Assembly: GCF_023806625.1 (NCBI RefSeq)
Contig: NZ_JAMTDX010000008.1
Span: 154,246 to 218,245 of the forward strand
Direction of reading: 5' to 3'
Source: Accumulibacter sp.
GTDB lineage: Bacteria > Pseudomonadota > Gammaproteobacteria > Burkholderiales > Rhodocyclaceae
Length of the DNA: 64,000 nucleotides
Position numbers and translations under genes: made by a program. The notes under the pieces are model-generated. The model ran no database searches. It was not told where the DNA came from and worked only from the letters and a program-made list of their open reading frames with translations. Positions 1 through 64,000 of the stretch are shown here, piece after piece (position 1 is the stretch's first letter; every line of letters starts with the position of its first letter).

Positions 1-216
1 CTGACGCTGCCACGACTGGGCGAAGTCGACGCACGTATCGGCGTACAGGGCAGCCGGATCGTGCTTTCGCTGCTCTGCGCGAGCAGCGAGTCCCGCGAGA
101 TCCTCGTCGGCAGCGCGCCCTCCCTGCACGGACAGTTCGAGCAGGCCGGACTGGCGATCGTCTCGCTCGGCTTTGCCGGCCCCGATGATACCGGGCACGC
201 GGCACCGGCGGCCTGA
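1..216 (+). CDS. fliK: Flagellar hook-length control protein FliK, C-terminal end (partial)
   Basis: The window opens inside a reading frame that ends with TGA at 214-216, giving 71 residues. The pattern (LPRLGEVDARIGVQG, then a beta-rich stretch, then L-x-x-Q-F-E-Q-A-G-L) matches the C-terminal hook-length domain of FliK, which interacts with FlhB to switch the flagellar export apparatus from hook to filament substrates. Support comes from the FlhB-like gene immediately downstream and the flagellar brake gene after it. The N-terminal part is outside the window. The family call rests on a short segment, so it is moderately sure. Confidence 0.65.
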   Translation: MTLPRLGEVDARIGVQGSRIVLSLLCASSESREILVGSAPSLHGQFEQAGLAIVSLGFAGPDDTGHAAPAA

Positions 217-259
217 TGATCAACGCCCGGATGCGGCTGCCGCCAGCTCGGCTGCACTG

Positions 260-547
260 ATGCCTGAAAGACCGGTTGAGCCCCTGAAGAACGCCGTTGC
301 ACTGGCCTACGGCGAAGCTGACGCAGCCCCACGGGTCATCGCCAAGGGACGAGGGCTGCTTGCCGAACAGATCATCGCCCGTGCTCATGAACATGGGGTT
401 TATGTCCACGAATCACCCGAACTCGTCTCACTGCTCATGCAGGTCGACCTCGACCAGCGCATCCCGCCGCAACTCTATGTGGCGGTGGCCGAGTTGCTCG
501 CCTGGATCTACCGCCTCGAGAATGGCCAGACGCAGTCGCCGGCGTAG
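260..547 (+). CDS. FlhB C-terminal-domain-like protein (free-standing export switch domain)
   Basis: 95 residues that align to only the cytoplasmic C-terminal domain of FlhB/YscU export-switch proteins: NAVALAYGEADAAPRVIAKG near the N-terminus, then a helix, then VHESPELVSLL and IPPQLYVAVAELLAWIYRL. There are no membrane segments. Full-length FlhB autocleaves at an NPTH motif; here the matching position reads PLKNAVAL, so no cleavage site is visible. The ATG at 260 is chosen because it starts just before the conserved domain; a TTG at 173 would overlap fliK by 44 bp. Small FlhB homologues beside fliK are known in several bacteria and can partly replace the FlhB cytoplasmic domain. Confidence 0.75.
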   Translation: MPERPVEPLKNAVALAYGEADAAPRVIAKGRGLLAEQIIARAHEHGVYVHESPELVSLLMQVDLDQRIPPQLYVAVAELLAWIYRLENGQTQSPA

Positions 548-655
548 CCTGAGCGCGGGAAGCGGATCCTCTCCCCGCGCTCGACTCGGGCTGTCCATGA
601 CCGCTCGCCGGATTTTCCTCTACACTCTCGTCTGCAGCCGAATCCGGGAGTTTGA

Positions 656-1459
656 ATGGAAGAGACGGACCTCGCGGCACCAGAAGAACCGGTACCGGTC
701 GGTTTCGAGATCGAACGCCGCGACGATTACGGCCGCTACCTGATCCGCGCGCGAGCCGAAGTCGTCGCCATCCTGCGCCTGCTGGTTCAGCGAAAGTCGC
801 TGATCAGCGCCTATTTCAACGATCGCCGATCCTTTTTGCTGACCGCCATTCTGGAGGTCGACAGCCAGGCAGGCGAACTGATCATCGACTGCAGCCGCGA
901 CGCGAACATCAACCGGCAGGCTCTGCTGGCCGACAGGCTGACGATGACCACGACACTCGACAAGGTCAAGGTGCAGTTCGTCCTCGGTCGGCTCGACGAG
1001 ACGCAGAGCGGCGGGCTGCCCGCTTTCAAGGCAGCGATCCCCGCAGAGATGCTGAGGCTGCAGCGACGTGAACACTACCGGCTGACAACCCCGATCAGCC
1101 GGCCGGTGAAACTCCAGACGACGATCCGTCGCCCGGACGGCAGCGCGCTGGCCGCCGATGCGACCCTTCTCGACATCAGCGGCGGGGGTATCGGCCTGAT
1201 GGCCACCCCGCTGCTCGCCGGACTGATCGCCCGTGGTGCGGTGCTCGGCAACTGCAAGGTGACGTTGCCCGAGGAAGGCTTGCTGGTCGCCGACCTCGGC
1301 GTGCGCAACCGGATCGAGATGACCACCCGCGGTGGCGCGCGGTACGTGCGCCTCGGCTGCCAGTTCATCGGCCTGCCGGGGATCCGGATGAACATGGTCC
1401 AGCGCTACATCGCGCGCGTCGAACGCGAACGCAAGGCCAGACTCAGCGGCCTGGCCTAG
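656..1459 (+). CDS. ycgR: Flagellar brake protein YcgR (c-di-GMP-binding PilZ protein)
   Basis: 267 residues. Residues 15-125 match the YcgR N-terminal domain and 130-262 a PilZ domain. Both halves of the c-di-GMP site are visible: RxxxR at R138-R142 (QRREHYR) and DxSxxG at D173-G178 (DISGGG). When bound to c-di-GMP, YcgR binds the flagellar motor/switch and slows swimming. A GGGAG ribosome-binding site lies just before the ATG. Its place after fliK and the FlhB-like gene agrees with a flagellar role, and a diguanylate cyclase is encoded at about 25.8 kb. The 108 bp before the gene show no convincing promoter. Confidence 0.88.
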   Translation: MEETDLAAPEEPVPVGFEIERRDDYGRYLIRARAEVVAILRLLVQRKSLISAYFNDRRSFLLTAILEVDSQAGELIIDCSRDANINRQALLADRLTMTTTLDKVKVQFVLGRLDETQSGGLPAFKAAIPAEMLRLQRREHYRLTTPISRPVKLQTTIRRPDGSALAADATLLDISGGGIGLMATPLLAGLIARGAVLGNCKVTLPEEGLLVADLGVRNRIEMTTRGGARYVRLGCQFIGLPGIRMNMVQRYIARVERERKARLSGLA

Positions 1460-1479
1460 AGTCCAGCAAGGCCGGGGGC

Positions 1480-1848
1480 CTAGAAGCCGACCGCCAGCAG
1501 CGCCCAGGCGGCGATCACCGTCCCGACCAACGCCAGACCGTAACAGACCAGCTTGGCGCCCGTTCCGGCATGCACACCGACATCGTGCAGGCTGTGGAAA
1601 ATGCGGTGGGCCGCGTGCCAGAGAAACAGCGCGATGACCGCAAGGATGAACGCCTTGCCTGCCCAGTTCCTGGCGAAAGCGAGCACGTGCGCATAACTCA
1701 TGGTGTCCGCCGGCAAGAGCAGACCGAGAGGCACTGCCAGACCGGTGATGAACACGAGCATCGGTCCGATCAGCGCGGAGAGCATCCCTCCAGCCCCGAA
1801 GAGCGCCCAGAAGATCGGAGCGTTCGAGCGTTTCAGCGTCGGTTTCAT
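1480..1848 (-). CDS. frdD: Fumarate reductase membrane anchor subunit FrdD
   Basis: 122 residues with three hydrophobic segments (about 12-45, 60-83, 100-122) and the FrdD-like N-terminus [20 protein letters not shown]. It is the last gene of frdABCD. With FrdC it anchors the catalytic FrdAB dimer to the inner membrane and forms the quinol site. Length is close to the E. coli subunit (119 residues). The ATG at 1848 lies inside the end of frdC (overlap of 4 bp), which implies translational coupling. The type with two small anchor proteins is the E. coli-like, haem-free kind; no haem-ligand pattern was tested. Confidence 0.85.
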   Translation of the reverse strand: MKPTLKRSNAPIFWALFGAGGMLSALIGPMLVFITGLAVPLGLLLPADTMSYAHVLAFARNWAGKAFILAVIALFLWHAAHRIFHSLHDVGVHAGTGAKLVCYGLALVGTVIAAWALLAVGF

Positions 1849-2243
1849 CGGACCATCCCCCAGACCACACCGAGCAGGATCAGGCTGGCCACGACTGCCG
1901 CGGCGAGGCCTCCCCCGGTGATCACCCAGGCGGGCAACCGCTGCCCTTCGACGATCACCGGCGGCATCGTGCGCGGCATGATCTTGAACCAGGTGAAGCT
2001 GTGGTAAGCGAGCGCGGCGAGCGCGAAAAGGTGAAACCCGACATACCACGGATTCTTCAGCGCCGCGAGCCAGGCGTTCCATGCCGCCTCACCCTCGGCG
2101 AGACGGACCAGGCCGGCGAGCAGGATGCCCGCGTAGGCGGCGACGAACAGGGCGGTTCCCTCGTGAATCATGTACTCGACGAAATACGGATTCCTGCGCC
2201 ACCAGCCATCCATCGAGCGGACATAAGGACGACGCTTGCTCAC
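1845..2243 (-). CDS. frdC: Fumarate reductase membrane anchor subunit FrdC
   Basis: 132 residues, three membrane segments, beginning [15 protein letters not shown] as in FrdC (KRKPYVRPM in E. coli). The glutamate that E. coli needs for quinol oxidation (Glu29, in REGT) is kept as E28 in HEGT. The start chosen is the GTG at 2243, whose bases form a GTGA overlap with the frdB stop; longer in-frame starts upstream would run into frdB and have no homology. The protein pairs with FrdD to carry electrons between menaquinol or rhodoquinol and FrdB. Confidence 0.87.
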
Positions 2244-2995
2244 CTGGCACCTCCTTTCGGAGCGAGAAACCGGAGAAAATAGTCGATCGCGCTGTTGGTC
2301 TTGTTCTGGTTGACGGCGTTGGCCGGGTCCACGTGTTTGGGACAGACCTCCGAGCAATAGCCGACCGCCGTGCAGTTGAACACGCCGTCCTCGGAGTTGA
2401 CCAGTTCCATCCGTTCAGCCTTGCCGCCATCGCGCGAGTCGGCGTTGTAGCGGTGCAGCAGCGCCAGGGCCGCGGGGCCGACGAAGCGTGAATTGAGGCC
2501 GAACTGGGGACATGCCGCGTAACACAGCAAACAGTTGATGCACGAACTGAACTGCTCGTAGGCGCCGAGCTGCTCGGGCGTCTGCAGGTACTCACCCTCG
2601 GACAGCGTCCGAGCCTCCCTGGGGATGATGTACGGCTGGATGCTTTCGAGCTTCTCGATGAATCCCTCCATATTGACCACCAGATCGCGCTCGATCGGGA
2701 AATGCGCCAGCGCCTCGACGCGGACCCGCGCCGGATAGTAGTCACGAAGGAAGGTCTGGCACGACAGGCTCGGCACGCCGTTGATCATCATCCCGCAACT
2801 GCCACAGATGGCCATGCGGCACGACCAGCGGAAACTCAACGAGCCGTCGAGGTGGTCCTTGATGTACTGCACACCCTGGAGGACCGACATGTCGTCGGTG
2901 AACGGGATCTCGAAAACCTGTGCGTGCGGTTCCGTGTCGTTCTCTGGGTGATAGCGCAGCACTTCGATCTCGATAGTTTTCTGACCTTCAGCCAT
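2240..2995 (-). CDS. frdB: Fumarate reductase iron-sulfur subunit FrdB
   Basis: 251 residues. An N-terminal plant-type ferredoxin domain carries the [2Fe-2S] ligands in [16 protein letters not shown] and the downstream SLSCQT. The C-terminal domain carries [12 protein letters not shown] for [4Fe-4S] and [17 protein letters not shown] for [3Fe-4S]. It passes electrons from the membrane quinol site to FAD in FrdA. The ATG at 2995 overlaps the frdA stop by 8 bp and gives the [15 protein letters not shown] start typical of the family; 14 extra upstream residues in the open frame are antisense to nothing conserved and were dropped. Confidence 0.92.
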
Positions 2996-4772
2996 GGGAC
3001 GCCTTCCTTTCCTGCTCGGCCTGCTCGCCGGCAGCACCGTAGGCGCGGGTACCCGGCTGCGACCTGGTGATCCTCACGGAGCCGTAGTCGATTCGCGGCG
3101 GACCCCCAGCCACGTAATGTGCCTGTGAATGCTTGAGGAAATTGACGTCGTCGCGCTGCTCGAAGCCGTCGAGCCGCTGATGGGCGCCCCGCGACTCCCG
3201 CCGCTCCAGCGCCGAGCAGGCCATCGCCTGGGCGACGTCGAGCTGGTACTCGAGTTCGATGGCCAGCAGCCACTCGGTGTTCCAGACGCTCGACTGATCG
3301 TCGAGGCGGAGGTTCCGGAAACGCTGCTTGAGCTCTTCGAGCTTGTCGCAGGTCTGCTGCATGGTCGCCGCCAGACGATAGATCCCGCAACCATCTTCCA
3401 TCGTCTGCGCCATTTCCTTGCGCAATACCGCAATGCGCTCGTTGCCGCGGCCGAGTTTGAGTCCCTGGACGCGCCGCTCGACTGCCTGCGCCTGTCGGTT
3501 GAGGCTTGCCGAATTGCCCGCGGCAACTGACCGGGCGAATCGTGCCGCCTCGACTCCGGAGACCTTGCCGAAGACCAGCAGTTCCGAGAGCGAATTCGAC
3601 CCGAGCCGGTTGGCGCCGTGGATCCCGACACTCGAGCATTCGCCGGCGGCGTACAGACCGGGCAGCGGCGATGCACAGCGACCGTCGACGAGGATCCCGC
3701 CCATCGTGTAGTGCACCGCCGGGCGAACCGGAATCGGTGTGCGCGCCGGATCGATGCCGAGAAACTGCTCGGCGAGCTCGTAGATTTGTGGCAGACGCTC
3801 GCGCAGCTTGGCTTCGCCGAGGTGACGCAGGTCGAGATGGACGACCGACCCGTACTGCCCCTCTATCGTCCGGCCTTTCTGCTGCTCGTACCAGAACGCC
3901 TGGCTCAGGCGGTCGCGCGGCCCGAGTTCCATGAACTTGTTGCGCGGCTTCTCCTCGGCCGGACCGAGTCCGTAGTCCTGGAGATAGCGATAGCCGTCCT
4001 TGTTCACCAGAAAGCCACCCTCGCCGCGACAGGCTTCGGTAAACAGCAGACCGGTCCCCGGCATGCACGTGGGGTGATACTGGACGAACTCCATGTCGCG
4101 TAGCGGAACGCCGTGACGGTACGCAAGCGCCATGCCGTCACCGGTCACGACGCCACCATTGGTGTTCTCGCGGAAAACGCGGCCCGCCCCGCCTGTGGCG
4201 ATGACCACCGCTCGCCCCTCGATGCACAGCAGTTCACCGGAGGCGATCTCGATCGCCACGACCCCCTGGACACGACCGTCGTCAACCAGCAGATCGACGC
4301 AGAAATGCTCGTCGAATCGCTTGATCGAAGGGTATTTGATCGAGGTCTGGAACAGCGTGTGCAGCATGTGGAAGCCGGTCTTGTCGGCGGCGAACCAGGT
4401 GCGCTCGATCTTCATGCCACCGAAAGCGCGCACGTTGACCCGCCCGTCGGGCGTGCGGCTCCACGGGCAGCCCCAGTGCTCCAGCTGCGTCAGCTCTTCG
4501 CTGCAATGGGCGACGAAATAGTCGACGACGTCCTGCTCGCACAACCAGTCGCCACCATGAACCGTGTCGTTGAAATGGTACTCGAGGCTATCGCTGGCCT
4601 GCTTGACCCCCGCCGAACCCCCTTCGGCGGCGACCGTGTGGCTGCGCATCGGATAGACCTTGGATACCAGGGCGATCCGCAGCTCGGGATCGGCTTCGGC
4701 TACAGCGATGGCCGCTCGCAGGCCCGCGCCACCGCCACCGACGATGACGACATCAGCCCTGTAACTCTCCAT
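2988..4772 (-). CDS. frdA: Fumarate reductase flavoprotein subunit FrdA
   Basis: 594 residues. The N-terminus has the FAD dinucleotide-binding pattern [14 protein letters not shown], and [10 protein letters not shown] contains the histidine that carries covalent FAD (about His45). The capping and catalytic regions follow ([42 protein letters not shown]). It reduces fumarate to succinate at the cytoplasmic face of the membrane. It could run as succinate dehydrogenase, but the FrdC/FrdD-type anchors and the adjacent rhodoquinone gene point to fumarate reduction. It is the first gene of frdABCD; an 84-bp gap separates it from rquA upstream. Confidence 0.92.
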
Positions 4773-4856
4773 GCTCGCTCCTTTCTCGGCCGGGCTCTCC
4801 GCCCGGCGCGGTCAACATCTGGAGTCCCGCAATTCCCGATCACGGAACCCGTCTGA

Positions 4857-5603
4857 CTATCGATCCACGCTTCGATCGACAACCCTGAGCGTCAACATCT
4901 GATACATCCCTCCGAAGAAGCTCTGCCTGCCGACCGTCTCGTAGCTGCCGTCCTGCGGCAACCAGGCCTCGACGTCTTCACTGAACAGATCCCTGGCGAA
5001 GGGCTCGAGCCGATCGAGGACCGGCTTCCAGAAGTAGCGAAGCGGGTTGAGACGACTCGGGGGAGCATAATCGACGATGGTCAGCGTCCCGCCGGGACGG
5101 ACGACCCTGAGCGCCTCGGTCAGCGTCTTCTCGCGGACCCCCTGCGGCTGCTCGTGCAGCAGGAAGAAGAGCAGCGCCCGGTCGAAACTTGCGTCGGCAA
5201 AGGTCAGCGCGGCCGAATCCATGCAATGCAGGCCGATCGGCGCATCGCTCGCCAACTTCGCCGACAGGTTGTCGAGCTGGATCGGCAGGATATCGACGAC
5301 TTCGAGCAGACCGCCCGGACCCACGCAATCGACGAGACGCTGGGTCAGATCTCCGTAGGCACAGGCGATCTGCAGTGTCCGCCCCGGCAGGTCGTGGCCG
5401 AACTCGTCGAGAACGGCGTTGCACAGGCGCCGGTAATTTCCCCAGAGAATCAGATTGACCAGCCACTGCCTCTCGAAAACGTGTACGGCTCGCGGATGGA
5501 CGTAAGCCCACCAGTAATGCGCCTGGAGATAGTGGGGCACAGCTGGCAGGCCCTCGTTGACGGCCACGCAGGTGACCGCAGTCTGGTCGACGCTGTTCTT
5601 CAT
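4857..5603 (-). CDS. rquA: Probable rhodoquinone biosynthesis methyltransferase-like protein RquA
   Basis: 248 residues of a class I SAM-methyltransferase fold: SAM motif I reads TLQIACAYGDLTQRL, then LLEVVDILPIQL, HCMDSAALTFADASFD and RVVRPGGTLTIVDYAPP. The N-terminal block HYWWAYVHPRAVHVFERQW followed by LVNLILWGN is, from memory of the family, typical of RquA, which converts ubiquinone into rhodoquinone. The gene sits directly upstream of frdABCD on the same strand, as expected since rhodoquinol is the low-potential donor for fumarate reductase. The ATG at 5603 is preferred because upstream in-frame sequence lies within tatD. A related methyltransferase (UbiE-type) is the main alternative. 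Confidence 0.78.
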   Translation of the reverse strand: MKNSVDQTAVTCVAVNEGLPAVPHYLQAHYWWAYVHPRAVHVFERQWLVNLILWGNYRRLCNAVLDEFGHDLPGRTLQIACAYGDLTQRLVDCVGPGGLLEVVDILPIQLDNLSAKLASDAPIGLHCMDSAALTFADASFDRALLFFLLHEQPQGVREKTLTEALRVVRPGGTLTIVDYAPPSRLNPLRYFWKPVLDRLEPFARDLFSEDVEAWLPQDGSYETVGRQSFFGGMYQMLTLRVVDRSVDR

Positions 5604-5625
5604 GATGGGGCCACACCCTACCCGA

Positions 5626-6414
5626 TCAGATCGGCAAACGCAACTCGGGCAGAACGGCGGCTGCGTTTGCCGAAGTGACGCGGGCCAGTTCCCCGGCCGG
5701 GATGCCGCGCAACCCGGCGAGCAGCGCGTTGATCCGTGGCAGCTGATCGGGCGTGTTGCGCGCCCCCGCGAGCCATTCGGGAGGCATGTCCGGCGAATCG
5801 GTCTCGAGGACGATCGCCTCCAGCGGAAGGGATGTGGCCAACTGCCGGATGCGCGTCGAGCGGGCATGGGTCACCCCCCCGCCGAAGCCGAGCCGGAAAC
5901 CGAGCCGGATCAGTTCGTCGGCCTGCTGCCGGCTACCGTTGAACGCATGCGCGATGCCTCCAGGCACCGGGATCCGGCGCAGGTGCGCGAGCACCAGATC
6001 GACGGCCCGGCGAACGTGCAGGAGCACGGGAAGCTGCGCCTGCCGAGCGATCTTGAGTTGCTCGACGAAGAAGTGCTCCTGTTTGGCCAGGTCGGGCTCG
6101 GCGACGAAGCGGTCGAGGCCGATCTCGCCGACAGCCACCGCAGGAAGCCGGCCGCCCCGGCTGTCGGCCAGCTGCTCGCGAAGCCGTTCGAGGTCGGCTT
6201 CGGCGGCCTGAGCGACGTACAGCGGGTGGATGCCGTAAGCCGGAAAGCAGCCGGGGAGATCCGCGCAGCAGGCGCGCACGGCGGCGAAACTCGCCCGGTC
6301 GACCGACGGAACGACGATTGCCGACACCCCGGCGTGCCGCGCCGCCTCGGCCACCCGCTGGCGATCCCCGGAGAACTCGGTGGCAGCGAGGTGGCAATGC
6401 GTGTCGACGAGCAA
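5626..6414 (-). CDS. TatD family metal-dependent hydrolase (DNase-like)
   Basis: 262 residues of the TatD metallo-hydrolase family (TIM barrel). Metal-ligand signatures are visible: DTHCHL at the start (H6xH8), GEIGLDRF with the metal-binding Glu near residue 96, LLHVRRA, IAHAFNGS, and ETDSPDMPP near the end. Family members are Mg-dependent 3'-5' DNases or RNases. The variant resembles YjjV/YcfH more than TatD itself. It lies between the enoyl-CoA hydratase gene and rquA with gaps of 6 and 22 bp, so it is probably co-transcribed; no functional link to the quinone genes is apparent. Confidence 0.85.
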   Translation of the reverse strand: MLVDTHCHLAATEFSGDRQRVAEAARHAGVSAIVVPSVDRASFAAVRACCADLPGCFPAYGIHPLYVAQAAEADLERLREQLADSRGGRLPAVAVGEIGLDRFVAEPDLAKQEHFFVEQLKIARQAQLPVLLHVRRAVDLVLAHLRRIPVPGGIAHAFNGSRQQADELIRLGFRLGFGGGVTHARSTRIRQLATSLPLEAIVLETDSPDMPPEWLAGARNTPDQLPRINALLAGLRGIPAGELARVTSANAAAVLPELRLPI

Positions 6415-6420
6415 GACCGT

Positions 6421-7215
6421 CTAGCCTCGCGCGTAGTTCGCCGGACGGCGCTCGAAGAAGGCGGCCAGGCCTTCACGGAAATCGGGCTCCGCACCACAGG
6501 CGGCAAAGGCGCGTTGCTCCGCATGCAGCTGTGCTTCGAGCGAAGCGGCCAGCGACTGGTTGAGCAGCGCCTTCGTCCGCGCCAGGGCACCTGCCGGGCC
6601 GGCAGCCATTCGCCGTGCCAGACTCAGCGTCTCCGAAGCCAGATCGGCCAGCGGAAGAACCCGGTTGACCAGACCGAGCTCGCGCGCCCTGATCGCGTCG
6701 AAACGCTCACCGAGCAACGCAATCTCCATCGCCTGCCTCAGCCCGACCTGCCGCGGCAGCGACCAGGTCGCGCCGCCATCCGGAGACAGCCCGATATTGC
6801 AGTAGGCGAGCGTGAAATAGGCGTTGTCAGCGGCGAGGACGAGGTCGCAGGCCATCATCAGCGACATGCCGAAGCCGGCAACGGCACCCTGTACCCCGGC
6901 GACCACCGGCTTGCCCATCCCCCTGAGGTTGAGAACCGACGCGTGGAGATCGGCCAGCATTCCCTCGAAGCGGGCCTGGCGCTGGTGCGGCGGCTGGGCA
7001 AGCTGTTCACGGAACCACTTCAGATCGCCGCCGGCCATGAAATGATCTCCGGCTCCGCGCAGCACGACGGCGCGGACCTGCGGATCGAAGGCAATTTTCG
7101 TCGTCAGCTCGCGCAACTGCTCGATCATCAGCAGGTTGAGCGCATTCAGCGACTCCGGGCGATTCAGCGTGAGGACGGCGACCTCGTCGCTGATCTCGAG
7201 AACGACAGTGCTCAT
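6421..7215 (-). CDS. Enoyl-CoA hydratase/isomerase family protein
   Basis: 264 residues of the crotonase fold: TLNRPESLNALN, the oxyanion-hole segment GAGDHFMAGGDLKWF, and VQGAVAGFGMSLMMACDL. The second acid/base position reads PDGGATW, with Asp where true hydratases usually carry Glu (EAG/PEG). This PDGG pattern occurs in isomerase-type members such as PaaG. The enzyme probably acts on a 2,3-unsaturated or epoxy acyl-CoA in fatty-acid or aromatic degradation; a phenylacetate-CoA ligase gene is 16 kb away but is not linked. The ATG at 7215 gives the usual N-terminus. Confidence 0.85.
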   Translation of the reverse strand: MSTVVLEISDEVAVLTLNRPESLNALNLLMIEQLRELTTKIAFDPQVRAVVLRGAGDHFMAGGDLKWFREQLAQPPHQRQARFEGMLADLHASVLNLRGMGKPVVAGVQGAVAGFGMSLMMACDLVLAADNAYFTLAYCNIGLSPDGGATWSLPRQVGLRQAMEIALLGERFDAIRARELGLVNRVLPLADLASETLSLARRMAAGPAGALARTKALLNQSLAASLEAQLHAEQRAFAACGAEPDFREGLAAFFERRPANYARG

Positions 7216-7242
7216 CGAATCTCCTTCGGCTCCGCGGCCGGG

Positions 7243-8508
7243 CTAAAGAAACCGGAAATCGGGTTCGGGTCGGCAACCACTGACGATGTCGGCGAGGGCC
7301 GCGCCCGAACCACAAGCCATCGTCCAGCCAAGCGTCCCGTGCCCCGTGTTGATGAACAGATCGGCCACCGGTGAGCGGCCGATCAACGGCACGTTCGACG
7401 GCGTCGCCGGGCGCAGCCCGCACCAGAAAAGCGCCTCGCCAGCCGGGCGCAGGTCCGGGAACAGCTCGTTGACCCTGCTGATCAGCGCTGCGCAGCGCAC
7501 GGCGTTGAGCTCGAGGTTGTAACCGTTGAACTCGGCTGTCCCGGCGACTCGCAAGCGCTGGCCGAGGCGCGAGATGACGATCTTGCGGCCGTCGTCGGTC
7601 AGACTGACCCGGGGCGCGACGCTCTGCGCAGTGAGCGGGATCGTCGCCGAATAGCCCTTGGCCGGATACACGGCCAGACGCAGGCCGAGCGGCCGCAGCA
7701 AGAGCGGCGTGTAACTGCCGAGCGCGGCTACGTACGCGTCGGCCGAGTGTACCTGGCCACCGGCGAGCACCCCGGTCATCCGCCCGGAGTCGGCGAGCAG
7801 CCGGTCGATCGCCAGCCCGAAGTGGAACTCGACGCCGCTCTCGACGCAGCGCTCGGCAAGTTGCCGCGTAAAACGATGCGCGTCGCCCGATTCGTCGGCC
7901 TCGGTGTAGTCGCCGCCGACCAGCAGACGCCGCGCTGCGACCAGCGCGGGTTCGATCGCCAGACATTCGTCGACACTCACCGTGCGTCGGTCGCAACCGA
8001 ACTCGCGCATCACCGCGGCAGCGCCGATCGCCGAGGAGAATTCGCGGCGATCGGTATAGACGTGGAGGATTCCCCGCCCGAGGTGGTCGTAGTCGAGCGC
8101 AAGCTCGGAGCGCAGTTCCTGGAGTTTCCGCCGGCTGTACAGCGCCAGCGCAACGATCTGGCGGACATTGTCGCGCGCCCGCTGCGCGGTGCACTCGCGC
8201 AGGAAACGCAGGCTCCAGTCGAACAGTGCCGGGTCCCAGCGGGCCCGAAAGAGCAACGGCGAGTCCTCGCGACGCATCCAGGCCAGGGCGCGCAGCGGAG
8301 TGTGCGGGTTGGCCCAGGGTTCGGCGTGCGAAACCGAAATCTGGCCACCGTTGGCAAAGCTGGTCTCCAGGGCGGCAGCCGGCTGCCGATCGATCACCGT
8401 CACCCGATGTCCGGCCCTGGCCAGATACCACGCGCTGCTGACGCCGACGACGCCGGCTCCTAGAACCAGGACCTTCAAGGCTTCAGCAGGCCGGCACGAA
8501 GACGGCAC
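7243..8508 (-). CDS. dadA: D-amino acid dehydrogenase small subunit
   Basis: 421 residues. FAD-binding GxGxxG is in VLVLGAGVVGVSSAWYL, and the chain follows the DadA/DAO family to the end (FANGGQISVSHAEPWANP, PAKGYSATIPL, RLRVAGTAEFNGYN, FWCGLRPATPSNVPLIG, TGHGTLGWTMACGSG). It oxidises D-amino acids such as D-alanine to 2-oxo acids and ammonia at the membrane, feeding electrons to quinone. The canonical protein starts at Lys-Val-Leu-Val-Leu; a TTG at 8478 gives exactly that N-terminus, while the ATG at 8508 adds ten residues, so the start is uncertain. Confidence 0.88.
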   Translation of the reverse strand: MPSSCRPAEALKVLVLGAGVVGVSSAWYLARAGHRVTVIDRQPAAALETSFANGGQISVSHAEPWANPHTPLRALAWMRREDSPLLFRARWDPALFDWSLRFLRECTAQRARDNVRQIVALALYSRRKLQELRSELALDYDHLGRGILHVYTDRREFSSAIGAAAVMREFGCDRRTVSVDECLAIEPALVAARRLLVGGDYTEADESGDAHRFTRQLAERCVESGVEFHFGLAIDRLLADSGRMTGVLAGGQVHSADAYVAALGSYTPLLLRPLGLRLAVYPAKGYSATIPLTAQSVAPRVSLTDDGRKIVISRLGQRLRVAGTAEFNGYNLELNAVRCAALISRVNELFPDLRPAGEALFWCGLRPATPSNVPLIGRSPVADLFINTGHGTLGWTMACGSGAALADIVSGCRPEPDFRFL

Positions 8509-8580
8509 CAGGCTGCGCAGCGCCGACCGGCGATCGCCCGCGAAACGACCCAGCGCGGCCAGTTGCGCAACCGTCGGCGA

Positions 8581-10914
8581 TCACTCGGCGCCTCCCTGAT
8601 CGCGGGTGATGCGCACGACCTCGGGAAGCCGGCGCAGACCGCGCATCAGGCGCGCCAGTGAAGTGCGACTGGTGACCTGCACGGTGAAGTGCAGCGTGGT
8701 GTACAGCCCGGGATGCTTCTCATCCATCTTGACGTGCTCGATGTTCGTCCCCGAACGCGATATCTCGCTGGCGATCCGGCCCAGCGCGCCGACCGTGTTC
8801 TGCAGGACGATGCGCAGGCGGACGCTGAACAACTTGCCCGGCTCGGGCTCCCACTCGACCTCGATCCACTTTGCCGGCCTGGCGCTGCGCACCCTGCGGA
8901 TCGCCGGACAGTCGTGGGTGTGGATGACCAGCCCCTTGCCCTTCCAGATCGAACCGATGATCGGATCGCCCGGAATCGGCTGACAACAGGGAGCAAACTG
9001 CACGGACATGCCCTCCGTGCCGCGAATGACCAGCGCGGCAGGGGGCTTGCCGGCCGGCTCACGCGACTCCTCGCGGGCCAGCAGCCGCCTGGCAACGACG
9101 CCGGCCATACGGAAGCCCAGGCCGATGTCCGCGTACACCTCCTTGATCAGCTTGTTCCCCGAATCGCGCAGGACGTTCTTCCAGCTCGACACCGGCAGCT
9201 CGGAGGCGACGACGCCAAGAGCCCTGAGTTCCTGATCGAGCATCTTCTCGCCGAGTGCCGTCGACTCGTCGTGATGAGCGCTCTTCAGATAGTGACGAAT
9301 CTTGCTGCGCGCCCGGCCGGTCTTGACCGAACCCAGCCAGGCCGCGTTGGGATGGGCGTCGGCAGCGGTGACGATCTCGACGCGGTCGCCGTTGGTGAGC
9401 TCGGTCGACAGCGGCATCGGCTTGTAGTTGATCTGCGCAGCGACACAATGATTCCCGATGTCGGTGTGCACTGCGTAGGCAAGGTCGATCGCCGTCGCCC
9501 CGCGCGGCAGGGGAATGATCTTGCCTTTCGGGGTGAACACGTAGATCTCGTGCGGGAACAGGTCGACCTTGACGTGCTCGAAGAACTCGGACGTATCGCC
9601 GCTGGCGTTCTGCAGGTCGAGCAGCGACTGGAACCACTTGGTCGTCTTCTGCTGCAGGTCGGCGCCGAAGTGCTCATTGTCCTTGTACAACCAGTGCGAG
9701 GCGATTCCCTCCTGAGCGACGTAGTCCATCGACTCGGTGCGGATCTGCACTTCGAAGGGCGTGCCGTGCGGACCGATCAGCGTCGTATGCAGCGACTGGT
9801 AACCGTTCGGCTTGGGGATCGCGATGTAGTCCTTGAACTTCCCCGGAACGGGCTTGTACAGGGCATGCAGAGCGCCAAGCGCAAGGTAGGCGGTCGGCAC
9901 GTCCTTGACCAGGACGCGGAACCCATAGACGTCGAGCACCTGCGAAAACGACAGCCGCTTCTCGATCATCTTGCGATAGATCGAGTACAGGCTCTTCTCG
10001 CGGCCAACAACCTGAGCCTCGATGCGCGCCTCGCGCAGGCGGCCCCTGATCCCGTCGAGGATTCGCGACAGCAGCTCGCGCCGGTTGCCCCGCGCGGACT
10101 TCAGCGCGCGCGCCAGTACGCCGGCGCGCATCGGGTAGATCAGCTCGAAGGAGAGGTCCTGCAGCTCGTGGTAAAGCTTGTTCAGCCCGAGCCGATTGGC
10201 GATCGGTGCGTAGATCTCGAGCGTCTCGCGGGCGATCCGGCGGCGCTTGTCGGCGCGTACTGCAGCCATCGTCTGCAGATTGTGGTGTCGGTCGGCGAGC
10301 TTGATCAGCACGACGCGCAGATCGCGCGCCATGGCCATCAGCATCTTGCGGAAATTCTCGGCCTGGGCTTCCTCGTGCGACTGGAACTCGATCTTGTCGA
10401 GCTTCGATAGACCATCGACGAGTTCGGCGACCGGCTCGCCGAAGCGCTCGGCGATCGTTCTCTTGCCCACCGCCGTGTCCTCCATCACGTCGTGGAGCAG
10501 TGCGGCGACGACGCCCTCGACGTCCATCTGCCATTCGGCGATGGCCCCGGCGACGGCCAGCGGATGAGTGATGTAGGGTTCGCCCGAGAGGCGCCTCTGC
10601 CCGCGATGAGCCTGTTCGCTGAACAGATACGCGTCACGAACGGTGGCGATTTCTTCCGGAGGAAGGTAACTCAGGCTGTCGATGAACACCCGGTACGCCG
10701 GGTCGTCCTCCGGGTCAGGAAAAACGACCAAGTCGCTCGCCGGCGAGTCGGCGGAAACGCTCGCTGGCGCGAGCGCATCCTCGACCGGGCGACCGAGTTC
10801 CCTGCGCATCGACTCGGAGGCTGCGAGTGGATCTGCTGCGCCGCCGATCTGCGACGCTGCTCGCTCGCCCACTTCTCGCCTATCCGTCCGACGTCTCTCG
10901 TCGGTCGCCCACAC
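8581..10914 (-). CDS. spoT: Bifunctional (p)ppGpp synthetase/hydrolase SpoT
   Basis: 777 residues. Domains in order: HD hydrolase (about 80-235) with intact HDVMED at 141-146 and His103 in QAHRGQ; synthetase (about 290-420) with REKSLYSIYRKM, KFKDYIAIPKPNGYQSLHTT and YVAQEGIASHW; TGS domain (VFTPKGKIIPLPRGATAIDL); a CCQP-containing zinc-finger region; and a C-terminal ACT domain. The intact HD site and the basic KFKD motif indicate the bifunctional SpoT/Rel type, able both to make and to hydrolyse (p)ppGpp. The gmk-rpoZ-spoT order, all on one strand, is the classical cluster. The first about 60 residues are poorly conserved, so the true start may be internal. Confidence 0.92.
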   Translation of the reverse strand: MWATDERRRTDRREVGERAASQIGGAADPLAASESMRRELGRPVEDALAPASVSADSPASDLVVFPDPEDDPAYRVFIDSLSYLPPEEIATVRDAYLFSEQAHRGQRRLSGEPYITHPLAVAGAIAEWQMDVEGVVAALLHDVMEDTAVGKRTIAERFGEPVAELVDGLSKLDKIEFQSHEEAQAENFRKMLMAMARDLRVVLIKLADRHHNLQTMAAVRADKRRRIARETLEIYAPIANRLGLNKLYHELQDLSFELIYPMRAGVLARALKSARGNRRELLSRILDGIRGRLREARIEAQVVGREKSLYSIYRKMIEKRLSFSQVLDVYGFRVLVKDVPTAYLALGALHALYKPVPGKFKDYIAIPKPNGYQSLHTTLIGPHGTPFEVQIRTESMDYVAQEGIASHWLYKDNEHFGADLQQKTTKWFQSLLDLQNASGDTSEFFEHVKVDLFPHEIYVFTPKGKIIPLPRGATAIDLAYAVHTDIGNHCVAAQINYKPMPLSTELTNGDRVEIVTAADAHPNAAWLGSVKTGRARSKIRHYLKSAHHDESTALGEKMLDQELRALGVVASELPVSSWKNVLRDSGNKLIKEVYADIGLGFRMAGVVARRLLAREESREPAGKPPAALVIRGTEGMSVQFAPCCQPIPGDPIIGSIWKGKGLVIHTHDCPAIRRVRSARPAKWIEVEWEPEPGKLFSVRLRIVLQNTVGALGRIASEISRSGTNIEHVKMDEKHPGLYTTLHFTVQVTSRTSLARLMRGLRRLPEVVRITRDQGGAE

Positions 10915-10955
10915 CTTGCATTCCGGCCCGCTCGCTAGGATCTTTTCACCCTTGC

Positions 10956-11162
10956 TCAGGCCTGGCCCCGGTTGAGCATCTCCTGCCCGACTTTTCCGAC
11001 CGCGATCTCACGCAAGGCGATCACCGTCGGCTTGTCGCGACCGGCGTCGATCAGCGGCGATGCGCCGGCAGCGAGCTGCCGCGCCCGATAGGTCGCCGCC
11101 AGCGTCATCCTGAACCGGTTGGGAATACGTTGCAGACAATCGTCCACGGTCACTCTCGCCAT
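10956..11162 (-). CDS. rpoZ: DNA-directed RNA polymerase omega subunit
   Basis: 68 residues starting [17 protein letters not shown], with the core omega signature [12 protein letters not shown] and [11 protein letters not shown]. Omega helps fold and assemble the beta' subunit and forms part of the ppGpp site on RNA polymerase, which matches its position between gmk and spoT. Length is usual for betaproteobacterial omega proteins. A 41-bp gap to spoT suggests one transcript; the 225 bp between it and gmk contain no recognisable gene. Confidence 0.93.
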
Positions 11163-11387
11163 ACCAGACTCCCGAAAAGCTCAGCGGTCCGAGAAAAAAC
11201 GGACCTGCGCGATCCGCAGCCTCGCCCGATCCCGGCCAAGGCCGCATCATTCACCCTCATCTCCCCGACAGCCGGCGCCCTCCAGAGTTCCCGTGAACGC
11301 CCTGCCTCGCCTGTCGACCCCAGGCCGGCGATCGCCGCGTTCACTGGCCTGTCCGGTTGCTCCTTGTCCCCTGCCGGTGCTCACTGG

Positions 11388-12002
11388 CTACCCGGCGAAC
11401 TCGGCGAACAGGCTGGCATGGCGGCGATGCTGCGCGGCGTAAAGCAGACGGTTCGCCCGAACCACCGCCAGGAGATCGCGCACCGCGTCCTGCAGATCGT
11501 CGTTGATGATAACATAGTCGAATTCGGCCGCATGGCGCATCTCCTCGCGTGCTGCCGCGAGGCGTCGGAGTATCGTTTCGCTGCTGTCGGTCGCCCTTTG
11601 GCGCAGGCGGGTCTCGAGTTGGTCGATTGAAGGAGGCAGAACGAAGACCGAGATACTCTCGGGAAACAGCCGGCGAATCTGCCTCGCCCCCTGCCAGTCG
11701 ATCTCCAGAAGCAAGTCCTGGCCCTGAGCCAGGGCCGACTCGACGGCGCCGAGCGACGTGCCGTAGTAATTGCCATGCACCTGGGCCCACTCCAGGAACT
11801 CGCCACCAGCGACCTTGTCGACGAACTCCTGAACACTCACGAAGTGGTAATCCTGGCCGTCGACTTCGCCGCTTCGCGGCGCACGCGTGCTGTGCGAAAC
11901 GGACAGGCGAACCTGTGGATCGTTCTCCAGAATCAACCGCACCAGCGACGACTTCCCAGCGCCCGACGGAGCGCTGACAATGTACAGCTTCCCGGTCATC
12001 AA
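11388..12002 (-). CDS. gmk: Guanylate kinase
   Basis: 204 residues. The P-loop SAPSGAGKSSLV is at 10-21, followed by the GMP-binding stretch VSHSTRAPRSGEVDGQDY and the lid region. It phosphorylates GMP or dGMP to the diphosphate with ATP, in the same nucleotide pool that SpoT acts on. Two ATG codons stand in tandem at the start (MMTGKLYIV), either of which could be used. It is the first gene of the gmk-rpoZ-spoT cluster. Confidence 0.94.
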   Translation of the reverse strand: MMTGKLYIVSAPSGAGKSSLVRLILENDPQVRLSVSHSTRAPRSGEVDGQDYHFVSVQEFVDKVAGGEFLEWAQVHGNYYGTSLGAVESALAQGQDLLLEIDWQGARQIRRLFPESISVFVLPPSIDQLETRLRQRATDSSETILRRLAAAREEMRHAAEFDYVIINDDLQDAVRDLLAVVRANRLLYAAQHRRHASLFAEFAG

Positions 12003-12146
12003 CGGCTCCTCACCTCCGATTGCCGCTCATTCTACGCGCGCGCCGACCGATTCACCCCTTCCGGATGCCTCAGGGGGCTTGGACGGCCGCGGCCCGAGCG
12101 AAGAAAATGATGCCCGTGAAGCCTTCCCGATCCCAGGAGACAAGAG

Positions 12147-12503
12147 ATGCCCCCGTCGAAGTTGATGCTGGCCGCAGCCCTGGCCCTCGTGGCCGTTGCC
12201 GGACTGTCGGTCGGCGCGGCAACGCCACTGAGAGTACTCGGTTTCGACGACATGTCGTGCCGCGCTTGGGCGGCATCCAGGGACGACGCCGAGCAACGCG
12301 CGCTTTATGTCGCCTGGATCCGCGGCGTTCTCACCGGACACAACTACGCCAACCAAAGCCAGCAGGTGACGACGATTTCGAGCGGCACCGTCGACCAATG
12401 GGTCACCCGCTACTGCGCAGAGAAACCGCTGAGCCAGTTCAGCGACGCGGCTTTTCGCCTCAGCGACCAGTTCTCCGGCCGCAATTCGGCGATCACCAAA
12501 TAG
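12147..12503 (+). CDS. Small secreted protein of unknown function
   Basis: 118 residues with a clear signal peptide (residues 1-24, ending SVGAA). The mature part is about 95 residues with two cysteines (in DDMSCRAWAAS and TRYCAEKP), a likely disulfide, and it resembles small helical periplasmic proteins of the HdeA-like or Rap1a/Tai-like kind in layout: Cys, a YVAWIRGVLTG helix, then Cys-x-x-x-Pro. No function can be assigned. A ribosome-binding site, CAGGAGAC, precedes the ATG. A palindrome-rich hairpin follows the stop. Confidence 0.6.
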   Translation: MPPSKLMLAAALALVAVAGLSVGAATPLRVLGFDDMSCRAWAASRDDAEQRALYVAWIRGVLTGHNYANQSQQVTTISSGTVDQWVTRYCAEKPLSQFSDAAFRLSDQFSGRNSAITK

Positions 12504-12514
12504 ACCGGGCCGCT

Positions 12515-12547
12515 GCCGGAGCTTTCGCTCCGGCCGGCGATCGCCGG
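12515..12547. terminator. Tandem hairpins between convergent genes
   Basis: An 8-bp perfect stem GCCGGAGC / GCTCCGGC with a TTTC loop (12515-12534) is followed at once by the perfect 14-bp palindrome CCGGCGATCGCCGG (12534-12547). They lie exactly between two converging genes, as expected for a bidirectional transcription stop. There is no T-run, so intrinsic termination is uncertain. Confidence 0.45.
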
Positions 12548-12572
12548 CCCGGGAGATCGACGCGATCTCGCG

Positions 12573-12809
12573 TCAGTTGCCCCGCTGCTGTTGCTGCTTG
12601 CCCTTGATGTTGCCGACGGTGCCGCCGACGACTCCGCCGACCGCTGCGCCTGTCCAGCCGCTGCCCCCAGAAATTGCCGCAATTCCCGCCCCCGCAGCCG
12701 CACCGATCGCCGCACCGCTGACCGTTCCCTGCTCGCGCGGCGTCATGCTCGTGCATCCGGCAGCAAGCAGCACCGCGGCCGTTGCCAGAACCCATCCCTT
12801 TCCGCTCAT
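12573..12809 (-). CDS. Glycine-zipper outer-membrane lipoprotein, OsmB-like
   Basis: 78 residues. A signal peptide ends in the lipobox LLAAGC (Cys at about 19), followed by a glycine-zipper region of alternating small residues (GAAIGAAAGAGIAAISGG, AAVGGVVGGTVGNIKG) and a Gln-rich tail. This is the layout of OsmB/SlyB-like lipoproteins, which insert in the outer membrane and are often stress-induced. The ATG at 12809 is chosen over far-upstream starts because only this one gives a signal peptide. Role unknown. Confidence 0.7.
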   Translation of the reverse strand: MSGKGWVLATAAVLLAAGCTSMTPREQGTVSGAAIGAAAGAGIAAISGGSGWTGAAVGGVVGGTVGNIKGKQQQQRGN

Positions 12810-12823
12810 CGGTCCATCCTTTC

Positions 12824-13213
12824 TCACGGGCGCTTCGGCAGAGCCGGGACGACCATCTCGAACCAGATCGTCTCGACGACCGGACGGCGCAACTCTTCGG
12901 GATGCGCCGCGTACCACCGGTCGAGCGCCTCGAGGACGCCGCCGAGCGTCTGCCCCTTCATCCCAGCCACGACGCGCGGCGAGAAACCCGTCCCCGCGAG
13001 CGACGGGTTTTCGGCGTGGTACGCGGCCTCGACCTGAACCACGTTGGCGAGACCGACCAGATACGCCTTCTTGACGTCCTCGCTCGATTTCACCCACATC
13101 GTCCCATCGACCAGCGGGATCTCCTCGACCACCGCGGCAACCGGGCCGGCAACCAGCGCCAGGCACGCAGCCGAGAGCGGCAGCGCCCATCTGCGCAACA
13201 CTGATCCGACCAT
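12824..13213 (-). CDS. Secreted protein of unknown function
   Basis: 129 residues. A signal peptide (about 1-27, ALVAGPVAA) is followed by a mature domain of about 100 residues without cysteines: helices around SSEDVKKAYLVGLANVVQ and GQTLGGVLEALDRWYAAHP. AGGAGG stands 3 bp before one in-frame ATG (13219) and 9 bp before the next (13213); the second has better spacing. It is 14 bp upstream of the glycine-zipper lipoprotein gene and probably co-transcribed. I do not recognise a named family. Confidence 0.6.
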   Translation of the reverse strand: MVGSVLRRWALPLSAACLALVAGPVAAVVEEIPLVDGTMWVKSSEDVKKAYLVGLANVVQVEAAYHAENPSLAGTGFSPRVVAGMKGQTLGGVLEALDRWYAAHPEELRRPVVETIWFEMVVPALPKRP

Positions 13214-13494
13214 CGTCATCCTCCTTCCCACGTCACGCGAAGAGCCAAGCGTAGCACGATTCGGGCGCGCCGACGCCGCTCGCCTGAAGCCCGCCCGCGG
13301 CGACCGCAAGGCGACGCGGACAGCGTGGCCGACGCGCCACGACGCCCCCCGGCCGCTTCGACGGCCATGGTGGAGCCCACCGCCCGGCGTTTGGCGGATG
13401 CGTTTCGCGACGCTTTCTAGGATAATCCAAAGCCTTCGATACCCTACCGTCGCCCGTCCCCGGGCGACCGACCCGCCGAGTGAAGCGCAAGACA

Positions 13495-14433
13495 GTGAGC
13501 GAAGCCCTTTTTGAAACGAGCATCAGCAGTCTGCCGCTGATTGGACGCGGCAAGGTGCGCGACATCTACGCGGTGGGTTCGGAATCGCTGCTGATCGTCA
13601 CCACCGACCGGATATCGGCGTTTGATGTCGTGTTGCCCGATCCGATTCCCGACAAGGGAAGGGTGCTGACCCGGCTGGCCAGCTTCTGGTTCGACAAGCT
13701 TGCGACGATCGTCCCCAACCAGCTGACCGGAATCGACCCGGAGACGGTCGTCTCGGCCGGCGAGACGGAGCAGGTGCGCGGACGGGCACTGGTCGTCAAA
13801 CGGCTCAGACCGCTGCCGATCGAAGCGGTCGTCCGTGGCTACCTGATCGGCTCAGGCTGGAAGGACTACCAGAGCACCGGCTGCGTCTGCGGAATCGCGC
13901 TGCCGCCCGGGCTGATACTGGCCAGCCGTCTCTGCGAACCGATCTTCACCCCGGCGACGAAGGCGACGATCGGGGAGCACGATCAGAACATCTCTTTCGG
14001 GCAGGCCCAGGCTGCCTGCGCAGCGGCCTTCGCAGACATCTCGCCGGCGCCCGGGCTGCGCTCCGAGGGCATCGCCGATCAAGTGAGAAGAGTAGCCATC
14101 GCCCTGTACGCCAGCGCCGCCGAGTACGCTGCAGAGCGTGGCATCCTGATTGCCGATACCAAGTTCGAATTCGGTCTCGACGTGCACGGCCGGCTGCACC
14201 TGATCGACGAAGTGCTCACCCCGGATTCGTCGCGTTTCTGGCCGGCGGACGGCTATGTTCCGGGCAGCAGCCCGCCGTCGTACGACAAGCAGTTCGTTCG
14301 CGACTATCTCGAGACGCTCGCCTGGGACAAGCAGGCGCCGGGTCCGCGACTGCCACCGGCGGTCATTGCCCGAACCCGGGCCAAGTACGTCGAAGCTTGC
14401 GAACGCCTGACCGGCGAACCGTTTGCCGTCTGA
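13495..14433 (+). CDS. purC: Phosphoribosylaminoimidazole-succinocarboxamide synthase
   Basis: 312 residues. The family landmarks are clear: [54 protein letters not shown] and [17 protein letters not shown]. It ligates CAIR and aspartate with ATP in de novo purine synthesis. Two in-frame GTG codons compete; the one at 13495 gives [16 protein letters not shown], like betaproteobacterial relatives, and the one at 13480 adds five residues. The longer, roughly 310-residue form is typical of this lineage compared with about 237 in E. coli. Confidence 0.92.
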
Positions 14434-14479
14434 GGATCGGCTCGACGGACCACGCGGCCCGGGCAGAAAAGGAGGAACC

Positions 14480-15304
14480 ATGCGACAGACCGGTCAGGAC
14501 GAGACTCGGGGGGCGACGAGAACCGGCTACCCCGAAGTGTGCAGAGTCGAACTCGATCGGCCACTGTCATGGCTGGCGGCAGGCTGGCGCGACCTGCGCG
14601 CGAACCCGATCGCCAGTCTCGCCTATGGTCTGCTCTTCGCGATCGCCGGCGACCTGATCACCATCTTCGCCTGGCGCAACGGGCACCTGTTCATCGTCGC
14701 GACCTCGGGCTTCTTCCTGGTCGCCCCACTGCTCGCCGGCGGACTATACGAAATCAGCCGGAGGCGCGAGGCCGGGCTGTCGTCGACCTTCTTCTCCTCG
14801 CTCGCCGGCGGCCGACGCAACGCCGTCGAACTGTCCAAGTTCGGCCTGCTGCTCGGACTGATCGGTGTCTGCTGGGAACGCCTGTCGACGCTGCTCTTCG
14901 AACTGCTCGCCCCGGGACTGCCCGCCGACCTGCTCGCGTTGCTCGCCGAGATCCACTTCCCGCCCGAAAATCGCGACCTGCTGGCCATATGGATCCTCAC
15001 CGGCGGGACGGTCGCGGCGATCGTCTTCGCGATGACCGTCGTCTCGGTTCCGCTTCTGCTCGACCGCCCGGTGCGCGTCGGCACGGCGATCCTGACCAGC
15101 GTCCGCGCGGTCGACGCCAACCTCATGGTGATGGCGTTCTGGGGAGCGATCGTCGTCGCCCTGACCGCGCTCGGCTTTCTGACGCTGTTCTTCGGTCTCG
15201 TCGTCCTGATGCCGCTGATTGGACACGCCTCCTGGCACGCCTATCGCGACCTCGTCCGGGCCGACGCGGGCGAATCCTCCTCGCCGCATCCGGAATACCG
15301 ATGA
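14480..15304 (+). CDS. DUF2189 family membrane protein
   Basis: 274 residues with six or so hydrophobic segments and the DUF2189-type opening (W-x-x-x-G-W-x-D-L-R-A-N-P, then an AYGLLFAIAG membrane helix). A GGAGG site 5 bp before the ATG decides the start over an earlier in-frame one. Function is unknown; family members are predicted inner-membrane proteins. Its stop overlaps the ATG of the following oligopeptidase gene (ATGA), so the two are translationally coupled. Confidence 0.75.
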   Translation: MRQTGQDETRGATRTGYPEVCRVELDRPLSWLAAGWRDLRANPIASLAYGLLFAIAGDLITIFAWRNGHLFIVATSGFFLVAPLLAGGLYEISRRREAGLSSTFFSSLAGGRRNAVELSKFGLLLGLIGVCWERLSTLLFELLAPGLPADLLALLAEIHFPPENRDLLAIWILTGGTVAAIVFAMTVVSVPLLLDRPVRVGTAILTSVRAVDANLMVMAFWGAIVVALTALGFLTLFFGLVVLMPLIGHASWHAYRDLVRADAGESSSPHPEYR

Positions 15305-17400
15305 CCACCGACACCCCGTACGACAATCCGCTGCTCGACTTCTCGGGCCTGCCCCGCTTTTCAGCGCTGGCGCCGACCCACGTCCGGCCGGCGATCGCCG
15401 AACTCCTCAGCCGCTGTCGTGGCCTTGTCAAGCGCCTGACCCCGGACGAAGTGCCCGCTACCTGGGCCGACTTTGCCGGACCTCTCGGCGACGGTCTCGA
15501 GCAGCTGTCGCGCGCGTGGGGAACGGTCGCTCATCTGCATGCGGTCAACGACATCCCCGACTGGCGCGACGCGTACAACGCGATGCTCCCCGAAGTTGCG
15601 CGTTTCTACGCCGAGGTCGGGCAGAATCTCGCGCTCTTCGCAAAATATCGCGCGCTTGCCGGCAGCGACGAGTACCACCGGCTCAGTGACCAGCAGCGAC
15701 GAGTCGTCGAGCATGAATTGCGCGACTTCCGCCTCGGCGGCGCCGAATTGGCGGACGAGGTCAAACCTCGTTTCCAAGAGCTGATCGAGGAACTGGCGCG
15801 TCTCTCGGCCAAATTCGCGGAAAACCTTCTCGACGCGACCAACGCTTTCGCAGAGCGGGTCACCGACGAGTCCGAACTGACCGGCCTGCCCGACGACGCC
15901 CGTCAGGCGGCGCGCCAGGCCGCCGGGAGGGACGGCCTGGACGGCTGGAAGTTCACCCTGCACATGCCGTCATACCTCCCGGTGATGCAGTACGCGGACA
16001 GTCGGCGCCTGCGCGCGGCGATGTACCGTGCCTACGCGACCCGAGCTTCGGAATTCGGCGCCCCGGAATTCGACAATACGCCGCTGATCCGCAGGATTCT
16101 CGAACTCCGTCGCGAACAGGCCCGGATGCTCGGCTACCCGCACTTCGCCTCCCTCTCGCTGGTCCCGAAAATGGCCGAGTCGGTCGACCAGGTTCTCGAC
16201 TTCCTGCGCGACCTCGCGCGCCGCGCACGCCCTTTCGCCGAGAAGGACGTCGCCGAACTGCGCGAGTTCGCGAGCAGCGAACTGAACATCGACAACCTCG
16301 AGGCGTGGGACGTGGCCTACGCATCCGAAAAGCTCCTGCAGGCGCGCTACGCCTTCTCGGAAAACGAGGTCAAGCAATACTTCACCGAGGACAAGGTCCT
16401 CGCCGGACTGTTCAAGCTGATCGAGACGCTGTTCGACGTACGCATCTCCGAGGACCAGGCGAGCACCTGGCATGACGATGTGCGCTTCTTCCGCATCGAC
16501 AGGCCGGGCGGCGAGCTCGTCGGCCAGTTCTATGTCGATCTCTACGCGCGGGAAAGCAAGCGCGGGGGCGCGTGGATGGACGAAGCCAGGGGTCGCCGCA
16601 GGCTTCGTGAAAGGCTTCCGGCAAGCACCGGCCCGACTGCCCAGACGCCGGTGGCTTACCTGAACTGCAATTTCTCGCCTCCCGTGGCCGGACGCGACGG
16701 GCGATCGCGTCCGGCGACCTTCACTCATGAAGAGGTGGTCACGCTGTTCCACGAGACCGGCCACGGGCTGCACCATCTGCTGACGCGAGTCGACGAACTC
16801 GCCGTCGCCGGCATCCACGGCGTCGAATGGGACGCCGTCGAGTTGCCGTCGCAGTTCATGGAGAACTACTGCTGGGAATGGAGCGTCGTCGAGGGAATGA
16901 GCGCGCATGTCGACAACCGCGCGCCCCTGCCGCGGCAACTGTTCGACCGGATGCTCGCCGCGAGGAACTTCCAGAGCGGCATGCAAACGCTGCGCCAGGT
17001 CGAGTTCGCGCTTTTCGACCTGCTGCTGCACAGTGGCTTCGACCCGGCGAGTGAGCGGAGCGTGCTCGACCTGCTCGACGAGGTTCGGCGCGAGGTCGCG
17101 GTCATCGTTCCACCCGATTGGCACCGCTTTCCGAACGGATTTGCGCACATTTTCGCGGGCGGCTACGCGGCCGGCTATTATAGTTATAAATGGGCGGAGG
17201 TTCTGTCAGCCGACTGTTACGCCGCTTTCGAAGAGGCGGGCAGTCCCTTCGACCCGAGTACCGGACAGCGCTTCCTCAGCGAGATCCTGTCGATGGGCGG
17301 GAGTCGACCGGCGCTCGACAGCTTCCGGGCCTTCCGCGGCCGGGAGCCACAGGTCGATGCTCTGCTCCGGCATAGTGGAATGACTGCTGCGCCGGGCTAA
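15301..17400 (+). CDS. prlC: Oligopeptidase A (M3 family zinc metallopeptidase)
   Basis: 699 residues. The zinc site HETGH is at 484-488 (LFHETGHGLHHLLT), with the third ligand region VEWDAVELPSQFMENYCWE just downstream. Chain length and ends (NPLLDFSGLPRFSALAPTHV; FRGREPQVDALLRHSG) match OpdA/PrlC, a cytoplasmic endopeptidase that degrades signal peptides and short peptides. The ATG at 15301 overlaps the previous stop. A much longer in-frame extension upstream (from 14539) is a shadow of the DUF2189 gene. Confidence 0.93.
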   Translation: MTTDTPYDNPLLDFSGLPRFSALAPTHVRPAIAELLSRCRGLVKRLTPDEVPATWADFAGPLGDGLEQLSRAWGTVAHLHAVNDIPDWRDAYNAMLPEVARFYAEVGQNLALFAKYRALAGSDEYHRLSDQQRRVVEHELRDFRLGGAELADEVKPRFQELIEELARLSAKFAENLLDATNAFAERVTDESELTGLPDDARQAARQAAGRDGLDGWKFTLHMPSYLPVMQYADSRRLRAAMYRAYATRASEFGAPEFDNTPLIRRILELRREQARMLGYPHFASLSLVPKMAESVDQVLDFLRDLARRARPFAEKDVAELREFASSELNIDNLEAWDVAYASEKLLQARYAFSENEVKQYFTEDKVLAGLFKLIETLFDVRISEDQASTWHDDVRFFRIDRPGGELVGQFYVDLYARESKRGGAWMDEARGRRRLRERLPASTGPTAQTPVAYLNCNFSPPVAGRDGRSRPATFTHEEVVTLFHETGHGLHHLLTRVDELAVAGIHGVEWDAVELPSQFMENYCWEWSVVEGMSAHVDNRAPLPRQLFDRMLAARNFQSGMQTLRQVEFALFDLLLHSGFDPASERSVLDLLDEVRREVAVIVPPDWHRFPNGFAHIFAGGYAAGYYSYKWAEVLSADCYAAFEEAGSPFDPSTGQRFLSEILSMGGSRPALDSFRAFRGREPQVDALLRHSGMTAAPG

Positions 17401-17517
17401 GCGGCTACCGAGACACCGTCGGACGCGGAACGACGCGGGCTGTCTTGTTCGCCAAACCGCATCCGGATGCCTGGCAGAGGCGATCCGGTCTTTCGTCCTG
17501 CTCAGAGGAGACCACAG

Positions 17518-18039
17518 GTGCTCGCCGAAAAGCTCAAGCTTCCCGCCTGTTTCATCGCCGCGCTCGTCACCTGCACGACGGCGGACGCCGAAACGACCTA
17601 CCGCTGGGTCGATCCGCTCACCGGCACCACCGTCCTCTCCGACCTGCCGCCACCTCCCGGAGCGAAGCAGGTCAGCCGCATCACGACCACGAGCAGCCAG
17701 AGCAGCGAGCGCCCCATCCCCTACGCCGTGCGCCGGGCGAGTGAGAAGTACCCCGTCGTGCTCTACACGTCGGTCAACTGCGCGGTCGGCTGCAGCGAGG
17801 GACGATCCCTGCTCGACGGCCGAGGCGTGCCGTTCACCGAGAAGGTGCTCAACAACCCCGCGGAGCTTGCCGAACTCACTCGCGATCTCGGAAAGGAGGT
17901 CAGCATTCCGGCGATCCAGGTCGGCCGACAGCACGAGATGGGTTTCGACAAAGCATCGTGGAACGCGCTGCTCGACGCTGCCGGGTATCCCGAAGCAGCT
18001 TCCGCAGCCGGCGAGAGGCGGGCCAAGGCGGAGCGCTGA
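17518..18039 (+). CDS. DUF4124/glutaredoxin-domain secreted protein
   Basis: 173 residues. A signal peptide is followed by a DUF4124-like segment (TTYRWVDPLTGTTVLSDLPPP) and a glutaredoxin-like domain (YPVVLYTSVNCAVGCSEG, LLDGRGVPFTEK, VSIPAIQVG). The redox site is C-x3-C (CAVGC) instead of the normal CxxC, which may weaken or alter thiol chemistry. AGAGGAG seven bases before GTG 17518 supports that start. Likely periplasmic or envelope-bound. Confidence 0.7.
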   Translation: MLAEKLKLPACFIAALVTCTTADAETTYRWVDPLTGTTVLSDLPPPPGAKQVSRITTTSSQSSERPIPYAVRRASEKYPVVLYTSVNCAVGCSEGRSLLDGRGVPFTEKVLNNPAELAELTRDLGKEVSIPAIQVGRQHEMGFDKASWNALLDAAGYPEAASAAGERRAKAER

Positions 18040-18103
18040 AGCCGGTCAACCCGCCCTTCATGCTGCGCCTGCCCGCCTGCGCCAGAGGAACTCCGCCCGC
18101 GAC

Positions 18104-18904
18104 TTACTGAACCTTCGCCTTCTCGCGGAGCTCCATGACGAATCTCTGCAACTGCTCCTGCTGCAGGCGCTGCGCGAGCTGTGGCTTGATCTGCTCGAAA
18201 GTCGGCGGAGTCAGTGGGCGAGTGTCCTCGAGCAGGATCACGTGAAAGCCGAAGTCGGTCTTCACCGGGGTCTCGGTGTACTTGCCCTTGGCCAGACCGC
18301 CGACGGCATCGGCAAAGGGCTTCACGTAGGCAGCCGTGCTGCTCCATCCAAGATCACCGCCCTTGTCGCGCGAGCCAGGATCCTTCGACTGCTTGGCCAG
18401 TTCGTCGAACTTCGCTCCCCGCTTGAGGTTGACGATGATCGCCTTGGCCTCGTCTTCCTGCTCGACGAGGATGTGGCGGACCTTGTATTCGGTCGTCCCC
18501 ATCTGGCTCTTCACGCGGTCATAGGCCGTCCTGAGTTGTTCGTCGCTGATCGGGTGCTTGCGAATGAATTCCTGGACGAAAGCGCGGATGAAGACCGCCT
18601 GGCGGGCCAGATCGGCCTGCGCGGCGACCTCGGGCTTCTTGTCCAGCCCGAGCTTCTTCGCTTCCTGGACGAGCAGTTCGCGACGGATCAGTTCCTCGCG
18701 AACGGCATTCTTCAGTTCCGGACTGTCGGGCGCGCCCTGAGCCTTCTGCTCGGCCATGAACGCATTGGCCAGATTCTGCGAGATGGCGACGCCGTTCACC
18801 GTGGCCACCGCCCCGCCGCTCGCGCCTTTCTCGGCAGAAACGGCGGGCAGCGAAAGGAGGCTGCAGACCAGCAGAGCGCTGGCCATTCGCGAGAGATTGT
18901 GCAT
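18104..18904 (-). CDS. Peptidylprolyl isomerase, PpiC/SurA-type periplasmic foldase
   Basis: 266 residues. Signal peptide 1-24 (ending AVSA), SurA-like N-terminal helices with VNGVAISQNLANAF, then a parvulin rotamase domain at about 135-235 (YKVRHILVEQEDEAKAI, FDELAKQSKDPGSRDKGGDL, FGFHVILLED). It should catalyse cis-trans isomerisation of proline peptide bonds in exported proteins. It precedes bolA on the same strand by about 50 bp. Confidence 0.87.
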   Translation of the reverse strand: MHNLSRMASALLVCSLLSLPAVSAEKGASGGAVATVNGVAISQNLANAFMAEQKAQGAPDSPELKNAVREELIRRELLVQEAKKLGLDKKPEVAAQADLARQAVFIRAFVQEFIRKHPISDEQLRTAYDRVKSQMGTTEYKVRHILVEQEDEAKAIIVNLKRGAKFDELAKQSKDPGSRDKGGDLGWSSTAAYVKPFADAVGGLAKGKYTETPVKTDFGFHVILLEDTRPLTPPTFEQIKPQLAQRLQQEQLQRFVMELREKAKVQ

Positions 18905-18955
18905 GTCAGGTTTTCCTTTTCTGCGTGGGGGTTGATCAGGGATGGAAACGGTCTC

Positions 18956-19276
18956 TCAGGCAACAGCGCCGGAGCGCTCCGGTGCTGCTTCCGTACCGGT
19001 TGGCGCCTGGATGCTCAACGCGTGGATGCGTGTGTGCAGGAGGTCACCGAGCGCGTCGTGAACCAGGCGGTGACGAGCCACGCGCGACAGTCCGACGAAT
19101 TCAGCGGAAGCGATCAGCAGCCGATAATGCCGCCCGCCGCCTCTTGCGCCGGGATGGCCGGCATGCCGTGCCGAATCGTCGACCAGCTCGAGGCGGGTCG
19201 GCTGAAGGACCGCCAGTCGCTGGCGAATCGCCGCCTCGAGCTGCGCCGGGTCGGAATCCGTAGACGACTGGGTCAC
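18956..19276 (-). CDS. bolA: BolA family protein
   Basis: 106 residues: a helix ([21 protein letters not shown]), the BolA core [17 protein letters not shown] with [16 protein letters not shown], and the conserved His in the C-terminal turn (THIHALSI-like, here TRIHALSIQ). BolA proteins pair with monothiol glutaredoxins and affect iron-sulfur and morphology control. The GTG at 19276 overlaps the stop of the upstream yciI-like gene (GTGA) and decides the start. Confidence 0.82.
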
Positions 19277-19578
19277 GCCGGCAGAACCTTCCTGAACGGT
19301 CTGACCGTCACCGCAGCATAAACGCCGGCAGCCACATACGGATCGGCTTCGGCCCAGCCTTGCGCGGCATCGAGCGAAGCGAACTCGGCAACGATCAGGC
19401 TTCCCGTAAAGCCGGCCGGCCCCGGATCGGGAGAGTCGATCGCTGGAAATGGCCCGGCGAGCAGCAGGCGTCCCTGATCCTGCAGTGCCCTGAGGCGCTC
19501 GAGGTGCGCCGGCCGGGCGGCGAGGCGCTCGGCCAGCGACCCCGCACGATCCTCTCCGATGATCGCGTAGAACATCAC
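19273..19578 (-). CDS. yciI: YciI family protein
   Basis: 101 residues: [58 protein letters not shown]. The family has a ferredoxin-like fold with a His/Asp pair and no firmly established reaction. Order yciB-yciI-bolA-ppiC with 4-bp overlaps on both sides of this gene is a conserved betaproteobacterial arrangement and indicates one operon. Confidence 0.82.
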
Positions 19579-20108
19579 TTGTTGTCCTCGAGGTGACGCG
19601 ACAGCAGCAGACCCTGCGCAATGACGAAGACGAGCATCAGTCCCATGCCCCCAAAGAGCTTGAAGTTGACCCAGTCGTCCGTCGAGAAGTTGAACGCGAC
19701 GACCAGATTAGCCAGCCCCATGAAGGTGAAGAAGCCGATCCAAGACCAGTTGAGCCGGTTCCAGGCGACTTCGGGAAGGTCCATCTGCCCGGCGAGCATC
19801 GAGCGGATCAGGTTCTTCCTGAGGAAGACCATGCCGCCGAGCAAAGCGGCCGCGAAGGCCCAGTAGAGCACCGTGGGCTTCCACTTGATGAACGCCTCGT
19901 CGTGCAACAGCAGCGTCATGCCCCCGAAAACGGTCACGATCACCAGACTCACCCAGAGCATCCTGTCGATCTTCTGCCGGCGAAGCCACAGCCAGCCGAC
20001 CTGCGCGAAAGTAGCGGCGATCGTCACCGCCGTCGCGACCATGATGTCGGCGAGCTTGTAGGCAATGAAGAACAGAATGACCGGAAACAGGTCGAAAAGA
20101 AATTTCAT
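19575..20108 (-). CDS. yciB: Inner-membrane septation protein A (YciB/IspZ)
   Basis: 177 residues, five membrane helices, starting [19 protein letters not shown] and containing [17 protein letters not shown]-like and [17 protein letters not shown] segments of YciB. The family affects cell-envelope synthesis and division. It heads the yciB-yciI-bolA-ppiC run; its stop overlaps yciI by 4 bp. Confidence 0.9.
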
Positions 20109-20241
20109 GATCGCCAGTGTCGGATAATCGCGTGATTATGGCCGATTTCGTCTCCCACTGTCCATGTGGCGGGCAGTCGTTGCCATGTGGCTTGGGGGTC
20201 GGCGGCGACACCCCGCGCACCAGGCGAAACCAAAGCCGCGG

Positions 20242-21189
20242 TCAGTCGAGCTTCCGCCAGCTCGCGTCGGGATTGAAGCGGGTCATCCGCCGAGCGACGG
20301 CCTCGCTGGCCGGGCCGAGGTTCTTCTGGTAGATGGTCCCGTCGTGACTGACGATGAAGCTCATCACGCCGGATACACCGTACCGTGCCGGATAGGCGAG
20401 AACGGCGAAGCCACCGATCAGACGGTCACCGACGAGATAGTCGTAGGCCCCACCGGGCGCGTCCTTGCCCTGCGCCGTCAGAATCCGGTAGCGATAGCCG
20501 TGATACGCAGCTGGCTCGTTGCCAGCTGCACGAGCAGCGTATCCCTCACGCGCCGCGGCGCCGACCAGTGGCCCGAGCGGACTCGGCCGCTCGCCTTCGG
20601 CGACGGGCCAGTACAGGCCGTCGCGCTGGCCCGTGCTCGAGATGAAACGCCGGGCGTAATCGTACGATCCGTTGCCGTCGAGGTCGCCGGCCGCATACTC
20701 GCGCTGGGCATCGACGACGGCCAGCAGCGTCTGGATGGTGTCGAGCTCGTTGCGGCCGATTCGCCGGTTGAGGATCTCGTCCTTTCCGGCAGCCGAGTCG
20801 AAACGCCAGCGCTCTCCGTTGCGCACCAGCGGAGCCGGGAAAGGCCAGCCGTCGTCGCCGACGAGCAGGATCGCGCGGCCATCCGATACTTCGCTGATCG
20901 TGTGCTTCCGGTCGTAAGCAGCAAGAAACCGCTCCCAGTCACGACGGTCGATGACCGGATCACCGCTCGACAACCAGCTTCTCGACGCGGTCCCGAGCAC
21001 CCCGACGAGGGCCTTGAGGTCCTCGGCGCGCACCGCTTCGGCCAGCGCCTGCGCCGCGTCGCCGGGAGTCGCGTAGCCCGGCTGCGCGACGGTCCGGGCT
21101 GCCGCTGCGGGCGACGCGGCAGCGACCGTGGGTACCGCCGAAACCAGCAGGGCGGCGGCCAGTGTTCCGATGAGAAACTTGCAGTTCAT
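20242..21189 (-). CDS. DUF2950 family secreted protein
   Basis: 315 residues with a signal peptide (1-24). Core patterns of DUF2950 are present: TPGDAAQALAEAVRAED, ILNRRIGRNELDTIQTLLA, QREYAAGDLDGNG, YGVSGVMSFIVSHDG and VYQK-like IYQKNLGP near the C-terminus. Function is unknown. It lies 36 bp downstream of the DUF3300 gene; the two families commonly occur side by side, which implies a shared envelope role. Confidence 0.85.
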   Translation of the reverse strand: MNCKFLIGTLAAALLVSAVPTVAAASPAAAARTVAQPGYATPGDAAQALAEAVRAEDLKALVGVLGTASRSWLSSGDPVIDRRDWERFLAAYDRKHTISEVSDGRAILLVGDDGWPFPAPLVRNGERWRFDSAAGKDEILNRRIGRNELDTIQTLLAVVDAQREYAAGDLDGNGSYDYARRFISSTGQRDGLYWPVAEGERPSPLGPLVGAAAREGYAARAAGNEPAAYHGYRYRILTAQGKDAPGGAYDYLVGDRLIGGFAVLAYPARYGVSGVMSFIVSHDGTIYQKNLGPASEAVARRMTRFNPDASWRKLD

Positions 21190-21225
21190 GTCCTCTACTC
21201 CGCGGAAAGGGGGAAACAGTCGACT

Positions 21226-22569
21226 CTAGCGCCCGCGGCCACCGCCACCGCGGAAGCCACCGCCGCCAGCGGCACCACCAGCGCGACCGCCACCACCGGC
21301 AAAGCCCGCCTGCGGCCCCCCTCCACGACCACCCATGTCAGCCCGGCTGGAACTACCGCGCTGGCTGGCTTCTCGAGTCGCCGCGCCATGGCCCACCCCG
21401 GAAAAACCGCCACCGGCTGACCGGTCGGCGATCCCAGCGCCTCGCTGCTCACCGCGACCTTCGAAACGGCCTCCGCCCTCTCCTCGACCGCCGCCTTCGA
21501 AGCGGTCGCCCCCAGGCGCACCCGGCCCCCTTTCTCCAGCCTGCCCGCGCCGATCGGTTGCCGCGTCGCCCCGGCCCCGCCGATCGGCCTCCCGGACCCG
21601 ATCGTCGATCTGCGCGCGATCCATGCCCTTGAGTTCGGAGCGCCCGGATTCGGCACGGCCGCGAAAGTTCTCGCGCGCCTGCGCGGCCTGCAAATCGCCG
21701 CCGCGGTTGTACTGCCTCGCGACGTTCTGATCGCGATAGGCGACGCCGCGGCGATGATCGACGTTGTGCGTCCAGTTGCTGTTGCTGATGTTGGTCCGGT
21801 TGAACGAGTTGTAACGATTGACGTTGACGTTCACGTCGCTGTGGCCCCAGCCCCAGTTCATGGCGCCCCAGATCGCCGCTCCGACGACGGCGCCGGTGGC
21901 AAAGGCGAGGCCAGGGGGATAGACGTAAGCCGGCGGATAGACCGCGTAGGGAGGCACGGGATACCACCAGCTTCCATACACCACCGCCGGGTTGTAGGTC
22001 GGCACGTACACCACCTCGGGTTTGGGCGACTCGATCACGTAGATCTTCTCGCTACCCTGCGCCCGTGTCGTCACCACCTGCTGCTCGGTGGTCTTGAGAT
22101 TCCCGGCGGCATCGGCCCTCGCGCGCAGACTCTGCACCGTGCTCATCACCTCCTGCTGCTGGGCGAGGAACGCGTCGCCCAACTTCTGCATCCAGTCGAG
22201 GTTGTCGTTCATCTGCTGCAGCACCTGCGGGACGGCGGTCAAGGCCTTGACCGCCGGATCCCACGACTGCTTGCTCATCGCCGTCTCCAGCGCACTGCCG
22301 GTGACCTTCGGGTTCGCCTTGACCCAACGCGCGGCCTCGACGACTTCGAGTGGGTACGTCGAGGCCATCAGAATCTGCGCCAGCAGCGGATCGGGGTACA
22401 GCGCGATCGGCGCCAGGAGCCGGTCGAGGTCCTGCTGCGAGAAAGTGCTGGCTGACCGGCTGGCGGCACCTTCCGCCGCAGCCACCGCCGGCTGCGGCGC
22501 AATGGCCGGCGACAAGGCAAGCACCAGTGCCATGAGCAAAGCTGCGGGACGCGAGCTTGTCGATTTCAT
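21226..22569 (-). CDS. DUF3300 family secreted protein with Gly/Arg-rich tail
   Basis: 447 residues. A signal peptide (about 1-32) precedes the DUF3300 domain (LLAPIALYPDPLLAQILMAS, YPLEVVEAARWV, VVYVPTYNPAVVYGSWWYP). From about residue 250 on, the chain is low-complexity: Asn-rich, then Arg/Gly/Glu repeats, ending in GGGGFRGGGGRGR. The tail is likely disordered and may bind nucleic acid or surface polymers. The ATG at 22569 is chosen for its signal peptide. Adjacent to the DUF2950 gene. Confidence 0.83.
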   Translation of the reverse strand: MKSTSSRPAALLMALVLALSPAIAPQPAVAAAEGAASRSASTFSQQDLDRLLAPIALYPDPLLAQILMASTYPLEVVEAARWVKANPKVTGSALETAMSKQSWDPAVKALTAVPQVLQQMNDNLDWMQKLGDAFLAQQQEVMSTVQSLRARADAAGNLKTTEQQVVTTRAQGSEKIYVIESPKPEVVYVPTYNPAVVYGSWWYPVPPYAVYPPAYVYPPGLAFATGAVVGAAIWGAMNWGWGHSDVNVNVNRYNSFNRTNISNSNWTHNVDHRRGVAYRDQNVARQYNRGGDLQAAQARENFRGRAESGRSELKGMDRAQIDDRVREADRRGRGDAATDRRGQAGERGPGAPGGDRFEGGGRGEGGGRFEGRGEQRGAGIADRSAGGGFSGVGHGAATREASQRGSSSRADMGGRGGGPQAGFAGGGGRAGGAAGGGGFRGGGGRGR

Positions 22570-22752
22570 CGGGACATCCTCTGACGCGAGAAAAGTGGCC
22601 AATGGAGTGGCGGCCTGCGCGCCGGGAAGCGTGCGACTGAGGCCGCGGGGCGAAGACCAGCATAATCGCTCGCTGGCACACTGACAAGTGGACGATCCTC
22701 GATCAACGCCGCGGCGCTCGCCCGCCGACCGTTCCTGAAGCGCGCGCGGCGC

Positions 22753-24066
22753 TCATTCCTTTGGCCGCTTGTCGACGACCCGCCGCGCCTTGCCGAGCGA
22801 GCGCTCGATGCCGCCGATGTCGGCAATGCGCACCTCGGTCGAGATGCCGATGAACGACTTGATGTGCCGCTGCAGCGTGTGCGCCAAGTATTCCTTGTCG
22901 ACCGGCGGCAGGTAACGATACTCGCGCTTGAGCTCGACATTGACGGCCAGCGAATCGAGATGGCCGTCGCGCCAGACCTCGATCAGGTAATGCGGCGACA
23001 GCTTCGGCTGCTTGAGGATCAGTTCCTCGATTTGCGATGGAAAGACATTCACGCCGCGAATGATCAACATGTCGTCCGAGCGCCCGGTGATCTTCTCGAG
23101 CCGGCGCATTGAACGCGCCGTCGGCGGCAGAAGGCGGGTCAGATCGCGTGTCCGGTAGCGGATCATCGGTAGCGCCTCCTTGGTCAGCGAGGTGAACACC
23201 AGTTCGCCGTGCGAACCCTCGGGCAGCACTTCACCGCTCACCGGGTCGATGATCTCCGGGTAGAAGTGATCCTCCCAGATCACCGGCCCATCCTTGCTTT
23301 CGATGCACTCGCAGGCCACCCCCGGGCCGATGATTTCCGACAGCCCGTAGAGATCTATGGCGTCGATGGCGAAGGCACCCTCGATCTCGAGTCGCATCTG
23401 CTGCGTCCATGGCTCGGCGCCCAAAAGGCCTGCGCGCAGGCGAGTCGACGCCGGGTCGATGCGCTGCCGCTTGAACTCGTCGGCGAGGTTCAGCAGGTAC
23501 GACGGGGTGACCATGATGATGTCCGGCTGGAAGTCGGCGATCAGCTGCACCTGCTTTTCGGTCTGCCCGCCGGACATCGGAATCACTGTGCAGCCGAGCC
23601 GCTCGGCACCGTAATGGGCGCCGAGCCCGCCGGTGAACAGCCCGTAACCGTAGCCGATATGCACCATGTCGCCCGGTCGGCCGCCAGCCGCGTACAGTGA
23701 ACGGGCCATCAGTACCGCCCAGGTGTCGATGTCGTTCTGCGTGTACCCGACGACGGTCGGCTGTCCAGTCGTTCCCGAAGACGCATGGACGCGGACGACC
23801 TTCTCGCGCGGCACCGCAAACATCCTGAACGGGTAGTTCTGCCGCAGATCGTCCTTGGTCGTGAAGGGGAACTTGCGCAGGTCGTCGAGGGTGCGCAGAT
23901 CGTCCGGATGCACCCCGCGCGCTTCGAAGCTGCGCCGGTAGTGCGGCACGTTTTCGTAGGCCTGGCGCAGCGACCAGCGCAGCCGCTCGATCTGCAGCGC
24001 GCTGATCTCGTCACGGCTGGCTGTCTCGATCGGCTCGTAAGCCACTGCAACGTTCGCTGCACCCAT
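22753..24066 (-). CDS. paaK: Phenylacetate-CoA ligase
   Basis: 437 residues, the same length as E. coli PaaK. AMP-binding motif SSGTTGQPTVVGYTQ is at about 95-109, then YGYGLFTGGLGAHYG, YGLSEIIGPGVACEC, RTRDLTRL, and the C-terminal GRSDDMLIIRGVNVFPSQIE. It activates phenylacetate to phenylacetyl-CoA with ATP. The other paa genes are not in the window, so it may serve a partial aromatic route or salvage. The ATG at 24066 starts MGAANVAVAYEP; upstream open sequence belongs to the opposite-strand MATE gene. Confidence 0.92.
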   Translation of the reverse strand: MGAANVAVAYEPIETASRDEISALQIERLRWSLRQAYENVPHYRRSFEARGVHPDDLRTLDDLRKFPFTTKDDLRQNYPFRMFAVPREKVVRVHASSGTTGQPTVVGYTQNDIDTWAVLMARSLYAAGGRPGDMVHIGYGYGLFTGGLGAHYGAERLGCTVIPMSGGQTEKQVQLIADFQPDIIMVTPSYLLNLADEFKRQRIDPASTRLRAGLLGAEPWTQQMRLEIEGAFAIDAIDLYGLSEIIGPGVACECIESKDGPVIWEDHFYPEIIDPVSGEVLPEGSHGELVFTSLTKEALPMIRYRTRDLTRLLPPTARSMRRLEKITGRSDDMLIIRGVNVFPSQIEELILKQPKLSPHYLIEVWRDGHLDSLAVNVELKREYRYLPPVDKEYLAHTLQRHIKSFIGISTEVRIADIGGIERSLGKARRVVDKRPKE

Positions 24067-24253
24067 CTCGCGGATCCCCTTGCTGGAAAAAGTCGGAACC
24101 CTAGTACATGCGCGGATATCTTTCAACAAGCAGGCACTCTCCCGGCCACCTTTTTTTGGGCGGCGACGATCGCCTGGCGCTCCCCTGGAAATATCTGCCC
24201 GTCCGGCGCGGTAATCGGTTAGCCTGCGCAATCGGAGATCACGCTCGAAGTCG

Positions 24254-25588
24254 ATGCTCGCCCGCCAATCCCGCCTGATCCTCGCGCATGCCACCCCGGT
24301 CCTGTTCGCGCAGCTGGGTTCGATGGGCATGATGGTTATCGACACCGCGCTCCTCGGGCACTTCGCCGCCGAGGATCTCGCGGCAGTGGCCGTCGGCGGC
24401 GGCCTGTACATCGCCATCGTCTTCGCTTTTGCCGGAATCCTCCAGGCGATCTCGCCGACCGTCGCGCACCTGCACGGAGCGGGCGACGAAGCGGAGATCG
24501 CCGGCGCTGTCCAGCAGGCCCTCTGGCTGGCCCTGTTTCTCGCCATACCGGGGATACTGCTCCTGCGCCACCCCGACCTGCTGCTCGCCGCAGCCGACGT
24601 CGACCCGCTGGTCGCGACCAAGGCTCGGGGTTATCTCGGCCTGCTCGCCTGGGGAATGCCGGCCGTGCTCCTCTACCGCAGCTTCCACGCTTTCTGCAAC
24701 GCGCTCGGCCAGCCTCGTCCGCTGCTGCTGATCAGCGTCGCCAGCACGCTGCTGCACGGTGTCCTCGCGTCGCTGCTGGTCAACGGCCTCTGGGGCGGCG
24801 AAGCCCTCGGTGTCCTCGGGTGCGGGCTGTCGAACGTCATCGTCAGTGGCTGCGCGCTGCTCGGCGCGGCAGTTTACCTGCACTTCGGGCAGTCGGTCCG
24901 GCGTTACCGGCTGTTCGCCAGCTGGCAGGCGCCGCGACCGGCAATGCTCGCCCAACTGTTGCGACTCGGTCTGCCGATGGGTTTGTCCCACTTCGTCGAG
25001 ATTTCCTCGTTCACGCTGATCGCGCTCTTCGTCGCCCGGCTCGGAGCCACCGTCGTCGCTGGCCACCGGATCGTCGCCAACCTCGCGGCGATCCTTTACA
25101 TGCTGCCGCTGGCGCTGGCCATCGCCACCCTCGCGCAGGTCGGTCAGGCGGCCGGAGCGCGCGACTGGCCACGCGCCGAGGCGTCGATCGGCGCCGGACT
25201 GCTCCTCGCCGGAGTCCTGTCGACGCTCGCCGGGCTGCTGCTCTGGTTGCTCGCCGAGCCGTTGACTGCCGCGTGGTCCGATGATCCAGCTGTACGGGCG
25301 GTGGCCCGGTCACTGGTCGGCTACGTCGCCCTCTACCAGCTCTTCGACGCGATCCAGACGATTGCCGCGCACGCGCTGCGCGGCTTGCGGGTCGCTTTCG
25401 TGCCGATGCTCGTGCATGTCACCTGCTTCTGGGGTGTCGGTCTGTTCGGCGGTTGGTGGCTCGCCTTCTCCAGCGATGAGCCGATGGGCGCAGCGGGCTT
25501 CTGGCTGGCTTCGCTGCTCAGTCTGGTACTCTCCGCGCTGCTGCTCGTCGGGCTTCTCAAACGAACGCTCGATGCACTCAGGCTCTGA
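24254..25588 (+). CDS. MATE family multidrug/Na+ antiporter
   Basis: 444 residues with about 12 hydrophobic helices in two related halves. Landmarks fit the NorM branch: TPVLFAQLGSMGMMVIDTALLGHF, AFCNALGQPRPLL, LRLGLPMGLSHFVEISSF and AGHRIVANLAAILYMLPLALA. It should export cationic compounds in exchange for Na+ or H+. It is divergent from paaK with 187 bp between the two, which contains no obvious operator. Confidence 0.88.
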   Translation: MLARQSRLILAHATPVLFAQLGSMGMMVIDTALLGHFAAEDLAAVAVGGGLYIAIVFAFAGILQAISPTVAHLHGAGDEAEIAGAVQQALWLALFLAIPGILLLRHPDLLLAAADVDPLVATKARGYLGLLAWGMPAVLLYRSFHAFCNALGQPRPLLLISVASTLLHGVLASLLVNGLWGGEALGVLGCGLSNVIVSGCALLGAAVYLHFGQSVRRYRLFASWQAPRPAMLAQLLRLGLPMGLSHFVEISSFTLIALFVARLGATVVAGHRIVANLAAILYMLPLALAIATLAQVGQAAGARDWPRAEASIGAGLLLAGVLSTLAGLLLWLLAEPLTAAWSDDPAVRAVARSLVGYVALYQLFDAIQTIAAHALRGLRVAFVPMLVHVTCFWGVGLFGGWWLAFSSDEPMGAAGFWLASLLSLVLSALLLVGLLKRTLDALRL

Positions 25589-25829
25589 AAGACTCGGCCA
25601 GTGACGAACGATCGCCGACCAGGCTCGCCGGATGCCCGGCAACGGCCAACCGATCGACTTCCCCGTGGGCGATCCGTGCGTACCCGATCGATTTCGCCGC
25701 CCGCCACCGTTCGCGAGAGCGCGCTGCGTGCAACGGGTTGCTTGTCGCATAATATCCGCTGTGTATCGAGTCCGGCCGATCCAGGGAAAGCGAGCGGCTG
25801 GAAGACTCCGCGAGGATGAGGAAAAACAG

Positions 25830-26882
25830 ATGAAGTATCGCCACACCACGGCTCAGAGCGCCGAGTACCTTCGCCTGGCCGTCAAGCGGATGACGCAACA
25901 GGATGCCGGACTGCATCCGGCGAGCTATGCGGTCTGGTACGAATACGTCTCGGGAATCAACCCCGATCTGCAGGCGACGATCGACGCACGCCTGAAGGCT
26001 GGCCAGCGGCTCGACGACGAAGTCACCTATGCGCTGTATGCCAAGCATGTCGCCGGACTCGACGCGCAGTCCGCGCTGCGCATCGGCAACAGCGTCGGGC
26101 GGCTCGTCGACGAGGTCGCTGCTTCGGCTACGGAGGCGGGTGATGAAGCCTCGCGCTTCGGCAACTCGCTCGAACAGTGGAGCGAGAGGCTCGCCCCGGC
26201 CCCGACCGTGATCGGCGAGATCATCCCCGGCGTGGCCGACATCCTGCGCGGCACGCGCGAGATGCAGCGCGCGATCAGCGCACTGCAGGGAAGGCTCGAG
26301 GAGAGCACGCGCGAAGCGCTGCAGCTCCGCCAGGAGGTCGCTCGCGCCCGCGAGGAGGCCCTGCTCGACGGTCTGACCGGTCTCGCCAACCGCAAGGGCT
26401 TCGACCTCGCGATGAGCACCTGCCTCGAGCAGGCCGGACAGGAAAAGGCCGGGCCGTGCCTGCTGATGATCGACATCGATTCGTTCAAACGGCTCAACGA
26501 CACGCACGGCCACGTCTTCGGCGACCGGGTGCTGGCGACGATCGGGGAGGTTCTCAGGGCGAACGTCAAGGGCAAGGACACCGCCGCCCGCTACGGCGGC
26601 GAGGAGTTTGCCGTCCTGCTCCCGGCAACGCCACGCGGCGGCGCCGTCGGCCTCGCCGAGGCGCTGCGTGCGCTCGTCGCCGCCAGCCGGGTCAAGCACG
26701 GTGGCCAGAAGGAAAACTGGATCGGCAACATCACCGTCTCGATCGGCGTCTCCGACTACTGCGCCGGCGAGTCGGCCGCCGACTTCGTCAGCCGCGCAGA
26801 CCGCGCGCTGTACGCGGCCAAGGCGCAGGGACGCAACCGGGTATGCCTCGCCCCGCGCCCGCAGCCCGAGCCCGGCCAGTGA
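25830..26882 (+). CDS. Diguanylate cyclase (GGDEF protein)
   Basis: 350 residues. The N-terminal about 175 residues have no named domain and include a coiled-coil-prone stretch (MQRAISALQGRLEESTREAL). The GGDEF domain begins at DGLTGLANRKGFD; the active motif is GGEEF at 256-260, with the metal/GTP segment MIDIDSFKRLND at 213-224. The inhibitory RxxD site upstream of GGEEF reads KGKD, so feedback inhibition may be weaker. There are no membrane helices, so it is cytoplasmic. GAGGATGAGG before ATG 25830 decides the start. The product could be read by YcgR. Confidence 0.9.
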   Translation: MKYRHTTAQSAEYLRLAVKRMTQQDAGLHPASYAVWYEYVSGINPDLQATIDARLKAGQRLDDEVTYALYAKHVAGLDAQSALRIGNSVGRLVDEVAASATEAGDEASRFGNSLEQWSERLAPAPTVIGEIIPGVADILRGTREMQRAISALQGRLEESTREALQLRQEVARAREEALLDGLTGLANRKGFDLAMSTCLEQAGQEKAGPCLLMIDIDSFKRLNDTHGHVFGDRVLATIGEVLRANVKGKDTAARYGGEEFAVLLPATPRGGAVGLAEALRALVAASRVKHGGQKENWIGNITVSIGVSDYCAGESAADFVSRADRALYAAKAQGRNRVCLAPRPQPEPGQ

Positions 26883-26936
26883 TCCGGGCAGCGGTTTCGC
26901 CTTCCTGACCCCGCGCGCCGGACAGATGACCAAGCC

Positions 26937-27494
26937 CTAGGCGGGCTCGGCGAGCCAGGCGTCGCTCGGCAGGTCCGGCGCTCCGGGAGTGATCGTGAAG
27001 CGGGTCATCGCGTGCGGATTCATCAGCCCGATCCCGCCGTGCGGCAGCCGATAGGACACCATCGGCCGCTCGAAGAGGCTGGTCAGGTTCATCAGCCGTT
27101 CAGCGAGAGCCGCCTTCCGGACCCCCTCGGCGAGAGTGACGAGTGCGTGACCGCCGGCAAAGAAGAACTCGATCCGGGCAGTGAAATGATCTCCCTGAAG
27201 TCCTCCCGAGAACGGCTCGGCGCTTTGTTCGGGGGTCAGCGCAGTCAGCTTCAGGTTCGGCGGAATCGCCACGTGCTCGGTGAGGTCGAGACGGGTTTCG
27301 ATCTCGATGCAGGCGATCGAACTGGTCGCGAAGACCTCGGTCTGACCAGCCGAGCCGACGATCAGCGGCTTGCCCGAGAACAGCTGGGCGCTCCGCTTGA
27401 GGCTCTCGAGCAACTGGGCAATCGACGCCTCGTCGGTCTGTGTGAAGCGGCGCGCCCGGTTCGCGGTAGTGATCACGGTGATGCTGACGGCCAT
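26937..27494 (-). CDS. Conserved hypothetical protein
   Basis: 185 residues, no signal peptide, no membrane helices, balanced composition. The N-terminal part (SITVITTANRARRFTQTDEA) and a beta-rich middle do not match any family I recognise. It converges with the diguanylate cyclase gene and precedes the cobalamin adenosyltransferase gene (same strand, 73 bp). Codon use is like its neighbours, so it looks like a genuine native gene. Confidence 0.55.
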   Translation of the reverse strand: MAVSITVITTANRARRFTQTDEASIAQLLESLKRSAQLFSGKPLIVGSAGQTEVFATSSIACIEIETRLDLTEHVAIPPNLKLTALTPEQSAEPFSGGLQGDHFTARIEFFFAGGHALVTLAEGVRKAALAERLMNLTSLFERPMVSYRLPHGGIGLMNPHAMTRFTITPGAPDLPSDAWLAEPA

Positions 27495-27567
27495 CTCGGT
27501 CCTCCATCAGGAAGCAGCGCTCGCCCCGCCGCTGGGTCGGTCGGCGCAGGGCAGCAGAGCAAGGAAT

Positions 27568-28137
27568 TCAGTCGCTGCCGTCGCTGCCGGAATGCCTTGC
27601 CTTGACCCACAGGACGTCGCCTCGCCCGGCCGCGCGATTGAGCACCCGCCCAAGCACGAAGAGCAGGTCGGAAAGGCGGTTGACGTAGCGGCGCGCCGAG
27701 TCGGAAACCGCTTCGCTGCCCGCCAGGTGCACCAGGCAGCGTTCGCCCCGGCGGCAGACCGTGCGGGTCAGATGAGCGAGCGCCGCGGCGCGCGAACCGC
27801 CCGGCAGGATGAAGTCCTTGAGCGGCGGGAGATCAGCGTTGAAGCGTTCGACGAGTTGCTCGATGCGCGCCACGTGCGCGTCGCCGATGATCGACATACC
27901 CGGGATGCACAGTTCTCCGCCGAGGTCGAATAGGTCGTGCTGGACACCGGTCAGCGCGTCGCGAATCGGCTCCGGCATGTCTTCAGCGAGCAGGATGCCG
28001 ATCGTCGAGTTGAGTTCGTCGAACTGGCCGATCGTCTCGATCCGCAAGCTATCCTTGGCCACCCGGGAGCCGTCGCCGAGACCGGTCGTGCCGGCGTCCC
28101 CGGTGCGCGTGACGATTCTGGAAAGACGATTGCCCAT
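27568..28137 (-). CDS. Cob(I)alamin adenosyltransferase, PduO type
   Basis: 189 residues: IVTRTGDAGTTGLGDGSRVAKD (ATP-binding N-terminus), TIGQFDELNSTIGIL, DLFDLGGELCIPG, FILPGGSRAAALAHLTRTVCRRGER and YVNRLSDLLFVLGR. It transfers adenosyl from ATP to cob(I)alamin to make coenzyme B12, needed for example by methylmalonyl-CoA mutase. The ATG at 28137 overlaps a possible ATG of the divergent isomerase gene. The 55 residues upstream in the open frame are antisense to that gene. Confidence 0.9.
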   Translation of the reverse strand: MGNRLSRIVTRTGDAGTTGLGDGSRVAKDSLRIETIGQFDELNSTIGILLAEDMPEPIRDALTGVQHDLFDLGGELCIPGMSIIGDAHVARIEQLVERFNADLPPLKDFILPGGSRAAALAHLTRTVCRRGERCLVHLAGSEAVSDSARRYVNRLSDLLFVLGRVLNRAAGRGDVLWVKARHSGSDGSD

Positions 28138-28186
28138 GGCCGATTTCCTGATCAGAATGCCGCTGATTATAGCCCATGGAGCGTCG

Positions 28187-28993
28187 ATGGCCGGCCGGAC
28201 ACTCAAGCTGAGCGCAAACCTGAGCTTTCTCTTTGCCGAATTCCCGTTCGCCGAACGCTTTGCGCGCGCCGCACAGGCCGGCTTCCGCGGCGTCGAGTTC
28301 ATGTTCCCCTATGACCGGGAAGTCGGCGAGCTGCGGCGCCTGCTGCACGAATACCGCCTGACCCAGGTTCTGTACAACCTGCCGGCCGGCGACTGGGCGG
28401 CCGGCGAACGGGGGATCGCCTGCCTCCCGGGCCGCGAGCGCGAGTTTCGCGAAGGCGTCGACCTCGCCCTCGACTACGCGCGAGCGCTTGGCTGCAGCAG
28501 ACTGAACTGTCTCGCCGGCCTGACCCCGATCGGCGTCGCCGACGACGAAATCCGGGCGACCTTTGCTGCGAATCTTCGCCACGCCGCGCGCCGGCTCTCC
28601 GCGCACGGCATCCAGCTGCTCGTCGAGCCGATCAACAGTCGCGTCGACATGCCCGGCTTCTGGCTCGACACACCGGCCAAGGCTCTGGCGACGATCGCCG
28701 CGGTCGCCGACCTGAACCTCTACCTGCAGTACGACCTCTACCACGCGCAGATCATGCAAGGCGACCTCGCGCGAACGATCGAGGCGAACATCGGGCGGAT
28801 CGCGCACGTCCAGATCGCCGACAACCCCGGACGCCACGAACCCGGAACCGGAGAAATCGGCTATCCGTTCCTGTTCAGGCTCATCGAAACCCTGGGCTAC
28901 CGGGGGTGGATCGGTTGCGAGTACCGTCCGCTGACCGGGGACAGCGCCGCCAGCCTGGGCTGGGCGCGCGAATGGCTGTCGGCCGACGGATGA
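28187..28993 (+). CDS. hyi: Hydroxypyruvate isomerase family protein (TIM-barrel sugar isomerase)
   Basis: 268 residues: KLSANLSFLFAEFPFAERF, GFRGVEFMFPY, VEPINSRVDMPGFW, LQYDLYHAQIM, and HVQIADNPGRHEPGTGEIGY with the Glu/Asp/His metal ligands of the xylose-isomerase-like barrel. This is the Hyi pattern; the enzyme interconverts hydroxypyruvate and tartronate semialdehyde in glyoxylate metabolism. An in-frame ATG at 28136 would add 17 residues; the one at 28187 matches family N-termini better. It is divergent from the cobalamin gene. Confidence 0.88.
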   Translation: MAGRTLKLSANLSFLFAEFPFAERFARAAQAGFRGVEFMFPYDREVGELRRLLHEYRLTQVLYNLPAGDWAAGERGIACLPGREREFREGVDLALDYARALGCSRLNCLAGLTPIGVADDEIRATFAANLRHAARRLSAHGIQLLVEPINSRVDMPGFWLDTPAKALATIAAVADLNLYLQYDLYHAQIMQGDLARTIEANIGRIAHVQIADNPGRHEPGTGEIGYPFLFRLIETLGYRGWIGCEYRPLTGDSAASLGWAREWLSADG

Positions 28994-29003
28994 CCCCGGG
29001 CGC

Positions 29004-29492
29004 TCACCAGAACTTCCACCACCATTTCTTCTTCTTCATCGTCTTCTCGACTTCCCTGCTCCAGTTCGCGTAAGACGCGAGACCGGCGACCTCGAAATGC
29101 CGGCCGAAGCGCCGGTCGCTGTCGCTGATGTGCTGGACCAGCCAGTTGCGCAGGAAGTGCAGCAATTCGAAGCTGATCGCCACGTTCTCGGTCGCCACCT
29201 TGCGCTGGAGCGCTTCGACCTGATGCATCAGATCTTCGTGCTGCTGCTTGTGAATCGCGAAGCCCGGGTAGTGGGTCAGGCGCATCAGGCTCTCTTCGAG
29301 GAGGAAATGCGTGCGCGTGTATTCGGCGAGACGGTCGAGGATCTCCTTCGACGTCGCGCGACCGTGGTGCTCCCGAATTGCCCGATGCAGCTGATTGAGC
29401 AGGCCGACGAGCACCTTGTGCTGTTCGTCCACCTCTTGGATGCCGACGCTGAAGGCATCGGACCATTGAATCAGGTCTGGTACAGCGATCAT
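29004..29492 (-). CDS. Bacteriohemerythrin
   Basis: 162 residues. The di-iron ligands are all visible: His25 (VDEQH), His62 and Glu66 (THFLLEE), His81 and His85 (HKQQH), His121 and Asp126 (HISDSD). It binds O2 reversibly and is thought to buffer or deliver oxygen. A strongly basic/aromatic tail (KTMKKKKWWWKFW) could bind membrane surfaces. The ATG at 29492 gives the usual short N-terminus before IQWSDAFSVGI. Confidence 0.9.
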   Translation of the reverse strand: MIAVPDLIQWSDAFSVGIQEVDEQHKVLVGLLNQLHRAIREHHGRATSKEILDRLAEYTRTHFLLEESLMRLTHYPGFAIHKQQHEDLMHQVEALQRKVATENVAISFELLHFLRNWLVQHISDSDRRFGRHFEVAGLASYANWSREVEKTMKKKKWWWKFW

Positions 29493-29584
29493 CGCTTCCT
29501 CCTGGCAAGGGAATTCGGTCGGGGATCGGCGTCGCAGCCGGGGGATTCCGGACAGCGTGCACGGCTCACCGGTTTTCCGACCGT

Positions 29585-31375
29585 TCAGGATTTCGCAAAA
29601 GCCCTGCAGAAACGCAGCTCTTCGGGATAGGGGAAGAAATCCTCGACATGGCCGGCGCGAATCCTCTCCTGCGTCGTCTGCCAGAACTGCACGTCGAGCA
29701 GCGCCCTGTGGTACTTCAGGAAGGCCGAGCGGACCTTCGGCGAACCGAGCAGGAAGCTGGCGAACTCCTCGGGAAAGACATCGTGCCTGCCGACCGAGTA
29801 CCACGGCTCGCCGGACATCTCCATCTCCGGATAAGGCGGCTCGGGAATCACCCGGAAATTGGTGTCGGTCATGTACTCGATCTCGTCGTAATCGTAGAAC
29901 ACGACCCGGTTGTAGCGCGTCACGCCAAAGTTCTTCCAGAGCATGTCGCCCGGGAAGATGTTGGCGATCGCCATCTCGCGAATCGCGTTGCCGTATTCGA
30001 AGACGGCGTGGTCGACCTGCTCGGGTGTCGCCGAATCCAGATAGATGTTCAGCGGCGTCAGCCGGCGCTCGATGTAGAGATGCTTGATCACCAGATCGTC
30101 GCCCTCCTCCTCGAGCAGCGACGGCGCCTGTCTGCGCAACGCGTCGAGCAGTTCGCCCGAGAAGCGTTTCTTGGGCAGCAGGACATACGAGAACTCGAGC
30201 GTGTCCGCAAGCCGGCCGACGCGGTCTACCTGCTTGACCATCAGGTACTTTCGTTTGACGGTCGCGCGATCCATCTCCTTCGTCGGCCCGAAAACGTCCT
30301 TGATCAGCTTGAACACGTACGGATACGAAGGCAGCGTGAACACCAGCATCACCAGACCGGCGATCCCCGGGGCGATGATCAACTGGTCCTGCGAGTGCCG
30401 CAGATGCTCCATGAAGTCGCGGAAGAAAAGGATCTTGCCCTGCTTGCCGAGTCCGAGCATCGTGTAGATCTCCGACGGCGGCTTGAGCGGCATGATGCTG
30501 CGCAGGAACTTCACGTATCCCGAAGGAACTTCCATGTCCACCATGAAGTAGGCGCGCGACAGCGAGAAGAGAACGCTGATCAGGCCGCTGTCGAGCAGGA
30601 TCGTGTCGAGCACGAGCTTGCCCTCAGGCGAATGGACGACGGCGATGGCGAACGAGTACTCGGCGTGACCGTTGATCGCCTTGCCGAAGATGTATGCCCC
30701 CTTGTTGCGGTAGAACGCCGAGTGCAGCACCTGCACCTGAACGTTGGCCTCGGCCTGCGGCCACTCGCCGAGCCGCGCATGGACCGTGCGCATGACGTAG
30801 TCGACGTCGCGGTCGAGGTCCTCGAAGGGGCGGTGCCACTCGAAGTCGAGAACGATTTCCCTGACCGTCCGGCGCAGTCCCTTCTCCGCCGGGTAGTAGC
30901 TGCGATAGACCGGCGGAGTCGAGCGGATGTACTCGGTGGACACCGCTGGCCGCGCGAAAATGTAGTCGTTGTTGAAATAGGTCCGGTGCAGGATCTTCGA
31001 ACACACCGAGTTGAAGAAAGTCTCGGCGAGCTCGGGCTGCTTGTGATTGATCAGTTGACCGATGTAGAAGAGCTTGAGTTGCTGCCACGTCGCGTCGTCG
31101 AGCGTCGCCGCGCCGAATTCGGCGCAGAGCAGGTCGGCCGTCTCGCTGACCCGGTCGTCGTAGGAGCGGATGCGCTCGCGAACGGCATCATGGACCCCTC
31201 TCCAGTCGGCCGCCTCGAAGAGCAGCCTGGCCTGCCGACCGTACTGGCGAATCAGGCTGTAATGCCGGTCGAAGCCGTCGATCATCGCCTCGGCGATACG
31301 CCTGGGAAGAACGTTCTCAACGCTGGGGATGTCCACGAGCCGGTCCGCCTGACGGTAGTGCAGCGATTGTAGCAC
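29585..31375 (-). CDS. aceK: Isocitrate dehydrogenase kinase/phosphatase
   Basis: 596 residues. The ATP-binding loop is in [18 protein letters not shown] (about 320-345), followed by [33 protein letters not shown] and the kinase-like C-terminal half ([21 protein letters not shown]). It switches isocitrate dehydrogenase off by phosphorylation and on again, controlling flow into the glyoxylate bypass. It is transcribed divergently from icd, its substrate's gene. In enterobacteria aceK follows aceBA instead; no aceA or aceB is in the window. Confidence 0.95.
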
Positions 31376-31453
31376 CGCTTCTGGTGCACCGCATCAGAAG
31401 CGGCGATCGCCCGCTCAGGGGCTCGCGCAAAGCTCTCGCCGCTCCCTCGCGGA

Positions 31454-31483
31454 CTGGCAAAATGCCTGTATTTCCGACATAAT
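31454..31483 (+). promoter_or_regulatory. Candidate sigma-70 promoter for icd
   Basis: CTGGCA (31454-31459; four of six matches to TTGACA) and CATAAT (31478-31483; five of six to TATAAT) are separated by 18 bp. The site points toward icd and would give a 5' leader of about 150 bases. It lies in the 268-bp divergent region between aceK and icd. No transcript evidence. Confidence 0.4.
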
Positions 31484-31643
31484 GACGTGTGGTGCCACAG
31501 GAGAATGTGCTTCGGACAGATCCCTCGTGCCCCAAGTGCGCAGCACCGTCCGGTCCCCGCTTCCCGAGCGAGGATGTCCAGCCGGCGGGCGGCGGTGCAG
31601 CGAGCGAACCGGATTCAACCACCCCTCACTAAACGGAGTTGGC

Positions 31644-32873
31644 ATGAGCGCAAGTCTGATCAAAGTCCCGCAAGGCGGCCAGAAAATCGTTCCAGGACAG
31701 GCAATTCCCGACAATCCGATCATTCCGTTCATCGAAGGCGACGGGATCGGCATCGACATCACGCCGGTGATGATCAAGGTGGTCGACGCGGCGGTCGCCA
31801 AGGCCTACGGTGGAGCGAAGAAGATCTACTGGATGGAAGTCTACGCCGGCGAGAAATCGACCCGGCTGTACGGTTCGGACGTCTGGCTGTCGGCGGAGAC
31901 CCTCGAAGCGCTCAAGGAATTCTCGGTGTCGATCAAGGGACCGATGACCACGCCGGTCGGCGGTGGCATCCGCTCGCTGAACGTTGCGCTGCGCCAGGAA
32001 CTCGACCTCTATCAGTGCGTACGGCCGGTGCGCTACTTCCGCGGCGTGCCCTCGCCGCTCAAGGACCCGGCGAAGACCAACATGGTCATCTTCCGCGAGA
32101 ACACCGAGGACATCTACGCGGGCATCGAATGGGAAGCCAATTCCGAGGGCTGCCGCAAGGTGATCAAGTTCCTGCAGGAGGAAATGGGCGTCAGGAAGAT
32201 CCGCTTCCCGGCGACCTCGGGAATCGGCGTCAAGCCGGTTTCGCAGGAAGGCACCGAACGCCTCGTGCGCGCGGCGATCAAGTACGCGATCACCAACAAG
32301 CGCAAGTCGGTGACCATCGTGCACAAAGGCAACATCATGAAGTTCACCGAAGGTGCCTTCCGTGACTGGGCCTACGCGCTGGCCAAGCGTGAATTCGGCG
32401 GTGTCGAGATCGACGGCGGGCCGTGGCTGCGTCTGCCGAACGGCATCGTCATCAAGGACTCGATCGCCGACGCCTTCCTGCAGCAGATCCTGCTGCGCCC
32501 GGCCGAGTACGACGTGATCTGCACGACGAACCTCAATGGCGACTACATTTCCGACGCCCTGGCCGCGCAGGTCGGCGGCATCGGCATTGCCCCCGGGGCG
32601 AACATCTCGGACCTCTACGCGTGCTTCGAAGCGACGCACGGAACGGCGCCGAAGTATGCCGGACTGGACAAGGTCAACCCGGGTTCGCTGATCCTCTCGG
32701 CCGAAATGATGCTCCGCCACCTCGGCTGGTTCGAGGCCGCCGACCTGATCATCGTAGCGATGGAAGCGGCGATCGGCGACAAGGTGGTGACCTACGACTT
32801 CGCACGGCTGATGGAAGGGGCGACCGAAGTGTCTTGCTCGGCCTTCGGCGACGCGATGATCGAACGGATGTAG
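31644..32873 (+). CDS. icd: NADP-dependent isocitrate dehydrogenase
   Basis: 409 residues of the E. coli Icd type: [17 protein letters not shown], the active-site segment [50 protein letters not shown]. Ser111, in RSLNVALRQ, is the counterpart of the serine that AceK phosphorylates, so the neighbouring aceK can be expected to regulate this enzyme. It oxidises isocitrate to 2-oxoglutarate. AAACGGAGTT precedes the ATG at 31644; earlier in-frame starts add residues without homology. Confidence 0.95.
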
Positions 32874-32898
32874 GGTCGTCCCTCCCGGCTGGAAGCCA

Positions 32899-32921
32899 GA
32901 GGCCCCCGCGAAGGGGGCCTC
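32899..32921 (+). terminator. Hairpin after icd
   Basis: Nine-base-pair perfect stem GAGGCCCCC / GGGGGCCTC with a five-base loop, starting 26 bases after the icd stop. A short pyrimidine stretch but no T-run follows, so it may act as a transcript end or an mRNA 3'-stabilising structure. Confidence 0.55.
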
Positions 32922-32969
32922 GTCACCTCCAGGGGGCTTGATCGGCGCCGGGTTCTTTCGTGACCCGCG

Positions 32970-33374
32970 ATGACCGGATCGCCGGATCCCACCTTTCGAG
33001 ACTTCCGCGCACGGCACTGGTTGATCGTCGGCCTGCGTGCCGTGCACCTCGTCGGAGTCGTCGGAGTCGGATCGCGCCTGATCAGTTCCGGGCCGACCGA
33101 GACCGGTGACGCATTCGCCGGAGTGCTCGTCGGCAGCGGCCTGGCGATGATCGCGATCGATCTGTGGACCAGACCGGCCTGCATCGGCGAGGTCACCGGC
33201 CTGGCGATGCTCGCCAAGCTCGGATTGCTCGCCTGGATGGCCGCCGACGACACCAGCCGGATCGCGCTGTTCCGGATCATCCTCGTCTTTTCGGCGCTCA
33301 TCGCGCACGTCCCGGCGCGGCTGCGCCACCGACGCGTTGCCGGACTCGGACGCGGCGGCGCCGCCGACCACTGA
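32970..33374 (+). CDS. Small integral membrane protein of unknown function
   Basis: 134 residues with four predicted membrane helices (about 18-36, 46-66, 75-93, 97-115) and a basic C-terminus. The arrangement (RDFRARHWLIVGLRAVHLVGV at the front, RIALFRIILVFSALIAHVP near the end) does not match a family I can name. It begins 96 bp after the icd stop, past the hairpin. Confidence 0.55.
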   Translation: MTGSPDPTFRDFRARHWLIVGLRAVHLVGVVGVGSRLISSGPTETGDAFAGVLVGSGLAMIAIDLWTRPACIGEVTGLAMLAKLGLLAWMAADDTSRIALFRIILVFSALIAHVPARLRHRRVAGLGRGGAADH

Positions 33375-33393
33375 CCGCGCCGACCGCCCCGGA

Positions 33394-34059
33394 TCAGGAT
33401 CCGCCCTGCCCGCCCGTGCTGCTTGCGTCACCTGACTCGGAGTCGCCGCGCCCGGTCGGCCAGCCCGGCGAGTAGTCTTCGGCCTGATGGCCCCAGCTGA
33501 ACCAGCCCGGCCGCGAACCCCGGGCGAAGAGTTCGATGAATGGTCCGGGCGAACACGCCTCGATGATCGCGTACGCCTCCTCGGGTTTGCGCGAGTGCTC
33601 GCGCTTGCGGCTGCGGATGATGTTGACCTGCCGCCGGCCAGGCGCCAGAGTGCGCGCGTTCCTGCCGCGAACACCGAAAAGGATCAGTTCGGTGGTGTTG
33701 CGGAAATAGAACCCGACGCCGCGACCGTCCGGCCCCCCGTCCTGGCGGACCTTGTGCCAGACGATGTTGCTCTTGTACTCGAAGCCCCAGGCGGCGAGCA
33801 CGCGCAGGCCTGCAGGCAGCAGCGCGTTGGGCACCCAGAGGTAGAGGTGCGCCGGGTCCTCGATGATCGCGGCGACCGGCAGATCGAGGATCTCGTCCAG
33901 ACCCATCGTCGCGTAGCGGTTGAGACGCCGGTGCTCCGGGGCCATCTTCCCGGTCCGGTTGTCGAACTGCCACGGTGGGTCCGCCAGAACGGTGCGGAAC
34001 CTTCGTTCTCCGACCGCCTGCAGCAAGTCGGAGAGAGCCTCGGGAGAATCTCGCGTCAT
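33394..34059 (-). CDS. MT-A70 family adenine N6-methyltransferase
   Basis: 221 residues with the catalytic DPPW in FRTVLADPPWQFDN (27-30) and downstream family segments (LWVPNALLPAGLRVLAAWGF, HKVRQDGG, FIELFARGSRPGWFSWG). MT-A70 proteins methylate adenine N6 in DNA or RNA. There is no companion restriction gene nearby; cobS lies on the other strand. The ATG at 34059 gives a start just before the conserved core; the longer upstream frame is antisense to the cobS leader. Confidence 0.87.
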   Translation of the reverse strand: MTRDSPEALSDLLQAVGERRFRTVLADPPWQFDNRTGKMAPEHRRLNRYATMGLDEILDLPVAAIIEDPAHLYLWVPNALLPAGLRVLAAWGFEYKSNIVWHKVRQDGGPDGRGVGFYFRNTTELILFGVRGRNARTLAPGRRQVNIIRSRKREHSRKPEEAYAIIEACSPGPFIELFARGSRPGWFSWGHQAEDYSPGWPTGRGDSESGDASSTGGQGGS

Positions 34060-34315
34060 CACTTCGCCTTCGCCACCACGCGCCGGACAGCCGAAGCGCC
34101 GGCCGCGGGCGGCGGAGCGGCACGACGGCGGCTCCGGCCTGACGAAATTCCGGGCAATGGCCTCCGGCGCGGGTTCGGGATACCATCGCCAGCTGACTCG
34201 TATGGAGCAGACGAAAGATGCCACAAATCGACCCACATCGCCAGACGCACAGCCGGCTGCCGCGAGTTCGCGACGGAGCGGCCCGCGCGTGCTCATCGAG
34301 GTAGATCTGCGCCTC

Positions 34316-35068
34316 ATGCTTGGACGCGAGATCAGCTACTTTTTCGGGGCCCTGCGCTTCTTCACCCGCCTGCCGGTCCCTGCCTGGGTCGGCCACAGTA
34401 GCGACGCGCTCGACCGGGCGAGCCGCTACTTTCCGCTCGTCGGGATGCTCGTCGGCTCGCTGGCCGCGCTCGCTTTCCTTCTCGCCTCCCGGGTCTGGCC
34501 GACGACGCTCGCCGTCCTCATCGCGATCACCGCTTCGCTCTACCTGACCGGCGCATTCCACGAAGACGGCTGGAGCGACATGGTCGACGGTTTCGGTGGC
34601 GGCTGGGAAAAGGGACAGATCCTGGCGATCATGAAGGACTCGCGAATCGGCAGCTACGGTGCGATTGCGCTGATCGTGCTGCTGCTCGCGCGCTTCTGCG
34701 CGCTGATCGAGTTTTCCGCGCAGCAGATTCCGCTGATCCTGATCAGCGGCCACACGCTCTCCCGCTTTGCCTCGACGACCCTGCTGCGCGGGCTCGACTA
34801 CGTACGCGACGAGGGGAAGGCCAAACCGCTGGCGACTCGCATCGGCCGCGGCGAACTGGCCTTCGCCGGGCTGACCGCGCTGCTGCCGCTGCTCTTTCTG
34901 CCACCGGCCATCGCGATCTCCGGTTGCCTGCTCGCCGCGCTGGCCACGCTCTGGCTCGCCCGGCTGTTCCGCCGGCGGATCGGCGGGTACACCGGCGACT
35001 GCCTGGGCGCCACCCAGCAACTCTCCGAGGTCGCCTTTTACTGGGGCCTGCTGTGCAGCTTTTCCTGA
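34316..35068 (+). CDS. cobS: Adenosylcobinamide-GDP ribazoletransferase (cobalamin synthase)
   Basis: 250 residues, polytopic membrane protein: YFFGALRFFTRLPVPAWVG, RYFPLVGMLVG, LTGAFHEDGWSDMVDGFGGG (the acidic active-site signature), MKDSRIGSYGAIALI, GGYTGDCLGATQQLSE. It joins adenosylcobinamide-GDP and alpha-ribazole in late B12 assembly. The ATG at 34316 is preferred; an upstream in-frame ATG (34202) would add 38 non-conserved residues. Overlaps cobC by 16 bp. Confidence 0.92.
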   Translation: MLGREISYFFGALRFFTRLPVPAWVGHSSDALDRASRYFPLVGMLVGSLAALAFLLASRVWPTTLAVLIAITASLYLTGAFHEDGWSDMVDGFGGGWEKGQILAIMKDSRIGSYGAIALIVLLLARFCALIEFSAQQIPLILISGHTLSRFASTTLLRGLDYVRDEGKAKPLATRIGRGELAFAGLTALLPLLFLPPAIAISGCLLAALATLWLARLFRRRIGGYTGDCLGATQQLSEVAFYWGLLCSFS

Positions 35069-35622
35069 TCCGCCATCCCCGTCCGGTCGGCCTCGCGGGG
35101 ATCTGCTACGGTCGCCTCGACGTCGCTGCCGAGGACCCGCAGGCGGCGGCCGAGCGCCTCCGCCCGCTGATTCCTCCGGCGACCCCGCTGCTCGCCAGTC
35201 CACTGAGGCGCGCACGCGAACTGGCCAGAGCGCTGCACGCGCAGGCCGTCCTCGACGACCGGCTACGGGAGATCGATTTCGGCGAATGGGAAGGCCGCAG
35301 CTGGGAGTCGATCGACCGCCGCGAGATCGACGCGTGGGCCGCCGACGTGCTGCACTTCGTGCCTCCGGGCGGGGAATCGGTGGCCATGCTCCAGCAGCGA
35401 GTGATCGATTGCCTCGTCGGCCTCGCCGGACCGCGTTTCGGACTGGTCACCCACGCCGGACCGATCCGCGCGGCTCTCGGCTACTGGCTGCACTGGCCGA
35501 TCGGCGAGTGGAGCCAGGTGGTGATCGATTACGGCAGCGTGACGCTGCTCGATATCGATCCCTCGACTGAGCGACCCGGACGACGGCCCGGGCGCGCAAC
35601 GCTGCACTTCCTCAACCGCTGA
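35053..35622 (+). CDS. cobC: Alpha-ribazole phosphatase / histidine phosphatase family protein
   Basis: 189 residues. The catalytic RH motif is in LFLIRHPRPVG at the very start; REIDFGEWEGRSWESID and VTHAGPIRAALGYW supply the second His. Such CobC proteins dephosphorylate alpha-ribazole-5'-phosphate or the cobalamin-phosphate product. Start GTG 35053 lies inside cobS (16-bp overlap), so the two form a coupled pair of late B12 genes. Confidence 0.85.
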   Translation: MQLFLIRHPRPVGLAGICYGRLDVAAEDPQAAAERLRPLIPPATPLLASPLRRARELARALHAQAVLDDRLREIDFGEWEGRSWESIDRREIDAWAADVLHFVPPGGESVAMLQQRVIDCLVGLAGPRFGLVTHAGPIRAALGYWLHWPIGEWSQVVIDYGSVTLLDIDPSTERPGRRPGRATLHFLNR

Positions 35623-35660
35623 TCCGCGGACCGGGGCCTGCGGCGACCCGGACGCGGCGG

Positions 35661-36575
35661 TCAGCCGCGCGGGTGGTGCTGTGCGTGCAGCGCCTTGAGC
35701 CGCTCGCGGGCGACGTGGGTGTAGATCTGCGTCGTCGAGATGTCGGCGTGCCCGAGCAGCAGTTGCACGACGCGCAGGTCGGCGCCGTGATTGATCAGGT
35801 GCGTCGCAAAGGCATGGCGCAGCACGTGCGGCGACAGGCGCGCCGGGTCGATTCCGGCGACTTGCGCGTAGCGCTTGATCAGCTGCCAGAAAGCCTGTCG
35901 GGTCATCGCCGAGCCGCGCGAGGTCACGAACAGGTCGTCGCTCTGTCGGCCGGCGAGCAGCGCGCGACGCGCCTCGACGAGGTAACGCTGCAGCCAGTCG
36001 CGAGCTTGTTCGCCGAGCGGCACGAGGCGCTCCTTGCTGCCCTTGCCGAGCGTGCGGACGACCCCCATCTCGAGGCTCAGTTCGTACACCCTGAGCCCGA
36101 CGAGCTCGGAGACACGCAGCCCGGTCGCGTAGAGCGTCTCGAGCATCGCCCGATCGCGCTGGCCGAGGGTTGTCGAGCTGTCGGGCGCGGCGAGCAGGCG
36201 ATCGACCTGCGCTTCGGAGACGACCTTCGGCAGGCGCGACGGCCTCGCCGGCATGGCGATCAGGCGCGTCGGATCGCTGCTGCGCCGACCGCGCCCGACG
36301 AGATGACGGTAGAAGCGTCGCAGTGTCGACAGGTAGCGCGCCTGCGACGAAGGACGAAGGTTTCTCGACACCTCGGCGACGAAACCGAGCAGTTCGGGTT
36401 CGCCGACCGTGCACAGCTCACCGGCGTGGTTCGCGGCGAGCCACGACGCGAGCTGCAGCAGGTCGCTGCGGTAGCTGGCCAGCGAAGCCCGCGCGAGCCC
36501 GTCCTCGAGCCAGAGGCTGTCGCAGAAGGCATCGATTTCGGCAAGATCCGACGCAGCCGGCTCAGCCGCTCTCAT
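35661..36575 (-). CDS. xerD: Tyrosine recombinase XerD
   Basis: 304 residues. An N-terminal SAM-like DNA-binding domain (FCDSLWLEDGLARASLASYR) is followed by the catalytic domain with Arg in YATGLRVSELVGL, Lys in GKGSKER, HVLRHAFATHL (HxxR), LGHADISTTQIYTHV (His and nucleophilic Tyr). This is the complete R-K-H-R-H-Y set, in the XerD pattern. It resolves chromosome dimers at dif with XerC. Housekeeping location (beside ogt), not a mobile integrase. The ATG at 36575 overlaps the ogt end by 14 bp. Confidence 0.92.
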   Translation of the reverse strand: MRAAEPAASDLAEIDAFCDSLWLEDGLARASLASYRSDLLQLASWLAANHAGELCTVGEPELLGFVAEVSRNLRPSSQARYLSTLRRFYRHLVGRGRRSSDPTRLIAMPARPSRLPKVVSEAQVDRLLAAPDSSTTLGQRDRAMLETLYATGLRVSELVGLRVYELSLEMGVVRTLGKGSKERLVPLGEQARDWLQRYLVEARRALLAGRQSDDLFVTSRGSAMTRQAFWQLIKRYAQVAGIDPARLSPHVLRHAFATHLINHGADLRVVQLLLGHADISTTQIYTHVARERLKALHAQHHPRG

Positions 36576-37050
36576 GCGCGAGAAGCCAGCGCTTGACTTC
36601 GAGCAGGAAACCTCCGCGCTGTCGGGCGAAGCCACCGAGCCGACCGCCACTGGCCAGAACCCGATGACACGGGACGATCAGCGGGTACGGGTTGGCCCCG
36701 CAGGCCCGGCCGATGGCCCGCGGAGCGCTGTGCAGCGCTCCGGCGATCTCTCCGTAGCTGCGCGTTTCGTGCACCGGGATCGCCGCGATCTGCTCCCAGA
36801 CGCGACGCTGAAAAGGCGTTCCGGCGGGGCGCAGTGGCAGCACCAGACGACTTTCGGCGTCCTCGAGGTAGGCCCTCAGCTGGCGCACCGCCTCGGCGGC
36901 GAGAGCGTTCTGCGGAGTGACTTCCGGCCGCGGTTCGAGAAACTCGACGCCGATGACCCGTTCTTCGTCGCAGCGCACGCCGAGACAGAACGTCGGCGCG
37001 CGGACGACCGCCGCGAAGTCGTCGCCAGCCAGCCGGGTCGTTCTCTTCAC
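36562..37050 (-). CDS. ogt: Methylated-DNA-protein cysteine S-methyltransferase
   Basis: 162 residues. The acceptor Cys is C128 in VPCHRV, preceded by TPFQRRVWEQIAAIP and ETRSYGEIA and the Asn hinge in GANPYPLI. It removes the alkyl group from O6-alkylguanine in a suicide reaction. There is no Ada-type N-terminal domain, so it is the Ogt/MGMT form. Upstream of and overlapping xerD. Confidence 0.92.
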   Translation of the reverse strand: MKRTTRLAGDDFAAVVRAPTFCLGVRCDEERVIGVEFLEPRPEVTPQNALAAEAVRQLRAYLEDAESRLVLPLRPAGTPFQRRVWEQIAAIPVHETRSYGEIAGALHSAPRAIGRACGANPYPLIVPCHRVLASGGRLGGFARQRGGFLLEVKRWLLAHESG

Positions 37051-37063
37051 GCTCGTCGCGCGT

Positions 37064-37636
37064 TCACGAAGCCTTGCCGAGCAGCGCCTGCTTGAGGTCT
37101 TCCTGCACCGGTTTGCTGCCCAGCCAGATGCGCAGCACTGCCCGGTAGAAATCCTCGCCGGCGATGTCCTTGCCCTTGACCTGCCCGTTGACCGTCAGCC
37201 GGGTCCCACTCTCGGGAAGCCAGTCGATCAGCACGCTCGTCCCCGTCTTCGGCTCACCAGCGGCGAGCAGCGAATCGGAGAACTGCTTGAGCCGGTCCCT
37301 GAGCGCAGCCATTTCGGCTTCCGTATGGTTGTTGGCCATCCCTTCCTGGAGAGCCTCGACGAACTGCTGAGCGGTCACGTCGCGCAGCAGGCTGATCGAG
37401 ATCCGCTTCGCTCCTCGGGTAGCGAGTACAGCGTCGGCGTCGCCGCGCTTTTCGGGCAGGTAGAGCGCCATCGCGTAAACCTTGACGATCAGCTTCCTGC
37501 GCAGACCGGCGCCGTTGAGCACCAGATCGCTGCTCGCCAGATGGGTCCGGTCGTCGAACCTGACCCCGGCGACCTCGACCGCCGCGGCGAGATTGAAAGT
37601 CAGCGCGGCGATCGCCGCAATCAGCAACTGTTTCAT
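37064..37636 (-). CDS. Chalcone isomerase-like periplasmic protein
   Basis: 190 residues. A signal peptide (about 1-19, ending LAAA) is followed by a chalcone isomerase-like domain: VEVAGVRFDDRTHLASSDLVLNG, KVYAMALYLPEKRGDADAV, ISLLRDVTAQQFVEALQEGM and FYRAVLRIWLGSKPVQEDLK. Bacterial members are not flavonoid enzymes; they are thought to bind fatty-acid-like ligands. The ATG at 37636 gives the signal peptide and follows a GGAGGA site. Confidence 0.8.
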   Translation of the reverse strand: MKQLLIAAIAALTFNLAAAVEVAGVRFDDRTHLASSDLVLNGAGLRRKLIVKVYAMALYLPEKRGDADAVLATRGAKRISISLLRDVTAQQFVEALQEGMANNHTEAEMAALRDRLKQFSDSLLAAGEPKTGTSVLIDWLPESGTRLTVNGQVKGKDIAGEDFYRAVLRIWLGSKPVQEDLKQALLGKAS

Positions 37637-37686
37637 GGTTCCTCCTGTAGAGCCTGTGGTCTCGTCGTGCGATCGACGTCGGCTGG

Positions 37687-38943
37687 TCAACTGCGCACCT
37701 CGCCGTTGCCGAGAACGACCCACTTCTGGCTGGTCAGACCCTCGAGACCGACCGGACCGCGGGCGTGGATCTTGTCCGTCGAAATGCCGATCTCGGCGCC
37801 GAGTCCGTACTCGAAGCCGTCGGCGAAGCGCGTCGAGGCATTGACCATCACCGAAGACGAATCGACCTCGCGCAGGAAACGCATCGCCGACGTATAGTTC
37901 TCGGTGACGATCGCGTCGGTATGATGCGAGCCGTAGCGGTCGATATGCTCGATCGCCTGGTCGAGGCCATCGACGACACGGACCGAGATGATTGGCGCCA
38001 GAAACTCGGTGGCGTAGTCCTCTTCGGTCGCCGGTCGCGCTTCGCCGACGAGGCTCAGTGTCTCCGGGCAGCCGCGGATCTCGACGCCCTTGTGGATCAG
38101 CAGAGCGGCGATCGTCGGCAGCAGCCGCGAAGCGACCGAGCGGGCGACGAGCAGCGACTCGGCCGTGTTGCACGTGCCGTAGCGCTGCGTCTTCGCGTTC
38201 TCGACGATCTGCAGTGCTTTCTCGGGATCGGCGTCGTCGTCCACGTAAACGTGACAGTTGCCGTCGAGGTGCTGGATCATCGGCACGCGCGCTTCGGCGA
38301 GCAGGCGCGAGATCAGACCCTTGCCACCCCGCGGGACGAGCACGTCGACGTACTCGCGCATCGTGATCAACCGACCGACGGCGGCCCGGTCGGTGGTCTC
38401 GATCACCTGCACGGCGGTCTGCGGCAGGCCGGCACTGGCCAGTCCCTCGTAGACCAGGCTGGCGATCGTGCGATTCGAGCGAAAGGCCTCCGAGCCACCG
38501 CGCAGGATCGAGGCGTTGCCCGACTTGAGGCACAGCGCCGCAGCGTCGGCCGTGACGTTCGGCCGCGCCTCGTAGATGATCCCGATCACCCCGAGCGGCA
38601 CGCGCATCCGCCCGACCTGGATGCCGCTCGGTCTGACCTTGAGATCCGAGATCTCGCCGACCGGATCGGCCAACGCGGCGATCTGCTCGACGCCTTCGGC
38701 CATCGCCGCGACCGCTTTCGGCGACAGCGCGAGCCGGTCGAGCAACGCGGCTTCGAGGCCGGCCGCTCGCGCCGCGGCGAGGTCCTCCTGGTTGGCCGCC
38801 AGCAGTGCAGCCGACTCGCGCCGGATCGCCCCGGCGATCGCGCGCAGCGCCTGGTCCTTCGCCTGGCTGTCGGCGCGGGCGACGAGTCGCGAGGCCTCGC
38901 GCGCCTGGCGGCCGACGGTGTGCATGTAGTGCTCGATGTCCAT
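37687..38943 (-). CDS. proA: Gamma-glutamyl phosphate reductase
   Basis: 418 residues: [59 protein letters not shown], and catalytic Cys in [14 protein letters not shown]. It reduces glutamyl-5-phosphate to the semialdehyde in proline synthesis with NADPH. No proB is adjacent. The ATG at 38943 gives the family N-terminus; upstream in-frame sequence is not conserved. Confidence 0.94.
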
Positions 38944-39111
38944 GGGCGACCCTGTCCGCGGAAGGCGTGAGGCCGATGATCGGCTCGGCCGAGTTGGCGA
39001 TGAGACCGGCACGTCGCAAGACGGAGTCACCGCGCTCCGATGGGCCGGATTATAGCCGTCGATCACGCAGCGACGTCAACGGAACCTCCGGAAAGGAATA
39101 CACTCTCAGTC

Positions 39112-39378
39112 ATGTCCTCGACCGATCTCCCCGTACCCGCCATGAACAAAGTGATCGTGCCCACCGAAGTGAAAGTCTGCGCAACCTGCACTTTCTGGGA
39201 TGGCGAACGAACGGTGGACAGCGAAATGGGCCTCGTCGTCGTCTGTCCCGATGGCGAGGGCGAGTGCCTGGTCCAGACCAAGTGCAGCCACGGACTCAAC
39301 GACGTACGCGGCGAAAGCGTCCATTGCGCCTGGGAGCACCTGGCACCCGATCAGCCGTCTCCAGAAGCGGAGGCCTGA
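39112..39378 (+). CDS. Small cysteine-rich protein of unknown function
   Basis: 88 residues with seven cysteines in a spacing that suggests a metal site: CATC near the start, then CPDGEGEC, TKCSHG and VHCAWEHL. No recognised family. An AAGGAA-like site lies about 13 bp before the chosen ATG; another in-frame ATG is at 39142. It converges with holA and is divergent from proA. Confidence 0.55.
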   Translation: MSSTDLPVPAMNKVIVPTEVKVCATCTFWDGERTVDSEMGLVVVCPDGEGECLVQTKCSHGLNDVRGESVHCAWEHLAPDQPSPEAEA

Positions 39379-40403
39379 GCGCGAGACCGGACGGCCGTTG
39401 ACGCCGCGGTCACGGACAGCGCGAGACGCCGGAACTCATCCCACACGTCGCCGCTCGCCAGACCCTTGATCATCCTGTCGATCCGCGCCGCTGCGGCGAG
39501 CGCGTCGCGGGTCTGTCGCCGGTCGACCCTGTGCACAGCCCTTCTGATCAACGTCTGGCGTTCGGCGCGGATCCGCGCTTCGCGCAAGAGCACGTCGAGC
39601 GGCCTGCCGAGGTCGAGACCGTTGCGCATCTTCGCCAGCACGCGCAGTTCCTCGGTCATCGCCCAGAGAACGAGCGGCGGCGGCTCGCCTTCCTGCTCGA
39701 GTCCGTCGAGCGTTCGCGCGATCCTCGCCACGTCGCCGGCGAGCAGCGCTTCGCGCAGGTTGTCGAGGTCGTAGCGCGCGACGTTGAGCACGGCGTCGCG
39801 AATCTGCCCGAAGCTCAGCGCGCCGGGAGGGTACAGGACGCCGAGCTTGACGATTTCCTGATGTGCGGCGAGCAGGTTCCCCTCGACCCGTTCGGCGATG
39901 AAACGCAGGCCGTCGGCGTCGGCGCTCTGCTGCTGCCGCGCGAGCCGGCCGGCGACCCACGCCGGCAGGTCGGCTAGCCCCGGTGGAACGAGCCTGACCA
40001 CAGCGCCAGCCGCGGCGAGTGCGCCAACCCACGGGGCCTTTTCCTCCTTCCAGTCGAGCGCCGGCAACGTGACCAGCAACAGGCAGTCCGGCGACGGGCG
40101 CAGGCAGTACTCCTGGATCGCCACTGATCCCTCTCGGCCGGGCTTGCCTCCGGGAATCCGCAACTCGATCAGCGTGCGACCGCCAAACAGCGAGAGTGTG
40201 CCTGCGGCGTGGCGCAGCTCGTTCCAGCTGAAACCGGGCAGAACGGTGAGTACCGTACGCTCGTCGAAGCCGCGGCGGCGGGCTGCCGAACGGATCGCGT
40301 CAGCCGCTTCGATGACCAGCAGAGGCTCCTCACCGTGGAGCAGATAGACCGGCAGCAGGTCGCGTGCGAGATGCCCGCCGAGATTCTCACCCCTGAGCTG
40401 CAC
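39351..40403 (-). CDS. holA: DNA polymerase III subunit delta
   Basis: 350 residues: LLPVYLLHGEEPLLVIEAAD (the delta N-terminal pattern), ERVEGNLLAAHQEIVKLGVL, DALLAGDVARIARTLDGLEQEGE-like, and a helical C-terminus. Delta opens the beta sliding clamp in the clamp loader. The order leuS-lptE-holA on one strand, with a 9-bp gap to lptE, is the standard arrangement. Confidence 0.92.
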   Translation of the reverse strand: MQLRGENLGGHLARDLLPVYLLHGEEPLLVIEAADAIRSAARRRGFDERTVLTVLPGFSWNELRHAAGTLSLFGGRTLIELRIPGGKPGREGSVAIQEYCLRPSPDCLLLVTLPALDWKEEKAPWVGALAAAGAVVRLVPPGLADLPAWVAGRLARQQQSADADGLRFIAERVEGNLLAAHQEIVKLGVLYPPGALSFGQIRDAVLNVARYDLDNLREALLAGDVARIARTLDGLEQEGEPPPLVLWAMTEELRVLAKMRNGLDLGRPLDVLLREARIRAERQTLIRRAVHRVDRRQTRDALAAAARIDRMIKGLASGDVWDEFRRLALSVTAASTAVRSRAQASASGDG

Positions 40404-40412
40404 GCCGGCCGC

Positions 40413-40925
40413 CTACTGTTCGGACTCGGGATAGACGGGCTTGGCAGCGGCGAGGCGACGCAAGAGCTGCTGGACGAGATCGTTTTCCATGTCCCGCCAG
40501 AGCAGCGTTTCCTCCTGCTGCTTGGCGAGAATCTGCGAATCGTCGTAGGTCAGGTCGCGAATGATCTCGACGCTGTTCGGCGGAACCAGATCCCTTCCCT
40601 TGTCGTCGGTGATCCGGTAATTGAACAGGTAACGCAAGCGCAGCTCGCTGACCCGCCCGGTACCCGAGACCGAAAGGATCACCCGGTCGCGATACTGGGT
40701 TCCCGAAATCAGGCTGGCCTGGGCGTCGCTCTGGGTCAGGGCGATGCGCGTCGTCCCCGAAGCGCGGATCGCGCGCTTGAGGTTCGCACCGACCACGTCG
40801 TAGTCGGCGAATGCCAGGTAGAGGCTGTCGAAGGGCAGCGTGTACGCACCCCGCAACTGGAAACCGCAGGCCACGAGCAGCGAGACCACCACCGCCAGTC
40901 CGGCCGAGCGAAGCAGGACACGCAT
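40413..40925 (-). CDS. lptE: LPS-assembly lipoprotein LptE
   Basis: 170 residues. A signal peptide ends with the lipobox LLVAC (acylated Cys at about 20), followed by GFQLRGAYTLPFDSLYL, the conserved start of LptE, and a beta-rich body with a C-terminal helix. LptE plugs LptD in the outer membrane and helps LPS insertion. The ATG at 40925 is chosen for its signal peptide. Located between leuS and holA as usual. Confidence 0.92.
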   Translation of the reverse strand: MRVLLRSAGLAVVVSLLVACGFQLRGAYTLPFDSLYLAFADYDVVGANLKRAIRASGTTRIALTQSDAQASLISGTQYRDRVILSVSGTGRVSELRLRYLFNYRITDDKGRDLVPPNSVEIIRDLTYDDSQILAKQQEETLLWRDMENDLVQQLLRRLAAAKPVYPESEQ

Positions 40926-40947
40926 GCGCCGAGATCCCTCCGGGGAA

Positions 40948-43599
<2,652 letters not shown>

Positions 43600-43637
43600 T
43601 TATCCCCGAAAAACCGGCGCTGCAGCGAACCCGCAGC

Positions 43638-44387
43638 CTACGTTCCGGCCGATGGCGCCGCGCCGCCGGCCGCGGCGCGATGGCGCGCGCGCAGCGCCAT
43701 GGCCATTTCGAACGCTGCCTTCGTGAAGCTCAGAATTTCGGCGAACTCCTCGTCGCTCAGCGAGCGCGCCTCGTCATGGCTGCGATAGACATTGACGAAC
43801 TGATGCTCGCGCACCGTCTGCAGGACGAGCTTGCCGACGCCGAGCGCCTCGAGGCTCTTCCACAGTTCGGGATTCGAGGTGCGCGTCAGGCGCATCACGA
43901 AGCCGACCGGGTCGTTGCGCCCGAAGACCGCGGCCAGACGCAGGATCACCTCGAACGACAGCGCCAGCCGTCCCTGCTCGATCGCCTCGATCAGCGACGG
44001 GTCCTTGAGATCGATCGCTGCGCCGACCTCGGCAATCGTCAGCCCGGCGGTCTCGCGCATCGCGCGGACCATCTCGCCGGTCTTCACCCAGGCGGCGGTA
44101 TCGCCGACGCCGGGCAGGACCGCGCGGACGACCTCGCTGGCCGCGTCGATCGGATGGCCTTCCTGAAGCGCCCGCGTGACCCTGCCCGCCGTCTCGAGTG
44201 CCTTGCCCGCGACGACCGTCGCTGAACTGATGTCGAGCAGGCGACCGGCCATCGCGCGCACCTGATCGACCAGCCCCGGCTCGGCGGATTCGGGGCTTGC
44301 GGCGGCCGGCTCGGCGGCGGACTTCTTCGTCGTCCTCCTGCTGGCTGAAGGACGGCGCTTATCGGGCGGAGAAGGCGGAGCATTCAT
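43638..44387 (-). CDS. XRE-type helix-turn-helix regulator with accessory domain
   Basis: 249 residues. Residues 105-165 carry the HTH (GEMVRAMRETAGLTIAEVGAAIDLKDPSLI), preceded by a Lys/Ala/Pro-rich linker and a helical segment and followed by about 80 residues including LSDEEFAEILSFTKAAFEMA. It is a likely DNA-binding repressor; the target is unknown. It faces away from the citrate synthase homologue, and the 467-bp space between them would be the natural place for its sites. Confidence 0.7.
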   Translation of the reverse strand: MNAPPSPPDKRRPSASRRTTKKSAAEPAAASPESAEPGLVDQVRAMAGRLLDISSATVVAGKALETAGRVTRALQEGHPIDAASEVVRAVLPGVGDTAAWVKTGEMVRAMRETAGLTIAEVGAAIDLKDPSLIEAIEQGRLALSFEVILRLAAVFGRNDPVGFVMRLTRTSNPELWKSLEALGVGKLVLQTVREHQFVNVYRSHDEARSLSDEEFAEILSFTKAAFEMAMALRARHRAAAGGAAPSAGT

Positions 44388-44854
44388 CGGGAGACGACCC
44401 TCGGCTGACTGACACGGAGCGAGCGCTAGCGTACGGCGCCAGCCCGACGAGGGCAAGCTCCCCGCCGTCGGACCAAGCCAGGCGCGCCGCATCGGCATCG
44501 CCCGATGGACCCGGGACCCCTCCGGCCGACAGGCCGTCGAGCCCACGGCAAGAGCACGGCAGGACACAGCCCCCGTTCCTGGAGGACAACCGGCACGGAT
44601 GCTGCTTGCGTTTTCCCCGGCATTCGGCGAAGCGCCGTGGCCAGGGCTCTGACGACGACCTGATCGTCTGGCGAATCAAGGCCTTGTGGAGACCTAGGCG
44701 GAGCCGGGACGACGCCGGCGAGACCGGCCCGCGCCCGCGCGCGGTGCGCCGGACGCGTACGATGCCCCGAAGTGGCGCAGCGCACGGAGACGCCGAAACG
44801 CGTGACCGCGCTGGGCGGCCGTAACTCAAAAGACTTCCGGAAAGGAGCAAGGCA
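44388..44854. other. 467-bp intergenic stretch between HTH regulator and citrate synthase homologue
   Basis: Divergent promoter region. No credible ORF on either strand, no tandem repeat, no convincing -35/-10 pair. A strong ribosome-binding site (GGAAAGGAGCAAGG) sits just before the ATG at 44855. Its length is unusual in this compact genome and is compatible with regulated transcription. Confidence 0.5.
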
Positions 44855-46204
44855 ATGCACTGCGTGGGCGAGGCGACGTTCACAGCCGATGGCGACAAGT
44901 CCGTGCCGATCCCGATCATCGTGCCGACCTACGGCCGACCGTGTCTCGACATCCGCAGCCTCGGCACGACGACGGCGTGCTTCGCCTACGACCCGGGATT
45001 CGTGTCGACAGCCCCGTGCCGGTCGAAGATCAGCCACGTCGACGACGAGCGCGGCGAACTGCTCTACCACGGCTATCCGGTCGAGCAACTCGCCGAGCGT
45101 TGCGACCATTTCGACGTCGCCCATCTGCTCAGGCACGGCGAGTTGCCCGACTCCGCCGAGAAGCGGCGCCTCCGGACGGCGATCGCCAGCCAGGCGCTCG
45201 TGCACCAGCAGATGGTCCGGCTTTACGAAAGCTTTCGCCGCGACGCGCGTCCGCTGCCGGTGATCATGGGCATCGTCGCGGCGCTCTCGGCTTTCGACGA
45301 GGCCGACGCCGACTACGCCGATCCCGCGTGGCGAGCGATCTGCTTCGCGCGGCTCGTCGCGCGGATGCCGGCGATCGTCGCGATGGCCTACAAGTACTCG
45401 GTCGGCCAGCCGTTCATGACCCCCCGGCCGGACCTCGGCTACGGCGAGAACCTGCTGCAGATGCTCTTCGGCACTCTGCGCGAGACGCCGCCAGACAACG
45501 CCGTGCTCGCGCGCGCCGTCGAGCGCCTGCTGATCGTCTTTGCCGACTATGGGCAGGACGCCGCGACGACAACCGTGCGCATGGCCGGGTCTTCGGGCGC
45601 CAACCCCTTCGTCTGCATTTCGGCCGGCATCGCCTGCCTTTCGGGCCCTGCCCACGGCGGCGCCAGCGAAGCCTGCCTGGCGCTGATCGACCAAATCGAC
45701 GACGCCGCGCCGGCCGCCGCCTTCGTTGCGCGGGCGACGAGCGGCGACGGCAGGCAACCGTGCCTGCCCGGATTCGGCGATCCCGATTTCGGCGCGCGCG
45801 ACCCGCGGGTTCCGGTTCTGCGCCGGACGCTCGCCGAGGTGATCGAGGAACGCGGGCTCGAGCAGCACCGCCTGTTCAGGAAGGCCCGGGCGATCGAGCA
45901 GGTGGCCTTCGAGCACCCCGAACTCGTCGCCCGCGGCCTGCAGCCCAACGCCCACTTCTACGCCGGACTGATCCTCGGCGCGATCGGCCTGCCGCCGTCG
46001 ATGTGGGGTTGCCTCCTCGCCCTCGCGCGCACCGCCGGATGGCTCGCGCACTGGGAGGAAATGCTCACCGACCCGGAATACCGGATCGCCCGCCCACGCC
46101 AGATCTACTGCGGAGTGACCCGGCGCCACCTGGCGCGACCGCCGGCTTCCTGCGCCAGCACGCCGGCTTGTGCAGCGCTTCGAGGTCCGGGCGACGCCCG
46201 CTGA
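44855..46204 (+). CDS. Citrate synthase family protein with substituted active-site residues
   Basis: 449 residues, collinear over its whole length with the hexameric GltA-type citrate synthase (DIRSLGTTTACFAYDPGF, LYHGYPVEQLAE, YKYSVGQPFMTPRPDLGY, SSGANPFVCISAGIACLSGPAHGG, ARTAGWLAHWEEML, IARPRQIYCG). Of the catalytic residues of E. coli GltA, only His264 is kept (H267, GPAHGG). The His of ADHEQN is Tyr232 (ADYGQD), His305 of GFGHRVY is Asp309 (GFGDPDF), and Asp362 of VDFYSG is His367 (AHFYAG). Normal citrate synthesis is therefore doubtful. The alignment needs almost no gaps, so these are substitutions, not frameshifts. About 20 extra C-terminal residues look unconserved. Confidence 0.85.
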   Translation: MHCVGEATFTADGDKSVPIPIIVPTYGRPCLDIRSLGTTTACFAYDPGFVSTAPCRSKISHVDDERGELLYHGYPVEQLAERCDHFDVAHLLRHGELPDSAEKRRLRTAIASQALVHQQMVRLYESFRRDARPLPVIMGIVAALSAFDEADADYADPAWRAICFARLVARMPAIVAMAYKYSVGQPFMTPRPDLGYGENLLQMLFGTLRETPPDNAVLARAVERLLIVFADYGQDAATTTVRMAGSSGANPFVCISAGIACLSGPAHGGASEACLALIDQIDDAAPAAAFVARATSGDGRQPCLPGFGDPDFGARDPRVPVLRRTLAEVIEERGLEQHRLFRKARAIEQVAFEHPELVARGLQPNAHFYAGLILGAIGLPPSMWGCLLALARTAGWLAHWEEMLTDPEYRIARPRQIYCGVTRRHLARPPASCASTPACAALRGPGDAR

Positions 46205-46344
46205 ACACCTGTTGCACGAGCGTCCAGCGATCACGCTCGACGAGGGGAACCCCGATGATCTTCTCGAACCAGTTCTGAATGCGCTGCACGGTCACTGCCT
46301 CCTGTGAGATGTTGGGCTGCCGGACCCTCGAGGAAAGCGCTCAC

Positions 46345-46374
46345 AGCATAGCCGAAGACTGTACACATGTACAG
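46345..46374 (-). promoter_or_regulatory. Possible LexA-type box overlapping a minus-strand promoter
   Basis: CTGTACACATGTACAG (46359-46374) fits the CTGT-N8-ACAG pattern of LexA sites in proteobacteria. On the minus strand it overlaps TGTACA (46368-46373) followed after 17 bp by TATGCT (46345-46350), a fair sigma-70 promoter. Downstream on that strand is AGGAGG and a GTG at 46295. No recognisable product follows, so the site may be a relic or may instead be a terminator read from the plus strand. Confidence 0.35.
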
Positions 46375-46383
46375 GCTTTTTTT
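46359..46383 (+). terminator. Possible intrinsic terminator of the citrate synthase homologue
   Basis: Inverted repeat CTGTAC / GTACAG with a four-base loop followed by GC and seven T residues, about 155 bases after the stop codon and between convergent genes. The stem is short and AT-rich compared with the genome; the same bases form the LexA-like pattern on the other strand. Confidence 0.45.
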
Positions 46384-46392
46384 CTTGCGAGG

Positions 46393-47010
46393 CTACTCGG
46401 GAAGACGCAGGCGATGCAGCAGGCAGGCGAGCAGGACGAACAGCGGACCGTTGATCAGCAGGCTGACCGGCAGGAAGCCCCAGGTGAGTGCGTCCTGCGC
46501 GTAGTATTCTTCTCCCATCGCGGCCAGCCAGACGTAGCAGTCCTTGGCCAGCAGGTGAACGATCCGCTGGGATGCGGCGACGTGGAAGCCGAGCACGACG
46601 GTATGCACGGCGGCGACGACCAGCACGGCCGAGAGCGCGACGCCCCGCACCCCCGGGTTGTCGCGCAGGAACTGCCGGGCGTCCCTGGAGGTCAGCAGCC
46701 AGCCGAGCGCAATCAGGAGCAGGCTGAAGCTCGACCAGACGACCTTGGTATAGGAATCCTTCTCGGCCTTGAGCGCGTCGTGGAGCAGCTCGAAGCGGAC
46801 CTTGGCGATCTCCGCCAACAGCGGGTCGCTGCCCTGCACGGCGTCGCGCGTCGCCTCGCTGGTCGCCGCTTCAGCAACGGCGGCTGGCGCGCCAGCCGCG
46901 CCCGTCGCGATCAGGCAACGGTCGACCCGCCGGTCGTCGCTATCGGCCGCGCCGGCGGCTGCGGCGAAAACGCCGGCGAGCAGGACGATCAGCGCGATCA
47001 CCCGGTGCAT
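46393..47010 (-). CDS. Membrane protein of unknown function
   Basis: 205 residues: signal peptide (1-22), a periplasmic stretch of about 65 residues with one cysteine, then four membrane helices (about 93-110, 124-146, 150-170, 180-200). No family recognised. The ATG at 47010 is chosen for the signal peptide (IALIVLLAGVFAAAAGA). Confidence 0.6.
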   Translation of the reverse strand: MHRVIALIVLLAGVFAAAAGAADSDDRRVDRCLIATGAAGAPAAVAEAATSEATRDAVQGSDPLLAEIAKVRFELLHDALKAEKDSYTKVVWSSFSLLLIALGWLLTSRDARQFLRDNPGVRGVALSAVLVVAAVHTVVLGFHVAASQRIVHLLAKDCYVWLAAMGEEYYAQDALTWGFLPVSLLINGPLFVLLACLLHRLRLPE

Positions 47011-47143
47011 CGCCCGCCTCTGGCCCGTGCCGTGGCTCGCCGAGCCCACGCCCGCAACACCAATTCCGCGATCCACGCCACGGGCCAGCGGCCCGGACGA
47101 GCGTCGCTGGCCACGGCGGCAGCCGAGCCCGACGAACGGGCGA

Positions 47144-47368
47144 TCAGTTGAAGCGGCAGGCTCCCGGTCCATCCGGGTGGCCGCAGCTGCCGCAGGGGCC
47201 CGGTAGCGCGCTGGCGGCCGGCTGGGCGCTCAACGCCGAGAAAGACGAGAGCTTCTTGCGCAGGTCGGTGCCGTGGCACGCCGGACACTCCGGCTCGGGC
47301 GACGAAGAACGGACGAGCGTTTCGAACTCCTGACCACAGGCCACGCACGCGTATTCGTAAATGGGCAT
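47144..47368 (-). CDS. FmdB family zinc-ribbon protein
   Basis: 74 residues: MPIYEYACVACGQEFE and PECPACHGTDLRKKLSSF give the two CxxC pairs of the FmdB/CxxC zinc ribbon, followed by a flexible tail with CGSCG. The family was first linked to regulation of formamidase/amidase genes; the general role is unclear. Confidence 0.85.
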   Translation of the reverse strand: MPIYEYACVACGQEFETLVRSSSPEPECPACHGTDLRKKLSSFSALSAQPAASALPGPCGSCGHPDGPGACRFN

Positions 47369-47536
47369 GATCTCGATACTCCGGATGATGGAGGGACACA
47401 GGCGCGACCCGTCCGCGGTCGGCGGACGCGCGCCCCGGGGCGCCCTGCGGCGAATCCGCCGGACGTCCCGGGCCGTAGTCTACCGACGCCGATGGTCGCC
47501 CGTCCACCCGCTCGCCGGCCCGGCAGCGAACTCCCG

Positions 47537-48022
47537 CTACCGGCCGGTGGACGCTTCGGGCCAGCTGCGGAAAGGATTGCGGATCAGGTTGGCGTTGAAA
47601 TAGCGCGCATCGCTGGTCACCTCCTCGCCGACCCAGTCGGGCTTGTCGAAGACCTGGTCCTCGCTCTGCAGCTCGATCTCGGCGACGATCAGCCCGGCGT
47701 TGTCGCCGAAGAACTCGTCGACCTCCCAGGTCAGCGGACCGGCCGGAATCCGGTAACGGGTCTTCTCGATCAGCGGCTTTTCGGCGAGCGCGTCGAGCAT
47801 CGCGTTGCACTCGTCGAGCGGGATCGCATACTCGTACTCGGCGCGCGTCGCCCCGACCGACCGGCCCTTGATCGTCAGGAACGCCTTGTCGCCGACCGTG
47901 CGCAGCCGCACGGTGCGCTCGGCGTCGCTGTTCAGATAACCCTGGCGATACGCCTGGCCGGTGCCCAGCTGGCGCCAGGCGTCACCCCTGACGAGAAACT
48001 TGCGCTCGATTTCCTTGCCCAT
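47537..48022 (-). CDS. CYTH domain protein
   Basis: 161 residues. The ExExK signature is EIERK at 4-8, followed by paired charged residues of the triphosphate tunnel (RTVRLRTVGDKAFLTIKG, ATRAEYEYAIP, KTRYRIP, VDEFFGDNAGLIVAEIEL). Such short CYTH proteins hydrolyse tripolyphosphate or similar triphosphates, and a link to polyphosphate metabolism is possible but not shown. The ATG at 48022 gives the family N-terminus. Confidence 0.87.
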   Translation of the reverse strand: MGKEIERKFLVRGDAWRQLGTGQAYRQGYLNSDAERTVRLRTVGDKAFLTIKGRSVGATRAEYEYAIPLDECNAMLDALAEKPLIEKTRYRIPAGPLTWEVDEFFGDNAGLIVAEIELQSEDQVFDKPDWVGEEVTSDARYFNANLIRNPFRSWPEASTGR

Positions 48023-48317
48023 TCGCTCTCCTCCCTTCGGCTGCCGACCGGACGAGGTCACTCGCCTTGCGCGGCCAGGCTCGTTCGTTACCGCCCACCC
48101 CGGTCACGCATCGCCGGGCAGCGGACGAAGACTACGCGCTTGACGCGAGCGAGGTCAACGGCGAGCAATCGCCGCAGCGGCGGCCGGAGGCGGCGGCCTG
48201 GCAGCGTCTATAATGAGCTTCGAGGCGCTTGGCCTGGAAACTGCTCGCGGCAACAGGCCGTCGCCGCAAACCCCGCCGGGACGCCCTCGAGGTCAGGACG
48301 CAGGACAGGTGTCAGCC

Positions 48318-49421
48318 ATGTTTCGTTTCGCCGATCAGTTCGGTCCGGCCAGGACCATCCACGTCCACGAACCGTCGCTCGGCCTCAAGGGCATTCTGGT
48401 CATCGACAACGTCGCCTGCGGGCCGGCGATTGGCGGATTGCGCATGGCCCCCGACGTCGGCGTCGAAGAGTGTTTCCGCCTGGCGCGCGCGATGACCCTC
48501 AAGAATGCGGCCGCCGGCCTGGCCCACGGCGGCGGCAAATCGGTGCTCTTCGGTGACCCGCGAATGCCGCGCGAGCGCAAGCAGGCGCTGATCCGGGCCT
48601 TCGCCCACGCGCTGCGCAACGAGCGCGACTATCTCTTCGGTCCGGACATGGGCACCGACGAAGCGTGCATGGCCTGGGTCCGCGACGAGATCGGCCGCGC
48701 CGTCGGCCTGCCCGCCGAACTCGGCGGGATTCCGCTCGACGAGATCGGCGCGACCGGCTGGGGGCTCTGTCACGCGGCGCTCGCCGCTCTGCCGTACTGC
48801 GGCCTGGACCTCGCCGGAGCGCGCCTGGCGATCCAGGGATTCGGCGCCGTCGGCCGGCACGCCGCGCGCTTCCTGACCGCCCGGGGGGCAGTGCTGGTCG
48901 CCGCCGCCGACAGCCGCGGCACGCTCGTCGACGACGGCGGAATCGACGTCGAGGCGCTGATCCGCGACAAGCGCGCCGGCCTCGGGGTTTGCGAACACGC
49001 GCGCGGCGAGCGGCGATCGGTCGACGCGGTGATCGACGTCGAGTGCGACATCTGGGTTCCCGCCGCCCGCCCCGACGTGATCCGCGAGGACAACGTCGAT
49101 CGCCTGCGCACACGGCTCGTGCTCGAGGGCGCGAACATCCCGTTCAGCGCCGAGGCCGAGCGCCGGCTGCACGAACGCGGCGTGTGCGTCGTTCCCGACT
49201 TCATCGCCAACGCCGGCGGGGTGATCTGCGCGGCGCTCGAGTATCGCGGTTCGACGCAGGCGGCGGCGTTCGCGACGATCGCCGAGCGGGTGACGCAGAA
49301 CACCGCCGAGACGCTCGAACGCGCCAGGGTTGCCGGGATCCTGCCGCGCCGGGCAGCGCTCGACATGGCCACCCAGCGCGTGCAGAAAGCGATGAGTCTG
49401 CGCCGCTTCACGATCTTCTGA
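48318..49421 (+). CDS. Glu/Leu/Phe/Val-type amino-acid dehydrogenase
   Basis: 367 residues: GLKGILVIDNVACGPAIGGLR-type N-terminus, catalytic Lys in AHGGGKSVLFG, FGPDMGTDEACM, Rossmann motif IQGFGAVGRHAARFL, and NAGGVICAALEY. It oxidatively deaminates an amino acid to a 2-oxo acid with NAD(P). The length and motifs are closest to leucine/valine/phenylalanine dehydrogenases; substrate cannot be fixed. It is followed after 11 bp by 2-oxoacid:ferredoxin oxidoreductase genes that could take its product. Confidence 0.85.
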   Translation: MFRFADQFGPARTIHVHEPSLGLKGILVIDNVACGPAIGGLRMAPDVGVEECFRLARAMTLKNAAAGLAHGGGKSVLFGDPRMPRERKQALIRAFAHALRNERDYLFGPDMGTDEACMAWVRDEIGRAVGLPAELGGIPLDEIGATGWGLCHAALAALPYCGLDLAGARLAIQGFGAVGRHAARFLTARGAVLVAAADSRGTLVDDGGIDVEALIRDKRAGLGVCEHARGERRSVDAVIDVECDIWVPAARPDVIREDNVDRLRTRLVLEGANIPFSAEAERRLHERGVCVVPDFIANAGGVICAALEYRGSTQAAAFATIAERVTQNTAETLERARVAGILPRRAALDMATQRVQKAMSLRRFTIF

Positions 49422-49432
49422 TCGCCCCGGGC

Positions 49433-50353
49433 ATGTACCGGATCCGTTTTCACGGGCGCGGCGGCCAGGGAATCCGCACCGCGGCGAGCGTCCTCGGCAG
49501 CGCCCTCTTCGCCTCCGGCCGCGAGGTCCAGGATGCGCCGCGCTACGGCGCCGAACGGCGCGGCGCGCCGATGTCGGCCCACGTTCGCGCCGGGCGGTCG
49601 GTGATCGTCGAACGCGGCGCGATCGCTCAGCCGGATCTCGTCGTCGTCGCCGACCCGACGCTGCTCGCCGGCGGCGTGCTGCAGGGCCTCTCCGCGCAGA
49701 GCGTGCTGTTCCTCAACGGCAGCGAGCCGGCCGACGAGTTGCGCACGCGACTCGCCTGCCCGGGCCGCGTGGTCACCTGGCCCGGCGCGGCGCGCGAGCT
49801 CGAAGAGACCACCGGGGTGGCGATCGGCGCGCTCTGCGCCGGCGGCGCAGCCCGCCTGCTCGGGGTGATCTCGCGCACGACGCTCGAGCAGGCGCTGCTC
49901 GCCGAGATCGCCGGCCACGGCAGCGGCGCCGCCGAGGCCGGCCGCGCGCTCGGTCTCGCCGGCTTCGACGCGCTCGCCGACAGTGCCGGAATGGTCGGCG
50001 AAGGCGTCGACGACCCCGGAGCCGGCGACGCGCCGCCCGACTGGGTGCGCCTTGCGCTCGACGACGCGAGCCTCGCCGCCCCCGACGTCTTTCGCGAAGC
50101 GACCAGCGAGCTCGTCCAGACCGGCCTCTGGCGGACTTCACGACCGGTCATCGACGCGGCGCTGTGCTCGCGCTGTTCGTGGGTGTGCACCACGCTCTGT
50201 CCGGACAGCGCGATCCACGCCAAAGCCGGCGAGGTCCCGCAGATCGACTACGAGCACTGCAAGGGCTGTCTGGTCTGCGTCCTCGCCTGCCCGCCGCACG
50301 CCATCCGGGCGCTTCCCGAGCGCCAGCCGGCGACGGCCGGCAACCCGCGATGA
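49433..50353 (+). CDS. 2-oxoacid:ferredoxin oxidoreductase gamma-delta fusion subunit
   Basis: 306 residues. Residues 1-180 are the gamma domain (RFHGRGGQGIRTAASVLG, GREVQDAPRYGAERRG, LVVVADPTLL); a linker of about 60 residues leads to a two-cluster ferredoxin (delta) domain with CSRCSWVCTTLCP and CKGCLVCVLACPP. The first cluster motif has an x3 spacing between the second and third Cys instead of x2. Together with the next two genes it makes a complete alpha-beta-gamma-delta enzyme that oxidises 2-oxo acids to acyl-CoA and reduces ferredoxin. Confidence 0.85.
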   Translation: MYRIRFHGRGGQGIRTAASVLGSALFASGREVQDAPRYGAERRGAPMSAHVRAGRSVIVERGAIAQPDLVVVADPTLLAGGVLQGLSAQSVLFLNGSEPADELRTRLACPGRVVTWPGAARELEETTGVAIGALCAGGAARLLGVISRTTLEQALLAEIAGHGSGAAEAGRALGLAGFDALADSAGMVGEGVDDPGAGDAPPDWVRLALDDASLAAPDVFREATSELVQTGLWRTSRPVIDAALCSRCSWVCTTLCPDSAIHAKAGEVPQIDYEHCKGCLVCVLACPPHAIRALPERQPATAGNPR

Positions 50354-51585
50354 GCCGCGTCCTGCTCAACGGCAACGCCGCCGCGGCATGGGGCGCGCGG
50401 CTCGCGCGCGTCGACTACGTCCCGGCCTTTCCGATCACCCCGCAGACGGGAATCATCGAGACGCTCGCCGCGTGGTTCGCCAGCGGCGACGCCGAGGGCC
50501 GGATGACCACCTGCGAATCGGAGCACTCGATGGTCACCGCGGCGGCCGCCGCGGCGGCCACCGGCGTGCGCGTGTTCACCGCGACCTCGAGCCAGGGCCT
50601 GCTCTACGCGATGGAGATGGTCTTCGCCGTTCCCGGCTGGCGCGCGCCGTTCGTGCTGGTCAACGTCTCGCGCGCGCTGGCCACGCCGATCACCCTCGAG
50701 CCCGACCATAGCGACGTCCTCGCCGCGCGCGACAGCGGCTTCCTGCAGATCCACTGCGCGAGCTGCCAGGAAGTCCTCGACAGCGTGCTGCTCGCCTACC
50801 GCCTCGGCGAAGACCCGCGCGTGCGCCTGCCGGTGATCGTCAACCAGGACGGCTTCCACCTCTCGTTCACCCGCGAGCCCGTCGACCTCCCCGACGCCGC
50901 CGCGGTCGACGCCTTTCTACCGCCGTTCGACGCGCAGCAGGCCGGCTTTCGCGCCAGCCGCCCGGTCAGCCAGGCGGTCGCGGTGCTCGGCGGATCGCCC
51001 TATTCGTACTTCCGCTATCAGGTGCACCTCGCCCAGAACGCCGCGCTCGCCGCCTACGACGAGATCGCCGCCGACTTCGCCGCACGCTTCGCCCGGCAGC
51101 ACCCGGCGGTCGAGGCCTACCGCTGCGACGACGCCGAGATCGTCTACTTCCTGATCGGCTCGCTCTCGGCGAGGGCGCGACTCGCCGCCGACCGGTTGCG
51201 CGCGAGCGGCCTGCGCGTCGGCGTCGTCCGCCCGCGCCTGCTCCGCCCCTACCCCGCTGCCGCGCTGCGCGCGCTGCTCGCCGGCAAGCGCGCCGTCGCG
51301 GTGGTCGACCAGAACCTGTCGATGGGCAGCGGCGGCATCCTGCACGGCGAACTCGGCGGCGCGCTGCACGGGCACGCGGACATGCCGCTGCTGCTCAGCT
51401 TCGTCGGCGGACTCGGCGGCCGCGAGGTCAGCGACGGCGAATTTGCCGCGATGGCCCGCGAAGCGTTCGCCGCCGCGCGCTCGGGCGAGGTCCCCGAAGC
51501 CCGCCTGCTGTACACCGCAGGCGAACTGCGCGAACTGCGCAAGCTGCAGGCCGTCGCCGGCCTGGCGCCCGGGAGCCCGCGGTGA
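50350..51585 (+). CDS. 2-oxoacid:ferredoxin oxidoreductase alpha subunit
   Basis: 411 residues: VDYVPAFPITPQTGIIETLA, CESEHSMVTAAAAAAATG, FTATSSQGLLYAMEM, SRALATPITLEPDHSD, and the C-terminal domain VVDQNLSMGSGGILHGEL. This is the PorA/VorA pattern for pyruvate or branched/aromatic 2-oxo acids. Start and stop overlap the neighbours by 4 bp on both sides, so expression is coupled. Confidence 0.88.
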   Translation: MSRVLLNGNAAAAWGARLARVDYVPAFPITPQTGIIETLAAWFASGDAEGRMTTCESEHSMVTAAAAAAATGVRVFTATSSQGLLYAMEMVFAVPGWRAPFVLVNVSRALATPITLEPDHSDVLAARDSGFLQIHCASCQEVLDSVLLAYRLGEDPRVRLPVIVNQDGFHLSFTREPVDLPDAAAVDAFLPPFDAQQAGFRASRPVSQAVAVLGGSPYSYFRYQVHLAQNAALAAYDEIAADFAARFARQHPAVEAYRCDDAEIVYFLIGSLSARARLAADRLRASGLRVGVVRPRLLRPYPAAALRALLAGKRAVAVVDQNLSMGSGGILHGELGGALHGHADMPLLLSFVGGLGGREVSDGEFAAMAREAFAAARSGEVPEARLLYTAGELRELRKLQAVAGLAPGSPR

Positions 51586-52496
51586 GCGAGGCGCGCTACC
51601 GCAGCCTCCGCGAGTTGCCCGGAGTCCATGCGCTGGCCGCCGGAACGGCGATGTGCGCCGGCTGCGGCGGCCTCGAAGCGCTCCACGAAGTGCTCGACGT
51701 CCTCGGCACGCGAACCGTGGTGATCAACGCCGCCGGCTGCATGACGCTGCTCGCCAGCTACCCCTTCACCCCGTTCCACGGCTCGTGGCTGTACACCTCG
51801 ATGGCCTCGGCGCCGGCCGGCGCGCAGGGCGTGCGCGACGCCCTCGACCTGCTCCGCAGCCGCGGCCGGATCGGCGCGGACGACGATCTGACCGCCGTCG
51901 TACTCAGCGGCGACGGATCGGCCTACGGCATGGGTCTGTCGGCAACCTCGGCGGCGATCGAGCGCGGACTCGACTTCATCTACCTCTGCTACGACAACGA
52001 GGGCTACGGCAACACCGGGCAGCAGACCTCGGCCGCGACGCCGCACGGCGCGCGCACGCCGACGAGCCCCGGGCCTGCCGGTCATGCGGGCGAGAAGAAG
52101 GACCTCTTCGACGTCTGGGTCGCGCACCGGCCGCGCTACGCGGCGACGGTCATCGGCGCCGAGCCGCTGGACCTCGCGCGCAAGGTCCAGCGCGCGGCAA
52201 GCCTCGCCGGCCCGCGCCTGATCCTCGCGCTCGCCCCCTGCCCGACCGGCTGGGACTACGATCCGATGCACGGCGTCGACATCGGCCGACTCGCCGTGCG
52301 CACCGGAATCTGGCCGCTCAAGGAATACGTCGACGGCGCCGTCGTCCACACCCACGTGCCGCACCCGCGCCTGCCCGTCGAGGCCTACCTGAGCACCCAG
52401 GGGCGCTTCCGCCATCTCTTCGAGCCGCTGCGCAACGACGCGCTGATCGGCGAGATCCAGCAGCGCGTCGACCGCTACTGGCAGAACGTCGGCTGA
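51582..52496 (+). CDS. 2-oxoacid:ferredoxin oxidoreductase beta subunit (TPP-binding)
   Basis: 304 residues: [4Fe-4S] cysteines in MCAGCGG and NAAGCMTLL, TPP/Mg motif SGDGSAYGMGLS with the later NEGYGNTGQQTS. It carries thiamine diphosphate and the catalytic site. GTG start overlaps the alpha-subunit stop. Likely substrates, given the upstream dehydrogenase, are 2-oxoisovalerate, phenylpyruvate or pyruvate. Confidence 0.88.
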   Translation: MSEARYRSLRELPGVHALAAGTAMCAGCGGLEALHEVLDVLGTRTVVINAAGCMTLLASYPFTPFHGSWLYTSMASAPAGAQGVRDALDLLRSRGRIGADDDLTAVVLSGDGSAYGMGLSATSAAIERGLDFIYLCYDNEGYGNTGQQTSAATPHGARTPTSPGPAGHAGEKKDLFDVWVAHRPRYAATVIGAEPLDLARKVQRAASLAGPRLILALAPCPTGWDYDPMHGVDIGRLAVRTGIWPLKEYVDGAVVHTHVPHPRLPVEAYLSTQGRFRHLFEPLRNDALIGEIQQRVDRYWQNVG

Positions 52497-53008
52497 GGCC
52501 GCGCGCAAACCGGCGCGCACCGGCCGGACCGCCCGGCGACGCCGAGTGGTGCGCCCGGGGCCGGCCGGCGACTCGCTCAGGACGCCGGCCGACCCAGCCG
52601 GAGACGGCCGACTCGCCGCCCAGCACGGCGCTGCGCAGGCCCCGGCGACGCGCCCCTCGACGCACACCGAGCAAGGGCTTGCCCATTCCGTAAGCGGTAC
52701 CGACGAAACGCACCGCTGGCCTACGAAAGCGCCGCTACGCACAGGCTTCTCCCCAGACTTGTCCACAAGATCTGTGGTTTCCGCTGCCCGACCGCGTCGC
52801 GCACCCCGACCGGCCGCTGGTCGCCGGGCGCAAGCGACGATCACCGCGCCTGCCGGCCTGCCGCCAACCGAAGAACGGCCCAGCGACGAGCCGCCGGGCG
52901 CCTGCGCAGCGCCTCGCGCGTTCGGCGGGGAGCGGCTTAGCGCCGCGCGCAAGCGCCCGCGAGGAAGCTCGCGCGGCGACGTCGCCAAACGCCTGCCCGA
53001 AGCCTCGC
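52497..53008. other. 512-bp intergenic stretch before the tandem repeat
   Basis: No gene with a start codon and ribosome-binding site. A plus-strand frame is open from 52694 through the repeat to a TGA at 53333-53335 but contains no ATG, GTG or TTG. TTGTCCACA (52759-52767) is one mismatch from a DnaA box and is part of the inverted repeat CCACA/TGTGG (52763-52777). Nothing else stands out. Confidence 0.5.
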
Positions 53009-53323
53009 GGTGCTCAATGGAGCGGCCGCGATGCTCAGCGAACCGGCCGCGATGCTCGCCTGGGGAGTCGGGCTGCTTCCCTGAGGCATCGCGATGCTTC
53101 CCTGAGCCATCAGGATACCTTCCTCAGGCGTCAGGATGCTTTCCTGAGCCATCAGGATGCCTTCTTCAGGCGTCAGGATGCCTTCCTGAGGCATCAGGAT
53201 GCTTTCCTGGGGCGTCAGGATGCCTTCCTGAGCCGTCAGGATGCTTCCCTCAGGCATCGCGATGCCTTCCTGAGACATCAGGATGCTTTCCCGACGCGTC
53301 AGGATGCTTGTTCGCGCCGTGAA
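53009..53323 (+). repeat. 21-bp tandem repeat, about 15 units
   Basis: Units of exactly 21 bp: ten well-conserved copies at 53093-53302 (type GATGCTTTCCTGAGCCATCAG with one base beyond 20 omitted here as GATGCTTTCCTGAGCCATCA), flanked by increasingly diverged copies at 53009-53092 and 53303-53323. Many units contain CCTGA-N4-TCAGG, an inverted repeat. Read in the phase Asp-Ala-Phe-Leu-x-x-Gln, differences at unit positions 6 and 12 are silent, but this frame has no usual start codon. The array ends 8 bp before a promoter -35 box. Confidence 0.85.
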
Positions 53324-53331
53324 AATGTCTA

Positions 53332-53361
53332 TTGACACGCCCGTCAGCCGCACCCTAAGAT
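53332..53361 (+). promoter_or_regulatory. Sigma-70 promoter abutting the tandem repeat
   Basis: Perfect TTGACA (53332-53337), 18-bp spacer, TAAGAT (53356-53361). It drives the gene at 53416, whose GGGGGGAAAA ribosome-binding site ends just before the ATG. The repeat array lies directly upstream, where an activator or repressor would bind. Confidence 0.65.
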
Positions 53362-53415
53362 TTTTCCCACGAGGGCCAGCCGGCTTTCGGCAACCTGATA
53401 TTTCTGGGGGGAAAA

Positions 53416-53781
53416 ATGGCCAAGAACGAGAAGGTCCGGCTATCACCGGAGATCCTGCAGGCCGACGAGAACGCTTTCCTGGCCGTGAAAGCCATGGTCG
53501 GCTACAGTCCAGCCAACCCGGCTTACAACCTGGCCACGCTGACCGCCAAGTACGAAGCGATGCGCGCAGCTCAGGAAGCCGAACTGCGCGCCCAGAACGC
53601 GCTGGACGCCGCGCGCGACACGGCGGTTGCCGCCCAATGGGAACACCACAACCTCATCCTCGGCGTCAAGGACCAGGTGACCGCCCAGTTCGGCGCCGAC
53701 TCCGATCAGCTCGCCTCGCTGGGCCTGAAGAAGAAATCCGAGCGCAAGACGCCCGCGCGCGGCGGCAAGACTTCCGCGTAG
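53416..53781 (+). CDS. Small conserved protein of unknown function with LKKKSERK tail
   Basis: 121 residues: a helical central part (AKYEAMRAAQEAELRAQNAL) and a basic end (SLGLKKKSERKTPARGGKTS). No signal peptide or membrane helix. Similar small proteins ending in GLKKKSE-type motifs occur in several phyla, from memory, without known function. It has its own strong promoter next to the 21-bp repeat and an unusually good ribosome-binding site, so it is probably well expressed. Confidence 0.65.
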   Translation: MAKNEKVRLSPEILQADENAFLAVKAMVGYSPANPAYNLATLTAKYEAMRAAQEAELRAQNALDAARDTAVAAQWEHHNLILGVKDQVTAQFGADSDQLASLGLKKKSERKTPARGGKTSA

Positions 53782-54139
53782 CGTGCCCCATGCCACGCCG
53801 GGCGGCGAGCATGACGGCACCGAGGAGAGGCGCGGCTGCAGCGATCGCCTGCCGTCCGCATCGTACAGCGCTCCTCCCCGAGCCTTTGCCTGGACCAAGC
53901 CCGCGCCGCTCGATGCGACTGGGCGCCCCACCGGGGTGACGCGTTTGTCGGCGCTTTTGGTCCACTCCTCCACGTCGCACCTCGCTGATTCAAGACAACT
54001 CTCCGGCCTGGCTGCACGGTCATACAATATAAGGACGCAAAATTCTGCGTCGATCAGGGTGTCGACTTCACGTCGGGCGCACCAGGCTGGATTACATAAG
54101 CACCCTTCAAAGCGACTGCTGCGTTAAAGAGAGGTAACA
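53782..54139. other. 358-bp stretch between small gene and metallophosphoesterase
   Basis: No supported gene. Composition falls from the GC-rich level of the window to a visibly AT-richer sequence from about 54020 (ACAATATAAGG, AAAATTCTGCG), marking the left edge of foreign DNA. TACAAT/TATAAG near 54023-54033 could be a -10 box without a clear -35. GTTAAAG at 54123 is close to an integron core site (GTTRRRY) and stands just before the gene. Confidence 0.45.
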
Positions 54140-54907
54140 CTGAAGCTCCATATCCTTTCGGACCTGCACCTGGGTGTGCACGACATGCCACCGCCGCGCA
54201 CCGGCGCAGATCTGGTCATTCTCGCAGGCGACATTGCTCGTCCGCAGAAGGCCATCGCTTGGGCTGTGGCGTTGGACAAACCTGTGGTATACGTGCCTGG
54301 CAACCATGAGTTTTACGGCTCCAGCCTCCAGGCCGCGGTACAAGAGTTGCGGCACTTGGCAACTGGCACAAACATCTACGTACTGGACAACCAGGTACTG
54401 AAGTGGCATGGCGTTCGTTTTGTGGGTAGTACGCTGTGGACAGACTTCCTCTGCGCAGGCACTGGCGCCAAACAGACCTTGGCCATAGCGCAGTCGCTGG
54501 CGTTCAACCGTGACTTCAGCCGTATCTACTGCGACGAGCCAGTCAACGGACGGATGTTCACCCCACACGACTGCGCCGCACTCTTTGCGGACAATGCCCG
54601 CTGGCTGGACACCGTACTACGCCAGCCCTTTGATGGCTCCACGGTGGTCGTCACCCACCACGCTCCATCGTTGCGCAGCGTCCCCCCGCGATTTGTTGGC
54701 TCTGCACTCAACGTCAACTTCGTCTCTGACGCTGAATACCTGCTCGGCCGCGAACGCACCTGCCTGTGGGTGCATGGCCACTTGCACGACAGCTCTGACT
54801 ATGAGATCAATGGCACGCGAGTGCTGTGCAACCCCAGGGGCTACGCGAAGGCTGGAGTGACCGAAAATCAGGCATTCGATCCGCTGCTGACCGTGGAAAT
54901 CTCATAG
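54140..54907 (+). CDS. Calcineurin-like metallophosphoesterase, probable CTG start
   Basis: 255 residues if started at CTG 54140. Metal-binding motifs: DLHLG (D-x-H) at about residue 8, LAGDIA, PGNHEFYG, VTHHAPS and GHLHDS. The first ATG (54176) would remove the D-x-H motif. The frame is closed by TAA at 54125-54127 and contains no ATG, GTG or TTG before the motif, but AGAGAGG sits six bases before CTG. Composition is less GC-rich than the rest. An attC-like site follows the stop, so this looks like an integron gene cassette. Confidence 0.75.
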   Translation: MKLHILSDLHLGVHDMPPPRTGADLVILAGDIARPQKAIAWAVALDKPVVYVPGNHEFYGSSLQAAVQELRHLATGTNIYVLDNQVLKWHGVRFVGSTLWTDFLCAGTGAKQTLAIAQSLAFNRDFSRIYCDEPVNGRMFTPHDCAALFADNARWLDTVLRQPFDGSTVVVTHHAPSLRSVPPRFVGSALNVNFVSDAEYLLGRERTCLWVHGHLHDSSDYEINGTRVLCNPRGYAKAGVTENQAFDPLLTVEIS

Positions 54908-54960
54908 GCCTGGCATGCGTCAGCTTGGGCCATGCGAAGAAAGCTAGGTGGCAAAGGTTC

Positions 54961-55032
54961 GCCCAACATTTCGCTCCAGAGGGACGCTCCGCCGGCGAGC
55001 CGGCTCCGCGCCCCTGAGCTTGGTCGTTAGCC
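54961..55032 (+). other. Integron attC-like recombination site
   Basis: GCCCAAC (54961-54967, fits RYYYAAC) and GTTAGCC (55026-55032, near GTTRRRY) bracket an imperfect palindrome whose arms are AGAGGGACGC...GCCGGC and GCCGGC...GCGCCCCTGAG. Length (72 bp), inverted ends and the AGGGAC/CCCCTGAG arms match attC sites in layout. It lies 54 bp after the phosphoesterase stop, the usual position for a cassette. No integron integrase is in the window. Confidence 0.7.
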
Positions 55033-55055
55033 CGACAAAAAAGGGGGCCGAATAA

Positions 55056-56675
55056 TTGCACTGGACAGCTCCTACCGAAAAGGACGCCGCCTCCACCTCG
55101 CTCGAGAAGCGCCTCTGGGACGCCGCCGACCAGTTCCGCGCCAACTCCGGCCTCAAGGCTCAGGAATACTCCGGCCCCATCCTCGGCCTGATCTTTCTGC
55201 GTTTCGCCGAGGTGCGCTTTGCCGCCCAGCGGGCGAAGCTGGAGAAGGCCGGCGCTTCGTCCCGCCGGGGCAGCCGCGTGGATGAACCCGCCGCCTACCA
55301 CGCCGACAACGTGCTCTACCTCGCCCCCGAGGCGCGCTTCGACTACCTGCTGACGCTGCCCGAGGCGGCCGACATCGGCGGCAAGGTCAACGCCGCCATG
55401 CGCGAGGTCGAGAAGCACAACCCGCAGCTCGCCGGCGTGCTGCCCAAGACCTTCAACCTCTTCACCGGCACCCTGCTCAAGGAGCTCTTGAAGAAGATCT
55501 CCGAGATCCCGGCCACGCTCGACTTCGACGCCTTCGGCCGCATCTACGAATACTTCCTCGGCGAGTTCGCCATGAGCGAGGGCCAGGGCGGCGGCGAGTT
55601 CTACACCCCCGCCAGCATCGTGCAGTTGCTCGCCCAGGTGATCGAGCCCTTCCACGGCCGCATCCTCGACCCGGCCTGCGGCTCGGGCGGCATGTTCGTG
55701 CAGTCGGCCGGCTTCGTGGCCGAGCACCACAAGAACCCGGCGGCTGAACTCGCCATCTGCGGCGTGGAGAAGACCGACGAGACCGGGCGCCTCGCCCGCC
55801 TCAACCTCGCGGTGCACGGGCTGGAAGGCGACATCCGCCACGGCGGCAACGTCAACAGCTACTACGACGACCCGCACGCGGCCACGGGCCAGTTCGACTT
55901 CGTGCTCGCCAATCCGCCCTTCAACGTGAACGCGGTGGACAAGGAGCGGCTCAAGGACATGGTCGGCGCGGGCCGCCGCTTCCCCTTCGGCCTGCCGCGC
56001 ACCGACAACGCCAACTACCTCTGGATCCAGCTCTTCTACTCGGCGCTCTCGGCCCGTGGCCGAGCCGGCTTCGTCATGGCCAACTCGGCCTCCGACGCCC
56101 GCTCATCCGAGCAGGAGCTGCGGCAGAAGCTGATCGAGGCGCGGGCGGTGGATGTGATGGTGGCCGTCGGCCCCAACATGTTCTACACGGTGACGCTGCC
56201 CTGCACGCTGTGGTTCCTCGACCGGGGCAAGGGCAAGACCAACCGCGCCGACACGGTGCTGTTCATCGACGCCCGCCACATCTACCGGCAGGTGGACCGC
56301 GCCCACCGCGACTGGACGCCCGCGCAGATCGGCTTCATCGCCAACCTGGTGCGGCTCTATCGCGGCGAGGCGCCCGACCTGACCGTGGGCGGCGAGGAGA
56401 CGGCGGCCAGGCTCGCGGAGGTGTTCGGCAAGCAGCCCGCCTACGCCGACATCCCCGGCCTGTGCAAGGCGGCGACGATTGCGGAGATCGAGACGCAGGG
56501 CTGGTCGCTCAACCCCGGCCGCTATGTGGGCGTGGCCCCGGGCGAGGAGGTGAGCGACGAGGACTTCAAGGCGCAGCTCGAAACGCTAAACGAAGAATTG
56601 GAAACCCTCAATGCCCAGGCGCGGACGCTGGAGCAGACCATCGCCGTCAATGTGGCGGGGATTCTGGAGGGGTGA
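55056..56675 (+). CDS. hsdM: Type I restriction-modification methyltransferase HsdM
   Basis: 539 residues. N-terminal HsdM helical domain ([31 protein letters not shown]), then the N6-adenine methylase core with [25 protein letters not shown] and NPPF at [13 protein letters not shown]-terminal coiled coil ([20 protein letters not shown]) would contact HsdS. The start is TTG at 55056; no ATG gives the full N-terminal domain. First gene of the operon, starting 23 bp after the attC-like site. Confidence 0.92.
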
Positions 56676-56678
56676 GGG

Positions 56679-57917
56679 ATGGCAGCGCAGCTTGATTGGC
56701 CAACGAAGCGCCTCGGCGATTTGGCTGAGTTCCGCAACGGGGTGAACTACAACAAGACCAGCTTTGGCGAGGGCGTGAAAGTTGTCGGCGTCGCGGACTT
56801 CCAGGACTACACGAAGCCTAGGTATGCCGAGCTTGACCAGATAAACCCAGAAGGCATCGTCACTGAGCGAAACATACTCCGTGACGGTGACATCGTTTTT
56901 GTTCGGTCGAATGGCAATCGGGAGTTGATAGGCCGAAGTCTGTTCATTGAGCAGCCTCCGGAGGAAATCACTCATTCGGCTTTCACGATCCGCCTTCGGT
57001 TCACCGCTCGCGAGGTTCATCCGAAGTTCTACGCCTACTGCTTCCGCACTCGGCTGATTCGCCAAGCGCTGACGGCCCAAGGTGGCGGCACAAACATCAA
57101 CAACCTCAACCAAGACATTCTCAGCGCGCTCGAAGTTCCGCATCCCCCCCTCCCGATCCAGCGGCGGATCGCGGGCATCCTGTCGGCCTACGACGAGTTG
57201 ATCGAGAACAGCCAGCGGCGCATCAAGGTTCTGGAGTCGATGGCCCGCGCCATCTATCGCGAGTGGTTCGTCCACTTCCGTTTCCCTGGCCACGAATCCA
57301 TCTCCCGCGTCTCGTCGCCTATCGGCGACATCCCGCAGGGGTGGGAGGCGAAGAAGCTGGGCGATTTGTGCGAACTACGAAAGGACCCTTACAAAGACGT
57401 GGACCATGCGGGGCTTCCGTTGCTGGATATGGCCCGTATGCCCTCACGCTCGCTCGCTCCGGGCGACACTGGCACGCCGGCTGAGCTAACGACCTCGCGG
57501 ATCCTGTTTCAGAGGGGCGACACGCTGTTTGGAGCGATTCGCTGCTACTTGCACAAAGTCGTTGCCGCTCACTACCCCGGCGTGACGAACACATCGGTTT
57601 TGGTTCTTCGCCCGAGGTCTCCATCCTTCCGCTCACTTGTCGCAATCGTCGCAAGTGATATCGACACGATTCGCTGGGCGGAAACGCAAAGCACGGGCAC
57701 AAAGATGCCCGTGATCAATTGGGGGGTCTTTCAAAGTATGCCTTCGCCCATTCCGTCGAAAGCGCTGGCGCAGGCTTTTGAAGACATCGCAGGCCCGATC
57801 TTGGATGAAATCGGTATTCTCGCGACGCAAATCCAAACCCTCCGCCGCACCCGCGACCTGCTGCTGCCGCGCCTGCTCACCGGCCAGATCGAGCTCGACG
57901 AACTCGAGGCCGCCTGA
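56679..57917 (+). CDS. hsdS: Type I restriction-modification specificity subunit HsdS
   Basis: 412 residues with two target-recognition domains (about 1-150 and 215-370), each ended by a conserved helical region: PIQRRIAGILSAYDELIENS around 155-190 and ILATQIQTLRRTRDLLLPRL at the C-terminus. The second begins IPQGWEAKKLGDLCEL. It determines the bipartite DNA target. Starts 3 bp after hsdM. GC content dips inside both recognition domains, typical for these fast-changing parts. Confidence 0.9.
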   Translation: MAAQLDWPTKRLGDLAEFRNGVNYNKTSFGEGVKVVGVADFQDYTKPRYAELDQINPEGIVTERNILRDGDIVFVRSNGNRELIGRSLFIEQPPEEITHSAFTIRLRFTAREVHPKFYAYCFRTRLIRQALTAQGGGTNINNLNQDILSALEVPHPPLPIQRRIAGILSAYDELIENSQRRIKVLESMARAIYREWFVHFRFPGHESISRVSSPIGDIPQGWEAKKLGDLCELRKDPYKDVDHAGLPLLDMARMPSRSLAPGDTGTPAELTTSRILFQRGDTLFGAIRCYLHKVVAAHYPGVTNTSVLVLRPRSPSFRSLVAIVASDIDTIRWAETQSTGTKMPVINWGVFQSMPSPIPSKALAQAFEDIAGPILDEIGILATQIQTLRRTRDLLLPRLLTGQIELDELEAA

Positions 57918-57920
57918 GCC

Positions 57921-59023
57921 ATGCCCGACGTCGCGCCTCTGCCCGCCGATTACGCCGGTCTCCTGAAGGAGATTCGACACCGTGTCCGGCATGCGCAGAC
58001 CCGTGCGGTCCTGGCGGTCAATGCGGAACTCATCCGCCTGTACTGGGAAATCGGCGCACTGATCGACGAACAGCAGACCAGGCAAGGGTGGGGAGCGGCG
58101 GTGATTCCCCGTCTCGCTCGGGACCTGCACAACGAGCTGCCCGAGGAGAAGGGTTTCTCCGAGCGGAACATCAAGCGGATGCTGGCGTTCTACCGCGAGT
58201 ACCCGCACCTGAACTTTGTGCCACAGCCTGTGGCACAAGGCGCCTCTCGCGAGGATGGGCCACAGGCCGTGGCACTTTTCCCGCCGGACCTGCTCATGGC
58301 CGTGCCTTGGGACATCATGCCGAGCTGATGGCCAAGGTGAAGGATGCCGCCGCGCGCCGCTGGTACATGGAGGCGACAGTTCGGAACGGCTGGAGCCGGA
58401 ACATCCTGCTCATGCAGATCGAGACCGCGGCCCACCGCCGACAGGGCAAGGCCGTCAGCAATTTTGCCGCGCGACTGCCCCCCTCGGAGTCGGATCTCGT
58501 CCAGCAGACGCTCAAGGACCCCTACATCTTCGACTTCCTGACGCTGGAAGCGGGCTTCCATGAGCGCGAACTCGAGACCGGGCTCATCCGCCATCTCGAG
58601 AAGTTCCTGCTGGAGCTCGGGCAGGGCTTTGCCTTCGTCGGTCGTCAGTTCCGTCTGGATCTGGGCGACCAGGACTTCCATATCGATCTGCTTTTCTACC
58701 ACCTCAAGCTGCGGTGCTTCGTGGTGATCGACCTCAAGCGGGGCGACTTCAAGCCCGAGTACGCGGGCAAAATCAACTTCTACTGCAATGTCGTCGACGA
58801 CCGGTTGCGTCACGAGAGCGACAAGCCCACCATCGGATTGATCCTGTGTCAGCGACCCAATCAGGTTCTGGCTGAATACGCGCTGCGTGGCGTGGACAAG
58901 CCCATCGGCATCGCCAGCTTCGAACTCACCCGACAGCTTCCCGCCGAGCTGCAGAGCAGCCTGCCCAGCATCGAGTCCATCGAGCGGGCGCTGGCCGACG
59001 AGGCGGGCGACACCGAGCCGTGA
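57921..59023 (+). pseudogene. DUF1016 (YhcG-like) PDDEXK nuclease, frameshifted
   Basis: Two frames together make one DUF1016 protein. Frame one (57921-58328) holds the N-terminal domain (VNAELIRLYWEIGALIDEQQ, FSERNIKRMLAFYREYP) and ends DLLMAVPWDIMPS-stop. The second frame continues with GHHAELMAKVKDAAARRWYM and the nuclease domain (GQGFAFVGRQFRLDLGDQDF, HIDLLFYHLKLRCFVVIDLK) to the stop at 59023. Adding one G to the GGG at 58309-58311 restores PWGHH, the expected motif. Either a real one-base deletion or a sequencing error in a G run. It lies between hsdS and hsdR, overlapping hsdR by 4 bp. Confidence 0.85.
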
Positions 59024-62000
59024 CCACCCACGCCTACAGCGAAGACCAGCTTGTCGAGCAGCCGGCCATCGCGCTGTTCGCGGCGCTCGGCTGGCAGACG
59101 GTGTCGGCGCTGGAAGAGACCTTCGGCCCCGGCGGCACGCTCGGCCGCGAGACCAGGGGCGAGGTGGTGCTGGTGGACCGGCTGCGCGCGGCGCTCACCA
59201 GGCTCAACGCCGGCCTGCCGCCCGAGGCGATCCACACCGCGATCGACGAACTCGCCCGCGACCGTTCGGCAATGAGCCTCCCGGCGGCCAACCGCGAGGT
59301 CTATCGGCTGCTCAAGGACGGCATCCCGGTCTCCATCCCCGACCGCGAGACCCTCACCCCCAGCCCCTCTCCCGGAGGGAGAGGGGAGTCTGTGGTGCGG
59401 CTGCAGGTGGTGGATTGGGCGCAGCCGGAGCGCAACGACTTCCAGCTTGTCAGTCAGTTCAGCGTGGTGGGCAGCCTTTACACCTGCCGCCCCGATCTGG
59501 TGGGCTTCGTCAATGGCCTGCCCTGGGTGGTGATCGAGCTCAAGAAGCCCGGCGTGCCGGCGCGGGCGGCGTTCGACGAGAACCTGACGCACTACAAGCA
59601 GGAGATCCCGCAGCTCTTCTGGTTCAACGCGCTGCTGATCGCCAGCAACGGCACCGACAGCCGCGTCGGGTCGCTCACCGCCGACTGGGAGCGCTTCTTC
59701 GAGTGGAAGCGCATCGAGCGCGAGGACGAGCCTCGTCGCGTGTCGCTGGAGGTGATGCTGCGCGGCACCTGCGACCACGCCCGCCTGCTCGACCTCGTGG
59801 AGAACTTCACCCTGTTCTCCGAGCACAAGGCGGGGCTGGTGAAGGTGCTCGGCCAGAACCACCAGTTCCTCGGCGTGAACAACGCAATTCGCTCCATACT
59901 GGAGGCCCGCAAGCTCGGCCACGGGCGCGGCGGCGTGTTCTGGCAGACGCAGGGCAGCGGCAAGAGCTTCTCGATGGTGTTCTTCGCGCAAAAGGTGCTG
60001 CGCAAGCTCGCCGGCAACTGGACCTTCGTGGTGGTCACCGACCGGGTGGAACTGGACGAGCAGATCGCCAAGACCTTCAAGACCGTGGGCGCGGTGAGCG
60101 AGGCCGAGGGCGACCAGTGCCACGCCGCCAGCGGTGCGCACCTGCGCGAACTCTTGCGCGGCAACCACCGCTATGTCTTCACGCTGGTGCACAAGTTCCA
60201 GACGCCGGAGCAACTGACCGACCGCTCCGACGTGATCGTGCTGACCGACGAGGCGCACCGCAGCCAGTACGACACGCTGGCACTCAACATGCGCGCCGCG
60301 CTGCCCAAGGCGCTGTTCCTGGCCTTCACCGGCACGCCGTTGATCGCGGGCGAGGAGCGCACGCGCGAGGTTTTCGGCGACTATGTCTCGATCTACGACT
60401 TCCAGCAGTCGATCGAAGACGGCGCGACGGTGCCGCTGTTCTACGAGAACCGCACGCCCGAGCTGCAACTGGTCAACCCGGACCTCAACGACGACATCTA
60501 CGACCTGATCGAGGGCGCGGGACTGGACGCCGAGCAGGAAGAGAAGCTGGACAAGGTGCTGGGCCGGCAATACCACCTCATCACCCGCGACGACCGGCTG
60601 GAGACGGTGGCGCAGGACATCGTGCGCCATTTCCTGGGGCGCGGGTTCGTGGGCAAGGCGATGGTCGTGTCGATCGACAAGGCCACGGCGCTGAGGATGC
60701 ACGACAAGGTCAGGAAGCACTGGGCCGCGGAGCGTGAGCGCGTGCACAGGGAGATCGGCGAGTTGGCCTATCAGGCCGGTGGTGGAGAGATGACACCCGA
60801 ACAGGCGCGACGCGACATGCGCATGGCCGAACTGAAGCAGCGGCTGGAGGTGCTGACCAGCACCGACATGGCAGTGATCGTTTCGCCGGGGCAGAACGAG
60901 GTCGAGCAGATGAAAAGGCTCGGCCTCGACATCGAAGCGCATCGCAGGCGCATGAACGACTCGCAGCCGGGGCTCGACGAGAAGTTCAAGGACACGGGCG
61001 ACCCGCTGCGGCTGGTGTTCGTCTGCGCGATGTGGCTGACCGGCTTCGACGCGCCAAGCTGCTCGACGGTGTATCTCGACAAGCCGATGCGCAACCATAC
61101 GCTGATGCAGACCATCGCCCGCGCCAATCGGGTGTTCCCTGGCAAGCACAGCGGGGTGATCGTGGACTTCGCCAACGTGTTCGCCTCGCTGGAGAAGGCG
61201 CTGGCGATTTACGGGGCCGGCAAGGGCGGTACCAACCCGGTCAAGGACAAGGCGCAGCTCGTCGAGGCTCTCCGTGAAGCCATCGCCGCGGCCACGGCGT
61301 TCTGTGCCGCTCAAGGCGTCGATCTGGCCGCGCTGGAAGCGCTGCCGCTCGGTGGCCTGGAGCGACTGACCGCCATCGAGAATGCGGTCAATGCGCTGAT
61401 CGGCCCGGATGTTCTGCGGCGCGATTTCTTCGGCCACGAGAGGTTCGTCGGCACGCTCTATCGCGCCGTCAAGCCCGACCCGGCGGCGATCGAGTTTTCG
61501 CTCCGCGCGGCGGGCATCGCCACGCTGGCCGGCGCGATCCGCGCCAAGCTCAGACCCAACCCGCCGGACATCGCGACGATCCTCAACCAGCTATCGGGGC
61601 TGCTCGACGAGTCGATCACCGGCCTGAAAATGCACGAGGGCGGGCCTCCGGCCATCGATCTTTCGAAGATCGACTTCGAGGCGCTGGCGCAACGCTTCAA
61701 GGAATCCAGGCACAAGAACACCGACCTCGCAGCGCTCAAGGCGGCCATCGCCGCCAAGCTCGAAAAGCTGGTGCGCCTGAACCGCACGCGGGCGGACTTC
61801 GCGGAGAAGTTCGAGGCGCTGATCGAGAGCTACAACAACGGTAGCCGCAACATCGAGCAACTCTTCGAGGAGCTGCTGCAGCTGTCGAACAGCCTCGATG
61901 ACGAGCAGGAACGCCACGTCCGCGAAAACCTCAGCGAAGAGGAGCTGGTGATCTTCGACATCCTGACGCGGCCCGCGCCGGAGTTGAGCGCTGCCGAGCG

Positions 62001-62241
62001 CGACGAGGTGAAGAAGGTCGCCAGAGATTTGCTTGCCCGCGTCAAGACGTTGCTGGTGCTCAACTGGCGTCAGAAGTCGGCGGCGCGTTCGTCGTTGAAG
62101 CTGGCCATCGAAGACACGCTCGACACGCTACCGGCGGCCTATGACCGGCCGTTGTTCGCGCAGAAATGCTCAGCGCTTTTCGAACATGTGTACGAAAGCT
62201 ACCCGGAGCGGAACACAGGGGTCTATGCCGAGGTGGCGTGA
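59020..62241 (+). CDS. hsdR: Type I restriction enzyme HsdR
   Basis: 1073 residues. Order: N-terminal nuclease domain with PDLVGF...VVIELKK (PD-(D/E)xK, about 157-175), P-loop WQTQGSGKSFSM near 307-318, Walker B TDEAHRSQYD near 407, FTGTPL, and the C-terminal helicase and helical domains (TGFDAPSCSTVYLDKPM, QTIARANRVFPGK). It translocates and cuts unmodified DNA. GTG start overlaps the preceding stop. Residues about 111-123 (TLTPSPSPGGRGE) are encoded by a palindromic repeat inserted in frame. Confidence 0.93.
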   Translation: MTTHAYSEDQLVEQPAIALFAALGWQTVSALEETFGPGGTLGRETRGEVVLVDRLRAALTRLNAGLPPEAIHTAIDELARDRSAMSLPAANREVYRLLKDGIPVSIPDRETLTPSPSPGGRGESVVRLQVVDWAQPERNDFQLVSQFSVVGSLYTCRPDLVGFVNGLPWVVIELKKPGVPARAAFDENLTHYKQEIPQLFWFNALLIASNGTDSRVGSLTADWERFFEWKRIEREDEPRRVSLEVMLRGTCDHARLLDLVENFTLFSEHKAGLVKVLGQNHQFLGVNNAIRSILEARKLGHGRGGVFWQTQGSGKSFSMVFFAQKVLRKLAGNWTFVVVTDRVELDEQIAKTFKTVGAVSEAEGDQCHAASGAHLRELLRGNHRYVFTLVHKFQTPEQLTDRSDVIVLTDEAHRSQYDTLALNMRAALPKALFLAFTGTPLIAGEERTREVFGDYVSIYDFQQSIEDGATVPLFYENRTPELQLVNPDLNDDIYDLIEGAGLDAEQEEKLDKVLGRQYHLITRDDRLETVAQDIVRHFLGRGFVGKAMVVSIDKATALRMHDKVRKHWAAERERVHREIGELAYQAGGGEMTPEQARRDMRMAELKQRLEVLTSTDMAVIVSPGQNEVEQMKRLGLDIEAHRRRMNDSQPGLDEKFKDTGDPLRLVFVCAMWLTGFDAPSCSTVYLDKPMRNHTLMQTIARANRVFPGKHSGVIVDFANVFASLEKALAIYGAGKGGTNPVKDKAQLVEALREAIAAATAFCAAQGVDLAALEALPLGGLERLTAIENAVNALIGPDVLRRDFFGHERFVGTLYRAVKPDPAAIEFSLRAAGIATLAGAIRAKLRPNPPDIATILNQLSGLLDESITGLKMHEGGPPAIDLSKIDFEALAQRFKESRHKNTDLAALKAAIAAKLEKLVRLNRTRADFAEKFEALIESYNNGSRNIEQLFEELLQLSNSLDDEQERHVRENLSEEELVIFDILTRPAPELSAAERDEVKKVARDLLARVKTLLVLNWRQKSAARSSLKLAIEDTLDTLPAAYDRPLFAQKCSALFEHVYESYPERNTGVYAEVA
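59351..59387. repeat. Palindromic REP-like element inside hsdR
   Basis: Stem CCCCTCTCCC (59364-59373) and GGGAGAGGGG (59377-59386) with a GGA loop, preceded by CCCTCACCCCCAG. This resembles a widespread short repeat that, when read through, encodes TPSPSPGGRGE. Here the frame is kept, adding about 13 residues to the HsdR N-terminal domain. Confidence 0.75.
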
Positions 62242-62326
62242 ACACGCAGCGGGGCCGACAAGCGGTTGCAGCGAGCGGTCCGCCGCAGAACCGGAGAGAT
62301 GAACCATAGCTGCTCGAGCACCGACC

Positions 62327-63127
62327 ATGCCGAAAAACCTGCTCACCGCCATTTCCATCTTCTGTTTTGCCGTCTTCGCCCACGCAGAGGATACGGCGAT
62401 GGCCGATCTGTTCAGCAAAGCGGGGGTTGCCGGAACCCTGCTGATTGAATCCGCAAGGACCGGTCAGCGTTTCGTACATGACGACGCCTGCTCGCATCAG
62501 GCCTTCACCGCGGCGTCCACATTCAAGGTGCTGAACACCCTGATCGCGCTTGAAGAAGGCGTGATCGGCGGAGCGGATTCGACCATTCGATGGAATGGCA
62601 CCGTCCACGAAATCGCCGACTGGAATCGCGACCAGACTCTGGAAACTGCATTCAAGGTCAGTTGCGTGTGGTGCTATCAGGAGTTGGCGCAGCGGGTTGG
62701 GGCAAAAAAATACCCTGCCTATATCCGCCGCTCGCACTGCGGCGAGTTGCGCGAACCGTTCGATGGGACGCAATTCTGGCTGGACGGCTCGCTGACCATC
62801 AGTGCCGAACAGCAGGTCGCTTTTCTCAAACAGGTGGCCTCGGGCCGCCTGCCATTTCGGGCGACCAGTTACGCGACCCTCAAGTCGATCAGGCTCGCTG
62901 AAGAAACGCCGGACTATCGCCTGTACGCCAAGACTGGCTGGGCGACTCGCAATGCACCGGCCGTCGGCTGGTATGTCGGTTATCTGGAAGTCGCCGACGA
63001 TGTATGGCTGTTCGCCCTGAACATGGAAACCCGCAGCGCCGCTGACTTGCCGCTCGGCAAGCAGATCACCCTCGAGGCGTTTCGGTCCAAGGGGATTCTG
63101 CCGGCGAACTGGGGCTCGGCGAGGTGA
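62327..63127 (+). CDS. Class D beta-lactamase (OXA-type)
   Basis: 266 residues. Signal peptide 1-20 (ends VFAHA). Active-site serine motif STFK at 64-67, SCV at 112-114, [11 protein letters not shown] (Trp151) and KTG at 202-204. The third OXA motif, usually YGN or FGN, is not evident; the matching region reads RRSHCGE (135-140). Two extra cysteines lie nearby. It should be periplasmic. It has no attC site of its own and begins 85 bp after hsdR. Confidence 0.9.
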
Positions 63128-63264
63128 AGAAGGGTCGCCTATCGAAGGTCGGCGTTGCCGAGACGGCGGCCGCCGGGCCAACACGGCGCGCGAGCGGACG
63201 CGGCGCGTGAAAGCCGCGTGGTGCCGCCGAGCCTGAAGGTCAGGACCGGCAAGCAAAGCCGCGC

Positions 63265-63822
63265 CTGCTCCTGCGTCCGGAACTCCCCGCCGACTCGGCA
63301 GCGAGACATTCGCTCACCGAGCGGGGCTTTGCGGGTGTACCGCACTCCGTTGGGTCGGAAGGACACGTCGTCGGCGCTCCGCGCGACGCGGGCGCACTGG
63401 CGGTCTCGATGGTTGCTGAGGCTCAGGGAAGAATCGTCGGTGACGTCGCGATCTGTGCGGTCACCCTCACCGACGGGCCGGCGGGTTGGTACGCGTTGGG
63501 GCCAGTCTCGGTGGAGCCCTCCATGCAGCGCACAGGCGTCGGGTCCGAGCTCGTGCGCGCTGGCCTGCAGCGGCTGATCGAGCTCGACGCAAAGGGCTGT
63601 GTCATGCTGGGCGACCCCGCCTTCTACTCCCGGTTTGGTTTCGCGCACCAACCAGAGCTTCGCGACCCGGGTCCGTCCGCCGGGTACTTCGTGGCCTTGT
63701 CCTTCCTGCCTTCTCGGCCGCAAGGTCAAGTCAGACATCACGCCGCGTTCACCGGCGAGGCCCAGCCCCTCGCTCGAGCCGACCCGCTCCGGCAGGCGCC
63801 GCCTGGCCGCTCCGGGCCATAG
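63265..63822 (+). CDS. GNAT family N-acetyltransferase (YhbS-like), start uncertain
   Basis: The ATG at 63409 gives 137 residues with VAEAQGRIVGDVAI, GWYALGPVSVEP, MQRTGVGSELVRAGLQRL (acetyl-CoA binding) and GDPAFYSRFGF. The same frame runs open upstream from 63211 and reads LLLRPELPADSARHSLTERG, then HSVGSEG and RDAGALAVSMV, which match the missing beta-1/alpha-1 part of the family. A CTG at 63265 would supply the expected N-terminus (family members begin near MLIRPE). Either a non-standard start or a decayed 5' end. Substrate unknown. Confidence 0.6.
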   Translation: MLLRPELPADSAARHSLTERGFAGVPHSVGSEGHVVGAPRDAGALAVSMVAEAQGRIVGDVAICAVTLTDGPAGWYALGPVSVEPSMQRTGVGSELVRAGLQRLIELDAKGCVMLGDPAFYSRFGFAHQPELRDPGPSAGYFVALSFLPSRPQGQVRHHAAFTGEAQPLARADPLRQAPPGRSGP

Positions 63823-63908
63823 TGGTCATCGTCCCTCCGCGGGCAACTCGTCCAGGGCGACGAAAGGCCGCAGAAAAGAATCAAGTATCTTCTCAGAATC
63901 AACAACTT

Positions 63909-64000
63909 ACTGGCGGAGAGAGCGGGATTCGAACCCGCGTTAGGAGATTATCCTAAACACGCTTTCCAGGCGTGCGACTTAAACCACTCATCCATCTCTC
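63909..64000 (-). tRNA. tRNA-Ser (GGA), 5' base(s) beyond window
   Basis: The minus strand reads GAGAGATGGATGAGTGG... with anticodon loop CTGGAAA (anticodon GGA), a long variable arm, GGTTCGAATCC (T loop) and the acceptor end CTCTCCGCCA with encoded CCA. Only the first base or so of the acceptor stem lies past the end. Its 3' end points toward the accessory genes, a frequent integration target. Confidence 0.93.

Follow-up and report, generated by a model that had tools for sequence, protein, structure and literature searches.

A citrate synthase paralogue of Accumulibacter with a freed active site, usually encoded beside a second glnD

Introduction

What can a citrate synthase be kept for when most of its catalytic residues have been exchanged? 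This question is raised by one gene in a 64,000-nucleotide stretch of an Accumulibacter genome, the whole of which is called the window here. The initial annotation described its product as a GltA homologue with three of four active-site residues replaced, which might either catalyse another Claisen-type or hydrolytic acyl-CoA reaction or serve as a regulatory pseudoenzyme. An Accumulibacter citrate synthase has been detected in a sludge metaproteome, the copy being unspecified in the available part of that report (PMC2289847). In the accessible portions of the open-licence literature, neither a paralogue of this kind nor an additional GlnD was found described for Accumulibacter.

An intact gene with the citrate synthase fold

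The citrate synthase paralogue (pseudo-citrate synthase) is encoded on the forward strand at 44855..46204 by an intact open reading frame of 449 amino acids. A Shine-Dalgarno-like AGGAG is present 7 nt before its ATG (44843..44847, forward strand), and a promoter scan of positions 44380-46400 found no sigma-70-type promoter consensus. The GC content at the three codon positions is 0.71/0.52/0.88, against 0.68/0.46/0.90 in the neighbouring leuS. A sequencing or frame error is ruled out by this coding-type GC and by the full-length open frame of 23 of the 24 copies described below.

The collinearity with GltA that had been noticed at the outset is borne out along residues 15-425, which follow the citrate synthases of TIGR01798, Pfam PF00285 and the PDB entries 4xgh and 6zu0; the homology to GltA is thus a full-length one. 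The protein scores 304.5 bits with PF00285 and 459 bits with TIGR01798, slightly below the curated cut-off of 485 bits. Two paralogous relatives that were tested reach 578 and 629 bits, both above that cut-off. PrpC chains are also among the matches, indicating that the superfamily fold is kept. The structure model is of modest quality (mean pLDDT 69.4), with residues 1-57 and 410-449 below 50.

Replacement of catalytic and NADH-site residues

The window protein was aligned residue by residue with E. coli GltA, whose numbering is used for the columns, and with 58 other GltA rows. Some of these rows represent one gene held in two collections; with E. coli there are 59, of which 55 are distinct. 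The GltA of one genome (G007), a split match at L159, was excluded from trees and counts. The catalytic columns are invariant across the 58 rows and E. coli. In the window protein, H229 has become Tyr232, H305 Asp309 and D362 His367, and H264 is the only one of the four to be kept, as His267. All of these assignments had been made in the initial annotation and are confirmed by the alignment. A displacement of the residues to other working positions is ruled out, as the motifs align without a gap; the only length differences nearby are an insertion of two residues and a gap of one residue shortly before GFG.

The motifs around these residues, all on the forward strand, have changed to different degrees. 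FADYGQD (codons 229-235, 45539..45559) replaces the HADHEQN of GltA, so that H229Y is accompanied by H226F, E230G and N232D (Phe229, Gly233 and Asp235 of the window protein). GPAHGG (codons 264-269, 45644..45661) carries the retained catalytic histidine. GFGDPDFG (codons 306-313, 45770..45793) takes the place of GFGHRVYK through H305D, R306P, V307D, Y308F and K309G, and PNAHFYAG (codons 364-371, 45944..45967) that of PNVDFYSG through V361A, D362H and S365A. F383 is Leu388. The changes at H226, E230, N232 and F383, like those at the NADH site described below, had not been noted in the initial annotation. The scaffold was expected to persist, and it does so at SSGANP and ARPRQ. The latter is part of IARPRQ (codons 411-416, 46085..46102), in which Arg413 corresponds to R407; since ARPRQ occurs in E. 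coli GltA too, it is not peculiar to the window protein. Ala412 is common to all paralogues and E. coli, and the other 58 GltA rows have Gly there. R314, R387 and R407 are the three arginines that hold the dicarboxylate in GltA.

The NADH site is altered as well. H110 and Y145, which we take to be NADH-site residues of E. coli GltA, are Gln113 and Asp148, and K167 and C206 are Arg170 and Arg209. None of the four residues by which an NADH-regulated, hexameric (type II) enzyme was to be recognised is thus present. The window protein resembles type-I/hexameric GltA (TIGR01798) in fold, full-length collinearity and ligand arginines; it differs in the replacement of H229, H305, D362, F383 and several NADH-site residues.

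In E. coli citrate synthase, K167 and C206 are both tied to the formation of the hexamer and to control by NADH, and F383 contacts acetyl-CoA (PMC11167817). In Caulobacter, the CitA variants H303A and H303W (H303 being equivalent to H305) do not rescue an E. coli gltA deletion but still perform the cell-cycle role of CitA; loss of citA is compensated by suppressors in ptsP, which belongs to the nitrogen-related PTS (PMC7083601, eLife 2020). CitA offers the likeness of a citrate synthase with an activity-independent role. It is, however, a functional enzyme with an additional role, whereas in the paralogue the active-site residues are naturally gone in most of the genus. Given these residue roles in E. 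coli and Caulobacter, the window protein should not perform the condensation or show a GltA-like response to NADH, and its citrate synthase activity has in all likelihood been lost.

Other citrate synthases of the genome

The window's genome (4.09 Mb, 114 contigs) contains four genes of the citrate synthase family. A search for a normal gltA had been suggested, and one was found in a TCA-cycle operon on contig C11, in the order sdhB, sdhE, gltA and 2-oxoglutarate dehydrogenase E1. The window protein is 47-49% identical to this GltA. A second type-I citrate synthase on contig C86 has intact motifs except for GPDHGG. The genome, therefore, need not rely on the window gene to make citrate. The fourth gene, on contig C83, is distinct and has retained its own motifs; its product, putatively PrpC-like, has the same superfamily fold as the window protein but is only 28% identical to it. 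Relatives of the C86 class, 43-46% identical to the query, occur in 11 of the 28 Accumulibacter genomes, the motifs having been read in the C86 copy (L002) only.

Of these 28 genomes, 26 have a canonical GltA, counting the split match in G007. It was not found in G021 (90% complete) and G027 (93% complete), both of which carry the paralogue. The sdhB of the operon was not found in these two genomes either, only homologues of 36% identity, and an assembly gap, the simple reading of the missing gltA, is likely.

A paralogue family in the genus

The paralogue is carried by 24 of the 28 Accumulibacter genomes, that of the window included; it was not found in G002, G017, G019 and G022. The copies form one clade with a support of 100/100, apart from 25 canonical GltA rows, and the identity of the other copies to the window protein is only about 50-61%. 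Relatives sharing the same Tyr/Asp/His set had been proposed as a check. Relatives do exist, yet none of them has the full set and only two share the Tyr.

The catalytic residues have been lost in different combinations. H229 is kept in 7 of the 24 paralogues, H264 in 18, H305 in 9, D362 in 19 and F383 in 2. Three of the four catalytic residues (229/264/305/362) remain in 13 copies, two in 5, one in 4 and none in 2. No copy retains all four, and none retains H229 and H305 together. Seven paralogues retain H229, H264 and D362, and in a subclade of seven that keeps H229, H305 is Leu. In the other 17, H229 has given way to C, N, Q, Y or F, and nine of these keep H305. The replacements of H305 across the family are L, Q, G, D, P, N or S; H264 is lost in six paralogues and D362 in five. 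The NADH site follows suit, with H110 kept in 8, Y145 in none, K167 in 10 and C206 in 3 of the 24.

Other positions are uniform. N232 is Asp in all 24 paralogues, against Asn in all 58 GltA rows, and E230 to G/A and N268 to S/G are also common to the 24. F363, Y364, R314 and R387 are unchanged in all 24, and R407 is kept in 23 of 23, one copy ending before it. That copy, in G024 (L020, C41), has a stop at codon 398, before ARPRQ, and may be a pseudogene.

In a wider search, nine of the best 80 among 383 candidate stretches were Accumulibacter paralogues; the other 71 of these 80 retain H229, H264, H305 and D362. Across 150 genomes of the family, the active-site residues were examined in 26 loci and in both copies of the two genomes with two matches, and an order-level search of 300 genomes was used for ranking only.

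Selection on the fold and on the active site

Pairs were ranked by their GltA distance, and pairwise dN/dS (Nei-Gojobori) is given for 45 of the 210 and for five more. In all 50 pairs listed, the value for the paralogue is below 1. The subclade of seven has 0.04-0.10, and the range is 0.15-0.31 elsewhere among the pairs listed and 0.39-0.45 for the window gene against five sister-clade genomes; GltA gives 0.015-0.091 in the same 45 pairs. Around the active site, the paralogue shows 0.144 against 0.129 elsewhere (8 pairs), and GltA, split in the same way, 0.012 against 0.037 (7 pairs), the region having been picked after the fast columns were seen, a choice which favours the contrast.

Counted along the paralogue tree, the four columns singled out initially changed 20 times, where domain-matched columns invariant in GltA predict 9.1 changes (P 0.019). 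Adding H226 and F383, a choice made only once their variation had been seen, gives 34 changes against 13.7 expected (P 0.0007; 0.0006 without domain matching). The excess does not reach significance if the small domain is considered by itself (P 0.08). GltA-invariant columns changed 3.48 times on average in the small domain and 1.08 times in the large one, with the domain limits that we have assumed. The three ligand arginines did not change at all, which is not significant by itself (P 0.09); 9 of the 14 GltA-invariant Arg columns never change, so Arg is kept generally. K356 and K309, presumably CoA contacts by homology, changed 10 and 5 times.

The fold is thus constrained, as judged from dN/dS below 1 in all listed pairs, while the active site apparently is not. 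This combination of a fold under selection with lost catalytic residues is that of a pseudoenzyme. The claim that the gene is selected as a folded protein agrees with its presence in 24 of 28 genomes and with these ratios, and the freed active-site columns lend support, as far as sequence goes, to the suggestion of a regulatory pseudoenzyme. The other suggestion, of a different Claisen-type or hydrolytic acyl-CoA reaction, found no support: Tyr/Asp/His is unshared and the replacements vary by lineage.

Origin of the paralogue

The paralogue clade covers both main GltA branches of the genus and has therefore persisted since before their split. In the part around the window gene, the tree of the paralogues matches that of GltA, with the same six genomes as sister and then G018; the agreement was judged by eye, in that part and for the subclade of seven only. 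As the paralogue tree follows the GltA tree there, a recent foreign acquisition is thought unlikely. The window copy is the longest branch of its clade (1.14). In the free tree, the clade groups with three GltA rows from other genera (97/90), and a constraint joining it with Accumulibacter GltA was not rejected (p-AU 0.204). Both a duplication within Accumulibacter and an older origin would be compatible with these trees, and the choice is left open. The best reading is that of a Ca. Accumulibacter-specific, vertically inherited GltA paralogue.

Association with a second glnD

In 22 of the 23 other flanks read, the paralogue lies divergently beside a second glnD, here glnD2. The gene of a 102-aa orphan protein stands between the two in 18 flanks, and a transglutaminase/DUF2126 putative amidoligase gene is present beyond glnD2 in 21. 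The exception is G013, where the paralogue and glnD2 are about 70 kb apart on one contig. In locus L164, the 102-aa protein gene (9841-10149), also present in L230, overlaps the start of glnD2; its product has no match in Pfam, NCBIfam or PHROGs. The same locus contains a circularly permuted ATP-grasp with Alpha-E at 5359-7744 and the transglutaminase with the DUF2126 putative amidoligase at 12974-16351. An interpretation of the large neighbour as an ATP-grasp fusion was rejected, Pfam identifying it as GlnD.

Besides the ordinary glnD, glnD2 occurs in 25 of the 28 Accumulibacter genomes, in pieces in two of them (G004 and G018). A search of 98 other genomes of the family gave a glnD match in 93 of them and no second full copy in any; G047 and G109 have a single copy in two pieces. 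GlnD2 retains the nucleotidyltransferase and HD motifs. It forms its own clade in a tree of 23 GlnD2, 8 GlnD1 and 9 other rows, from which the pieces of G004 and G018 were excluded. Three of the four genomes without the paralogue are also without glnD2 (Fisher 0.0012, kinship ignored), and two of these three are only 87-88% complete. In the fourth, G019 (L230, C114), glnD2 is present and the paralogue is cleanly missing from an otherwise matching locus. The empty site has ATP-grasp/Alpha-E on one side and the 102-aa gene, glnD2 and DUF2126 on the other.

In the window's own genome, the glnD copies are on contigs C81 (L178) and C62 (L179), and glnD2 is on a contig other than that of the window gene. 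The 102-aa gene, the paralogue and DUF2126 were not found in the 18 kb read around it. The earlier description of the gene as standing alone beside an HTH gene is true in this genome but misleading for the family, in view of the pairing with glnD2. The divergent HTH gene (HTH_31/HTH_3 by Pfam; 43638..44384, reverse strand) is a neighbour here only. Its frame has no match in the 23 other paralogue flanks, relatives of it occur elsewhere in 22 of the 28 genomes, and none of the window's other neighbours was found at three HTH loci read in other species. The gap of about 470 bp between the two genes holds if the HTH gene starts at ATG 44384; its frame is open to GTG 44567. We infer that the window copy was relocated from the glnD2 locus and that the HTH neighbour is incidental. 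On the other side, the frame at 46393-47172 has no family match and was found in 1 of the 28 genomes, its own. A Glu/Leu-type dehydrogenase gene and then 2-oxoacid:ferredoxin oxidoreductase genes lie at 48213-52496.

Proposed role and alternatives

With the acid-base residues, the acetyl-CoA contact and the NADH-site residues lost, the window protein very probably does not make citrate. The gene is rather probably that of a non-catalytic, regulatory citrate synthase paralogue, that is, a pseudoenzyme. With the GltA fold and the three arginines kept, it would act as a protein and not as a catalyst. It would bind a TCA-cycle carboxylate or join a partner, both of them conjectural, and report the carbon status, most likely to the nitrogen signalling of GlnD2, the direction being presumed. 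The large domain and the carboxylate arginines are what selection has best preserved. Nitrogen signalling through GlnD2 is proposed because of the linkage and the co-occurrence with glnD2. A direct link between the two proteins is a tentative lead. So is the idea of a private Accumulibacter carbon-nitrogen module, in which a non-catalytic carboxylate sensor would control or report to GlnD2. The adjacency could be old synteny without function, and the shared absence of both genes could be a block loss. The seven strongly constrained paralogues with H229, H264 and D362 kept could retain a weak or altered activity.

The regulatory reading has a special case, whose odds are counted within it: a dominant-negative or tuning subunit that mixes into the GltA dimer or hexamer, independently of nitrogen. 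R407 crosses the dimer interface of GltA, and its retention in every copy that reaches it would fit such a subunit, as would the better preservation of the large domain. K167, however, is replaced in 14 of 24 paralogues and C206 in 21 of 24, and the linkage is to glnD2, not to gltA; this alternative seems doubtful.

A redundant duplicate in slow decay, in which selection is relaxing, the active site is the first part to erode and the loss of the gene is the end point, would account for the four genomes in which no paralogue was found, the early end of the G024 copy, the G019 locus devoid of the gene, and the moved window copy with its raised dN/dS. Against this, 23 of 24 frames remain open at full length despite the low identity to the window protein, every listed pair shows dN/dS below 1, down to the values of the subclade of seven, and the clade is older than the split of the main GltA branches. 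Such decay is improbable.

Least probable is a neofunctionalised enzyme whose site has been rebuilt for a different reaction of an acyl-CoA or a carboxylate and uses, for instance, the Asp in place of N232: this universal aspartate, the invariant R314, R387, F363 and Y364 and the strongly constrained subclade of seven speak for it, but positions 229, 305, 362 and 383 have no common replacement, F383 is kept in only two copies, and K356 and K309 change often.

Significance

Citrate synthase is a textbook enzyme, and a genus-wide series that has lost different catalytic residues displays the natural evolution of a pseudoenzyme. Since the two members tested pass the TIGR01798 cut-off, paralogues above it would be named citrate synthase, a label that could lead flux models astray for an organism of central importance in biological phosphorus removal. 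A carbon-nitrogen module would suit the cycling carbon storage of phosphorus-removing sludge, and the linkage with glnD2 makes a role in carbon-to-nitrogen signalling directly testable.
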